From assembly GCA_950295325.1 (NCBI GenBank), contig OX485806.1, positions 14,384,001 to 14,448,000 on the forward strand: DNA of 64,000 nt, read 5' to 3'. Positions 1 to 64,000 of the stretch are shown here, one piece after another. Within the stretch, counting starts at the first letter, position 1; each line of letters begins with the position of its first letter. A program made the position numbers and the translations under genes. The notes beneath the pieces were generated by a model, which worked only from the letters and a program-made list of their open reading frames with translations, was not told the origin of the DNA and made no database searches. Origin of the DNA: Polytrichum commune (taxonomy: Eukaryota > Streptophyta > Polytrichopsida > Polytrichales > Polytrichaceae).

Positions 1-587
1 CACCTCCAAAGGGTTGTCTAAAATTATGGGAGTGCATGTGTGATCAAGACTTTCCATTCTATCACTTCCATAGAGTATGAGAAGCTCTATAAGAGCATGC
101 CACAAAGATTGTGGGTATTATTTATGCAAAGTTATTTTTGAGTGTGTATAGACTCCAAGTCAGTGACGGGCTTGATTTCAAAATAAAAGTGCTTTCTCAT
201 TTTACGTGTTTTTTTTTTTTTTCAATTCCCATGTGAATAATCAATAAAATTTTACTCTCTAAAGTGATTTTAATTATTCACTCCATGTGTTGGCATTGCT
301 TATATACCAAAAAACATTCAAACACCAACTCAGTTTTATGAGTCATCGTACACTGTACTACTTAAGAACATGCCATATTTGATTGGAATCGTTGTATTTC
401 TAGATTAAGAGATCATGAAGGATTTTGCACCAAATCGTGTGTTCACCACAAAAACATATCAAGAGGAATTAAAGACACACATGACAATCTTTTGAAAGAG
501 TTTATGTTGTATTTCAGTATATCTAGACACATTTTCAAAATCTGGGCTTTTTGGTTGCTTCAAATTTATCATAGGATCCTACAATCT
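1..587. other. AT-rich intergenic DNA
   Basis: No gene or structured repeat is recognised here. There is a poly-T run near 210-222. The short open frame starting at 623 lies inside the foldback element that follows and has no recognisable domain. Confidence 0.5.
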
Positions 588-1079
588 CAGGGAGTGCACT
601 ATTCATTAAAACCAAGCATCACATGCGTGCATGCCCCTTATTAAAATACCCCTGTATACATTTTATTTTTGCTAAAATCAAGCAATATACTTACAAATCT
701 CATTGCTTCAAAATACATTTCCATACGTACACAAGGGTCCAAAAACAAATACAGAAATTGTATATAACATGTGTACAAATGTTTGGAAATGCAAAAATAT
801 GGCCCTATTATATGTATAATATCAAATCATGGATTTTTAGTTATAAAGTCGTTACTTAGTGGATGAAAAAACACATGATTCTTGGTCCAAGTCTGACTTG
901 AACGCGTAAACGCGTAAATGCGTACTTTACATATATTTTTCTATAGCCTCATGTATATCTACTTCTTGCTTAATAGCAATATGTCTCTTGTACGTACATT
1001 TTGTACATGCTTGTTTTAAATAATACCCCTTTTGTGCACCCACGTGTATAAATATAGTACTTGAACAGTGCACTCCCTG
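588..1079. mobile_element. hAT-like foldback element (MITE)
   Basis: The ends are inverted copies of each other: CAGGGAGTGCACTATTCA at the left, and GTGCACTCCCTG preceded by the complement of TTCA at the right. CAGGG...CCCTG ends are typical of hAT elements. The interior is AT-rich and non-coding, so this would be a non-autonomous copy of about 492 bp. I could not find the expected 8-bp target duplication, so the family is uncertain. Confidence 0.5.
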
Positions 1080-2495
1080 GGCCTACGATACACTTATGAT
1101 ATAACTAAATTTGACGGAAGATGTGTGAATCCTTGATGATTACTTGATTTTTCATGCTAATAAAATATGATGGATTTTTAAAAATAAATTATGTTAAATG
1201 TATAAAAATAAATGTTGAATAATGAAAATATATTCTAAACAACTACTATAATATTGACATATCCAACTCTACATATTCTATCAGAGGATCTTACCATATA
1301 ATCCTATGATAAGATTTAACATGTTATAATTGTGGACATGGACTTAATCCAATGTTACTTAAATTTGTGTTGTTTCACAATTATTCTAAGTTGTGATTGT
1401 TCTCAGAAAGTGACTAGTTAGTGATGCATTACATCCCAACTATAAGGATATGTTCTTTGGTTCTTTATTCAGAGCTTCTATCATATAAAGTTTTCTCCTT
1501 TTCCATGAAGTAAACTCCACATTGGCATAGTCCATGTAGACATTGTAGAAAACCCCAAGGTAAATTACTTAGGGGTCAATCACTTGGTTGCAGACTCTGG
1601 CGATTCGCTAGTTAAGCTTAGACAATCAGGACTATGGCCATTCATTCATGATTCACACTTGTCAAAGTTTGTCATCTGAATTTGAGAATGACATCAAACA
1701 GAGAATAAAACTCATGTATCTTCATACAAAACGAGGATAGGATATATGTGTAGTCAAGAGTGGAAAGCATCAACATTATCACATGTTTCTGTGGGAGTTC
1801 TGGAGATAAACATTACATCACAAAGGTCTTCAACATTTGATATCCTTCAGTATTTGAAATCTAAAGTATCAGAACAAGAATTGTTTGCAAAAAATTTACA
1901 TGAATCAATCACTATTTAATCTATCGGATCCACCCAAGTAACTGTACAGTATGAGAAGTGGTATTTTTCAAGCGGCCCAGAGCCTGACCATGGTATCTTT
2001 CAAGTTGGTGCTGCAAAAATCAGACAGATACAATAGCTTATATTGATAAATCGTGGGGATGCATAAGTGCTCAAGAGAGAACAAGTGAATTGTAGTGAAG
2101 CAATATAAACAGTTAACCTAATCTAAACTTAGCTGACTAACAGTGTACACATTTACATCTATGTAACAGTGATGGATGAGTCAGGGTATCATCTTACTTC
2201 TAACATATCTGAAAGGGTGCAGCTCCCCGTCTTGGATTGTCTACGAATTTGTATTTCCACCACATGTCTAATCGCTATGATGGTGTCTTTGGACAATTAA
2301 GTGCCTTCTTCTGTGCTGTTGGACCTGTAGAATAAAATGGTGACTCTGAATGTGCATTAAAAATCTCTCTCTCTCTCTAGCTAAAGCACATTCTTACCCT
2401 TCTTCAATGGCTAAACAACACCAATCCGACAAGTGTTAAATGATTTGACTTGTAGCCAATAAAGCTTGAAATTGCACTAAGCAATGTCAAAACAT
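1080..2495. other. intergenic DNA, no gene seen
   Basis: AT-rich sequence with a short CT microsatellite at about 2366-2379. No open frame with a recognisable domain on either strand. Confidence 0.5.
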
Positions 2496-2641
2496 CATTC
2501 AGATCCATAACAATGTTATGTGGGACTGACAATATTTTATAGAATATTCTCGGATATTCCCATAGAATAATGTGGGAATGTCCAAGAATATTCTGTGGAA
2601 TGCTGTCAGTCCCACATAACACTCTTATGCATCTGAATAAT
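2496..2641. mobile_element. 146-bp palindromic MITE
   Basis: The whole segment folds into one imperfect hairpin. The left arm starts CATTCAGATCCATAA and contains GTTATGTGGGACTGACA. The right arm carries TGTCAGTCCCACATAAC and ends TTATGCATCTGAATA. The centre lies near 2568. It has no coding capacity. The superfamily cannot be told from the ends. Confidence 0.75.
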
Positions 2642-2956
2642 CCCACAGTGGGCAAGGTAAGCTCTTAGCTATAAGATAACATCCATATTGTTGGAAGTAC
2701 TGCTTGCAATTGTAATGTGGAGAAAACTATAAATAAAATGTAATAAAATTCAAATGTATAAAACCGATATGTACAGAAGCTTGAATCTATCACATGAGGT
2801 TGCAAGAAACAAGAGAAACTACAATCATGCGTGACAATAGTGATCAAAGAACACTAACACTAGTGTATTTGTATGCATTCAATATCTGAAATCCAACTCT
2901 TTATCAAAATCGGTGTACCGCATCGATCAGGATTGCAATAGAATAGAATGGAACAT

Positions 2957-5206
2957 TTACACTGCGAGAATTGTTGATAGAATGCATAAAATATCCCAAA
3001 TAGATAGGTGTAAAATACATAGAAGCGTGTTCAAGATGCCATAATTCTGACCAAGTGGATGAGCATTTAAGGGTGAGGTGTGGTGTTTCTTACAAAGAGC
3101 GGCGAAGCAAGGCTGCTGGAGTGCGGGATCGTCTTCGATGGGAGGTGGCATTTGACCATACACCATTTCACAACTCATATCCTCAAAATCTGTAGCCGTC
3201 ATCTTGACAATAATCAAAATCGTCTCCGAGAATGACAAGGAGTAGTAGCTCATTGCAGGGAAATTAAAAGCAGATACGATCTTCAATCGAACATCTCCAC
3301 TTTGTTTGCCGTCATACATCCGGAATACAGTCGTTAATTATGACTTACAAAACAGAAAGCTATCATGTTCCCACTTCCGTTGCACACCAGTCATATACTT
3401 ACTGGGAGTCATGGTGAGAGGCATCCCTAACGAATTGGTGAAGAATTCTTGTGTGGGGATCTTGCACATATTCACACACATCCCCACACAACCGCTGTTC
3501 TCAAGGTACCTGAACAGTCAAACACTAGGATGTAAACCTCTGATTTGTTGAGATCAACTGGCATTGGGATGCAACTTTTCTAGGTGAACATGTTCTGCAG
3601 CTTGGATATGCAAGGATTCAAAGGAGCATGGACAGAGTGTTCCACAGAGTTTCATCTGTTCATGCAAAATTGACTCACCTGCACTTCTTAATCATCACTC
3701 CACTACTTTGGAGTTGGCCGTTCACCTCCACCTCCTTCACCTGCTCATCACAAAGGTTCGAGAAGCACCAATTAATGGACAGGCCATTCTTTTACGCGTT
3801 TAGAGAGGAAACTGTACATTTCTGGGAAAAGTTTGTGGCCATTTTCCACCTGAGGAAACTCCAGATCCTCATTTACTTACATCCAAATTCAAGCACCTAG
3901 AGAGCGTATTTGATGCATACCTCGCATGGCCCCACAAGCCACTGACCATGAAGCGTGGCGGCAGCGAATGTCTCTGCAGTTTTCCTAGTTTTTGGCAGGA
4001 ACCTCTTAGCCTGAAACGTATGAAGTTAGTAAATGCGTACTAAAAAAGGTGAGGCAATTTTATCTACATAGAGAAATTGATCAATCAGATGTCTGTCAAG
4101 GGAGATATCCCTTAACGATCAGATGCTTTACTTCTCTTTGCATCCTGTAGCTAAGGACTTGAAGACACTGTAAACTTGAAGAATTCGTACAAACAGCAGA
4201 CATAGAAACATCTAATATCTGAAGAGACGATTTTGTAATGCTGACTTGAGCTCCATCCATCAGTACTATCAAATCCCAGTTGTTGGGGTGATTGATTCTG
4301 TTTAAACCTATCTTCGGTTCTCAAATGCATCAATGAAGTAGAACATCGACGCAAGGCGACCCCCTCAATTCAGTCTATTGAATAAGTTACCCAAGACATA
4401 CAAGTTTCAGAAGCCAGGGAGGCATGGCTGAATGTAGAACCCGCATTGATGTCGCACGCTGCAGCAAAGGACTTCTACTTTGCATCACCTTCCTTGTAAC
4501 CTCCACAAATCCGTCGTATCCCTTCAGGTTGGTTGACATCCCTGCAAATTCAGTCGGGCACGTGAGGATCACAAAGCAGAATCCGAAATCGATTGAGTTG
4601 TTTGCAGATCGGTGTTGCTGTTAAAATCCATATGAATTTTTCGGCAATTTCTCAGGCAGGGGTGGGCAATTAACGGTATATACGATAGGTTCAAGTACTT
4701 GATTGGATGTGTCACTAATTATTTCACTCATCTGGCAGCTTCTGTAACTAATTATCTCACTCGGAGGAACGGATGATTTGTAGAAATTTCCATTCCAATT
4801 TGCAGAATCACAACGCCATAACTGTACATTGCGTGAATCTCTTCCCGAATAATCAGCTACGATAAAATTCCGAATCAACAAAACCAGGAAAAACTGCGTT
4901 GGAAACAGAAATTCTCAGGAACACTCTTTTTGAAGTGTCTAAACGGTCCGAGTATGCAGTACAAAGAGATTATTAACCTGTAAATTTATGGAGCCGACGC
5001 ACGAAGACACCAAGCATCGCATTCTCAATCCATGAGTCTTTGTAGTAGGTCTTGTGGCCCATAGGGGCGGGTTTCCCCGATGGCTCCGCTATTTTGCATC
5101 TTACACTGCCTCTCCGGCCTTCATTCATGCGCTGGAGCTTCAGCGGCGCTACAGTGATACTCGATAGCCTCGCACCACCTTGAAGAGCTTCCAATTGCTG
5201 CAACAT
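2957..5206 (-). CDS. D27: beta-carotene isomerase D27-like, plastid (6 exons)
   Basis: Exons in transcript order are 5206-4978, 4541-4402, 4010-3921, 3740-3679, 3509-3403 and 3189-2957. All junctions are GT-AG and the phases join into 286 aa. Family hallmarks are in order: YKDSW after a likely transit peptide (residues about 50-55), [21 protein letters not shown], then the Cys-rich block [20 protein letters not shown], and [13 protein letters not shown] plus DPALQQPCF near the end. Known D27 proteins are iron-containing plastid enzymes that isomerise all-trans to 9-cis-beta-carotene for strigolactone synthesis; D27-like paralogues can differ in role, and I cannot tell which this is. I chose the ATG at 5206 because the frame stays open upstream only to a stop at 5267-5269 with no other ATG. 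The tail after [11 protein letters not shown] is hydrophobic and longer than usual; it may reflect a missed 3' splice or sequence drift. Confidence 0.85.
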
Positions 5207-5279
5207 CTTTATATGATTTCCTCTTTGTATCTGTGCCACAGCATCCAGGCTCCTGTCTCGATCAGCTTATGTTTTCCCG

Positions 5280-6690
5280 TCCCCCCAAGGCATGACAAGT
5301 CTTGCTTTTCAAATTAGCCTCAAGTGCGAAGAAGTTTGTATAGAATTACACTCCACTCTCTCTTGAACAACAATGAAAATTCAATCCTTGATCTCTCCGT
5401 CAATCTAAAACGAATCTTACTTTGCAATCAAACCGGAGACGAACGACCTCAACGGAGAAGAAAGCAAATTGATTCCACTGCTGTTCCTTCCTATTCACTT
5501 CTTTCTTACAAAAAAAAACACTTACAAAGTGCACCAGACTCCCTCACATGAGCTTTCCATTCGAATCTCTGCTTCACATCGATCTATCTATGGATCGAGT
5601 TAGTCCTTGTGACGATCGGCTGACACTCTCCCGTACCGAAAATGAACATTCATGCACGTAAGATCAGAGGTACATAATAAAGACTTCACTAAAAATTCAC
5701 CCTCGCGAACTCCTCAACAAAAAGCACGAAACCTGAATTGAGCAATTCTCCCTCAACTTACAACAGACTCGCTTCTCAATCAAACAGTACTATACGGGAC
5801 GCAGCGGAACAGAAAAATCCGCACAACTATACATAATTCCCAATCCCTTTCCCTTTCGGTGATGTAAGAACATAATGCACATGAGCTTCAGAACTGATTC
5901 CTAACCTCAATCACACTGTAGCTAAGAATTCACACTGTCAAATAAACGAACTCGCTCACGCATTCCGTGTATGTCTGTCAATAACTCCTTATGAAACTCA
6001 ATCGCGCAATCTCCTCAACAATTTGAATATATCTCAATTGACCATTTCTCCCTCAAATTACTATTAACTTTCGCTCCACAGTCAAACAGTAAACGGAAAG
6101 CAACAATCTCAACGCAGAGGAGCTGCAACAAAATTCCACTACTGCACCTAATTCCGAAACCCCTTCCCTCCTACGCCACATGATACGAACATACTGCACC
6201 CATATCTAATCACATAGGGAATTCAGCTTCACAACGGAATTCCTAACCTCAACCACACCGACGCTAACATTCCACAGCGGAACACGAATTAGCATTCTCA
6301 CGCATTTTGTGCCTATCTCCACAATTCATCAAGACTAGCATCTGTCCCACCTAACTACTATAAATCCTCATGAAATTCAATCTCGCGATCTCCTCTACAG
6401 AAAGCATGAAATCTCAATTGACCATTTCTCCCTCAACTTATTATAGACTCTCGCTTTAAAATCGATCAGTACATCTCCACAACAACAATCTCAGCGTACA
6501 ACTTTCCACCACTGCACCTAATTCCGAATCCCCTTCCCTCTTATGCCACGTGATACGAACATACGACACCAATATCTACCTACCTACCTAGCTACCGAAA
6601 TCTGCTTGACAAACGGAACTCCTAACCTCAACCGCACCGACGCGAAGATTCCACACCGTAGAACGAATTAGCATTCTCACGCATTCCGTG
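5280..6690. repeat. degenerate tandem repeat, about 330-380 bp units, upstream of D27
   Basis: At least three diverged copies occur, recognisable by CTCCTCAACA...TTCTCCCTCAA...TCAAACAGTA at about 5710-5790, 6010-6095 and 6390-6475. A second shared block, CTAATTCCGAATCCCCTTCC, occurs near 6150 and 6520. The array lies immediately 5' of the minus-strand D27 gene, so it occupies the promoter region. No regulatory function can be read from sequence. Confidence 0.6.
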
Positions 6691-8189
6691 CATGTCTCCA
6701 CAATTCATCAAGACTCGTACGTACCTGCGTCACCTACCAGCCGCAACAACTGTCATAACTTCTCATTAATTCACCGCTCCAGTTACACAGCTCCTCGAAT
6801 CTGTGATCCCAAGTTGCAACCTCCGATCCACCGCTCTTTTTGCGACACACGTGACCATAATATACAAGAAGAAGCGTGGGAAAAAAACGTGATGTTGCTT
6901 GCACGCAATGAGCCATGTGAAGGGAGGACTAAACAGGAAACGTCAGGAAAATAACGGGGGATGCTTGTTGTGCGGTTTGGCGCGGTTGCGTGTGAAGCTC
7001 TCCCATTCCACGGCGACGGCGAAGCTCCAGAGTCCAGGACTCTCCAGTCTCCTGAAATCTAGACATGTTCTAGATTGGACTTACTCGCTGTTTGTCACTC
7101 TCAGGCTCTGTCAGGCTCTCGTAGCTCACGGTTCACGAATCCTTGTGATGCATAATATCTACATCCATCTACAGGATATCATCCACCGTTTGTTATCTAC
7201 ACTGACTATCCCATTTAGTGAAGTGTCAGAGATTAGTGAAGGTGATACTCAATTTCTTCAAGCTATGAAATTCGTGCCACGAGAGGATCTAGGGATTCGG
7301 GAGTCCAAAGTGTCAAAGTGCTGTAAATTCTCGATGTAAATTCTCTTCAATTTCTTAGTGTTAGGAGATGTTTCAAGAGTGAGTAGTGTCGACTATAAAA
7401 AAATAAAAATAAAAATAAAAAAAAGCCTCTTCAAGATTATCAAAACAAATTACACACTCTACAAACATCGTAGAGCACTCACTAATTTTCTTATAAAATA
7501 TGGTAAATGAATTCATGAATTTAGTATCACTAAGTAATAAATTCAACCATTGCTGATTTTGAGAATTAACAAAATAGTGTGTGTTTCAGGAGTTAGTACC
7601 ACACGCATTACTTGGGATGATCATTGTAGTCTATAAAACATCCATCCATAATTAAGTACCTAACCACCAACCAACGGATGTTTACGGACTTGGTAACCAT
7701 CGAGACGAAGTGGATGATGAGCCGTGGAACTCATGGTGAGTTATCAACCTACCCGAGTTGGTTACATTTATAACCAATTAGCTCATGGACAAAATTTGAG
7801 AATAATGGACGATGTTGTGTCTGAGTTCTAACAACCTTTCGGCTCTTGACATTCAACCCAAATTTTAAACCTTCCACCACAAGTTATTGTGAGACCGATC
7901 TATTGATGTTATTGGCTATATACTAAGGCTAACTTCGGCACTACACTATTTTGGTATTTAGTGTGACATGCACTATTTTTTAAGAGCCTAAACTAGGTGC
8001 CTAGAGGTCTCACAGTGTCACATCCACTAATTGCCAATATGATATTGTTCATCAACATAAGAAACATTTCGAGTGAATAAATATCTACATCATGACACTT
8101 AGCACATCACATTGGGATATTGAAGATGATAGTTGTACGTATTAATATGCATGGGGAAAACATTTGAGCATACTAATGGCACATATCAT
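6691..8189. other. intergenic DNA, no gene seen
   Basis: An open frame of 146 codons lies at 6899-7339 (plus) but has no domain, no supporting splice context and biased composition, so I do not call it. An A-rich low-complexity tract lies at about 7398-7424. Confidence 0.5.
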
Positions 8190-8335
8190 TTGTGTACACT
8201 TTAGTTAGCATGTAGACCGTAGTTTAAGATAGGCATACACCACATAACACTATTGAACATACTCATGCCAAGATATTTGTTATTTCACTTGAACACCAAG
8301 TGTCATGAGGTGACACTAATGGGGGACTAATGGTG
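8190..8335 (+). repeat. dispersed repeat, copy 1
   Basis: The segment with GAACATACTCATGC...AGATATT...CACTTGAA...CATGAGGTGACA...TAATGG recurs, in the same orientation, at about 46370-46490 inside the transposon nest. The two are perhaps 80 percent alike by eye, so this is a dispersed repeat family of unknown type. Confidence 0.6.
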
Positions 8336-9080
8336 AATTTGTTGATCATTAGTGTCACCTAGCATGCACCTCGAAATAGAGTAAATGACACTATTACACA
8401 TGTGACCTAAATACCATAAATGGTGTAGCGAGTTAGTAGCAGCCAAGCAAGTAGGCTCAAGATTTTCTAGAATGTGAGGAAATAATATTGGCTTAATAAT
8501 GTTCCATTTATGTCTTGGCAAGTGAATACAGTTGCACCTTCTGGAATTAGACATTGACTACAACCTACCAAAGTTGCATGTAGAAAGCTAACCGATTGGT
8601 GAAGGTGTTGCCTTAATCCTACTTCACAAACTAACACTTGTGTCAGTTCTTTAGATGTGTTGATAACTCCAAATTCAACTTGAATTTGGCAAGTCCTAGG
8701 ATACCATAGAGGGTGCTTTAGTTCATCTTTACTAGTGCCAAAACGTAGTTTGCACATGGAATATAGTGGTCTTAGCCAATGTAAGCACGACATGTGGCAA
8801 AATTTGGAGGAAGCATTTTATTTTATTGTTTCGTCATTATTGGTAGCCCTCTATGGTATTATAGAAATTCCACATAACATATTCCTAGCCCCACAGAACT
8901 TTGGGATGAAGCTAAATTAATGTTGTGATATTGTCATTCAGAAGTAGAATATCATTTATGTCACTTGTTGTCCAAACTACTGGTACAAGGAACTATGATT
9001 CGTGTAGTTATGAGCACAATTGTTCAAGAACCACTAAACCCTAAAGACACAAGTTATCCAAGAACTAACAAGCTCTTTTT
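8336..9080. other. intergenic DNA, no gene seen
   Basis: Open frames of 61-108 codons occur on both strands, but they overlap each other and contain no recognisable domain. Confidence 0.45.
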
Positions 9081-9229
9081 GCATAACATTACTCAGTTGA
9101 TGTGTTGTGTTCAGTTGCCCTAACTTTCAGATATAGTCTGAACCATTGGGATTCCGACATCCGGAGGCTTTATTCTTGAATCCACTATGGGACCCATGGA
9201 CACAACTCATCAATTGAGTAATGTTATGC
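9081..9229. mobile_element. 149-bp MITE with 29-bp inverted ends
   Basis: The left end GCATAACATTACTCAGTTGA is mirrored by TCAATTGAGTAATGTTATGC at the right, and the inverted match continues into TGTTGTG/CACAACT. It is non-coding, and the family is not determined. Confidence 0.7.
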
Positions 9230-10810
9230 ACATAATTCCTAACTCATGTTTCTTAGTTATTTACAAACCAAAAATAAATAAATAAATCTCACTCAAGTCT
9301 TCCTCAACCTACCTAAGCATATGATCTAATGATATGTAATTGGTTTGTGTTGAAAGGTCTAAAACTTGCCATTGTTAGAAAATTTGCTTTATGAGAAAAT
9401 TAACAAGGTCATGTGTATGTTAGTTCATTCTATGCCCACCATCTTATGCAACAAATCATTCTAGTAAATTTGTATACTGATATGTGCAATTAGGTTGGCC
9501 CACAATAATTTATCAACAATTCACACTATTTTGATTATTTACTACCAAATTCACAAAATATGACAATTACTTCTTTCACATGATTGCTATATGAATGAAT
9601 TCTAAAAGCTATAAATAGTTGCAATCTGGTTTTGACCCAATGTAATTTGCATGAGAAAAGAGGCAACAAAATTGCACATATCAGTGTTGAGATTTTGGTT
9701 ATTATTAAACCTAATAATATCTGACAGAAATTTCTTCTTGATTGGTTGTACGAATATCAATATAATGTTGCTACATAGTTGTAACCATATTAATATAGTC
9801 TAAAGTTCACCCTTCACAGCTTTCTTTTGCATTCACTCCCAACTTAAACATGCAAAAACATGCTTCATTATGCATCTTTGATTTGCAGTGTAGACACTAA
9901 AACTTTTAGGGTTACCCAACACAATGTCATTCAAGGGCCAATAGTTACCACAGTAAATGAGGGAAACACAACTCAATGACTTGAATAGAACGAACTCAAC
10001 TGTCACTACTTACCTGCTGTCATTTAAGTATACCTCTTTGTAGAAAATCAAGGCCACTAAGCATCCCAATACATATCCAATGTCCAGAACTCATGACTCA
10101 TATCACATTGGCATTTTGGTGGATTTGCTAATCTTTGAAGTTTTATCTTGATAGATTCCTGCTATTGTCCATCTTAGGTGCACAACAGATTTGCTGCATC
10201 TCATCTCCAGGACGCTTTCTGACATGATGTAAACTATTCACCTCATCAAGAACGAAAGTAGACCCAAATGCACTAAACTAAAACTGACACTATGTATAAC
10301 AAAAACATAGATTTGGTTTCAGTTGACATGTCAGTTTAGGTACGCCTACCTAAACTATTTTGCACAACTGCTTTGCACTGCATAACATTGACACAAAACC
10401 TGGATATTTATTCAATGGTCCATACTGTTTAGTATACCATTCTCATCTCGAACTAGTTAATTTAGTACAAGTTTAGTATATCATGGGTGCAGCATGCAAG
10501 TTGGTCTTTGTGATCCTCAGACCACTCTTGACACGTTGCCAAAATCACAAACTATGACTTGCTTCAGCTTCCAGGAGGATGAAGTCACCAATCTTACTAC
10601 AGACACCAGGATTATCAGGATTTTCTCTGGAATTGAATTATCTTACAAAAAATGAGCTGTGTTGGATGCCAATGCCAGACATCAGCGCATATGTTTCATG
10701 GTTAATCCATGATTGGAACCAATTTTGTGCTGTGCAGAGTTTTCAAGTGGATGGAAACAGGTATGCCAATAGAAGACTCCCCAACTTGAAATTTGACTCT
10801 GCCACCCAAC
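9230..10810. other. intergenic DNA and likely 3' UTR of the F-box gene
   Basis: AT-rich sequence without a supported gene. The last few hundred bases before 10811 would be the 3' UTR of the minus-strand F-box/WD40 gene. The plus-strand open frame at 10579-10980 overlaps that gene antisense and has no domain. Confidence 0.5.
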
Positions 10811-12544
10811 TTAAATGTCACCTACTGTCTGCCCTTTTCGAGGCCTTCCAAGAGCAACCCATTTTGCAGACTCCTTTTTGCCCCCAGCTTTCGTTGTTGA
10901 TGTGCTGGCAACATCAGGACGTTCAGGAATATTATCTTCGTTCTTTGGACATCTACCCTTCTGCTCTAACACAGGTATAGCTACCTGCTTCCTGCGACGG
11001 CGTGGATTGGCTCTTCTTGATGCCTGGATGCTACGTTCTATTTCTAAAGCCTGTGAGAAATCCCAAATTCGGACAATCTTCTCCTCTCCACCACTCACGA
11101 CACGGTCTGCACCTATGTCTACACTGTATGCACTTTGATGGAACCCAGGTAGAAAGCGTTGTACTACTTCTTCCCCTGCCTTCCCCACAACCTGGCCTGA
11201 AACTCGGGATCTTGACGAGGATGATGGAGAACTCTTTCCATTCCCACTAGCCTTCTTTATAATCTGGCGAACATCCATCATGCCCAAGGCTCCCTCCGCT
11301 GATGCTGAGACGAGCCATGGATCCTCAAATGCTAATGAGTAGACAGCCCCTTTCTGCAACATCCAACTCGCAAGAGGTTCACTTACATATTTGGGCTCTC
11401 CATTCCGACGCCTTGCAGGGCGATCGTCAAACATGCGCACAATGCCATCCTCGCCCCCAGTGAACACAAAATTGCCCGAGTGGCTTCCCTCCACTGCATA
11501 TGCTTGTCCGGCATGGACTCCTGAACGCACCCTCAACTTCTGACCTGTCTCAATGTCCCAGCTATATACATCACTGCCAGCAGTGCTAAGAACTCGGCGA
11601 CCTCGAGGAACTAAAGCCCACACCCAGTCATTATGCATCAGTTGATGAACACAACGAAAACTGGTGCGCTCGCAAATCCGTATGGACATATCCCATGAGC
11701 CACTGTAGACATTTGCGGTGTCCAGTCCAAGGCAAGTGATAGGACCAGTGTGCCCAAATAGATTGAGTTCAGCACCTCTACTGTTGAGCTCACTCCAAAT
11801 TCCTGCAACATCAAAGAGTTGAGGGCACTCTGGAATTGCTCGCCATATGTGAACTATTGCATCACTCCCTGCCACTGCTAGTAAATCCATGTCCACTGCA
11901 ATCGCTCGCACAGTTTCTCCCAAGGGTCGAGAGCAAACGAGAGGCAAGCCCTCTTCCAAGTTCCAGACGCGCACAACTTGATCGTACCCTGCAGTTACAA
12001 TGAGATTGGCAGCAGGCAGCAAACGAATACATCGCACAGCAGCTGTGTGCCCATGCAACATATCCATCCGGAAGCGCCCCATCAAGACCTTACATTTTTC
12101 CTCCCGTGCCATGTAGAGCTCCCTCCATGTTTTTTCAGGCGATTTCCCCACCACACCAATGGTCGAGACAGCAGGGAGACCCCACCGCTCACAATAGAAA
12201 TCTTTCCACCCATGGCTATCTGATGCCAAACGTCTGAACAGGACGCATGCGCACGATAAGATACAGAGTGCACGAGCATCCAGGTGGGTAAATACCTCTA
12301 GAATTAACGCAGGTGGCAGCTCCAGGATATGACATCGATTTGGGTCAGGCCCCAGAACCTCCAAATTCCCGGTACAAAGGACATCCTCTGGCTTCACAAC
12401 TTTTGCATGGTGGTGGTTCGACTTCTTGAGCGTGAGAGTGGTCGACAGTCGCACACTACTAGTGTTAACGGGAGTGTTGTCATTCCAAGCATCGTCGGCT
12501 GCTCCATCTTCACCTTTCCAGGCGGCGTGAGAGCCCAAGGCCAT
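10811..12544 (-). CDS. F-box/WD40 repeat protein
   Basis: A single open frame of 577 aa. An F-box lies at about residues 73-121 (ELPPALILEVFTHLDARALC...WKDFYCERW), followed by about seven WD40 blades. Clear ones are HGHTAAVRCIRLLP...YDQVVRVWNLEEG, GHTGPITCLGLD...SWDMSIRICE, NFVFTGGEDGIVRMFDD and DRVVSGGEEKIVRIWDF. F-box/WD40 proteins bind SKP1 in SCF ubiquitin ligases and use the propeller to bind substrates. The overall layout and length resemble the Arabidopsis protein annotated as F-box/WD-40 repeat-containing protein At3g52030 (from memory). The C-terminus is basic (ANPRRRRKQV), perhaps a nuclear signal. The ATG at 12544 is the first in frame. The substrate is unknown. Confidence 0.9.
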   Translation of the reverse strand: MALGSHAAWKGEDGAADDAWNDNTPVNTSSVRLSTTLTLKKSNHHHAKVVKPEDVLCTGNLEVLGPDPNRCHILELPPALILEVFTHLDARALCILSCACVLFRRLASDSHGWKDFYCERWGLPAVSTIGVVGKSPEKTWRELYMAREEKCKVLMGRFRMDMLHGHTAAVRCIRLLPAANLIVTAGYDQVVRVWNLEEGLPLVCSRPLGETVRAIAVDMDLLAVAGSDAIVHIWRAIPECPQLFDVAGIWSELNSRGAELNLFGHTGPITCLGLDTANVYSGSWDMSIRICERTSFRCVHQLMHNDWVWALVPRGRRVLSTAGSDVYSWDIETGQKLRVRSGVHAGQAYAVEGSHSGNFVFTGGEDGIVRMFDDRPARRRNGEPKYVSEPLASWMLQKGAVYSLAFEDPWLVSASAEGALGMMDVRQIIKKASGNGKSSPSSSSRSRVSGQVVGKAGEEVVQRFLPGFHQSAYSVDIGADRVVSGGEEKIVRIWDFSQALEIERSIQASRRANPRRRRKQVAIPVLEQKGRCPKNEDNIPERPDVASTSTTKAGGKKESAKWVALGRPRKGQTVGDI

Positions 12545-13490
12545 AAGCTGCCCTTTTCTTTACCAGGACCTCACTCCCGGCTTCAACCTCGCAACTACTA
12601 ACTCCCTTCCCAACTGCCAGACTATCAACCCTGATACACATCATCACCGAGCGCATGTTTTTTCAGTTAAATTGGAACATTCTCAATCTTGTAGAATGAC
12701 TTCCTGAAAACATCGAAATCAAGGCACAGCTACAAATATCTATAGCATTCAAAGAAATGATTTAAAACTATGAATTTTCTTGGAAAAATAATAATGTCCC
12801 ACTACCTCCAAACCCTATAAAGTTCAAACACCGTACACCATACACCACCCCAGCTCTCCTTAAAGACTAACAGCACCAAAACAATACAGAGCTCCTAAAA
12901 GCTTGCCAAAAACCTGCAGCTTTCAGTCAGAAGGTGATCGTCGCGAACCTAGAGCCCCAAAGAAAGATAACCAGAATGAATTCTAAGAGGAATTTATTTC
13001 ACTTTGTCTCTCCAAAAAGCGACGCTGAAGCCGTTCAATTCCAAGAAATTACACTCGAAATGACTATCCACAATATCAATGCTGAGCACTTGTGCCACAC
13101 AAAAGGCTCTCATACCCTGGTACAAAACAGCGGTTCAAGTAACATGGGAAAAACCGAACATCTTAACAATGTGCATACCACCATGCCCATGCCCTCTTAT
13201 CTACATGTCGGCTAAAAAATATCCTAAAGAAACGACACACTATAACTCCACTCCCGCCACATGACCTCGCGCTCCCAACCGATTTCACAAGCTTCCACCA
13301 CAGAAGCTCAGAAACCTCGAAGACGCTTAAAGAAAAAAGAAACGAAGGGGACAAGGCAAAAGAAAGAAAATTTTATTCAAAGCACTCCAATTCATGGCCA
13401 TGAAAAATGCAGGAGGCGCATGTGAATCTACACCTGCTGATGATGGAAGAGGTTGAACGCACGCTCCAAACCAAATCAGACCCCAGCAGT
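12545..13490 (-). other. 5' flank of the F-box/WD40 gene
   Basis: Lies upstream of the minus-strand F-box gene. It is moderately AT-rich with short open frames only. It probably contains 5' UTR and promoter; no splice site or TATA box can be assigned with confidence. Confidence 0.4.
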
Positions 13491-13498
13491 GTCGCTCC

Positions 13499-13507
13499 AA
13501 ACCCTAA
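13499..13507 (+). promoter_or_regulatory. telo-box (AAACCCTAA) in GC-rich putative promoter
   Basis: AAACCCTAA occurs here and again at 13694-13702 inside a GC-rich island at about 13400-13790. In plants this motif is common near the starts of growth and translation genes. It lies about 1 kb upstream of the F-box start codon, so the island may be that gene's first non-coding exon or promoter. The assignment is inferential. Confidence 0.4.
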
Positions 13508-13809
13508 AGATAGGTTACGAGAGCAACTACGAACGGGCCAGCCAGGAGGAAGCAGCACGAGCAGCGGCGATCATGGCCACATGCTGGCATCCCGTGGGGT
13601 TGATGATGTGACAGTCGCAACAACAACGGCAAGCATCACAGCAGAGCGGTGGATGGGTGGTGCTCCGAAAACCACAGCTCGTACGCCATCTCCAAACCCT
13701 AACACACATCATCCATTCTCCCCGCCCTCGACCCCGCCGTCTCCAACCGCAGAGCTCCACCTGGCTCAATAGTTGACCCTCCATCATCACAGGCACTTTT
13801 TTAGGTCAC

Positions 13810-14050
13810 TCAAAAAGTGAGGATCTGGCCAAATGTTTCAAGTTTCCTAAGGAATGTGGGCCTATTGTGGGCCTATTGTGGGCACTTCCAACTCGATCAC
13901 AAGGGAATTTCGACCGTTGGATCGATTTGGGAATTGTCACATCCAATTAGAGGTTGCGATTCACCAAAAATGTCATTCAAGTTTCATAATTGGAGTTGAG
14001 ATGTAGGAGTTATAAGGAGGTCAAATTGCATATTCTCTTTGTCTTTGAGT
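13810..14050 (+). repeat. dispersed repeat with GTCATTC...GGAGTT...AGGAGGTCAAA core, copy 1
   Basis: The core contains GGGAATTGTCACATCC, TGTCATTCAAGTTTCATAAT and GTTATAAGGAGGTCAAATTG. Diverged relatives with the same order of blocks lie at about 26730-26960 and 55400-55600. All are on plus and non-coding, suggesting an old dispersed element family. A direct duplication GGGCCTATTGT lies at 13859-13881. Confidence 0.5.
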
Positions 14051-15496
14051 GATCACATAGGCCCTACCGAGTGCATTAGCTGTTTAAAACATAAAATAAT
14101 GTATATATATTGGTCATTGTAGCATGTGTCTTTTAGGTGTTTAATTATAACAACATAGTTATGCCACGTGCCACTCAATACATGTGTATGATTAAGAAGT
14201 GTGATCATGTAAGGGTTGCATACCTTTAGTTGTTGGGATGTGCATACCTTCATTGTTTTTGAAGCTCCATCTTTACCAACTTTGTGACATGGCCCTTGTA
14301 TGTGAGCATTATTATTTTTGCTTAAAATATAACTAATAGGACTCGTTTTTGTTATAAAATTGAGATAACTTAGCTATGTTGGACTACAAAAAAGGGGTCA
14401 ATAGTGAGAATCGATTTGATGAATGTAATTGCCTTCAAATATCATGCTTTCTTGAGAGAGAGAGAGAGCATTGAGTTTATTACTCAAGTTCTAACCTAAG
14501 ATTTTTGAGTCTAACATCCCATATGCAATTTTGAATTTGGAATGAGGAAGGTTATGGTGGGATTGATGCAACACATTCTAGGAAGAATGCCTAGCCATAC
14601 ATAACCATGGGTTGATGGTAAGTATTCTTATGTATGTCATTCATGCCTTCCTCACGTCTCCTCCATACAAGTGGCTTCGAACCCACATATCAACCAAGCA
14701 ACTCATTTTGTAAAACTTATTGGATCACCAACATCCAAATTAGTCATGCTTATAACTTAGGTGTATTGTACATGTAACAAACCTAACACATTTTACAACT
14801 AGAAATTTTCACAAACATCATCGTCGCACTTGTCCTAATGTGCAAATTACAACGTGCATGGCCTACACATGTCTAGGCACAACAAAGTGGTGCATAAAAG
14901 TACATGCATATTCCTCTCCAATGAAATCACCCAATGTTCCACTTTAAGTAATGCATCCACACAAGAGGGCATGTGATAACATCCTCACACTATGTCTACT
15001 CTCATGTGTCACTCTCATTGTTGAACACATCTAACATGATTAAGATCATATATGTTGTGCATTAGGTACAATGTAAGAAACCACCCCCTATTGCTTCTTC
15101 TCCCAACTTACATTCACATATAATTATTCACTTTTGATCATGAAAGGTCATCCAAAGAATTATCATAGTTGCATCGAGATGAAAAAATATATTTCCAATC
15201 ATAGAGAAACTACAAGGACAAGGTTGACAAGTACCACAACTTCATTATAGGTAAGTGTTTGTAGGCGAAGTCGAAGGAGTTATTCATATACCAATATTCA
15301 ATTACTTAACAACCCTAAACTCTCAATTTATCAATATAAGATCTTATAGATAAATTTTATCATCATATAACTCAAATAATATTTACTCCTTATTATGTAA
15401 TCTCAAGTACAACCAAGCTCTTGTGCTCCCTCTCGTAATTGCACTACGCCATAAATTGACAAAAATGCATCCCCAACAAATGTCTAGTTGTGGTTG
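14051..15496. other. intergenic DNA, no gene seen
   Basis: AT-rich sequence; a GA microsatellite lies at about 14453-14469. No supported coding region. Confidence 0.5.
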
Positions 15497-15784
15497 CACT
15501 CCCTCAGGGGGTTCACTAGCGAAAAATCGTAGAACAACGTGCGATAAAAAATAGGGTCTAATATATTCATTGTAGATAAATTTTGTAAAAAACTTACATA
15601 GAATATAGGGGGTTTTAAAATAGTGAAAAAGGATTACATGTAAAATACCATCACACCTTTATTTTGAAAAATATCATACCTTATAATCTTTTCTGCAAGG
15701 TAAATAGCCCCCCAATAAATAAGTCCCGAACGCACGTGTATGCAAAATATAAGAGGGAGTGAACCCCCCGAGTGCACTCCCTCA
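15497..15784. mobile_element. small foldback element
   Basis: GCACTCCCTCAGGGGGTTCACT at the left is mirrored by GGGAGTGAACCCCCCGAGTGC at the right. The ends form an imperfect inverted repeat of about 25 bp around a non-coding interior. The family is not determined. Confidence 0.5.
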
Positions 15785-18700
15785 CCTCTTGTAATATCAT
15801 CAATGCCCCTCATTGATGAAACAAAGAAAATGCTTTTGTTCTCAAGCAAGGAATTGACCTTCATAATTGAGCATGATTGAACCTCGAAATCAATCATCTT
15901 TCTATGCACCACCATTTTGTGACATTAAATTTTTTAAAGCACTTCATCATATATCTATGTCCCCTCTAGATTGTCTTTGTAACAACAGAAAATCTAAATT
16001 ATATCTTGGACAAGAGCTTAAGGGACAAAAAATCTCCTCAACATGCAATTCAATAATGGACTTGCATGGTTCCCTTTACGACAAGGGCATTTCTTTTGAT
16101 TTGGGTCACACAATCTTTACGTGCCCAACAATGCTAGCCCAAACTTTTAATAAACCATTGCCAAACTTCCATGTTTATCAAATTAAGACATTTTGATATA
16201 CCAATATTGATATAGCACATGTTGGTATATGAATCACGCATTATACCAACAAAGCCCGAGGGATTCAAAACAATGCAATTGACGGAGTTCTACCTCATCA
16301 CGAGGAGATGGTATGTGTCACGTTGTCATGCACTAACTCTATGATTATTCTCCAATTAATGTTCAAAACACACTCAAATCATTATTAGTTGATCACTAAT
16401 CCCAAAGAACCAATAATGACTCCCTAATGTTCATCCCAAGATTCCTAAGTAGTTTGGGTGACCTCTTCCACTTTCGTTGAGTTGTTCATAACAAAAACAT
16501 AACAAACCATGTCACCTTCATGATATTCACTAACAAACATATTTTCCTACAATTGAACATCGATCTCACCATGTGCAATGACAATGACGACATAGTGGTA
16601 CACTAAACAACATTTAGAAGTAGGTTTCATGCGCAAACTCCAATCAATTGGTTCAAATTTTTGTTATGCAAGTCGGGCATGTAGCTAATAATGTCCCCCA
16701 CATTGTCCAACCTCTTAGGAAATTCTTGAGATCAAATACTGTCAACATCATCCTGCATATATAACAAGAGAGAGGCACATTAAAAAAATCCAAATTGTAC
16801 TTACAACCATACACACACATGGCTAGGAGGGGGCTGGTAAGTTCTATCATGTTTTCACTGCCGATATCCTGCAATGCACATGCCTTGAATTCACCAAAAT
16901 TGGGCCAATATGTATTTGGTATCTCTAGAAGAAAATGAGAGGCTTGTAATCTAAAAGCCTTGTACATGTGTTTTGATTTCTATGCAAGGCATGATTCAAC
17001 AACAAACAATCTTGGGTGGATGACTCTAATCATCTTATAAATCACTTGAAAAAAGAAGTAGGGTTATCTTTATTCCTTGGAGCTAAAACTTATAATTTTT
17101 TGAGTTTTAAGAAATGGTTGAAGAAATATGACATATGCAAGTATAACTAAGATGGGATGGGTAAAAGATTAAGCAACAATAAATCGGTAAGTCTAAGTTA
17201 GCATTGGACATTGACTAAGAATGAAGGGACATAATGTTTTGGATGGATTAACATTTGTTTTGTATGAAAGATTGAGACATAATATTATTGTGTTTAAAAT
17301 GTTTTCATGCTATGTTTATTCTACCTACCTAGATGTTGGTCATGATGTATGCCTAGAGTTTACAAGGAATCATGGCACACCTCATTGAAGATTGGGAGTT
17401 GTAACTTGTTTTGGATGGAGTTTGTGTTGCTTAATTTGTTATTGAAGGGGTTGATGATTATCATTGTGTGTAAGCTTGCAAATTTCTTTGCCATAGATGT
17501 TTTTGTTCTTTATTTTTTTATTTTTTTTATTTTGATATGTTTTTAAATTAAATTATTTTTTGAGCTCATGCACTTGTATTTTTTTGGGCTTGTGATATGG
17601 AGTCTCCAATGTAATGTCATCAAATTTTATTTTTATTATAAATTTGTGAGTGACATCATGGTCTGGTCTTATTGTCTAGTTGATTTATTTTTTTGGTTCA
17701 ATATCGTGTTCTCTTAGTTGTTAGCATATTGTAGTATTTGTAAGGGTTGGGAAATGTCCATTGCGTGGGGTTTTGATTGGCACTATATTGCTCTTACTCC
17801 AAACATAATGATATTTTGAACCCTATTAGTTTACATTACTAGGTTTGTGCCTAGTGAACTCCCCAAGGTTTTGTAAGGTTGCTCCGTGATATATTTTTGA
17901 TTTACAGGAGTTGATATTAAATAATTATATTCAATGGTGGTTACAACCAATACGGTAGTACCTTTACCACTTTGTTTTTTTAAAAGGGAAATTTTAATTA
18001 TAAATATTATTTAAATGTGTGAGAATACCAAATTAAGGGGAAAAATCAAGATCTCCCATATTCATTTGTAGATTTAAAAAATAAAACCCCCCTACAAGGG
18101 TTTTTTAATTTTTTAATTTTTAATAGTTTAATTAGTGCCGAAGTGGTGAAGGTATTCCAATAATCGATTTTTGATGGTGATTAAATGTTCCATGATTTGA
18201 CCACACATACTATAGTGCATGGTAGCAATGTTTTATGTTTAGAAATAAAAAATTCATATCCATTTTGGCTTAAATCAAAATTAGTTTCATTAGTTTCATT
18301 AGATTCTATAGTTTTGGTTAGTTCCATTACCCTCTATGCTCCTAGTAAATCAATCATGAAACCCCTCCTCGGGGGGGGGGGGGGCAGTGTGTTAAAAAGT
18401 TAAGGATATAGGTACGAACAACCACTATTTTATAGGGGGGTATTACTTTCAATTCTCTTCTTTTTTTCACATGCTATCATTATGTAAATTTCTACTTTGG
18501 GTTAATAGAAAAATGGCTTGCATTACTTATAATTCCAAAGTACCTATTATTCCATACTCTATAGTACTTTAAAGATGTCCAATGCCATTTTTGATACCCT
18601 ATATTACTCTTAAGTCGATTTATAATTTTTAGCTCCCATGTTTTTAGAATACCCTATCATTTGTTCGCACGTATATTGCTACTCCAACCAATGACTAGCC

Positions 18701-19290
18701 CCCCCGAGAACCCCTCTTACTGATAAGTAAACAACACCTCCATAACCAATTGCTCGTCCAAGAGCAAAATGGTTCATAAAAACTTGCCACAATTTAATAT
18801 CCTCAAAACAAAATATCATTCATAACTCTATGTCCATGAGATGTTCGTTGTGATCGATGATCAAACTTCAGTAGGTGGATGATGCTTTGCTCCTGCGGCT
18901 CATCATCCACTATCCTTGTTGGTAATCTAGTCCATAACAAGCTTGAACATTATAAACCCGTCAAGAATATTATGGTGAACGATCCCATCGACTTTGTGGA
19001 CAACGAACATGCAAAAGACTCTAATAGCCCACCCACACTTATTGGTGTGGGCCACCAATGAACAATTCTTACCAGCATGGGCCACTTTTAGAGTTGGTTA
19101 AGCCAATGAGAGCCATTGGATGTAACCAATATTGGTACTCACAGTTCACTAGTAAATGTGGGTGGCCTATAAGTTGATTTCATTCAATTTTATGATGTGG
19201 AATAAAATGCATCAATGGCATTCAAGAAATTGCATGGAAAAAGAGCCCTCGTGGCATGTTCCTTATGCCCCAAGAAAACGAAAAACGAGC
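15785..19290. other. intergenic DNA, no gene seen
   Basis: About 3.5 kb of AT-rich DNA. It includes a T-rich stretch at 17500-17700 and a G homopolymer at about 18369-18384. Short open frames have no domain. A degenerate block with GTGGGCCAC motifs at 19040-19160 resembles pieces of the foldback element at 23723-24078. Confidence 0.45.
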
Positions 19291-19302
19291 TTAAACCCTC
19301 GT

Positions 19303-19317
19303 AAACCCTAACCCTAA
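19303..19317 (+). promoter_or_regulatory. telo-box pair upstream of eIF6
   Basis: AAACCCTAACCCTAA lies about 170 bp before the eIF6 ATG. Plant genes for translation factors and ribosomal proteins often carry this motif in the promoter or 5' leader, so the position supports the eIF6 assignment. Confidence 0.6.
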
Positions 19318-19484
19318 TTCCTCACAACACTCGTCCACGCTACCTGCTGCTGCTTTCGCGACGCCGAGGTCTTCGACAACATTCTTGTTGTGGAGCTTCG
19401 AGCATCTCCCAGCCACCTTAGAGAGTCTTTCATATCCACCACAGCACGTCATAACCGCAAGCTGGTAGCTCAAAACCTTCAGCC

Positions 19485-21812
19485 ATGGCGACCAGTGAGT
19501 CCCTGGGCCCCGAATTCTACACCTTTGTGCTGTTCACCCTCTTATCCCAGCAGATATAGATGTTCGTTCTTTTGGAAGGTTTTTATTTCTTAAGGTTAAT
19601 ATAAGAGGGGTTCTTGAGGTCTTGAATTACATAACAGTATGTCTTGGAAATTTTGGAGGTGTCGGGGGTTTTAGGGAGGAGTTTTGTTGTGAGGATCGGA
19701 CTGGGGGCGGAAGGGAACATGGCTATTTGGATGGCTTCGAATATGAACATGTGGCTCGTTATATTGGATGAGGATACTTTTTCCCGCACTCGGGATTGCA
19801 GGAAACAGCATAGAATTTTGTCGGTAATGTTTGCTTCTGTGGATACTTTTCAGGATCACAATTTGAAAATAGCAATGAAATTGGAGTTTTTTCTAAGCTT
19901 ACAAATGCTTACTGCCTGGTGGCAATCGGCGGGTCAGAGAACTTTTACAGGTACCCTTCTTTTTATCCTCTTTGAGGTGGTCATCAGAAACCCTCGCTTG
20001 GGGTTTTTGAGTGTGCATAGATGCTGTATAATATGAACATTCGTTTGAATTGCCATTTTTTCTGAGCTTCATACATTTTAGCTCTCGGGAATTAGCCACT
20101 TAGATGGTCTGTCATATCGCAAGGGTGATGAATTCAGTGGATCTTGGAGAAGGATTGGCAACTATTTGAACCTGGAAGGGTTTGCCATTCCAGTTGAGGT
20201 TTCTGAGCCGTTTTAGCAGTCACATTTTCACCCCTTTTTGCAGACAACTCTATGAAAGATTTAGAACCTAATTGTTGTCTCGGGGTTTGCAGCACTTTTG
20301 AGTCCGAGTTGGCAGACGTCATCCCTGTCGTGAAGGCCTCGATTGCAGGCACGCGAGTGATTGGTCGCATGTGTGTTGGTATGTCTCCTCACCAAAGTTG
20401 CTTATCATTCATTTGGAACTTGGAGGTAAATTAGTTCACTTCATATATGTTTCAAAAACTCTCGAGGACATGGTGCCTAACATTTTATTGCAATCTCAGG
20501 AAACAAGAATGGTCTGCTCCTTCCAAGCGCCACTACCGATCAAGGTACTTCTTACTTGACAATCTAGAAGACTTTAGAATCTCCTAGGACCTGTTGGTGC
20601 TTATGATCTTGAGTTGGCATTTGCTTTGGTGCATATTTCTCTTTGACCTCTAAGTTGTGGGTTTTCTGTTTTGTTACAGAGCTATTGCACTTGAGGAATT
20701 GCTTGCCAGACAGTGTAGTTGTTCAAAGAGTGGATGAGCGCCTATCTGCACTTGGCAACTGTATTGCTTGTAATGACTATGTGTCTCTCATTCATACCGA
20801 TCTGGATAGGGTAAGCGTTGCACCAGTTTCCCTCATTCTTAGAATGCAACACATATTTTGAATCCTTTGTCAGCTTCTTTATCAGAAGATCTATGGTTGT
20901 GAACCCTTCATGGGTGCATGCTGGCCAGCTGTACAATTGCTTGTGCACTGCTTGATGCAGCCAGAAGTTTTTGGGGTTGATTGATGACCATCTGGACTAA
21001 CTTCAGTACACCGGTTTGTCGTGGGGTGGGTTATAAAGGAAACCGAGGAATTGATAGCCGATGTTCTTGGGGTCGAGGTATTCAGGCAAACTGTTGCAGG
21101 AAATATTCTTGTAGGGAGCTATAGTGTCTTCACTAATCGTGGAGGATTGGTGAGCGGTTTTCTTGGCCTTATTTCTACAGCAGTTGTTGACCACAGAATT
21201 ATTGATGTTAGCATCAGTGTCCTTGATAAGTCTGGCATGGCCCGTTATCTTTTCTTCCTCATGGAATTTTCTATGACATCAACTGTACATGTTATGTTTC
21301 TTTTTACATCTTCAAGCAGAGGACCTTCTGTGAGAGAGAAATGCCATTAAAACCTGGACATTCACATCATATAGCTAACTCAAAAGCATATAGTCATTTA
21401 ATGCTTAGATACCTGCGAGTAGTTGTTTCAGGGTCTGTTGGAAAGTTTATTTGTTTAGGGTTTATTTTCTCCTTGCACAAGATTATACTTTGATTTTTGG
21501 GTTTTGTTGGAAGATTGGGGGTTGATGTATGTGTGATTGGTGTTGTGCTCCCAGGTACATCCACACACATCTATAGAAGACCTTGATGAGCTGTCATCGC
21601 TGTTACAAGTACCACTAGTGGCTGGTACTGTAAACCGAGGAAGTGAAGTCGTAGGCGCTGGCTTGGTTGTCAATGATTGGACCGCATTTTGTGGACTCGA
21701 TACAACAGCGACTGAGCTTTCAGTAATTGAGAGTGTTTTCAAACTACGGGATTCACAGCCTAGTAACATTGTCAATGAAATGCGGGCATCTCTAATTGAT
21801 ACAATGTCATAG
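19485..21812 (+). CDS. EIF6: eukaryotic translation initiation factor 6 (7 exons)
   Basis: Exons are 19485-19494, 19854-19950, 20293-20378, 20500-20544, 20680-20810, 21039-21149 and 21555-21812. The coding sum is 738 nt, giving 245 aa, the usual eIF6 length. All introns are GT-AG and every phase joins. Visible family blocks: [105 protein letters not shown], and [20 protein letters not shown]. eIF6 is a pentein-fold protein that binds the 60S ribosomal subunit, is needed for 60S biogenesis in the nucleolus, and blocks premature 40S joining. The first coding exon has only 10 nt (ATGGCGACCA). The stop is TAG, which shows that TAG is a normal stop in this genome. Confidence 0.96.
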
Positions 21813-23722
21813 GGGAATGATTATGCGCCGGCAAGTTGGAAATTTGTATACTTTGCTCTGTTTCGCAAAGTGTACTAAGGGCAGCCCGGCAGCTCCATAA
21901 AATGATTTTATTATTAATTACCTTGCATAGTCCTTTGCCATGTGGTGCATAATGTGACTTGAAAGTGTAAAAGTTACTAAGCTTCTCTTGGAAAATACAG
22001 AACTTGCATCTAATGTGGATGCCTTTTGTAAGATGTTTGTGGAGTAAAGGGTGCGTAAACCAGCACTTTAAGCTAATGCATATACATATGTCTATGTGGT
22101 TGATATAAAATGTATATATTCATAGGTATAGGATTGGTTTAAGGAAGCAGTTCACCTTTATGTACTAAGGTCAATGTTGATCAAAGGAAATACCTAATCA
22201 TGGGCATGGGCTATATTACTATAAATACCATAGTGTATGCAACTTACCTTTGAGGAACATAAAGTGACCAAACTATTAGCAATTGGTCAGGAAAATTATA
22301 CATGTGGCCATAAGCTACCTTCTGAGATCTGGATTTCCCCGATGAAACTCAGGACTCTAAGCAGGCCATTTTTGGAACAAAGTAACTTAAGGTATTGACT
22401 CTGCCTCCAAGGGCAGTTGGATTGTACTATGTGTGCCAAATTTGTTCACTAAGATGTGGGTGTTATTTGGTTCATTTTTCATGTTCTCCAACTTCTACCA
22501 AGTATATTTACAGCAAGAAACTTGTGTTGCAATAGCAAATCTATGATGAAGCATTAGCAGGAATCTGATTTAAAGACTGGACCTCCCATGATTCAGTCAT
22601 GGTTATTAGAAGTGCATGTCGCTTGAGAGGTCCTCCAAATTTTGTTTTCTATTAAGTATGGAATGGTTATTAACATATGAAGATGTGGACCAATCTCTTC
22701 CAAACATGTGTCTTCATGGTGTTTGTTCTTTGATCCTCACCAAATCGTATATCAATCAAATTTAGGTGTTGGATTAAGAAAAGTAACCAACAACACTAGC
22801 ATACTTTACACTAAACATTTGATTTAATGTGGCCCACTCTAAATTCTTGATGGGCTACAAAATTCATGTTCCTAATCTATAAGGTAGACATATGTAATTT
22901 GACTACTTGTAATCATACACCTATATTTGAGTGGTATGTGGTTAGGTGTAGCTCCAAGAACCAAAGAGACATGTGGTTATAAGAGATTGGACTACAAGCT
23001 CAAAATATGATAAACGTTCTAGGTGCATAATTGGGAGGACCTATGTGACCACTTAATGAGCATGAGAATCTTCACTTCAATAGTGAATAAAATATTCATA
23101 TGAGCTTTGAAAATTATGAGGAAAGTGGCTACAAACTCGATTCAAATTCGCTAACCATTTTGTTAACCAAATAATTAACAAGATGGTTACATAGAAAAAA
23201 ACAACCATTTGAGACCCATCTACCTTAATGTCCACAAAATGGAACAATGAGTACAATGATCCCCCAACTTCCAATATGATGACTAATGTGAATGTGAATT
23301 GTACTTACGTCAACCATTGACTTCACCACAAAGCAAGATCATTGTTGCTGACCGCACCTCAAATCATAGACTAGCCATTGAAATTGGACAATGGATGAGT
23401 GACATGCTGCAACAATATACAAATGTCACCCTTTGTCTTGTACCAAAGAGACTCTTGAAGAGGATAGGGTCAACATGCTCACATTCATGTTGGTGCAATA
23501 CCAATGTTGATTTTCCCATTTGTTTTATTTTATTTTGTTTTTTGTCATCATGGGCTCTTGACACACTCCTAACAACTTCCCACCCTATGCTATGAGGGCA
23601 TTTCAACTAGTATGTGGACCCATGTGTCCAATCTCGCAATGTTATATGGAGGGTAGGCCATGCATACCCGTGAGCTTGCAAACTTGGTCAGGTGAGTCAC
23701 CTTCATGGATTCAATGGCAGTA
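21813..23722. other. eIF6 3' flank and intergenic DNA
   Basis: The first 200-300 bases are probably eIF6 3' UTR. The rest is AT-rich with no supported gene; open frames are short, overlapping and domain-free. Confidence 0.45.
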
Positions 23723-24078
23723 CACTAAATAGTCCTATTAGTGTGGGTGCAAAGTTAGCGTGGAAATAACTAGCATGGGCCACACTACTTTTCTAGTTAA
23801 GGTGGAATAAACATAGGTCCAAGACCCTAGGTTTCCCCAAGTGTTTATGAAGACTTTCGACCAACACATTGAATTTCAGTTATAGGACAAAAGTAACACA
23901 ATCAAAATAATCACCCACATTAATTTTCTAGGAAAACAATCATTGTGGCCCATGCTACTTTTCTACTAGAAATTTAGTGTGGGTTGAGAAGTATTGTGGC
24001 CCACATTAATTCTTATTATGAATATTAGCGTGGGCTCTATAAAATTATTGTGACCCACAATCATAGGACTATTTAGTG
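23723..24078. mobile_element. 356-bp foldback element with CACTAAATAGTCCTAT ends
   Basis: The left end is CACTAAATAGTCCTATTAGT and the right end is the complement, ...CATAGGACTATTTAGTG. Internally, GTGTGGG and GGCCCA blocks recur in both orientations, so nearly the whole element is self-complementary. CACTA-type ends are suggestive, but I see no 3-bp target duplication. Confidence 0.6.
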
Positions 24079-26719
24079 CAGTTGCCGACTCTACGCCCTA
24101 GGTTGCTAAACCATGAAAGTGTTGGGTAAGTTGAATTGGGTCCATTGGGAGCAGGTCATGGTGCCATACTAATTCACATGTGGTTAGTAATAACACTTTT
24201 GATTTACCAAATTCAACAATAAATTATGTGCTCCAAACGAATATTCTCATCATTATCTTGGTATAATTCGTTGGTCATTCCGGACCTACATAAGCAATGA
24301 ACAAGGGTTGAGTGAGGGTTGAGCAATGTTATGGTCGTCTAGTAAAGACCCTTCTCCACTTGACCTTCAAAGTGGGGTTTTAAGTGGCATATCTACTTTG
24401 ACTTATTTGACGTTTGCACATGCTTACCTAGTGATTTAGTGTTGAGCTTGCCTAGTAGACGAGGTGGCATACCCTAAAAGTGAGATTTCTATATAGTTAT
24501 TGCCAATATTGTAGGGGCTTCCGGGAAAGGCACCAACTTCTATGCAAGATCATGAACTTGGGCAAATCCTTCCCCTTCCACTTTTAGTTATCACCACATG
24601 AGAGCCTCCCTAAACGAAAACAAAGCTCAAGGTTTTAGCGCAGAAGTAAAGGGGAGGAAGACACTAAGATAAGTGGGCTTTAAATGGACATTTTTTTGCT
24701 CTACACTTGGTTCTTGTAAGCTAGGAGACACACAATTAGTACAAGATGATTAGTGAGCCCAAAGTGCGTATGGAGTCATTTTTCCTCATAGTTTCTTGAA
24801 CTCATGAATATCTCACTCATCGTTAAAGTAAAGATTCTCTTTCTCATTGAATGATTATATATGTTCATTCAATTTTGTTCACTATTGAAACTGAAAAGAT
24901 ATACAAATCTTCAACACCTTATCCATTCTCTTTTTTAAACAATTGTCTAATCAATGTCCATTCTTAGATCCCTACGTAGCCCCACTCCACTTGAGTACAT
25001 GTGCCCATTTAAAGAGGAACTTTTGAATTAGATTGACTTACCTTACTAGCATTGTGGGGTTCTACACATAAGGTATGTGGGTGTTATTTGCTTATTTTTC
25101 TTAATGAAACACCTACATGTGATTGGTGTGTGTGTGTGTGTGTGGGGGGGGGGGGGATCAAAGAGAACACACCATAAAGACACATGGCTAATTGGACTAT
25201 GTCTTCAATCTTAAATATCTATCCCACAGTCAATGTTGTACACAATTGGGAGGACGTTTATATATATAGAGAGTTAAGAATCAACTTACACACACTTCCA
25301 ATAACCATGACTACATTAGAGTAGATCCAATCTTCAACCCGATTTTTTTGCTGACGTTTTACCTGAAGATTTGTTGATGTAACACAAATTTTGTTGTGTA
25401 AATCTAACTGGTACAAGTGGAAGAACAAGAAAAATGAACCAAGTGACACCCACATACCTTACTTCCAAGCCCCGGAGAGAAGGATGTGTTCATGGAGTTG
25501 TTTGCTCAAATGAACAAATCTCATGGTGTGTTGACGGATTCGAAGTGCAACCTAAAATTCCCTAAATGAGGATGTTTCAATGTAGTGATTCATTACCAAA
25601 ATCAAGTGACCTCATTAGCAATTGAGGTTCCAATACGAGCTTTAACAATTAGGAGCAAGTGTGAATGATGCTTAATTGGCATGTGATTTCATCTATGCGG
25701 GCTAGGGTTTTCCCTAAAAGTAATCGTAGGTGTGATTTTAGCTCAAACCTCAGTGACAACAAAGCATTCTTGCCAAAGACCATCACTAACGTAGAAAAAG
25801 GGAAAATGGTGAATGCTCACTATTGGTGTATTAGACTAAGAGTAGAATGATTCTTGTGTGGACCCAAACTGGCTATTTGTACAAGTGCTGACCCAAAAAG
25901 GATGCAATGATAAGCTGGATGCAATGATTGGCTGGATAGGTGTTGTTTCACACCACTTGCGATCAATTTTGAATGCCATTGAGGGAATTCTTTTGTGGGC
26001 ATTCATATGCAACATAGGAGATTTTGATGCTCAAATTAGGGGGACTCTACCGTACAAGTAGAAGAACTTCCTTGCCTCTTTGGGAAAATGTAACTAATTA
26101 TTTATGGGAAATAAAACTACAAAACAACTTGCATTCCTCATCATTTCCTCTACTCCATCTCTGAAAAAACATTGCACAAATCTCAAGCCACTCCTTGTGG
26201 CCAAATCGGCTTATTTTCATCATTTTATGTTTTCCTACCTTATTTCATAAAATCACGTGGGATTGAAGCGTAAAATACTCAGTATTGCTTTACGAAAATA
26301 TTGCTGAATGGAGATCAACACCACACAAAAGATCATTGGAACGGATCGTTGCTCCATGATAATTGGAAAAGTGGCCGAGCTGCAAATTGTTTTTGAACCT
26401 CGTAGCAAGTAGGTAATACTATGTGCATGTGCACTCAGTACTTGGACTTAGTCAATTGAATCCTCAAATTGACCAATATCTTCTTGTAAATGGCACATGA
26501 TCCAATATCTATGATTCCACTGAAATGCCCATGTTTAAGTAGGTTTTATTTCTTTACAGTAGCTGCTTGCATCACTATTTCACAGCCACATCAAAGAGCT
26601 TAACTGTGATTGCCAGGTGTTAAGAAATTTAGTGCAAGTAGTTCTCATGGGTGGTTTTGCTGCAAGATTGGTTCACAAGTGTTGTTGCATCAGTATTGAT
26701 TCTTGAGGTGCCACTAAGA
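24079..26719. other. intergenic DNA, no gene seen
   Basis: AT-rich sequence; a TG microsatellite followed by a G run lies at about 25126-25156. No domain-bearing open frame on either strand. Confidence 0.45.
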
Positions 26720-26729
26720 GAGTTTTGCA

Positions 26730-26960
26730 GTTTTTGACACCTGGAATGAAGGTAAGTGGCCCTACTTTGGACAATTCCAACTCCAACTTACACTTTTGGC
26801 TGTTGGATTGGATCAAGAATTGTCTCATTTGGTCAACGATTGCAAATCGCAAAGATTGTCACTTAGTTTTCAGGTTGAGATGCAAAAAACCTAGGAAGTC
26901 AAACAGAATCTTCAATTTTGAAGTCCAATGGCATTATCAATTGAACCTAGAATGGCTGAT
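26730..26960 (+). repeat. dispersed repeat, copy 2
   Basis: Shares the block order GGAC/CACTTCCAACTC..., GGATCAAGAATTGTC and GATTGTCACTTAGTTTTCAG...GTTGAGATGCAAAA with 13810-14050 and 55400-55600. Diverged and non-coding. Confidence 0.4.
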
Positions 26961-28012
26961 ACGTTTGGAGCTCAAAGTGCAATCACATTGTAACACATGC
27001 CTTTATGAGGTCCATTCTTAACTACAAACCTTGCCATTTACCACTCAAATTTAGGCGTCAAATCACAAAAAAGTGATGACATAAGGCCCACACACCATAT
27101 CAATTGCAGTGTTACATCCAAGCTCTTATACAACAACCCATGCTACTTATATGCCATGCAAAATCATTGAGATGACCTTTACAGTAAGAAAATTACACTT
27201 AGTACAAAGCAAACAAAATAAGAAACTAGGAACTGCAGCTGCTTGGCCGATGGTTCTACCTTCATGTAGGGCCTTCAGGTACTAAACACCTCAAGTGATA
27301 AACCTCTGTGCAGTTGGTGACACCAAGCAACTTGAGATCAGAATGACACCACATCAACCAAACAGATTTTTCTACTTTGTGTTTCTCTGTTGCCTTCAAA
27401 AACCCCATACCGTGGATCCATCCAAAGATGTATATCCCAGAAACCGTTTCAAAGAATCATTGATATAAAGAAAGAGAGATCAGAATATGTCCGAAGAACC
27501 TACGGGAACATACATAGTTCCAAGCATCCGCCATCCTCTTAATGGTCATTCATGCTAAATATGCTTTCCTCCTTCCCTCCAAAAATTGGCATTCTGCTAA
27601 CCACGAAGGTCACCCAAATTATATCAAGTAACTTGGCAATCTTTTCTTCAGACTGAACCATTGTATCCGAGACATCTGTCATTCTTTGACCAGTGTAGCA
27701 AGCAGGCCATAACCTTGCATTGAACCATCTGTTCAACTGGAGTATTACTACTGAAGAAGTCGTTCCAAGTAAGCAAATGGGAAGTACCATGGAAAGAAGT
27801 ACTATGGCTCATTGCAACATAGCACCTGGCACACAATCCGAGGGATGGTACAACAGACAATTAGAATGCAAATCTTAGCATTTGGCAGGAGGCAGAGTAC
27901 CAAATTCACCATTCGTGGCATTATGAAAAAATTGAAATAAATGAACTTTATTCAACACTCACAAGGCAAATAGGCGTTGTGAAACATAAAAATATGAACA
28001 AAACTGCCAGGC
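26961..28012. other. intergenic DNA and ISCA 3' UTR
   Basis: The segment nearest 28012 is expected to be the 3' UTR of the minus-strand ISCA gene. Minus-strand frames at 27539-27860 overlap each other and have no recognisable domain. Confidence 0.4.
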
Positions 28013-30046
28013 TTATGTCGTGAAAGATTCTCCACAGCCACACTGCCCTTTTGAATTAGGGTTGATGAAGACAAACTCAGACCTGTTAAATCCACCATAT
28101 CAAAACTATCAGCTTACCAAAAATACCACAGGTTACCCTATAACTATTTCAAGGACTACATGTGCATCAGTAGAACTGGCAAGATTGCTATTCAAATACT
28201 GTCACTTGATTTCTACAATCTAAGAACAATAACACCATCATTTTGCAATGAAGCTTTCACATTTGTAAAATATGAGTAGAGAGAGATTCTATACCTCACC
28301 TGGACAAGCATGGTGCTGGAAGCTACTGTGTAAAAAGTTTCTGCAGAATAACAATTTGGGAAATGCAAGTGCAGAGGGGAAAGTTCTCACTTTAGTCGAT
28401 CTTCAACAAAGTCCATCTTGGTGCCAATAACATGCATCAATGCTCGTGGATCTATCAGCACTTTAACGCCTTTGTCTTCTACAAGCTCATCAAATTTGCC
28501 TCGTGTATCTGTTACATATAATATCTGTTAAATCTCAGTACTTACAGCAATGTAATACCCAGTACTAGAATAGAATTTATGCGGAACTCGCAAAGGTATG
28601 AGGGTAGGTTTCAGCAATGTAGCAGAACCTAGGAATGAACAAGCACTGTGGCCATATGAATGTTGTAATGTCCTGACTTTGACTTAGCCCTTCATGTTAA
28701 TACTACAAGAATGTGGGCATAAGCTTCCTGTAAATTCCCAGTCTTTTCAATAAAGCAACAATAACCCAGTTGCAACCTGTAACAGTCTAAGTTTAGACTA
28801 TGATGTAGAAAGTTAGTAGTGGTCCTCTGACATTGTATTTGTCAGGTAAAGTAGCCGGCTGTTATATTGAAATGAACGTTGCGTCCAATTTCCACTAACG
28901 CCATTAGATCCCAGTCACATTAAGGTTAAGTGATTGAACTTCCAAATCGCATAGACCATTGAAGGTGGCAGTTCTAAAGGCAGTTTTAAAAGTAATGAAA
29001 CGATTGAACATTGCATGTCCGATGAAATCCTTAAATACTATAAGTTTTCTGAGTCAAATGTGATTCATTGTGGCAGCGTCAGAAATTATACCAAAGAATA
29101 AACATTTCAGTCCCTGCTGAATTGCAGAGAGCGATGTGGCGCACTATATGTGCAGGAGTCAGCCGTTTCACCAAGTGATTTTTTGTGAAGCTCGGAACTC
29201 TCTTTGGAAACAAGCATCCGAAACGACAAGCTTGCAAAGAAATCCTAAAGATGAGCTTATTACAAAGCACCTTGCTAATTTATGAATTGGCAGCTCAGCA
29301 AAAGACATGAGGCCATTGCTCAATTTATGAAGACTCTGTAATACCATAACATGTCAATAAGTAGTGCACCTTCCAACGAGGGTTAACACAAGTGTGTTGT
29401 GTTCAACACATGCGGAAGCATGCCATTATGATGAAATGAGTCCTCGATCTCAATTTCCCAAGTGCAACTTCTCTAGCGATAAAATGTGCCATCAGATCAC
29501 AACCTTCACTATCATCACTGAACCGAGTTAAGGAACAGAATTCACGTCACTTTGGAAGCCGTGCGACCATTGCTAATTCATGAAGCCATCGTGAAAGGAA
29601 TTTTCAATCCGATAACACGTCAATATATTAGTAAAACCTCGATTGTCGTTCCAACGAGGGTTTAACACGAGTGTTAACACAGTCGGAAGCATGCCACCAT
29701 GGTTGTAATAAGCTTGCGATCTCGATTCCTCAAGTGCAAATTCTCGAGCGATAAAATGTGCCATCGGACCACAATCATCATCACCAGCATCAGCATCATC
29801 ACTAAGTTGAGAAACAGAATTCACAACACATAGGACGTCAATTTGGAAGAGTGGCGGACCTGCGTAATTGAGCGTATAAGTAAGGCCATTGCAGCCGCGA
29901 ACTTTGACGCCCAAGCGCAGGAACTCCTTTTGGCGGTGCTCCAGCAGCTTGCGCACCCGGTTGGCGGCTGCCTCCGTGAGCGACAGCGCTTGACGTCTCG
30001 CTGCAGCTGACGAGGCGCTCACGCTCGCCTTGGCAGCCGCATACAT
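28013..30046 (-). CDS. ISCA1: A-type iron-sulfur cluster assembly protein, ISCA1-like (3 exons)
   Basis: Exons in transcript order are 30046-29860, 28508-28391 and 28082-28013, all GT-AG. Together they give 375 nt, or 124 aa, the normal size. HesB/IscA family blocks: [62 protein letters not shown] and [18 protein letters not shown]. The three cysteines that bind iron or clusters in IscA proteins are all present (CNG, then CGCG). A-type proteins carry Fe-S clusters or iron to target enzymes. An Ala/Ser/Arg-rich start suggests a short targeting sequence, and close relatives in plants are mitochondrial IscA-like 1 proteins; localisation is inferred. A non-ATG (TTG) frame extends a few codons upstream, but 30046 is the first ATG. 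Intron 1 is 1351 bp and contains an internal duplication. Confidence 0.93.
29316..29850 (-). repeat. tandem duplication inside ISCA intron 1
   Basis: Two diverged copies, about 29316-29560 and 29571-29850, share AACGAGGGTT...GTGTT...CGGAAGCATGCCA, then TCGAT...TCAAGTGCAA...TCT...GCGATAAAATGTGCCAT, then ACAGAATTCAC. They are offset by about 270 bp. Both lie in intron 1 (28509-29859) and neither encodes the conserved protein. Confidence 0.65.
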
Positions 30047-30117
30047 CGCCGACCTCAAACCCCGTTCTGCAATTCAACTGCAAACCCTAACGCAGAACAG
30101 GACACTCCGCAACGCAA

Positions 30118-30150
<33 letters not shown>

Positions 30151-30303
30151 CTTCAGAGTCCACACAAAACACCAGGCCCCTTCTAACTACTAACTACCTG
30201 ACTGACTAGTTCGAATTGTAACATTATAAGGGTCAAGCGGCGCGGCACAAGAAGGACCAGGAGAAAGAACGCTCAGTTGTGCTGGTGTTGTGTGAGCCAT
30301 TGG

Positions 30304-30335
<32 letters not shown>

Positions 30336-30540
30336 TCGTCCCCTCAAAGGAGGGCCCCGCTCCCAAATTCCCAATGTAAGATGTGGGGTTTTTAATTGGG
30401 GGCATTGAAAGATGAGGGTTCTTGTTGGTCATCGGTATGTTCGTTCACGAGGATGAAGCGTCATTTGCATGTGAAGTTGAATCGACATGTGGATAGTTGT
30501 TACCAGTAGTGAGTAGCGGAGATGTGACACTGTAGGACAT
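30047..30540 (-). promoter_or_regulatory. ISCA 5' leader/promoter region with telo-box and microsatellites
   Basis: A telo-box AAACCCTAA lies at 30082-30090, about 36 bp upstream of the ATG. A CT run at 30122-30149 (GA in transcript sense) and an AAT run at 30305-30335 follow further upstream. GA-rich 5' leaders are common in plants. No TATA box was assigned. Confidence 0.5.
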
Positions 30541-31349
30541 GTTTACACAAAAGCCATTAGACCATGGCTGTTGAGAATCCTTGACTTCTCATTGGTTGAG
30601 AGTGTGACCGGTTGCCCCCCCCCCCTTTTAGGTTTACATGAGGGGAATTTTGGACCACAACCCATGATATCTTCAGTGAGTGAAATATCTACATGGAATC
30701 CCACATGGCAAGAATGGATGATGTTGGTTGGGATTGTAAGGGGGGTTTTCCTAAGGACAGCTCTTGAAGGTAGGGCGTGCTTGTGCCTCCAAAATACTTT
30801 GAGCTATATTTCATGGACTTCTCTATGGTATCATCCAAAAAGCGGTGTACCGTGGTCATTTAAGAGCTATGGCCTAGTGCCTTTTGGTGTGAACATGCCC
30901 TTAGATATGAGAATGCATCATGGAGGGGAGAAGAAATAAAGTGTTTGTAGCTTTGTTTATGTATTGGTGTTTGTATATGTTAATTTAATGAGTTTTGAGC
31001 ATTCAAGTATTTGAAATAGAGGGAATCCGTGGAATATAGCGAGAAGTATTTTGAAGGTAAGCCGTGCGGAATATTTTGGGCTATATTCCATGGACTCCTT
31101 TATTCCCGCTACAAATTATGTCATGCCTACCTTCAAGAACCATCCCGAAAGAATTCCCTACAATCCCGGCCATCATAATTTATACTTGTCATGTGGGATT
31201 CCATGTAGGACTTTCATCCACTGAAGATGTTATGGGTTCTTGTCCAAAATTACCTTCATATAAACCCAAAGTAGGGGCCCGTGGCATTCTCAACCAAAGA
31301 GAATTTAAGTATTCTCAACAACCATGGCCTAATGGCTTTCATATAAACA
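30541..31349. mobile_element. foldback element, about 270-bp inverted arms
   Basis: The left arm (about 30541-30810) starts GTTTACACAAAAGCCATTAG and the right arm (about 31080-31349) ends CTAATGGCTTTCATATAAAC. Matching inner blocks include TTGAGAAT, ACATGGAATCCCACATG, CTTGAAGGTAGG and CCATGGACT. The arms are diverged, and the interior is non-coding. Confidence 0.7.
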
Positions 31350-31480
31350 TTCCCTAATTAAAAAATTGTGAGGTCCTTGGACTTCTATCCTCTCATCCAA
31401 AAAGCGCAGTACCATGATCATTCAAGAGCCATGATCTAATGCCTTTATTGTAAACATGCCCTTAAACGCATGAGAGCATG
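30836..31480 (+). repeat. direct repeat pair flanking the foldback arm
   Basis: The block CCAAAAAGCGGTGTACCGTGGTCATT...GAACATGCCCTTAG...GAATGCAT at 30836-30925 recurs in direct orientation at about 31397-31480. Together with the inverted arms this makes a composite repeat, perhaps two overlapping insertions of one family. Confidence 0.55.
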
Positions 31481-33801
31481 TGTAAGGTGGGAGCTAAGTA
31501 CGTTAGTCAACATAATAGAGTTATCCTTTGATTCAATGGGATTTTTTGTCATGAGTTGGTCCCTCATGATTTTCAATGGTTGTTTTGCATAATTTATCAA
31601 AAAAAATCCACTTATGGTGGGCTTGTGATGCATCCTCAAAGTGCCTAAATTTATTTGAAAAACAACTTGTGTTGAATAAGTGAGGGCCAAACTCATTTTA
31701 GCACCACTTGGCATGCAAAAATGAGATTGACCTTGAATGAACTGATGTAGAATGTTCTTTCTTCAAACTTCCACACTACATCTAAGGATGCACTAAAAAC
31801 TTATTAAATGGTGGAACTATGCCAAACAACAAACTCCCAACAAACAATTCATTTGGATTGAAGCATAACCTAATAGGTATTGAACTTAGATGCTTGAGAA
31901 ATGGAAGGTAGTTGTGTGCACGCATGCAAGATAGCATCTTTCTTTGAGAGGAGTTATCTTTCTTTACTCATGCAATCACAAGTAAGCACCTAAGCCATGT
32001 GACCAAGAAATAGTTTGTTTCTATCATGAGGTGGATCCCTTGATTTTTCTTTCCCTTGTGCTACATCTTTTTGGCATAGAAGAGGTACTATGTTCCCTCT
32101 CCATGCCAAACAAATGACTTTGACCTCTAGTTTTTTTGTATCTCAACTCCAATTTTGGAAATGAACCCACAATCTTAGTGTTTCACAATTGCTAATGAGA
32201 CAAGTCCTAATATGATCCAACAACCAAAAAGTTTGTGGAGTTGGAAGTGCCTATAACAAGGGCCATGTACCTCGAGATGTTAGTCACTAGAGGAGTATGT
32301 CCAATCATCTCCTCTCAACTCGGGTTTCAACGTTTTTGGGGCGTATGTTCCATGCAAGAAAACATGTATTTGAACTGCATATTTTCATTTCAAGATAATT
32401 ATGTCAAAATTAACCCTATCTAAACCAACTAATTCTTCAAGTATATTCTTTGAGTTGGTTGAATACCTTTATGTTACTGAGAATTTAAGTTCAAATATGT
32501 ATCAATAGCATGAAGGTATTTATTGAGAATGCATTGATGTTATTATTGAGAATTATATTGAGAATACCTTTCCCCATCACGGGACACAAATTAGATTACC
32601 TTCACCTCAAGGATTTTCTCAAATATAATTGTGAAACACACTTGAAACAACCATTGACACCACCCCATCATAGGGGTTTTGTGGCCCTTGAAGCAACAAT
32701 GGAATGGAAAAGAGAGGAAAGGAAGGCGCAAGTTGGTGCTCAGAGGAGCCTTAAACTAGGCTACTTGATGGATTATTAGGCTAAAATGAGCTGGGATTCA
32801 TAGGGGTTTCCCACCACAAGACCTAAATAATGTTGAGTCGAGTTGTCATCCAATTGGCAGTCGGTAATACCCTCCCTTACCTCCAAAGTTGACACTCTTA
32901 GGGCCACTTCACACACAAGGTTGAAGGCCCATGATCATGGCAATGTAAGAGCTCTCATTGGTCAAAAAGGCGGAGACCGTCCAAGTTCACTTCACACTAG
33001 GAGGTGAAGCCTAAAGGCCCAAAGAAAAGTTGGTCTACCGGAATTTACGTCAGGCCCACCTCCAAGAGGTGAGCATGACAGAAATTTCGGGAGACCATAG
33101 ACAAATTTCAGGACATATTGTAGAGCAGATTCCAGAACATATTCTAGGATAGATTCTAGGACATACAAACATCACCAAGTAATTCTCTTAAATTGATAGA
33201 ATTTGAAACATATTATATTAAGCCAAATCCTCCCCTCTTATTTCCGCCAACAAAATATGCAATGGTCCCGCAACATGGTCCATTCTCACTTCACACAATG
33301 CTTAAGGGCCCGTGACTAGATAAAACGGCTTTCCCAACACCCATGGTACGGCCTTTGGCTGAGAGTCAAGGGTCCTCACCATTACAAGGTCACGTCTCTT
33401 GGCTCATTTGCGAAGCGGTCTTTAACTAACAAGACTCCAGGTTCTTCATATGTGAAGAACAAAAAGGACAGGAGAAAAACCAGGATTGTGATTGGTGCAG
33501 ACACAAACTATGGTGTACTTAGCTAATGTGGCTCATGACCCACCATTATATAGGCCCCGCGCACATGGATGAAGGGGGGGGGGGACTCAGCCCCCGCCAA
33601 GCTGACGTCAGGTGCCCCCCCGCAGTTGGTCGGGGGGGCATCAGACCACCTGCCGGTGGCTGACGCGCCAGGCTGGGCGGTCCCGCCCCCACGCCTCTAC
33701 TCCGCCCCCCGCCACCCAGTCCCCCCACCCCTTCTTAGAAATTGCGGGGGCGGATAAAAAATCTATTTTCTTTTAAAAGTTTCAAAAAATCTACTCTAAA
33801 A
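31481..33801. other. intergenic DNA, no gene seen
   Basis: No supported gene. About 33090-33170 has a short tandem pattern around ATTCTAGGACATA. About 33560-33750 is an extremely GC-rich, C/G-run-rich block (GGGGGGGG and CCCCCC tracts) immediately outside the Harbinger element; its open frames are compositional artefacts. Confidence 0.45.
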
Positions 33802-33999
33802 GGGCGGTTACCTTTTGGAAACCCAAAATTTTAATGGGGTTATAGAGGCCCAACTCTTCACTTACATTTGGAGTGCCTTCTTGTTGGAACCAATATTGCG
33901 GAGAGGAAAGAATAGATTATTTTAGTTTTTTTTTTGCCTTTATGGTGGTGTTTTTTACGCTTCCACTTCGTTGAGCACGTACTAGGCCAACATTGGATT

Positions 34000-36012
34000 T
34001 GTTGGAATGTAGTGTTAGGGCTCGGTATTTTCCCGTAGTCGTCGTATATTCTTGGATGCGGCGTTTTCCATAACGGTTGTGCTGGATCGAGCCCAAGCAA
34101 AACGTGCATTATGATGTTGTCGAAGGGGATATATGACATATCATTCCAGATATGTTGGACCGCAAATACCGAAAGAATTATAGAATGATTTTTTTGACAT
34201 TTGAGCATTTAGTTTCGGAGATATCCCCATTTTTATGTCCCATTGTTAATATGTTTTTGCGGCCTCATGTACCCATTAGAAAACAAATGTCCTTAGTTGT
34301 ATACCAATTGGCTCATGATCTAGCTTGGAAGACTATGGATAATTTATATGGATGTGAAGAATCTACCATTAAAAAATACACGCTTATCGTTTGCAAAGTA
34401 TTTTTTTCTCATGATGGATTGTTCGGAAGATATACTCATACATCTACTGGACATAGACCAACCGGTACCATCCGTAAGTTTCGTGAAAAAACCGGTTTGC
34501 CTAATGTGGTGGGCGCCATAAATGGTACACACATTATTTTGTCATCTAAGCCCCAATAAGGTTTAATTCCTATGCATTATGATTTTTTTATTAGGAAAAA
34601 ATTTCACAGTGTGTTGTTACAATTTGTGTGCAATTCGAAAAGGTTTTTTTGGAATGTTTGTGCAAGACAACCTGAAGGAGTACATGATGCTGCGTAATTT
34701 GCATGGTCTGGAGTCACTACAAGGAAAACACGAAAAAATGACTGGGATTTCTGACTAAAATCAGTAGTAAAATGCATTAATGACTAACACAATTTTTAGT
34801 CCTCAACCTGGTCATGTCGGACTAGTCGCTCCAGACAAAATGACTACGGTCATATCGGACAGTTTTTGTTTCCTATGGCGCGTTACTCATGGGGTTTGGG
34901 ACCTCGTTTTGGGACGTCCCTCAACCCTTCGTTGTTATCACTATATTTAGTCATACGTATGTGAGTAAATATCGCAATGTGTAATCATGTCCTCTGATTT
35001 GAAGTAGTCATCTCTACTTCACTGGAATTAGTCATGATATGTATTTCCATTACTGCATGGTTTTCCCTCCTAAAGTCCATTTGTCTAGTGCATTCGTTCA
35101 ACAACTGCTTTTAGTCATTTTGTAACTAATAATTGTCATCAGATACATGATCTCTTACCAAATGAAGTCACATTTGGCGGAATTCATTTTGAAGGGCTGG
35201 TCAATATTTTCGGTGTATAGTAGTCAACGTTTCGGTTTTAGTGACCAAATGTAGTCATTCAATTTTATTGTAACTAGTACCATGTTTAAAACTGGTGACT
35301 TTTACATTTATGACAATTGCACTTATACAACAAACATGATGACTAGGCTTTGTCATCATTATCAAACATTCAACGCCATTATATTGGCACACATAGTCAT
35401 TTTATCGATACGACTAGGACCTACATATAACTAAGAATAGTCAAAATATTCAAATAATACACTACAAGATAAAAATACGTATGATCAATTTCAACCACTA
35501 CAAGTAGTCACACATGACTATGAATAGAGTCATTTCCAAATGTCATCGCATTTTCCATTCATAGAAGTTGCATTGTTCTAGTTTACGCGCAATTACGAAG
35601 ACGAGACATATTATCAGAACCAGTTTTAGAGATTGGTGCAGTTGAAGTTCGGCCGTATTTGCTTGGAGATTCAACCTACCCTAGCCGTTCATATTTGTTG
35701 AAAATTTTTAAGGCTAATATCACGGACCCTAAGTTCAATGACAAAAAAAAGTTCGATGAGTATGTGAATTCGGGCAGAGTTGTCATTGAGTATGCATTTG
35801 GAGCATTTAAGAATCGATGGAGAATTCTTAAGCATTTCAATATGAATATGGACAGAAGTGCCACAATAACTTTTGCATGTTGTGTTCTTCATAATTTTTG
35901 TGAGATACATGCCGAGCGGAATCCGTTACCAGAGGACGTAGCTCAGCGTCCGGATCCTTTCGTTGGAGTTTGTAAAGGTGCTATGAGATTGTCTGGCGAT
36001 GGTCGGGCATGA
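34000..36012 (+). pseudogene. Harbinger DDE transposase, interrupted and decayed
   Basis: The N-terminal part (34152-34559) has YRMIFLTFEHLVSEI and TGLPNVVGAINGTHI. After an in-frame TAA at 34557 the frame continues with FIRKKFHSVLLQFVCN and GVHDAA, followed by a TAA at 34696. The rest resumes after the inserted element at 35580 with VYAQLRRRDILSEPV, LLGDSTYPSRSYLL and VVIEYAFGAFKNRWRIL. The second Asp (GDS) and the Glu (VIEYAFG) of the DDE triad are present. The first position reads GAINGTHI where the family normally has GAIDGTHI, so the first catalytic Asp is Asn here. With two stops and an insertion it cannot be functional. Confidence 0.85.
34715..35579. mobile_element. CACTA-like non-autonomous insertion in the transposase
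   Basis: The left end is CACTACAAGGAAAAC, the signature of plant CACTA elements. The 3-bp duplication AGT flanks it (34712-34714 and 35580-35582), and removing the insert plus one AGT restores the transposase frame (FAWSG then VYAQLRRR). TAGTCAT/ATGACTA motifs recur throughout, like CACTA subterminal repeats. The right end does not show the expected CTTGTAGTG; instead CACTACAAG appears in direct orientation near 35459 and 35506, so the right terminus is rearranged. Confidence 0.7.
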
Positions 36013-36144
36013 AAGGTAGATGGAGAATAGATGAAAGCATCGATTTTTGAATCGTGGGTTGCAAGAAACCCCAATATATGATATATTATATAATAATATT
36101 TTGTGATATTATACGTGCTATAATATTTTTATTTTGTACTTTGA

Positions 36145-36376
36145 CTATGCGGCCTCCAGCTTTAACTCCTTGATTCTACGAGTAGATTCGCAAAACCGAT
36201 CCAAAAAGGCCGCCATATCACTAGCCAACTTCCTCCTCTTCACGGGTTGCCCTCTAACTCCGGGTAAATTGGAGGCTCAAATTCTTGGCGACTTTGGTTC
36301 CTCCTCCGGAATCTGATGTGTTTCTTCTTCCGGTTGATTTGGCGGCTGATCATCCACACGTACAGGCCGACCGTTG
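36145..36376 (-). pseudogene. Harbinger Myb/SANT protein, C-terminal part
   Basis: In frame with the N-terminal part at 53132-53575 once the Ty3 insertion is removed (MDN joined to GRPVRVDDQPP). It reads an acidic linker (PEEETHQIPEEEPKSP), one TGA, then GVRGQPVKRRKLASDMAAF and a helical end LDRFCESTRRIKELKLEAA before the stop at 36145-36147. The TGA fits decay of CGA. This part lies 16.8 kb from the rest of its gene. Confidence 0.8.
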
Positions 36377-38845
36377 TGTCACGGTATGCGGCGTCGACGG
36401 CCGCACCTTATCCGTTGGGTTTCATCCATCTAGATTTGGATGGATGAATCTAGATGTGGAGAGGAAGGCTCCTAAGTGAGGAGCCTCATCCTTGGCTTGG
36501 CATTCTTGCCAAGTCAAGTCTTGTGAGTTAGTGTGTGGAGAGAGCTTATGTGAGGTGTAGATTGCATGATTTTGCAATAAATCTTGAGTTCTTCTTCCCC
36601 TACTTATACTCTTGGATTCTCCCTTGGTGGAATGAGAGATAGCTTGATTAGTTGTCTGCATTTGAAGAGAGATTTAGAGCTATTATGAGTGTTCTACTCT
36701 CTTCCTTCTCACTTGGCAAGAATGCCTCATTTTTTATGTTTTCTACTTCATTCTTGAGATTTAACGCGCTAGTGAGGGCGTGAAGACAAGGAGCGACGAA
36801 ATTCCGGAGTTTTGGAGCGGAGAAAGCCGCGGATTGTTGAAGCAACAAGAAGAAAGATATGTGTTTGTGAAGTTTAGACATCATTTTGAATTGTGGTGAG
36901 AAATCTTGAATTCTCCACGGAATTTCGTGTCATTTGTTTGTTTGCAAGCTTGAATTCACATTATTGAGCTTGTCAAGAACACTCTTGATTTTGATTCAAG
37001 TGTGATTGCATTCAAAACAATAAACAAAAAAAAAACATTTAAAAAAAAAAGTAGGAAGAGAGGAGAGGCGGAGCTCCTCTTGGAGCTCCTGGTTTCTTAA
37101 CCCGGCGGCACGCGGCGTCAACCCGCGGCAAGCTGGTCCCAACCCCCTCCTCCCTTCCCCCTTCTCCCTCCCGGGCCCTCCCCCCCCCATCCACCGGCCC
37201 CTTCCTCCCTCCTTCCCTCAACTGCCCTCCCCCTATCCCCATCCCCAGGTCTACCCACCTAGGTCCCCCCTATCCCGCCCCCTTAGCCCCCCCTCCAACC
37301 TACAGATTCTCCCCCCCCCTTGGGGCTCTGCAGCCCTGCGGTAGCAGGGTAGGCTGCTGGCCGGTAGCAGGGTAGGCTGCTGGCCGGCAGCAGCCAGCAG
37401 CCCCCCCCCCCAATTTTTCTAATTTTTCTATTTAAAAAATATATTTTTTAATTTTTTTAATTTACAAATCACATGTAGATATATTTCAATATATCTATAT
37501 ATCTATAGAGTTTCCTATATATTCTTGGCTTTGTGAACCAAACCTTTGGACAAGTATTGTTGCCAAGGTTATTGCCATTAATCAAGAACAAATTTGGGGA
37601 CTCGGAGGCGATCCGATACCGGCGTTTCTAAATGCCTTATGGACCATTAAGGCTTTTGGGGATTCGGGAGGGTGGAGCATTGCGGGAGAGGTTCGCGAAC
37701 GCATTCGGCAACACGCGGAGGGCGTTGGATCGCGGCCATTTGCGATTGGTTTATTCACCTTTCACCTCGACTTGATAGAGGTACTTGGCATTGTGGGATT
37801 TTTTATTATTTTTATTTTTATTTTTTTTCCTTTTGCTTAAAAGGATTAGGGGCGGGTTGTGATCGTTGGATTTATTTAGGGGCGGGTGGTGGGCATTGGA
37901 TTTAATTGAGGAGGGTTGTGGGCATTGGATTTATTTAGGGGCGGGTTGTGGACATTGGCTTTATTTAGGGGCAATTTGTGGGTGTTATGAATCATTTTAG
38001 GATGTTGTAGGTGTTAGGATTTATTTGGGGATAAGTTGAGTGTTGTTGTAGATTTTATTTTGGGATAAGTTTATAGATTGTTTAGGGATTGCCTAGGGTT
38101 GGAGTGAATTGGTATATGGAATTACCATTCGACTTAACAAGATAATTTGTTAAGCGCGAATTGTGTTAAGAAACACAAATTCCAGGGACTTTAGAAAGGA
38201 GAGGATTTTGTGTTGTAGACTAGATGAGCGATGTGCTTATCCAATTTCTTTTCTTAAGCAACAGGGGCTCTTCATTTTGACCACCAACCGTAGGCGGGTG
38301 CCGGTTGGTCGTGGTCGCTTTCAATTTTTGTTTAAGTGTTGTTTTGGTGAAGATGATCCAGTGCGGTTATTGCATTGTTCATTGTATGTTGTTGTGGTAC
38401 CTTCCCCCGTTGCGGGTTGTTCTGTTGGAGTCTTCCAACATTGCCTCATTTTGTGTTGTCCTAGTTTGTGATAGGGTATCGTGGGGGTGAAGTCGGAGTA
38501 ATGACCGACGAGACCCTTGTGTGTGCACCAAGTGGGCGGTGCTTTTATTCCCTTATGGTGAGGCTGGGTTGCTGACCAACAGACCATAAGATTTGGTGGT
38601 GGTTGCAGGTGCAGGTTGTCTTTACCTTGATACCACATTAGTTTAGATTGTTGGCTCCAGTGACCAAATCCATTGCGGGTTTATGGTTACATTATCGTTC
38701 TCCGTCTCCGGCATCATCGCAAGGTCGATTATCGGACATTTTGGATACTGAACCAGTGGTAGCACCCGACGAGGCCTTTTAGCCTATTTCGGCGTGGGGG
38801 ACTGCCACTCGGTCTCACGTTCTTTGGGTGGGATCCTTCGACAAG
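36377..38845 (+). other. Ty3 5' terminal/leader region (presumed LTR plus leader)
   Basis: Non-coding. It holds a C-rich block at 37130-37320 and a two-copy GGTAGCAGGGTAGGCTGCTG repeat at about 37340-37390. A minisatellite of about 33 bp (GGGGCGGGTTGTGGGCATTG and variants) lies at 37848-37990, with AT-rich tracts between. Possible primer-binding sequences are TGGGGACTCGGAGGC near 37595 or TTGGCTCCAGTGACC near 38650; neither is convincing. Confidence 0.4.
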
Positions 38846-40552
38846 ATGGAGGAGGAGACGCAAGGCGGCATCCGAGACCGATTTTCTGGTCGAGCAGGAA
38901 CCATTTCCCTGCAAGATTGGAAAATTCGGTTCAGGACATGGATGAGGGAGAAGCCTCAACGCAATACCAATTTCAACGATTGGTATGCGTTTGAGCTTCT
39001 GCCCCAACATTTAGAGCACGAAGCTCTGCAAACTTATGAGCAGTGGAGGGATGCTCATTGGATGGTGTTGCGCCAGGTGGAGCGATACTGGGAGACTCGG
39101 GTGGAGCTTATTTCTGCATTAAAGGAAGGCGCAACTTCTACTTTATTGGCCGCTTCTGTGGTGAAGCCGGAGCCAGCCGAGGGCGTCGTTGTGGTGGATG
39201 TGGAGGGGAGTTTTCCCAGTGGGCCTAAAGATCAGGCTCCCACATCCGCATCTGCGAGTACGTCGAGTCGGAGTATTCCACTCTCTCGGTATGCCTAGGC
39301 TACCCAGGCGGCATTAGCCTGTTTAGGGGCTCCGCCTGAATTTGATCCTCTGCATGAATTCCAACTCCATTTGGAGGAGGAATATGGAGGTTTCCGCCGA
39401 GATCAAATGCAGCGGATTCAGGATTTTCGACGGGAGAAAGAGGACACCCCTCGTACCATGTACACGAGGTTGGCGAGGTTTGCAAGAGAATCTGGAGGTG
39501 TTTTCGCAGAGAGCCAGTTGGTGAAGGTATTTTTGTCCAAGATTGACAAACGCCTCATTGACTTAGCGCTGCCCAGGATCATCATGGATTATGGTGGCCG
39601 GGCGACATTTGCAGAGGCTTTCGCCATTGTCGAGCAGTGTGATCGTGCATTGTGTCAGCACGATGCCACTGATTTGGTGTCCCTGCTAGTAGATTCTAGC
39701 AAATCCCGAAGAGTTCCGGTTGCGGCTGCGGGATTGGCGGAGGCCGAGGTAGACAAGACCATATATTGTTGGTCTTGTGGGCAGACCGGCCACGCTAAGA
39801 AGGACTGTCCTTCGAAGCAAAGGCAAGCCTAGACTGTCACAACTCCGAAGCGGAAACCATTTGTTCCCGCTAGGGGCTCGGCGAAGGGGACAACGGGTAA
39901 TCAGTTATCCAAGCAGTTGAAGTGTTCCCATTGTAGGCGGAACAATCACACGGTAGAGAACTGCTTTGCTCTCCATCCTGAGAAACGTCCTTCTTCCGAC
40001 CGGGAGAAGACATTGGAGGCGAAGATTGGAGCCATGGAGGAGAGGTTCAAAAACTTGGCGTCATCCGGCCAAATCTTGGCCTCACCGTCTTCCTCCGGAG
40101 CTCAGGCTAGTTCTTCCACTTCGGATTACTATATGTTCGGAGCTTCGGGCGAGGTGGTGAGTTCCGCGGACGTGACACGTGCTCAAGCCGTGTCACAATC
40201 CATACCTTCGACCACAAATGAATATGTGGCAAGCTCGCGAGCTCGGGACAATGCGCCCGCGGACCAAATTGGTCAGGCACGACTACCATTATCTTTTGGA
40301 TTGGCCGATGCCGTCCAATCTGTTAGTGGTCGTCATCCGAACGATGAGGTTTCACATTCAGCGACCGATGTGGCGCAAACGTTGGCATCCAAGGTGTTGC
40401 ACACACCTTTGTTCACGGCCATGGAGTGGTCATCGCCAGAGTTCCAACCTGCTAAGGTTTTTCACTTAGCAGGTAGGATTTTGGAAGGGAAGGCATCCTT
40501 ACCTTCTCTGACCGTGGCTAGCTCAAGCCACTACGGACATCCCTGCTTCTGA
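38846..40552 (+). pseudogene. gag: Ty3 gag with two zinc knuckles
   Basis: One reading frame from the ATG at 38846 to a TGA at 40550, broken only by TAG at 39296 and 39830. The capsid-like part contains LQDWKIRFRTWMREKPQRNT and TMYTRLARFARESGGVF...FLSKIDKRL. Two CCHC knuckles follow: CWSCGQTGHAKKDC (about 39770-39811) and CSHCRRNNHTVENC (about 39923-39964), the second separated by a basic linker. Both TAG codons sit where CAG (Gln) would restore the frame. Pol follows in the +1 frame from about 40520, so either a programmed shift or a mutation joins gag and pol. Confidence 0.85.
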
Positions 40553-41498
40553 AGATCATGAGGATGTGGCCAAACGGCGAGCGAGACTTGCGGCAGAGAC
40601 CATTGTGTCTTTTGACGCACACGCCTTAGATGACAAGGCACCGACCACGTCTTATGACTCACCAGTATCCGCGGGTGCAGCCTATCTGTCTGATGTCGCT
40701 GCTAGACCTGTCCGCGAGCGCCGCGGCATTCGACCCGGCGTTGTGCATATGGTGAATGATACAGGAATTTTGGTGGTCAGTCGCACTGGGAGCAATGCTA
40801 CTCGGGTTGCTCCCCGTTGTGTAATGATGGATTCAGGGGCACAGCCAGTTATGATCGGCAAGAGGCTTGCCCAAGAGTTGAGGTTGACGGCCGAGGATTT
40901 GGCTCCCTGTCCATTCACCATTGTCACATCCATTGGTCACGTAAAGCGGGCCATGGGTTATACTCGAGAGCCATTACAGCTTAGCTTCCGAGTAAAGCCT
41001 GGAGATTCACCCGCACCTCTTCTTCTTAGGTGTGCGGTGACGGATGCGACCAACTATGACATTTTAGTTGGTCAGCAAGCATTTTACCCTCTTGGTTTTG
41101 GTTTGGACAACTGGACTGAGGAGGCGTGGATCCGACCAGGTTGGTCGGCTGGGGATGGCCGCATGAAACTTATTCCCGTGGCTTTCGCGGCGGCCGCGAC
41201 CATAGCACCATTATCTATGGTTTTTGGATGTGGTGCTATGGTGGACACATTACCTTATGGTTCCGCATTGTTGGAGGAGTCATTGGCCTTCATGGGGAGT
41301 ACAGACGATCAACGGGATATGGCACCTAAGGGTGCATTAATGCGCCATCCCAAGGATCCCCTTCCTCCTTGGCGTGATTCTGCCGAGCTATTTCGGAGGT
41401 GCAAGGATATTGTTCACTCTCTCACTCCTAGGACACCGGTCATACCGAGTGTCCTTTTGACATTGGCAAATCCCATTTTATGGCAGCCGCCAGACGCG
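40521..41498 (+). CDS. pol: Ty3 pol: aspartic protease region
   Basis: The pol frame opens near 40520 (PASEDHEDVAKRRARLAAE) and is uninterrupted through the protease. The active-site block is MMDSGAQPVMIGKRLA near 40825-40872, with the D-S-G of retroviral-type aspartic proteases. A second block YDILVGQQAFYPLGFGLD lies near 41058-41110, corresponding to the usual flap-to-ILG region. The enzyme would cleave the element's polyprotein. The linker to the next domain (about 41120-41490) has no recognised fold. Confidence 0.8.
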
Positions 41499-42450
41499 GG
41501 GATTACTTTGGTGGAACTGTTTGGGGGCATCGGCACGGGCTTAGCAGCCGTATTGGAGGCTGGCCTCACGGTCAGACGGTATGTCTATGTGGACAACTCT
41601 CCAGTATCCACCCGTGTGGCTCGTCACCATCTTCACCAGTTGATGGTATTGTACCCCCAGCAGTTACACCCAACTGCCATTCGTGGGTGTTTTTCACGTC
41701 TCCCTTGTGATGTTACACTCATCAGTGAGGCCGACTTACGACACTTGGGCCCGGTGGATATCGTGATTGCGGGATGGCCATTCCAAGGCCACTCACGTGC
41801 TGGAGCAGGCCGAGGTTTAGAGGATCCCAGGTCTAGCCTTTTCTGGGACCTCATCCGGCTTATGCAATGGTGGTTTACCCACCAACCTTCCTCTCCAGGG
41901 TATATCTTCGAGAATGTACCTTTGTTGGAAGACTCTCGGGACAAGGTGTTGGAAGGCGGTCATTATGTCCGTCAACACCTTGGAGATCCCATTTTTGTGG
42001 ATGCTGCAAGCATTGGTTCTTATGCCCACCGGCCTCGGTGGATTTGGACCAACCTCGCACCGTCATCTACTTTAGCTGCAGCATTTTCTGTAGTGTCTCC
42101 ACCTTTGGATCAGAAGGTGGATGACATTTTGGATCCAAACCGGACCTCTTTGCCGGTTGTTCGAGATGATTTACCCCCGTTGGCATTGGTCAACAAAGTG
42201 GGGGCACCACGGAAGGCCTTTCCCACCTTTATGACGTTTCCACAGTCATTCGCCTTCCGCGATCGGGGGCCAGGTATGGTGTGGGATGCTAACACCAAAA
42301 TCCACACTGAACCGTTGGTTGACGAACGGGAGCGGACCATGGGATTCCGCACTGGCACCACCGCAACTCCTAACCTTTCTGAGGGCCAACGACGCTTCGT
42401 GTTGGGCCAAGCCATGGATCTTCATACCATGGTGTTGACTGTTGGTTTAT
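41499..42450 (+). CDS. C5 cytosine methyltransferase-like domain inside Ty3 pol
   Basis: About 310 residues between protease and RT, in the same frame. C5-MTase motifs occur in canonical (Dnmt1/Dnmt3-like, not DRM-permuted) order. Motif I is VELFGGIGTGLAAVLEAG (SAM binding) and motif II-like is RYVYVDNSP. Motif IV is VIAGWPFQGHSRAG, motif VI is IFENVPLLED, and motif VIII is AHRPRWIWTN. Near the end are ERERTMGFRTGTTA and motif X-like RFVLGQAMD. The ENV and RxR elements are intact, but motif IV reads P-F-Q where active enzymes have P-C-Q: the nucleophilic Cys is Phe (TTC at 41781-41783, one base from TGC). This copy should therefore be catalytically dead, though it could still bind SAM or DNA. 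Retrotransposons that captured C5-MTases are known in some algae and dinoflagellates (de Mendoza and colleagues 2018, from memory). Confidence 0.88.
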
Positions 42451-43574
42451 GCCTTGCATTGCAACGGCATCATGGTGACCAGTTGTTCTCTCTGGGGACA
42501 GAGGATTCTGGTCAGGGGGCACAATGGTCCACATCCATGGAGGAAGAAATTGAGGTCATGGTTGGACAAGCCGAACGAATCTGTCGATTCGAGCAGCAGG
42601 TGATGGAGGAGCTCCAAGCTCAACGGATTTATACTGCTTTGGCTTCTTCACCTCCGGTGGTGGCTTCATCATCACATATTGTTGGTGATGAAGAGGGGAT
42701 GGATTCTATTGCTAGCACGGAGGTTGGGGGCATGGTTAATGCCCCTTCCTCCCATTAGCAGTTAGAGTCCGTGCCAGCACCAGGTGGCTCTCTTCTAGTG
42801 GAGAGGGAGACCACAGAGTTTGATGATTGGCCATTGGAATTGGGCCCTCATCTCACTGGTGCTGAGGCACGGAAAGTACGAGCATTTATTCGCTCGTACC
42901 GTAGGTGTTTTGCTTTTAGCCTTCAAGATCTTGAAGGTTATAAAGGTCCAGTTAATCGGAAGACCAAGTCGGATCGATATCCTATGCCAATCCCGGAGGA
43001 GTTGTTCGATGCCCTTGGATTTGCTCGAGTCTTTAGCACGTTGGACTTGAGATCCGGCTATCACCAACTCCCATTACTTGTGGGAGACCGAGTGAAAACC
43101 GCATTCTGGGGAATTGATCAAGATGGGAAGGATCAACTTTACCATTGGAAGTTTCTTCCGTTTGGCCTGAAGAATGCACCTGCGGAGTTTCAGAGAGTGA
43201 TGGACCAAGTTCTCTCTGGCTTATTCTTTGCTCGGTGTTACATTGATGACGTTATCATTTTCAGTATAACACCACAGGAGCACGTAAGGCATCTTCAAGC
43301 CGTTTTTGAGCAGTTGCAGCGGTGGGGATTGCGCTTGCACCACGGCAAATGCAAGTTTTTCCATGACCGGCTGGCATATCTAGGGCATATGATTGTTTCA
43401 GGAGGTCTTGGGGTACAACAAGCTAAGGTGGACGCCTTGCAGAAGATTCCGGCACCGATTGATGTGCCGAGACTTCGTGTTTTCTTGGGCTTGGCGAATT
43501 ACTATCGGCGATTCGTCAAGAACTTTAGCTTGATCGCCAAGCCTCTCACCATTCTCACGAGCAAGGACCAACCG
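42451..43574 (+). pseudogene. pol: Ty3 pol: reverse transcriptase, internally deleted
   Basis: A TAG at 42756 interrupts the linker, then RT follows in frame. Palm blocks are present: SDRYPMPIPEELFDALGFAR, STLDLRSGYHQLPL, PFGLKNAPAEFQRVMDQVL and the catalytic YIDDVIIFS, then LGHMIVSGGL and FLGLANYYRRFVKNF. The fingers segment normally found upstream (the block ending in WRMCVDYRxLN) is missing: GYKG is joined directly to PVNRKTKSDRYP, an in-frame loss of roughly 70-80 residues. A second TAG lies at 43575. Confidence 0.85.
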
Positions 43575-45459
43575 TAGACTTGGGGTCGTGAGCAACAACA
43601 GGCGTTTGAGACATTGAAGCAGAAACTGGGTACGGCTCCAGTGCTTCGACGTCCAGATGTCTCCAAATCTTTCCAGTTGCATACAGATTGGAGTTCATTG
43701 GGTTTGGGAGCAATTCTCACTCAGAAGGATGATTTTAGTCGGGAGTATGTTGTTGCTTACGCTTCGCGAAGCAATAACACGGCGGAGGCTAATTATTCAT
43801 CCTACGAGGGAGAAGCATTGGCGGCGGTATGGGCTATTGCCCATTTTCGGCCGTATATTTATGGTCAACATTTTACTTTAGTGACTGACCATCAGCCGTT
43901 ACGGTGGCTCATGGAGTCGGATAAGCTTACTGGAAAGTTTGCCAGGTGGGTTTTATTGCTCCAAGAGTATGACTTTGAGGTGGTACACCGTGCTGGGATT
44001 ACCAACATGGATGCAGATGGACTCTCACGCAATCCAAGTCCTTCAGATGAGAACTTGACCGGGGCCAGATGGCATGGAGATTGTGATCGAAAGGCGGTTC
44101 CAGATTGGCACGCGGCTGCCTACCTCATTTTATTTTTTGGTGTATCTGTTGAGATTCCGATACAGGGCTCGGATGATGAGACTGATCGGCCTCAAGCTAT
44201 TGCGGATATATGGGAGGATCTTCCCGTATTGCATAAGCTTCAACAGGGTACCTTTCCTTTGTCTATTTCGGCAATGGAAAGGGATAGGATTGGACATCGA
44301 ATAACAAGGTTCCGTTGGGAGAACGGTTTGTTATTTCGATTCTGGCCGGATGGGACAAGGTGTATTGTTCCTAGGCCGGATCAGAGGGCCTCCTTGGTGC
44401 GACAAGTACACGAGGAACTTGGCCATTTTGGCATACGCAGGACACATTCGATGTTGCGTGGCCAATATTGGTGGACTGGCATGTATCAGTAGGTGGCTGC
44501 CTATGTCGGGAGGTGTGAAGTTTGTGACCGGGTTAGGTCTAGCTTTAACACCTTATCACCTCAGTTACAGCCCTTACCTATCATGGGATTGGGCTACCGT
44601 TGGTCGCTGGACTTTGCAGGGCCGTTGGTGGTTACACCACGTGGAGCAAAGTACGTTTTGGTAATGGTGGAGCATTTTAGCAAGTGGATTGAGCTTGTTG
44701 CTCTACCCCAAAACTCTGCAGAGTTGGCCGCGGCCGCCTTTTTGGATCGTGTGTTAGCACGTTTTGGAGCACCGGCTGAGGTGTTGACGGACCAAGGGAG
44801 GGAGTTCCTTGGTGCTTTTGAGGAATTATGCACTAAGGCGCTCATAGATCACCATACCACCTCTCGGGATCATCCGGAGGCAGATGGTTTGGCTGAACGA
44901 GTTGTTCAGACAACCAAGCGTGGCTTGAGGAAGTATGGATTACTTCGGGGAAGCCACCGGGATTGGGACCTTATGTTGCCTTGGATTGCTATGGGCTATC
45001 GATTTAGTAGGCAGGCCTCTTTGGCTTCCTACAGCCCGTATCAGTTGTTGTATGGACGTGAGTCTATACTCCCGAGTCTTATTCGGGAAAAACTAGCTCA
45101 TGTTGTGAACTTGGATGACCCAGACCTTTGGGCAGAGTGTTTGCAGGAGCGGGCTCAATTCTTCCAGAGGGCCATGCCTATGGCCATGGAGAATTTGTCC
45201 ATTGCTCAGCACCGTGATACATTGCGTTATGCACGCATTCGCAGTGGTGCTTACCGACCTCAGTTGCGGAGATTCCGGCGGGGGGATTATGTCTATCTCC
45301 AACGTGAGGCGCCTACGACATTGGATGTCAGGGTGGGACGTACTATCCTTCGGGTGAAGGAGGTGTTGCCGAGTGGTTTGTTGTTGTTGGAAGGCAAGGA
45401 TAGCAGGCAATGTCGCGAGCATTCCAAAAACTATGGCCCATGTCATCTACCTATTGAGG
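43575..45459 (+). pseudogene. pol: Ty3 pol: RNase H and integrase
   Basis: RNase H: HTDWSSLGLGAIL, SYEGEALAAVWA, TDHQPLRWLM and DADGLSRNP. Integrase: zinc-binding HEELGH...CEVC (HHCC), split by TAG at 44490. The catalytic core keeps all three acidic residues in WSLDFAGP, VLTDQGREF and HPEADGLAERVVQT. A C-terminal GPY/F-like region follows (GDYVYLQREAP...LRVKEVLPSGLLLLEG). The frame then runs into the inserted element at 45460 and stops at 45483, but it continues at 52511 with the PHD finger. No chromodomain is seen. Confidence 0.88.
45451..45459 (+). repeat. 9-bp target duplication, left copy
   Basis: CTATTGAGG here and at 52511-52519 flanks the 7-kb inserted element. Removing the element and one copy restores the pol frame (HLPIEG followed by TVHPEL). 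Confidence 0.85.
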
Positions 45460-45476
45460 GGGAAAAGCTATTTTGC

Positions 45477-45518
45477 GAGCGGTGAGCGGTGAGCGGTGAG
45501 CGGTGAGCAGTGAGCGGT
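45477..45518 (+). repeat. GAGCGGT heptamer array, left (6 units)
   Basis: Six head-to-tail GAGCGGT units, the fifth reading GAGCAGT, directly inside the terminal GGGAAAAGCTATTTTGC. The mirror array at 52424-52490 has at least nine perfect units. Such subterminal arrays often bind transposase; that function is inferred here. Confidence 0.85.
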
Positions 45519-45664
45519 AAGTTTTGTAGAATATTGAAATTTTGTGTGGTGAAACATGCCCTATGACCGCGGTGTAAAGCTAAATATTGAAATATTTATT
45601 GACAAAAATAACCTATAACCATGGTTGAGGAACCTATACTATATTTGCTTGCACATTCTCTTAT

Positions 45665-46150
45665 AAGGTTTGTAGGTTGGGAATGGGTCTCGGATGGTTA
45701 CAGGTTGTCATTTGAGGTGGACTAAGTCCCACTTGGAGAAGGCCTGGGATCCGAGGCCTCGTGGCTGTGGTATCATTTCAGATTGGGTATAAGGTTTAAT
45801 TTGTAGGTTGGGAATGGGTCTCGGATGGTTACAACTTGTCATTTGAGGTGGACTAAGTCCCACTTGGAGAAGGCCTGGGATCCGAGGCCTCGTGGCTGCG
45901 GTATCATTTCAGATTGGGTATAAGGTTTGTAGGTTGGGAATGGGTCTCGGATGGTTACAGGTTGTTATTTGAGGTGGATGAAGTCCCACTGGGAGAAGGC
46001 CTCGGACCCGAGGCCTCATGGCTTGAGCCCCTACATTCTGATTGTGTTTAAAGGGTGTGGTTTCTGGGTGGGTCTCGTCATTTCAAGTGGATGGGCTACT
46101 TTGCAGGAGGCCTCGGATCCGAGGTTTGTTGGCCTTGGGGTTTGCTGTCT
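45665..46150 (+). repeat. tandem repeat, about 126-131 bp, 3-4 copies
   Basis: Units start AAGGTTTGTAGGTTGGGAAT at 45665, 45791 (with a 5-bp insertion) and 45922. Each contains GTCTCGGATGGTTACA and GATCCGAGGCCTCGTGGCT. A degenerate fourth copy follows to about 46150. Copies one and two are nearly identical, so the expansion is recent. Confidence 0.8.
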
Positions 46151-46369
46151 GATTTGAGGTGAAGTTTATGGTTTCAGGTTGAATGTAGGCATGCCATGTT
46201 TGGGTTTCATGTTTAGCTACATTCAACCTGACTCCATAAATTTGAAATCGAATCATTGGTTTCAATTTGGGTCTCGACATGCCCAATGGCTTAGATTTCA
46301 TGTTCGGTCTCGGCATGGCCACTTTGGACAAGGCCTAGGGGTTTTATGTTTAGAATTTAGTGTCGTTGG

Positions 46370-46490
46370 TGTACACTTTAGTGAACTTGTAGACCATTGT
46401 GTAATATAGGTGGGCACCTCATATCATTGTTGAACATACTCATGCAGAGATATTAGTAAAGACACTTGAATGCCACGTTTCATGAGGTGA
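46370..46490 (+). repeat. dispersed repeat, copy 2
   Basis: Diverged copy of 8190-8335 (GAACATACTCATGC, CACTTGAATGCCAC, CATGAGGTGACAGTAATGG). Confidence 0.6.
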
Positions 46491-46845
46491 CAGTAATGGT
46501 TTAGGGTCATTTATTCAAACCAGCATTCGCCTAAAATCGCAAGCAATCATTGAAAAAGTGTATGAAAACCATAATACAAGAATAGTGGAAACCCTTAAAG
46601 AAACATGAGAATGGTATGAACTAATACGCCGATTATGGAAGTAAGTGATGAACAATAAAATTATTCGTTAACTCAAACGTTAACAAGAAACCAAGTGGTG
46701 TTCGAAAATATTTTAAACAATATCCCATAAACTCCGAAAGTAATACACATACAATGAATTCCATGCGGAATGAGTGCATAAAATGAAAAACCAACGGAAA
46801 AAAAAACGGTATATTAGATAGTACACAGACATACACATGAAGCTA

Positions 46846-48545
46846 TTACATCAAATCCGAATCACTATGATCACCTGATGATGAAGACATTCTAGAATCA
46901 CTAATATTTGAATCAGAGGAGGCATGACCATCAGATTCTAAAGCTTCTATATCCAAAACTCTAAAACTCTTCCCGGACGATATTTAGATGTAAAAGTCTG
47001 ATAAAAACCTCCAGCTAGTTGATTAGCAATATCATTTGCATATGTAAGAAGTTGCCAAGACTTTGGAGGGCTGGGATTGAATTTAGGGTCACAAAAAAAA
47101 GGCCGGTGAATAGGATAGCTCAATTTATCGCATCTGCAAATGCCAATGGTACCATGTTCATAACTCAACTTTAGAAGAAATGACAGCAAAAAACATAACA
47201 CTAGTAAGAGAATTTTTATGGATCATACTCACTTAGTAAAGCGAGATCTTTTCACAATCCTCTCAACGGGGATATCTTCACCCTCATGATCCTCTAAACT
47301 AGTGACACGGTCTTCAATAGTGACTGCAGAGGCTGCTCTAGAGATAAATCAATGGAGCAAGTAAGGCCTCAAAAATATCAACATCAGCCTCTAATGCCGC
47401 AATGTGACGGTGCACATTGCGGCATGCATGAATGGAAGATCCTACAAATAAAGAAGTTGGAAAAACTTAGTGGAAAAACCACAATAAATTTTCAGAGCAA
47501 AAAAATATTAACCATTAACCAACTGAAATGGAAGATTACAAAGACATACCGGTCGATGCCGTGCAATCTAGAATAATATCCCATGGGGAGCTACATGCTT
47601 CAATTAACATTTGCATTAGAAACACGGACTTTTCACGAGGCCCTCGCCATGGTGTGGATCCATTAGTTAGCTAGTCCTCACGAGAGACCAAGTTCTGGAG
47701 AATATCATCCCGTGCAACATCCACCCCATAAGGATCCAATTCAGGGATATGGCGAAATGAAAACTTCGATGCAGGTGACCCCGGCACGCTCCTAACCGCC
47801 AATGAAATAATGAACCTCATGGTCTACAATGTACCCGACATAAAAATCAATATTACTTTACAAAGTAAACAACACAACTAACTTAAGGATGAAATTGAAA
47901 CTGAATGCGGTGATGAGAAAGAAGGTTGAAGCTTTATCTTACAGTTGATGCTGGATTTATTGGGGATGTAAGATGAAGGCGGTTCATTTCCCACCACTCT
48001 TTCCGAATTGCAAAACCATACGATTTGCAATATCCAAGAATATTGGACTTCGTACTCATGTGAAAAGGGTGAAACAAAATAATTGCCCCATCGTCGTGCA
48101 AATGTTCGTCGGCAAAGTCAATTAGTGGTTGTAACGACTCTTTCGATTCTTGATTCCAAGCGGGAATGGATGATGGTGGGTTTGATATGCCAGGAACAGG
48201 AAGACTTTCCGGTATATCTGCAAGAATCAAGTCCAAACAGGGATGGTCCTCCGGAGAACCCTTGTAGTGCCGGGTTTTGTCTTTTGAGTGATGCACAATC
48301 AAAGGAGATTGTCACAATTTGTACATGACAAATGACTTCAATAAAACTAGGTTAAGGGTGAATAGAACAAGCATTCAACTAGTTCCATTCAACGAGGAGT
48401 TTAAATCATTTTGAAGTTTACCTACCTCTACAACAACCACAAGACATGAATCTCCCTGATGATGTGTGACTTCATAAAAAAATTGTAAGCAGTGACTGTC
48501 GGACAATAACAAATTTGAGGACCCTTATCGACAGGATTAAAAGAA
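46846..48545 (-). pseudogene. beta-class N4/N6 DNA methyltransferase-like gene relic, spliced
   Basis: Probable exons in transcript order: about 48545-48422, about 48304-47943, 47823-47550, 47441-47233 and 47133-46846, with GT-AG junctions. The order of motifs fits beta-class amino-methyltransferases. The catalytic half comes first (LDLILADIPES, then DDGAIILFHPFH, YGFAIRKEWWEMNRLHLTSP and FIISLAVRS). The SAM-binding motif I comes near the C-terminus (SVFLMQMLIEACSSPWDIIL, DCTASTGSSIHACRN, RHIAALEADVDIFEALLAPL). The tail is Ser/Asp-rich. Motif IV reads DIPE rather than DPPY/DPPF. Frameshifts occur near 48490, 48310, 47345 and 46965, and a TAG lies in exon 3, so it is dead. Bryophytes and ferns are reported to have N4C methyltransferases; whether this relic derives from one is untested. 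Confidence 0.6.
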
Positions 48546-48584
48546 TCCTCGCTTTATACATTGCCTAGTACTAGAAACACACTC

Positions 48585-49745
48585 AAATGAAAAAAAAAAC
48601 CCCAACCCCACCCACTAATCTACCACCAGTTCCCCCTCAAAATCAAACTTACAAAACATTCAACCCATATACATGAGCATCCTCACCCCATCCCATATGG
48701 TCTCTCGGTACCGAGACACCCTCAAATGAGAAAAAAAAAACCTCAACCCACCCACTAATGTACCACCAATTCCCCTTTAAAATGATACTTAGCAAAAATC
48801 AACTCATATACATGAGCATCCTCACCCCCTCTCCTATGGTGTCTCGGTATCGAGACACCCTCAAATGAGAAAAAAAAAACCCCAACCCACCCACTAATGC
48901 ACCACCAATTCCTCTTCCAAATGAGACTTAGCAAAAATCAAGCCATTATACATGAGCATCCTCACCCCCTCTCCTATGGTGTCTCGGTACAAATGAGAAA
49001 AAAAAAACCCCAACCCACCCACTAATCTACCACCAATTCCCCCTCAAAATGAGACTTAGCAAAAATCAACCCATATACATGAGCATCCTCACCCCCTCAA
49101 ATGAAAAAAAAACAAACCCCCTAATATCTTTGGACCTTCATAACTTCCACTTGCGTTGTCCAAATCTAACAAACAACCGCTCTATTGTTATTTACATTCA
49201 ACGTAGATGGCAATGCACACCTTAGTTGTTCCATTCAAGCAAGTACTCAGAAAGTTATGCCTCTTCAAACCTTAGCAGTGGCCGGGGAGTGGCTCCCAAG
49301 ACTGCTAAGGTTTGAAGGGGCATAACTTTCTCAGTACTTGCTTGAATGGGGCAAGTGAGGTGTGCATTGACATTTAAGTCTCATTTTGAGGGGGGATTGG
49401 TGGTAGATTAGTGGGTGGGTTGGGGTTTTTTTTTCCTCATTTGAGGGTGTATCGGCACCGATACATCATAGGAGAGGGGGTGAGGATGCTCATGTATATG
49501 GGTTGATTTTTGCTAAGTCTCATTTTGAGGGGGAACAGGTGGTAGATTAGTGGGTGGGTTGGGTTTATTTTTTCTCATTTGAGGGTGTTTCGGCACCGAA
49601 ACACTATAGGAGAGGGGGTGAGGATGCTCATGTATATGGGTTGATTTTTGCTAAGTCTGATTTTGAGGGGGAATAGGTGGTAGATTAGTGGGTGGGTTGG
49701 GTTTTTTTGCAAGTGGAAGTTATGAAGGTCCGAAGATATTAGGGG
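48585..49745. repeat. 1.15-kb palindromic satellite
   Basis: Left arm: about four units of roughly 125-150 bp with ACCCACCCACTAAT, CCACCAATTCC, GACTTAGCAAAAATCA, CATATACATGAGCATCCTCA and TCTCGGTACCGAGACA. Right arm (49370-49745): three inverted units of the same repeat. The centre near 49285 is a stem CCTTAGCAGT/ACTGCTAAGG flanked by a longer inverted block (GCATAACTTTC...CAAGCAAGTACT). The flank block CTAATATCTTTGGACCTTCA at 49121 is mirrored at about 49717-49742. A long transcript through it would form double-stranded RNA. Confidence 0.85.
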
Positions 49746-51249
49746 CTAAGTTGTGTCATGTAATGACGCTCTCGGCCCCGAGAAGGGGTAGGGGGTTGGG
49801 TTCAATCTTTGTTTCGGGGACCCTCTCGGCTCCGAGAGGGTAAGGTATGTGTTGAACGGGGCCTGATTAGTATTGACGTCCTCCACCCTGTTGGTTCCAA
49901 GACCTCCCCCCACATTCCAAATTTCACACTCAATTTCAACCAAATATTTTTAGCCTCTAATCAAAATCACTAAATACCTTACCTTCTCTCAAGCACAACC
50001 TAAACATCCTCCACTTGGAGCCATTCCCGGGTCAATGATGTCTAGGGCTTGGTCCTGCGCGAGCGCCCCACTGAAATTGGCATATCTCCTACCTCACACC
50101 TCCACTGTCGCGACCCTTGCTAGCTTTTCTTCACTTAGCTCAATCACTTTCCAACCCTAGCAAGTGTCCCGAGCGCTAACCTGCACATCCCACGCACATG
50201 CATGGTTAGCTTTCAAAACCGCGGACCTTCAATCTCATATTTGGTCACCAAACCCTCCTACACATGCATTCGGGACTCTTCCCCTTAGTAGGTAACCCAT
50301 GGCTAAGGTGGACTTCCATCCATGGAAGTCCACTCCTTAGTTGGTCATAGTGTTGGTAGGACAACACTACAACCACCCGGAGCACATTGCCAAGTATGCT
50401 CCGGGGGGGTCGGTCGGCAAAGCCGCCTCACCCATATAAGCCTCTAGGACTTTTGGCGGGGCCCCTCCCCCACCGTCAACATCCCTTTTGTCTCTCTACC
50501 AAGAGTTGGGGCCAAGTAGACATTTTCCCTTAGCCGCTGGGTCTAGAAGCCTCCCTGCAGCTTCAGACCTTCATAACTTCCACGTGCAGTCTTTGAATCT
50601 AACAACCAACCACTCTATCGTCATCTACGTTTCACGTTGATGCCGATGGACACCTCACTTGCCCCATTCGGACAAGTACCAAGGAAGTTATGCCTGTTTA
50701 AACCTTTGCAGTCCCGGGAGCCACTCCCAGGCCACTGCTGTTCCAGGGCGCTGTCCCGGGACATCATCCCACTCAAAGTGCTATATCTCCTAGCTCACAC
50801 CTCAGATTGAGGTGTTCTTGAGCGTTCTAGAATTGGGACGCCATAAGCTACTCATAGCTTATGGCTTTACCCTCATGACTCCTAGTCTTCGTGGGTGGGA
50901 GGTGTTCTAAACGCCCGGGGCCCTCACCCACATTAGGATCACTTGGTCCCTCTCACCAATGGCGTCACAAGTCCCGGGTGTCACTCCGGGGTCCCCTCTG
51001 TGCCCATAGTGTTGCGGGCACTCCTTATGGAGAGGTGCGCGACATCCACCCCCTACTGCCTCTTGGAACCGAGAACCCCATAATGTGACATAACAAAACA
51101 TTCATCAAAGCAACTCCCCCTAACCTGAAATCCTTTCAACCTACCATTCAATCTATAGTGTGACTTATTTTCATCCATATTCAGAGAACTCAATTTCACA
51201 TGCCATTTTTGCAAAAATCTAAACGTGTATCTGCCCTTATTGCATATTA
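49746..51249. other. GC-richer non-coding interior of the 7-kb element
   Basis: Includes a diverged direct copy (about 50560-50735) of the 49128-49290 block: ACCTTCATAACTTCCAC, AACAACCAACC, CTTGCCCCATTC and GAAGTTATGCC. It also contains palindromes such as GGACTTCCATCCATGGAAGTCC near 50310-50332. No domain-bearing frame was found. Confidence 0.5.
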
Positions 51250-52007
51250 TCTGTGACCCAAACAAAATGTGCAAATTGAGTATTCTTTTGTCTCCTCGTC
51301 TGATCCGCTCTTATTGGGATTGTTGTGATGCTCACTCTCTGTCATTGATGGTTCGCGTGATCCTCTATGCTCCTGTTCTTCCTCTATTGGTTGTAGTTCC
51401 ATGTTCCTATTTGATGACCTGTGTCAACCTCTCCACACGCATTGGATGCAATCCTTGGAGAAACATACCAAAAACAGGAAACTCAAAACTCGAGTTGGTA
51501 AGTCTATACTTGCCTCTATATTTCATGTATAGTTCATTTTTTATAGTTCAACTACATTGATTCCGCCATTATCCGGATGAGTTTCCCACCCGGCATTCAA
51601 GGAAATTGATTAGGCGCAACAAGAAGGCCCCGATAACAAAACACGCCAATAATTGTGCCTCAACCCTATCACTGAAAGCCAAAGTGCACAAATTGTGCAT
51701 GCTTCCAGCCCCTGCCTTAGGATGCATCGTCTCATTGGATTCCGGCACGCCCCCAAAGGTTCAACAATACTACTTGACGATTTCGTAGCTGCCAGCATGC
51801 ATTTGTCCTAACTTCAAGGAGATGGCGACTAAAGCAATTGGAAAACGGGGTCAATGGGCCAACTGTAAGCATTTATATTATTTGTTTACTATAGTGTGTG
51901 ATTTGGACTCGGATTCAGACACGTTCATTCATGCAGCTAGTTTTAGCTTCAACGAAGTGAAGCGAGTTTTGAAGGGTGGTTTGTTGAAGTACCTTGATTC
52001 TTAGAGT
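51250..52007 (+). pseudogene. SWIM-like zinc-finger protein fragment
   Basis: A probable exon ends at a GTAAGT donor near 51499 (SMFLFDDLCQPLHTHWMQSL). The distal part at about 51780-52004 reads CPNFKEMATKAIGKRGQWAN followed by CKHLYYLFTIVCDL and then FIHAASFSFNEVKRVLKGG. The CPxF...WANCKHLYYLF pattern resembles SWIM-type zinc fingers (CxC...CxH). SWIM fingers also occur in MULE transposases, so this may be a remnant of transposition machinery or a captured host gene. Frames are broken. Confidence 0.4.
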
Positions 52008-52423
52008 TTTCTGTTTCTTTAAAGAAACATATGTATGCAAGATATGTTATAATGATGATGTAGTGAGACTAAAAGGGCCACTACAAGACATTTGACGCAC
52101 CACATGTATTTCTCTTTCCCAAAGTTGCGTGACCCTTTTAGAGTACCACTAATTCTCATTATACTAAAACAATATGTGTTTGACTTGAGACAAACCCATA
52201 TTTATTACTGATATTACTTCCAAATGTTCAATTAAACACCCTAAACCATATTTTTCACTGATACAATAACATTTTTTCCTGTATCAGAGCCCTTAATTGT
52301 CCACGGTCATAGGTCCCACTGTTCACTAAGTTTAGAAAAAAAGTCCTAAAAATAATTTTAGTCCAAAAATACCATAAACTTACTGCTTAAAATAACATTT
52401 TAATCAAAATATCTCGGAAGTTA
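52008..52423. other. right subterminal region of the 7-kb element
   Basis: AT-rich, non-coding. Inverted weak similarity to the left subterminal region (TATGACCG blocks at about 45562 and 52300). Confidence 0.5.
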
Positions 52424-52490
52424 CCGCTCACCGCTCACCGCTCACCGCTCACCGCTCACCGCTCACCGCTCACCGCTCACCGCTCACCGC
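52424..52490 (-). repeat. GAGCGGT heptamer array, right (9 units plus partial)
   Basis: Nine perfect CCGCTCA units and a partial tenth (CCGC), in inverted orientation to the left array. Unit number differs between the ends (6 against 9), showing independent expansion or contraction. Confidence 0.9.
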
Positions 52491-52510
52491 TTGCAAAATA
52501 GCTTCGTCCC

Positions 52511-52743
52511 CTATTGAGGGTACAGTTCATCCTGAACTGGCCGTCGTGCCAGAGGGTCTTTCATGTTTTGTGTGTGGAGAGAAGAAAGGAGCGGCTACTA
52601 TGTTCTTGTGTAATCAGTGTCAACGCGGTTGGCACATGGCATGCTTGAGGCCACCCTTGACTTCTCTACCATCTGGACAGTGGAGTTGTCCTCGCTATCG
52701 AGGATCTTCGGTACTTGGTGCTTCCACCAATCGTACTCAATGA
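52511..52743 (+). CDS. pol: Ty3 pol C-terminus: PHD finger
   Basis: Continuation of the Ty3 polyprotein after the 7-kb insertion (PIEG then TVHPELAVVPEG). It reads CFVCGEKKGAATMFLCNQC, QRGWHMACLRPPL and LPSGQWSCPRY. This is the C4HC3 PHD layout: CxxC, CxxC, WHxxC and WxC, but the last ligand is Tyr (PRY where PxC is usual), so the second zinc site is weakened. PHD fingers read histone tails; at the end of an integrase polyprotein it could steer integration, as chromodomains do in chromoviruses. That role is inferred. Confidence 0.8.
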
Positions 52744-53131
52744 TCCTGTGTGGTTTTCATCATCTTGTGCCTGCCCAAATGGCAGATGAGGAGTTATGGC
52801 TTAGAGACGCAATCAACATGAGGCGGTGGATTTAATTTTTTGGGATCTGATGGCCAAACATCAAAGGCGATTAAGGATGGGGCTCACCTTGCACCCAGCC
52901 TACAGTTCCTTGGAATAACGTTTACCACACTAGTTAGTTGCGGAGCAATCTTTCATTATCCATGCCCTTTAGATTGGCATTGGTTCTAGCTGCTTGGCGG
53001 GACTCCTAGTCAGCTGAGGGGGGCATATCGAGGTGTGTTGTTTATGTGTGACTTTGCTATGTTTTAGTGTTGTTTGTTAGTGGTGGTTGGTACTCGAGCT
53101 GCAATGACACACGATCGCTATTTACACGACA
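52744..53131 (+). other. Ty3 3' region: polypurine tract and terminal remnant
   Basis: A frame-shifted tail (ADEELWLRDAINMRRW) suggests a few more codons were once present. A polypurine tract AGGGGGGC lies at 53019-53026, and then about 105 bp run to the terminus TTTACACGACA at 53131. Confidence 0.5.
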
Positions 53132-53575
53132 GTTGTCCATACCACCAGGTACCCCGTCAGCCTTAGCTGTGCCGGAAAGAACCTCGTCAATCATAGTAAA
53201 CCAAATCCATTGCGAACCCGTATTGTCGCCCGTTACGTTGTGTAATTTCTTCTCCTTGTGGTAATGGCACTTAAGCTTGTCCCACTTGTCCCGAACTTGC
53301 GTCCAAGTTCGTCGTGCCTCACTTGGATGGTCCTTTATAACCTGCTCTCGGATCCGCTCCCAATGTTGTTGCTTGAAAACCGCGGTGCCATAATTCTCAA
53401 TGCGCTCCTTTACCAATTCCACTAGGTATTTCGTAGCTCTGTGGGTCCACTCCCTTGCTAGAAGAGGTGGTGACCCTAAACCCACAACGTTCCCGTCATT
53501 TGAAGGTCCCGGAGCGCCTAAAATTGGAGGCGATGCAAGCACCATGGTCCCCCAAAATCCTAATCCTTCCTCCAT
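53132..53575 (-). pseudogene. Harbinger Myb/SANT (trihelix-like) protein, N-terminal part
   Basis: From the ATG at 53575 the frame gives a DNA-binding region: REWTHRATKYLVELVKERIE, KQQHWERIREQVIKDHPSEA and RTWTQVRDKWDKLKCHYHKE. The tryptophan spacing is that of Myb/SANT-like DNA-binding domains encoded by PIF/Harbinger elements, where this protein helps the transposase bind DNA. The frame is then cut by the Ty3 insertion at MDN; the C-terminal part lies at 36145-36376. This half is free of stops. Confidence 0.85.
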
Positions 53576-53787
53576 GGTAAAAATAAAGAGCCTCAACTTC
53601 TAAATGACCCGCCCAACTAAATCCTCGCTATGCTTAAGTGAATGAGAGAGCGAAAAATGCGAAATGAGAGCTTAAGGTGAGCTAAGCTCTTCTTATGCCT
53701 CATTACGAAGGAGTTGGGCCTATTATTTTTAGGAAACGGTTAGGATAATTACCTGAGGAATTTCCCTAAAAGGTAAAGGAATTCCCC

Positions 53788-54500
53788 ATGGCTGATGGGG
53801 GCGGACCCGTCCCTTCCGGGCTGGGGCAGACGGTCCGCTCCGCCTCCCACAGCCGGCGGAGGGAGGGCCGCCATCCAACACCCGACAAATTTCGTCGCCC
53901 TCCGCCTGGCCAAGCGGCGGAGGAACCTTCATGTGCGCAACACTATAGAGCCGGTGCCAGAGAGGGCAACTATTGCTTTGTTTGTTGTTGAGCAAAGCTT
54001 CAAGCGCATGCTGAAACTGTTGTAAATGGCAAGACAATAATCTGGACTATCATCAGAGTTGCCATTTTCACAAGTTTCTCATCTTGAGGTTCGTTAAATC
54101 GTTTCCTTTGAGTTGCAGGTACAATCTGGAGGAGGCTGAACAGTGTTGTGCCTTATGTTGGGTGAGTGTCTCAGGCCACCACTGCAATGAACGGGGAAAA
54201 CCGACTGTTAGTTATAGATGAACCCGATGAGTTTGAGAAATAACGGTTGCCGTTCAAGACTTCAGCAAATTAAAACCCCTGATCACTTTAGAGAATGAAT
54301 GTACCTGTCACTCATAAAGAGAAAGAAACACCAAAAGATGTCAACATGTAGCCGGGTTGGACTTGGAGACACCAGGATCTCGACCGATTGTGCCTGAAAA
54401 TCTCTCCGGACACTGCACCATAGATGCACAAGAACAGCAAAAAAAAACAAGGAGTGAGTAATGCAGAGCTTGCCGATCGAGGTGACAAGAAACCAGACCC
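53788..54500. other. GC-rich block and intergenic DNA
   Basis: 53790-53930 is GC-rich (CCGGCGGAGG, GGCCGCCATCC), comparable in composition to 33560-33750 on the other side of the nest. The rest has no supported gene. Confidence 0.4.
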
Positions 54501-55142
54501 GAAGCTCACAAACAAGGCCCAGATCTTCACCTGTAACTCAGCTGCATGCTTTCAAGGCTCACAGGCCGGCTGATGTGGTTTCGAATTGGCACTCACACCA
54601 TTCGCGCTCAGGAACGCAACAACATGCTGCATGGAAGGTTGTGGGAGTTTGTGATGCGTGAGCAGGGCTGCTCCTCTCCCCCGCAAGAGGATGGATTGCA
54701 TGGAAAGGATTTTGGAAGGTCACAAACAAGGCCCAGATCTTCACCTGTAACTCAGCTGCATGCTTTCAAGGCTCACAGGCCGGCTGATGTGGTTTCGAAT
54801 TGGCACTCACACCATTCGCGCTCAGGAACGCAACAACATGCTGCATGGAAGGTTGTGGGAGTTTGTGATGCGTGAGCAGGGCTGCTCCTCTCCCCCGCAA
54901 GAGGATGGATTGCATGGAAAGGATTTTGGAAGGTCACAAACAACGCCCAGATCTTCACCTGTAACTCAGCTGCATGCTTTCAAGGCTCACATGCCAGCTG
55001 ATGTGGTTTCGAATTGGCACTCACACCATTCGCGCTCAGGAATGCAACAACATGCTGCATTGAAGGTTGTGGGAGTTTGTGATGCGTGAGCAGGGCTGCT
55101 CCTCTCCCCCGCAAGAGGATGGATTGCATGGAAAGGATTTTG
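54501..55142 (+). repeat. 214-bp tandem triplication
   Basis: Three copies start GAAG(C/G)TCACAAACAA at 54501, 54715 and 54929. Copies one and two are almost identical; copy three has a handful of substitutions. Each copy carries the same open frames on both strands with no known domain, so coding function is not supported. Confidence 0.9.
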
Positions 55143-58036
55143 GAAGCTCATAAGGTCCTCCTTTAAGGAAGAACAAATGTCAGATCCCTGTTGGTCGGTA
55201 CCCAGTTATGCCAGGTGGCAGATTTTCTAGTGTTTCTATGACCAGGTGGGAACACACCCTGGATAAGTTTGGAGCCTAGGTGGCCCGAACCCAGTTTTGA
55301 TTGATCGTTGCGTGAACACAAACGTGGCCTAATGGGTTCAAAGCTTTTCACTAATACTACAGCTTTTTGTAAGGGTTAGGTGGGCATGAGAGATGATTCT
55401 AGTAACTTTGCTGAAGTTCCTTTTCACACCGCGGTGACTTCTAACTCCACATCCATTTTGGGTTTGTTGGATGGGGTTGCAGATTGCCTCATCCGCTTAG
55501 CAATTTTAAATCATGAAGATTGTCATTTTCGGTGTCAAAATCGGAGTTCGGATGCAAAAGTTACAAGAGGTCAAAGTGAACATTATTTTTTCTCTTGAAT
55601 GTCATGCCCACGATAAGGTTGATCGCCGCTCCTTGGCAGCACGAGGAGTCCCTCTTGATAGGGAAAGTTCATCTCTTTCCAAAATATATTGCTATCAACA
55701 AGGATGTGTCATCATACTCACAGTAACCTTGCTAGATGTAATGTACTATAGCTTCGGCCATTCACTTCACTACTTACAAGACAAAATATCCTATCAAGAT
55801 GGACACTCTCCCATTGATGTGGACTAGTTGTTGGTCCTAGTGTGGGCATGCTATAAGTAATCACATAGGTCCTCCCAAGTGCTCAACATTGAACTTAGAA
55901 TGGTGTCCTTGTTGTAACATGTGTCTTTTTGGTGTTTGTTCTTAACTACAAAGCTATGCGATATATCACTCAAATGTAGTGGTGACATGTGGGGAGAAAA
56001 CATCAGTTGTGGGTGACTTGAACTGACATGTGGGTAGTGGCTCGTAGTGAAAAGACAAAATGACCCCCAAAGTACTTTAGTCACCTCAATACTTCAATGT
56101 TTGAGCACGGGAAGTGATTGTGTGCGTACATGTTAGACCAACTTTCCTTCAAAAGAACTTCTCCTTCGCACAATTACAATCACAAGTTTGCACTTAAACC
56201 ATTGTCACGATGCAAAATTCCTTAATTCTCCCTTTTGCTAGATTTCAGCATGAGAGAGGGGTGCCAATGCTAACAAATCAAGTTTTGATAGGGTATCCAA
56301 CAAAGGAATTTTATATTGGAAGTCTTTGAGCATGATATCTATAGCTCTATACAAGAAAAACTATGGTTTGAGTATTCAATGTTTGTACATGGTTTCATGC
56401 AATGATTGTGCATGCACAACTTGCTTGCTGGCTTACCAACCAATTAAAATAAAACTCCAATGGAAAGTTCAATCAATGATTTTAAGAGCGTTAATTTCCT
56501 CGAACTATTGGTTGTGGCAATGAAGATAAGTTTTTGCTATGGACCTCAAAACTTATACGCACAAGATTACTTTTCTATACAAACGGCTTTCCTATGTGCA
56601 TGATATATGTTTGATGCAACAATCCTTTGTGAATAAACATAATTACAAAAATTGACTCATGTTCCATATAGAATTTGCAAATCTTTTCCAAGTTGCACAC
56701 ATGCATATTTCACATGCATATTTCACAATGATGTTTTTGAAAGAGGAGTCATTTAATGATGTAGTGTCATTTCACATAAAGTAAAAGTGATAATTTCTCA
56801 TCGATCCTTGTTAAAGTTTCCATGAAGCATCTTAAGAACATGTAGATGTTGATATTTTGATTGGTTTTTATGAATTTTCAAGGTTTAGATCCTTAGACTT
56901 TTATATAGAGATCACAAGGTTAAACAAATTTTCACGAACAACATGGACATGGTCATCTACATCTCAACCTTTACTACTTTCTTTGATAAGGTTGCACCTT
57001 CCAACTCAATAACCTATGGGTAATATACGCAAGAAAAAACACTCAAGAGAGAGACAATTTCTAGGTTTTATTGCAACCAATCATCCATGTCGGTCCGCAT
57101 GCACGAACAATCTATTCAACTACCCTTGTCACACCCCACCTAGGATGGAACATTGCCACATTCATCTTTGACATAAGAACAATACAATTGTGCATGCACA
57201 TGAGACATCAATTTTGAGAACTTTCAAACTTTGTACACTACAAAAGCTTTATAACTTAATCATCATATGTGATTACTATAAGCTTGAACCACCCAATCTT
57301 AATAGAGACAAAAGAGCTCCTCTCTCCTTTCCCAAGCTCTTTGTTATACTCAAAGGTACTCATAGTCTTATCCATCACTATCCATAATATCTATGAGATA
57401 TTTTTATGAGTCTCAACTATTACTAAATATAAACTGATTATTTATATACATAGATCATTTCACTATATGATATTTCTTGTGTTTTGGCTCAAACATAGTT
57501 TTCTAGTGGAAGTGTCTAATTTCAGCTTGATTCATTCATCCATTATGCTACTTGGAATTGTCTAATTCCAACTTCATCCAATCATGCATTCTTCTAGTTC
57601 AAACTATCTAATACCAACTAGATTCGTTCATCCATTATTTTAGTTAGAATTGTCTAATTTAAACTATATTTATTTATTAAGAGTTGTCTAGCTTCATCGA
57701 ATAACATCCATTTGTTGAGAGTTGTCTAACTCTAATTCATATATTCTAGTTGGAGTTGCTCCAACACAAAGATCTTTTAAAGGGAGGTGTCTAACTCCAA
57801 CATAAAGATCTTCAATTGGGAGATGTCTAACTCCCATGCACAATTTCTTCATGGGTTGTCTAGCCCTTGTGCACCATTCTCTCTTGGGTTGTTTGACCCA
57901 ATTCTTTCTTTAGAGTTTGTTTGACTCCAAACATCATTTACTCACATGCTAAGTACAACAAAATATGATCAATCTTTATTTCTTGCATGATCCAGCATTA
58001 AAATCTTTAAATCCAAGTATATCAAAACATGCCACA
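55143..58036. other. intergenic DNA with dispersed repeat copy 3
   Basis: About 55400-55600 holds the third copy of the family at 13810-14050 (GGTGACTTCTAACTCC, GATTGTCATTTTCGGTGTC, GTTACAAGAGGTCAAAG). About 57500-57930 is a degenerate tandem array of a roughly 50-60-bp unit built on GTCTAACTCCAAC. No gene seen. Confidence 0.5.
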
Positions 58037-60201
58037 GTGGCATCTACGGATCTCCATATTTTAGTGCTACGAGCGTTTGTAGGACGCATCCCGCGGGCAG
58101 CGTTCATGCTCGGGCAGCCCGTTCCTGTCCTCCCGTCCCAACCCGACCCGTCTTACCTGCCCGACTTGGCCTTCCTGCCCGTGTCCTCCATCCTGCCCGA
58201 CGCGGCCTTCCGCCTGTCCAGTTGTTCACGCGTTTGTCCAGCTATCCACCCGTCTGTCCATCCGTCCATCCGGCCGTTCATCCGTCATATCCGTCTCCAC
58301 CACTACCCTACACTGAACCCGAGCTCCGTCATTCTTCCTTGTTCACGCCACTAGACAGCTCCAGAGCGAGTGAGGAAATTGGGGAAAGGTTGTTGCATTG
58401 CTAGTTTAGGGTTTGGAAGAGTTATAACTTTTATCGATGTTGTCGTAGTCGCCCGCCATGGAGGTGGACATTGTGGATCTGGGAGGGCAATAGGAGTGAC
58501 AAAGCAGAGGAGGGCAAGTAGATTGTAAGCCGGTCTAACCTCTAAGCAATGATGCCAATGCAATTTTGTGGCGAAGCAACTGTATATGGACAACACTTTT
58601 TGTGAAATTCAGTACCATAAAATTAACCATTTCAACAAGGCTAGACAAGCCTATCATGGGAGTTTAGATTATGTTAGGACAACACTAAAAACAATGGACG
58701 TTGCATAGATTGATATATGACATTGATAGGATACATTACAATATTACTGAATTCAATGAGGATGGTATAAAGTCTTTCCAGGACACCAACATTGTACATG
58801 TCCTATCATATTTTACTAAATTGATTGTTTTCCGAAAATTCCCAATTGCCAAAGTTTCACTTATATTCAAAATTCAACAAACAATAACACTTTATTGAAA
58901 ATGGGTAGGACCAATGTATCAATACTCATGTGTCCGAAGTAGACATGTAATGGTTCTCACCTATCATAATTGTGTCCTATTATGATTCAACCTTACATTG
59001 CTTCTACCTTGTCTTATTGTAACATCTCACACCACTATTCTAAGAAATAACACTAAACTCCACAACATTATCAACGATTGCATTGCACTCGCCTTCCACC
59101 ACCAAGATTTGTGTCATTTGACGCGTCCAACCACAGGACACGAAGATCATCCTCTTTGTCCATAGCCAACATATCCAAGCAGGCGTTCCAAAAACAAGCT
59201 CTCATCCAGGACGAAGCCGAGGCCTGCATGGCCTTAAACCCATTGCATGTCCTCATAACTTCCAGATCGGAAACTAGCAAGTACAATCGCTTGTCCTCGT
59301 AATCGTCCATCATGGCAGGAATTTCCAGATCGGAAACTAGCAAGTACAATCGCTTGTCCTCGTAATCGTCCATCATGGCAGGAATTTCCAGATCTGAAAC
59401 TAAACCATGTCTGTCCTGTAGATCTTCCGTGGCCTCCTCTATGACAAAATCAAATCCTTATTTGAAAGAGACACATTTCCATCCCAGATCCACAATGTCC
59501 ACCTCCATGGCGATCGACTAGGACAACGTCGATCAAAGTTACAACTCTTCCAAACCCTAAATTAGCAATGCAACAGCCTTTCCCCAACTTCCTCACTCGC
59601 TCCAAAGCTGTCCAGTGGCGTGAGCAAGGAAGAATGACAAAAGAATGACGGAAGAATTTCCAGATCTGAAACTAAACCATGTCCGTCCTGTAGATCTTCC
59701 GTGGCCTCCTCTATGACAAAATCAAATCCTTCTTTGAAAGAGACACATTTCCATCCCATATCCACAATGTCCACCTCCATGGCGATCGACTAGGACAACG
59801 TCGATCAAAGTTACAACTCTTCCAAACCCTAAAGTAGCAATGCAACAGCCTTTCCCCAATTTCCTCACTCGCTCCGGAGCTGTCTAGTGGCGTGAACAAG
59901 GAAGAATGATGGAGCTCGGGTTCAGTGTGGGGTAGTGGTGGAGACGGATATGACGGATGAACGGCCGGATGGACAGATGGACAGACGGGTGGATAGCTGG
60001 ACAAACGCGTGAACAACTGGACAGGCGGAAGGCCGCGTCGGGCAGGATGGAGGACACGGGCAGGAAGGCCAAGTCGGGCAGGTAAGACGGGTCGGGTCGG
60101 GACGGGAGGACAGGAACGGGCTGCCCGAGCATGAGCACTGCCCGCGGGATGCGTCCTACAAACGCTCGTAGCACTAAAATACGGAGATCCGTAGATGCCA
60201 C
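58037..60201. mobile_element. 2.2-kb element with about 450-bp inverted arms (Pack-MULE-like)
   Basis: The left arm 58037-58487 and right arm about 59752-60201 are near-identical inverted copies, starting GTGGCATCTACGGATCTCC. The arms are C-rich (CCCGTCCTCCCGTCCC, repeated CCGTCCATCC). Each ends with the same gene start (ATGGAGGTGGACATTGTGGA). Very long inverted arms around a gene fragment resemble Pack-MULEs, but no 8-11-bp target duplication was found. Confidence 0.75.
59071..59780 (-). pseudogene. duplicated gene fragment of unknown function
   Basis: Reads MEVDIVD, WKCVSFKEGFDFVIEEATED and LVSDLEI from 59780. A second direct copy starts at about 59509 with a stop replacing the Glu codon after FK, and continues through MMDDYEDKRLYLLVSDLE (62-bp tandem duplication, about 59270-59395) to DKEDDLRVLWLDASND. 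I do not recognise the protein. The two 5' copies are offset by about 269 bp (59383-59640 and 59652-59910), including upstream sequence. Confidence 0.5.
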
Positions 60202-60732
60202 CTCATATTCCAAATGTCCAACAAATGAGAGACATTCAATATGTAAGATAAGCATGTTTAATTTGATTACTTATCTTAATTGAATCCTATATTCGAGTGG
60301 TGGGTTTTTAGGTGTAGATCCCATAACGAGCATTATAGAAAACGGTTTTCATGTTCAAAATATTAAAACAATTTTAGACCCAATAGTCAAATTACTTGAA
60401 GAGGTTTATGTGACTTTCTTATTATTCATTGTCATTAAACTTTAATAACTCACAACAACTAAGTTGAGGTTAGTTCCAAAAATATATGGGATTGATCTTG
60501 GCTTCTTCGTATGCATTTGTGGTCACAATTAAATTTTAATGTACCAACAACGAGGATCGCTCTACAAGCATTGGCCTCCAAGCCTGACACCATTTGCCAT
60601 GGAAGATGCCACCTCAAGTTCCAACTGTGCTGCGAAAGAGACCCACTCACTTGCGATGGCATTCATGTCACTGCCATCTCTCATGCAACAAGCCACCTCA
60701 TATTTTATGTGTTCCAACATATCCCAATGATG
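60202..60732. other. intergenic DNA, no gene seen
   Basis: AT-rich with short overlapping frames on plus at 60511-60887 that run into the SINE-like sequence; no domain. Confidence 0.4.
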
Positions 60733-60907
60733 AGGTTGTGGGTTCTATTCCCCATGCTAGCGTGGTGCTCACCACCTTAGTCCACCCCACTATGGTGGGG
60801 GGTCCTTGGACCTTGTTGTATGGGTACCTCAAAGCCCTTTGGGGGGATTCCATGTCCGGTATCCTCAAGGCACTAGTGGCTAGCTAGGAAAAAAGAAAAA
60901 GAAAAAG
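60733..60907 (+). mobile_element. tRNA-derived SINE-like insertion, 5' truncated
   Basis: GAGGTTGTGGGTTCTATTCCCC contains a near-consensus RNA polymerase III B box (GGTTCTATTCC, 60741-60751). It is followed by a roughly 140-bp body and an A-rich tail (AAAAAAGAAAAAGAAAAAG) ending at 60907. No convincing A box lies 30-45 bp upstream, so it is probably a truncated copy. Confidence 0.55.
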
Positions 60908-61037
60908 TAACACCCGTACATTGTACCGGCGTGAATACGAGCCCGTTGTCCGAATGCTAAACACGGCGAGCCGTGTTGTAGCGTGGGGAGTTATGCCTCC
61001 GTTGGGAGGTGGGCTCTTTTAGAAAAAGAAAGAAAAG
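60908..61037 (+). repeat. second A-tailed segment, possible SINE/LINE tail
   Basis: Starts TAACACCCGTACATTG, has a GAGCCCGTT...GGGCTC inverted pair and a local hairpin ACACGGCGAGCCGTGT (about 60960-60975). It ends in AAAAAGAAAGAAAAGG. The tail resembles that of the preceding SINE-like copy. Confidence 0.35.
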
Positions 61038-61084
61038 GTAAGTATAGTGTAAGAAATATAATGTAAGAAGTGGGGGGTAAATTT

Positions 61085-62099
61085 TTAGGGGGGTGCGGTG
61101 TTTTGTTTGTTATCAAGTTTTCTTTTATTTAATACAAGGTATGTGAGATAATTAATGGCGTTTTGATGTATGTTTTTCATGAGGATTTTGATAGTGGGTT
61201 TTGGGATTTTGAGGTCTTCTAATTTTTTGATGGATTGTTCGTGTATGGCGCCTCTACTCATGCTGTGAGGGTTATGAGAGGGTTTGTTTTCCATCCTTTA
61301 CTTTGTATGGCGTTGATTAATGGGTCGTATTTGGCATGCTTTTGTGTTATGGCTTGTTATGGGAATCTGTCATGGCAGTACGTGAATTCAATGAATTGGA
61401 TTGTTCGTGTGTGTGAAGGTAGCATGGGTGTTGGGGTGTGGTTAGGGGCTTCTATGATACATAAGATGTCGGGTCTTAGTCTAGCGTGACACTGACATCT
61501 GGTTTGGGGGCATAGGCATTCAATGAGCCATTCGGGGATTGTTTGTTCTTGGGTGTTATTGTTGGTATTACCTGCATTTGTTAGTGTGTAGTATCTGGTG
61601 TGTTTGTTGGTGTGTAGTATCTGGAGTGTTTGGGTGATGAGATGTACTGCCTTGTTGTGTTGTGCTATTCTTAGGCCCTTCAAGTATGGGTGTTTGCACA
61701 TTGATAGTAAGTGTGGCCATGTGTCTCTTTCGTTTTTGCGGCACAGTGTACAGTTTGGATTTTGAAATTTGAGAGGCCAAAATTTGTTTTTTCTATGGTT
61801 ACCCATGTATTGGGCATATCGGAATTTTAGAGTTTGGGTGATTTGGGCGTCCGTTATTTTATTGTTTTTCCAAAAGTGGTTGGAGAGTTTGTGGTTTATT
61901 TGGTCGTTGGAGAGCCATTTATCTACATATGGGTGTTTATATTGGGCCATCCTGATTTCTTGTTTTTCGTGTGTTTTTGTGATGAATGTGTGCAAGTTTC
62001 GAATTGCCCCATTGCGTGTTGTTGTGGGACAACTTTTTAGCCAATAGGGTGTAGCGTGTGCGAGGTGTATATGGGGTGTGGGAGTGGGTTTTTCTTTAT
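61085..62099 (-). pseudogene. retroelement C-terminal region with CCHC-like finger
   Basis: After RNase H: KWLSNDQINHKLSNHFWKNN, then a Cys-His cluster CTLCRKNERDTWPHLLSMC (CX2CX9HX4C) near 61685-61745, then IQFIEFTYCHDRF and a TAA at 61357. The frame continues through KHAKYDPLINAIQSKGWKTN, shifts near 61255, and ends RGAIHEQSIKKLEDLKIP...YLTYLVLNKRKLDNKQ with the stop at 61085-61087. The finger resembles zf-RVT-type clusters that follow RNase H in non-LTR elements. Confidence 0.7.
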
Positions 62100-62520
62100 T
62101 TGTTCCTTCGTTGGCTAGTGTGTCGGCTATTTCATTGCCTTTGATGCCCGTGTGGACCCGTACTTTATGTATATGTACTAAGTGTGGTGTTAAGTAAATT
62201 TGGTGTATTATGGCGGCTATGAGGATTTTGTCTGGGTGGTGATGTTGTGAGGTTGGGTGTTGTATATGATTATTGAGTAGATATATGCTATTAAGGCTAT
62301 CTGTAAAGATGTGTGTTTCGATTTGTGTGACTTTAATGGTTTTGATTGCTATGAGTATAGCATTTAATTATGCTCTGAGTATGTTTTGATATTCTGGTAG
62401 TCGTTATGATATGCGGATGTTTGTGTTGGGGCTATATACTCCTGAACATGTGATGTCACCTTCTATTTGACCTTCGGAGTTCTTAGTTGGGGGGATGAAT
62501 GAGCCATCTGTGTACATGCA
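62100..62520 (-). pseudogene. retroelement RNase H domain
   Basis: Type-1 RNase H blocks in order: CMYTDGSFIPP (first Asp), LRA-stop-LNAIL where the family has the catalytic Glu (TAA at 62368), IFTDSLNSIY (third acidic position), and HKVRVHTGIKGNEIADTLAN (His plus final Asp). A further TAA lies at 62404. The loss of the catalytic Glu codon to a stop makes this copy dead. Confidence 0.88.
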
Positions 62521-62625
62521 TTGTTGTGGGTGGAATTTGGGGGGGTGTTGGCGGTCGTATTTAGTTGGGAGGTTTGATTGGGGGATTGTAGGTGGTGGGG
62601 GGGTGTTTTTTATGGGGGCATTTTT

Positions 62626-64000
62626 TCATGTGTTTGAGAATTTAATGTGGTAATTTGGCATTGTGGGTTTGATGGGGAATGTGTCTATGGGTGTGTTGAT
62701 GGTATGCTCTAGTACTTGTGCGAGTTCTTGTGGGGTTTTTAGGCTTGGTGTGAGGTTGGCGTGGTTATGTATACATAGTATTGTTGTGAGTGAGGGTTCT
62801 ATGTATTGGTAATATTGTGGCCATTCTGGCGTAGGGTTGTATAATATGGTGTGCGGAGGGATGGTTGCAAGGGTGTGTATGTCGCCACTTGTGGTAAGTG
62901 GGATTTGTTGTGTGGTCCAGTCGTTATGATTGATTATGAGTATGGTGATGGTGTTTGAGTCTTCTTTGGCCGCCATTCTAGCCCAGTGGATGGCTTCGAT
63001 GTTTGTATTGTGGTTTGTGGGGTAGGCTAGACCGATGCCTTTCCATCTAGAAGTTTGTGCGTGTCCTATGGAGCCAAATATTATGTCGCGGTTATGGGGT
63101 GAGTGATATTGTGTGAGTTGTGTGGGGCATGTGAGTGGGGATGAATAGTAGAAGTGCGTGATTTTGAGGGAATCTATTAATGTTCTGATAATTGTCGGAT
63201 GTATTGTATGGTGCATATTTTGGGGTTGTATGATTTTTGGTTTTCTTTTGGGGAGTATGGTTATGTATCTTTGTATTAGCCAGAGTATTTCAGTTTCAAA
63301 GTTTTGGGATGGGGGTGGGAGGGCTTTTGTATCTTGTGAGAAGTGGTGGTAGGAGAATTGGTTCCATAGCCATTGTAGCCTTTTTGTAGTGATGATGGCC
63401 ATGTAGTTTCCTTTTTGGTCATATATATTGGCTTCGGAGTTTTGTAGTTGGATGGTTGGTTGGTTTACTTGGATGTCTTTATCCGGGTTGCATTCTTGTA
63501 TGGATAGTTTTAGGTTGGTGATGTGAAGAAGGGGATGTATGAATTTGTTGTCTTTTGATTGTATGTGATTGAGGCAGTTAGCGTATGTTTGGGTGGCTAA
63601 AAGTTCGGCTTGCTTTGTGTGATGTTGTGTGATACATAGTATGTTATGTTCTAGAAGTATGTTATCCGAGTGTAGTAGTTCTACCTCACTTCTCCATTGT
63701 TGTATGATGCCTTGTGGGGCTTGCCATTGACAAAGGTAGCTCTTCCTTATTGCGTGTGCACCCCATTTGTCTTTTTTGGTGGAGGTATTTTCTTTTATTA
63801 TTGTTTGGATTGCTTGTCATAGGGGGGGATGTTTACCATGATCTCGTTTGTGGTGGTGTGTGTGTTGTATTGGGTTTGTAGAGTTTGTGGGTGAGGTGGG
63901 GAATATTGTTGTTGCTTGTTGGAGTGTCTCTTTGATGGTTTTAGGTATGTGTTTGTACGCTTCGCGGAACAATGACTGTCTGTTCCCACATGTGGATTGA
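62626..64000 (-). pseudogene. retroelement polyprotein, unassigned N-terminal domain
   Basis: From the window end the frame reads SLFREAYKHIPKTIKETLQQ, a TGA at 63817, then KWGAHAIRKSYLCQWQAPQG. A globular stretch follows (DIIFGSIGHAQTSRWKGIG, LAYP, IEAIHWARMAA, TITILIINHNDW, then TILYNPTPEWPQYYQY). The last stretch has the alternating strand pattern of a Rossmann-like fold, and its place before RNase H matches a domain I have seen in algal elements, but I cannot name it. Residues are Asn/Thr/His/Gln-rich. Both TGA stops could derive from CGA. Confidence 0.55.

What the first reader, a model, noticed from the sequence alone, without database searches (positions are those of the whole stretch)
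41499..42450. C5 cytosine methyltransferase domain embedded in Ty3 pol between protease and RT
Motifs I, IV, VI, VIII and a motif X-like block are in canonical order, in frame with retroviral protease and RT. A retrotransposon encoding its own cytosine methyltransferase could methylate its copies or host DNA, or interfere with silencing. Captured C5-MTases in retrotransposons are described in a few algae and dinoflagellates; a land-plant-like genome with an intervening position in pol would extend this.
Basis: partly seen in the sequence, partly recalled or inferred. Interest (0 to 1): 0.9.

Follow-up and report, generated by a model that had tools for sequence, protein, structure and literature searches.

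The report
Moss retrotransposon carrying DNMT3-type methyltransferase
A high-copy jumping element in what is probably a moss genome carries its own DNMT3-type DNA-methylating enzyme, apparently made together with its capsid protein and preserved by selection, although the particular copy in this window is broken.

Summary

Gag-protease-MTase would then be made in excess over RT-RNaseH-integrase-PHD.

DNMT3-Gypsy elements are known from Klebsormidium (PMC5890265), so the kind is known. New here: a land-plant host, relatives in Marchantia and Closterium, a second MTase position in pol, the leaky-type stop, and split direct repeats around a DDE integrase with 4-bp target duplications (21 of 23), which suggest integration through a site inside the LTR. 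What the MTase methylates is inferred, not shown.

The parts
36373..36376 (+). left target-site duplication GTTG (right copy at 53132-53135)
   Evidence: 21 of 23 copies with both ends seen have exact 4-bp duplications
36377..36710 (+). terminal repeat A1, starts TGTC
   Evidence: 96% identical to A1/A2 of copy L031/L032
36499..36514 (+). segment of A1 whose reverse complement is the primer-binding site (self-primer)
   Evidence: 16-nt exact match
36711..36726 (+). primer-binding site, complementary to A1 itself
38783..39298 (+). gag fragment, ended by an in-frame TAG
   Evidence: corresponds to the gag part of the open-frame copy L031 by alignment
39299..39832 (+). gag fragment with CCHC zinc knuckle (PF00098, E 3e-5)
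39833..40552 (+). gag C-terminal fragment; frame lost relative to the next ORF
40512..42758 (+). protease-MTase ORF (DSGA protease motif 40830-40841)
41487..42500 (+). DNMT3-type C5-cytosine methyltransferase domain; motif IV nucleophile codon 41781-41783 is Phe in this copy
   Evidence: class from the homologous domain of locus L011
42756..42764 (+). conserved stop TAG followed by CAGTTA (CARYYA, type of the tobamovirus leaky stop)
   Evidence: motif class recalled
42759..43577 (+). reverse transcriptase (PF00078, E 9e-27), with an internal deletion at about 42946 relative to L031
43578..44492 (+). RNase H and start of integrase zinc-binding domain
44493..45460 (+). integrase core (rve)
45461..52509 (.). 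nested DNA transposon splitting integrase; inverted ends with GAGCGGT repeats, 7-9 bp duplication around TATTGAG
52510..52743 (+). integrase C-terminus with PHD finger (PF00628, E 6.5e-11)
53016..53025 (+). polypurine tract directly before repeat B
53026..53131 (+). terminal repeat B, ends GACA; no A2-B2 unit in this copy (short form)
53132..53135 (+). right target-site duplication GTTG

Best explanation
This is a decayed copy of a self-primed Ty3-type retrotransposon family, probably of a moss, that carries a captured DNMT3-type cytosine methyltransferase. In copies with open frames, Gag, protease and MTase form one ORF that ends in a leaky-type TAG-CARYYA; occasional readthrough would add RT, RNase H, integrase and a PHD finger. 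The MTase would thus enter the particle at Gag level, and most likely methylates the element's own double-stranded cDNA before integration. Shown here by sequence: the anatomy, the conserved stop context, the copy number (lower bound), purifying selection on the MTase, and the terminal repeats with target duplications. Inferred: readthrough in the cell, packaging, catalysis, the cDNA target, and any benefit. Identity of the element and domain about 0.95; the cDNA-methylation step about 0.4.
Against: No activity, expression or methylation data were available. The KnitGypsy DNMT3 showed no activity in yeast, which its authors call inconclusive. There is no clear footprint of long-term CG self-methylation: CpG observed/expected is 0.73-0.81 in L031/L032 coding parts against 0.50-0.56 in their flanks, but 0.66 against 0.77 in subfamily B. 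The pair L001/L002 suggests that copies with a dead MTase can still transpose, probably in trans. Motif IV Cys is missing in P0009 and P0034. The DNA of the stop context was seen only in this genome, and Marchantia and Closterium gene models P0034 and P0016 run on into RT.
Confidence: 0.6

Rival explanations
1. The MTase acts on the host rather than on cDNA: it methylates chromosomal DNA near new insertions or elsewhere, for example to enter a tolerated, heterochromatic state together with the PHD finger.
For: PHD finger encoded downstream in the same frame; free Gag-level MTase could reach the nucleus (inference).
Against: Nothing in the sequence points to a nuclear target; decay of copies is C-to-T in all contexts with CG equal to CHG, as host plant-type methylation would give.
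Confidence: 0.2
2. The MTase methylates RNA (the element's genomic RNA or its self-primer fold) rather than DNA.
For: C5-MTases of the DNMT2 kind act on RNA (recalled); the element self-primes from its own RNA (inferred). PMC5890265 raises RNA methylation for its LINE elements (section 11).
Against: Domain is closest to DNMT3A/B; DNMT2 appears only at E 0.05.
Confidence: 0.1
3. The domain is a non-catalytic passenger with a structural role in Gag.
For: Made in the Gag ORF; the L001/L002 pair appears to have transposed with Phe in motif IV.
Against: Cys, EN of motif VI and the motif VIII Arg are identical in all 30 rows of A1, identities to the first row going down to 34%; 27 of 30 loci and 45 of 47 relatives keep Cys; shared changes in the domain are depleted of amino-acid changes.
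Confidence: 0.1
4. The conserved TAG is an accident of decay or is read as sense in this genome.
For: Other TAGs occur inside copies.
Against: The other stops differ from copy to copy or are shared by few, while this one is at the same codon in 27 of 30 loci and present but out of frame in two more; CARYYA is kept through CAGTTA, CAATTA and CAATCA. A moss host implies the standard code (recalled; not tested on host genes).
Confidence: 0.05
5. One chance fusion of a host DNMT gene with a retrotransposon fragment.
For: Only one copy lies in the window.
Against: 119 scored copies, a second subfamily at 62-63% identity, and 47 database relatives.
Confidence: 0.01

Closest known systems
KnitGypsy-Dnmt3 of Klebsormidium nitens (de Mendoza et al. 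2018, PMC5890265)
   Same: LTR Gypsy element, DNMT3-type domain in Pol, purifying selection (Ka/Ks under 0.2 there), repeat structure described as that of a DIRS element (sections 9-11 and passages read)
   Different: Here a probable land plant, over 100 copies, MTase in the Gag-protease ORF before a conserved leaky-type stop, and a PHD finger; the text seen mentions neither stop nor PHD.
SymbioDIRS-Dnmt3 of Symbiodinium (PMC5890265)
   Same: DNMT3-type domain in a retrotransposon polyprotein; DIRS-class element
   Different: Those use a tyrosine recombinase; this one has an rve DDE integrase and 4-bp target duplications
MTase-bearing proteins of Marchantia polymorpha (P0032-P0035, P0037, P0038) and Closterium (P0014, P0016)
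   Same: PR-MTase order in the Marchantia models, MTase-RT in P0016; 36-49% identity to the query MTase
   Different: Gene models P0034 and P0016 run on into RT without a stop; the databases call these proteins unnamed or hypothetical
Tf1/sushi and Tcn1 self-primed Ty3 elements
   Same: PBS complementary to the element's own LTR; Tcn1 self-priming in plants is described in PMC6317226 (passages read)
   Different: PHD finger rather than a chromodomain, MTase, and split repeats; RT phylogeny against Tcn1 not done

Membership tests
Ty3/gypsy LTR retrotransposon | order PR-RT-RH-IN with rve integrase | tested here: met
   (MTase inserted between PR and RT)
Ty3/gypsy LTR retrotransposon | identical LTRs at the two ends, TG...CA, short target duplication | tested here: inconclusive
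   termini TGTC...GACA and 4-bp duplications met (21 of 23), but the ends are A1 and B2, not one LTR twice
DNMT3 family | best match among C5-MTase classes is DNMT3, motifs in unrearranged order | tested here: met
   L011 domain; window
DNMT3 family | motif IV catalytic Cys | tested here: not met
   Phe in the window copy and L002, Tyr in L028; met in 27 of 30 loci and 45 of 47 relatives, so the family meets it and this copy does not
DNMT3 family | placement in a tree with host DNMT3, DRM, CMT, MET1 | not tested
   search for host DNMTs (PF00145) did not complete, tries
DRM | rearranged motif order | tested here: not met
   motif I before IV, VI, VIII, X
KnitGypsy-Dnmt3 | DNMT3 in Pol of a Gypsy element with DIRS-like repeats | tested here: met
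   against the text
KnitGypsy-Dnmt3 | common descent with the Klebsormidium elements | not tested
DIRS/Ngaro elements | split direct repeats A1-int-B1-A2-B2 | tested here: met
   16 of 24 copies with a readable 3' end
DIRS/Ngaro elements | tyrosine recombinase, no target duplication (recalled) | tested here: not met
   rve integrase; 4-bp duplications
Tf1-type self-priming | PBS is the exact complement of an LTR segment | tested here: met
   two subfamilies with different sequences; priming itself not testable here
Tobamovirus-type stop readthrough | UAG CARYYA context (recalled) | tested here: met
   (29 of 30)
Tobamovirus-type stop readthrough | measured readthrough | not testable with these tools
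   needs a reporter or ribosome profiling

The most novel reading that the evidence does not exclude
The family is a long-lived streptophyte lineage of Ty3 elements that make a DNMT3 MTase at capsid level by a leaky stop, methylate their cDNA, and integrate not from LTR ends but through a palindrome inside the LTR (GACA-GC-TGTC) of a circular intermediate. A two-LTR circle would give A1-int-B1-GC-A2-B2, a one-LTR circle A1-int-B. One copy retains the polypurine tract at the A2/B2 joint and another lacks 24 bases there, as end-joined LTR circles do (the comparison is recalled).
Probability: 0.3. Interest if true: 0.88.

Novelty: new variant of a known kind. Interest (0 to 1): 0.72.

Why it matters
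[quoted passage not shown] This probable moss family and the Marchantia proteins show such elements in bryophytes. The family is a many-copy natural experiment, with open-frame and motif-IV-dead copies side by side, for asking why a target of DNA methylation would carry its own methyltransferase. The leaky-type stop makes a sharp prediction about stoichiometry, and the terminal repeats make a testable case for DDE integration from a site inside the LTR.

Tried and rejected
Rejected: single chance fusion; DRM-type order. Not supported: DNMT1/CMT origin (none among the PDB matches); bacterial or phage origin (best PDB match is DNMT3). IMG/VR: the single query confirmed 0 relatives; alignment A1 gave 342 candidates, of which 80 were kept, at 23-52% identity over parts of the domain, the best 29-31%; these 80 loci were not analysed further. 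Segmental duplication for L001/L002: unlikely because the 5' flanks seen differ; no 3' end of L002 was found. TAG as a sense codon: unlikely in a moss, not tested on host genes.

Led nowhere: Rfam and tRNA scans (nothing); the source of the captured DNMT3, sister elements without MTase and a full copy count (genome search answered once, and was busy). Whether one MTase capture moved between the two pol positions or two captures occurred is unresolved: the split is weak in the MTase tree (67/16), and one RT-RH-MTase-IN member (P0039) falls with the other group in the RT tree at 87/89. The circle model does not explain why the extra unit is at the 3' end in all 16 full copies; short forms could instead come from B1-B2 recombination. 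No report of a moss or Marchantia DNMT-Gypsy element was seen in the listings; most subscription papers are not held.

Full report
Check of the observation. ORF 40512-42758 contains the claimed domain (PF00145, E 4.3e-8) with motifs I, IV, VI, VIII and X in order. The protease motif DSGA is at 40830-40841 in the same ORF, although Pfam protease models stay below cut-off. A Pfam match of this strength, 119 scored genomic matches and an AlphaFold model of the homologous L011 domain with pLDDT 91.8 put chance out of question.

What carries it. The element runs from A1 at 36377 to the end of repeat B at 53131, between GTTG duplications. It contains gag with a CCHC knuckle, protease, MTase, RT, RNase H, rve integrase and a PHD finger. 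A DNA transposon of about 7 kb with inverted ends sits inside integrase at 45461-52509. The element itself seems to be inserted in or beside a Harbinger-like transposon: DDE_Tnp_4 at 35524-36012, Myb/SANT at 53057-53599 on the other strand (the name Harbinger is recalled).

Host. The window lies in a 407.8-Mb assembly of 64 contigs. Contigs C1-C7 are 42-78 Mb each and make up about 406 Mb of it (lengths). The F-box/WD40 gene at 10811-12559 has an unnamed 96% match and its closest named relatives in Ceratodon purpureus (68%) and Sphagnum tenellum (64%), then liverworts (54-59%) (120 of 410 hits listed). The host is therefore most likely a moss; seven chromosomes would fit Polytrichaceae (recalled, not tested).

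Genomic family. Of 597 candidates, 119 were scored and all matched, 62-100% identical. Of 30 fetched loci, 27 keep the Cys, two (the window copy L001 and L002) have Phe, and one (L028) Tyr. L001 and L002 differ at 12 of 4014 bases and share the Phe, the RT deletion and the stops, yet the 5' flanks seen are different. A defective element was thus copied, presumably by proteins acting in trans.

The stop before RT. In the MTase frame, 27 of the 30 loci have a stop at the homologous codon; L006 and L030 have it shifted out of frame; L008 diverges there. TAG followed by CARYYA is present in 29 of 30. Copy L031/L032 has one open frame, 1364 codons from stop to stop, for Gag-PR-MTase, then TAG CAATTA, then RT to PHD in the same frame. 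Subfamily B (L033/L034, 62% in the MTase) has 1386 codons, then TAG CAATCA. Of 47 database relatives, 21 (P0001, P0002, P0004-P0008, P0010, P0019-P0031) end 69-128 residues after the MTase; P0003 ends at 83 in unlike letters and was not counted. Three Marchantia models (P0032, P0035, P0037) also end 66-68 residues after it, while P0011, P0016, P0034 and P0036 run on into RT. The DNA of these relatives was not seen, so their stop codons are not known. UAG CARYYA is the tobamovirus-type leaky context (recalled). The simplest reading is that the MTase is made with Gag, and RT-IN only by readthrough.

Selection and decay. Among 25 copies (5 of 30 dropped), pooled dN/dS is 0.29 over 300 pairs and nearest-neighbour 0.46. 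Changes seen in one copy have N/S 105/55, not different from a neutral expectation of 2.3 that rests on assumed mutation weights (P 0.26), while changes shared by two or more copies have 47/61 (P 2e-8 against that expectation; P 4e-4 against singletons). The tail between MTase and stop has 28/14 among shared changes (P 0.017 against the domain). In-frame stops are 6 among singletons and 0 among shared changes (P 0.08). So copies rot freely once inserted, but lineages that moved kept the MTase sequence. Decay is mostly C-to-T: CG 0.0199 and CHG 0.0200 per site, CHH 0.0115, A/T transitions 0.0024, as expected of plant-type methylation of the copies.

Wider family. Searches gave 47 relatives: 6 from Marchantia polymorpha, 2 from Closterium, 2 under bacterial MAG names, the rest without an organism name. 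One search shows two arrangements: MTase between PR and RT or directly before RT (window clade, Marchantia, P0011, P0016, P0036) and MTase between RNase H and integrase (P0039, P0040, P0042-P0046, and P0041, whose integrase part is cut short; P0017 is RT-RH-MTase). The trees do not decide between one capture and two.

Ends of the element. I looked at 27 copies including the window, chosen mostly for long open frames and not at random. Of these, 16 read A1-internal-B1-GC-A2-B2 (L026 from its 3' side only), 8 read A1-internal-B (one of them, L020, rearranged), and 3 gave no 3' end. Target duplications are exact 4-mers in 21 of 23 copies with both ends; the other two match in 3 of 4 bases, as does subfamily B, which has the full form and is not in that count. 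The B1/A2 spacer is GC in all 16 full copies (in L009 the first two bases of A2 are changed), which makes GACAGCTGTC in the other 15. A polypurine tract stands directly before the first B in 23 of 24 copies, and the self-complementary PBS directly after A1, so ordinary reverse transcription would produce B-GC-A as the LTR. The integrated ends TGTC and GACA are therefore inside that LTR. At the A2/B2 joint, 11 of 16 are exact, two differ by substitutions, one (L009) is 7 bases short near the end of A2, one (L022) lacks 24 bases, and one (L028) has the 12-base polypurine tract inserted. The last two look like end-joined LTR circles. The lack of any copy with the extra unit at the 5' end is unexplained.

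Comparison with the literature. De Mendoza et al. 2018 (PMC5890265; sections 9, 10, 11 and passages read) describe KnitGypsy-Dnmt3 with DNMT3 in Pol and DIRS-like repeats, so the kind is known. [quoted passage not shown] The plant LTR survey PMC6317226 (passages read) has no occurrence of 'methyltransferase' or 'PHD' in its main text. PMC6338049 (passages) states their absence from land plants such as tracheophytes.

Noticed in passing
window 36499-36514 and 36711-36726; L031 3449-3463 and 3659-3673; L033 2290-2302 and 2536-2548: Primer-binding site is the exact reverse complement of a segment inside the element's own LTR, with different sequences in the two subfamilies: self-primed reverse transcription.
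   Followed up: yes
24 genomic copies with a readable 3' end, e.g. L031/L032, L133/L134, L143/L144: Split direct repeats with a DDE integrase; integrated ends lie inside the expected LTR; one A2/B2 joint holds the polypurine tract and one a 24-base deletion.
   Followed up: partly
L001 (window) and L002 (C4:14518155): Two copies sharing dead motif IV, RT deletion and stops but with different 5' flanks: a defective lineage moved, probably in trans.
   Followed up: partly
window 45461-52509: Nested DNA transposon with GAGCGGT-repeat inverted ends and a 7-9 bp target duplication inside integrase; internal tandem and inverted repeats at 48574-49708.
   Followed up: partly
window 35524-36012 and 53057-53599: Harbinger-like transposon parts (DDE_Tnp_4 ORF, and Myb/SANT ORF on the other strand) on either side of the retrotransposon, which appears to have inserted into it.
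   Followed up: partly
window 61357-63816 (-): LINE-like region with an RNase H ORF and, next to it, an ORF with a near-threshold PCIF1_WW match (30.8 bits, cut-off 31.1): possibly another retroelement with an RNA-methyltransferase-like domain.
   Followed up: no
P0001, P0039: Retrotransposon proteins deposited under bacterial MAG names (Obscuribacterales, Minisyncoccia); probably eukaryotic contamination of bins.
   Followed up: no
G000:C5:25591600-25598218: Two MTase copies 5.6 kb apart on one strand, perhaps nested or a tandem element.
   Followed up: no
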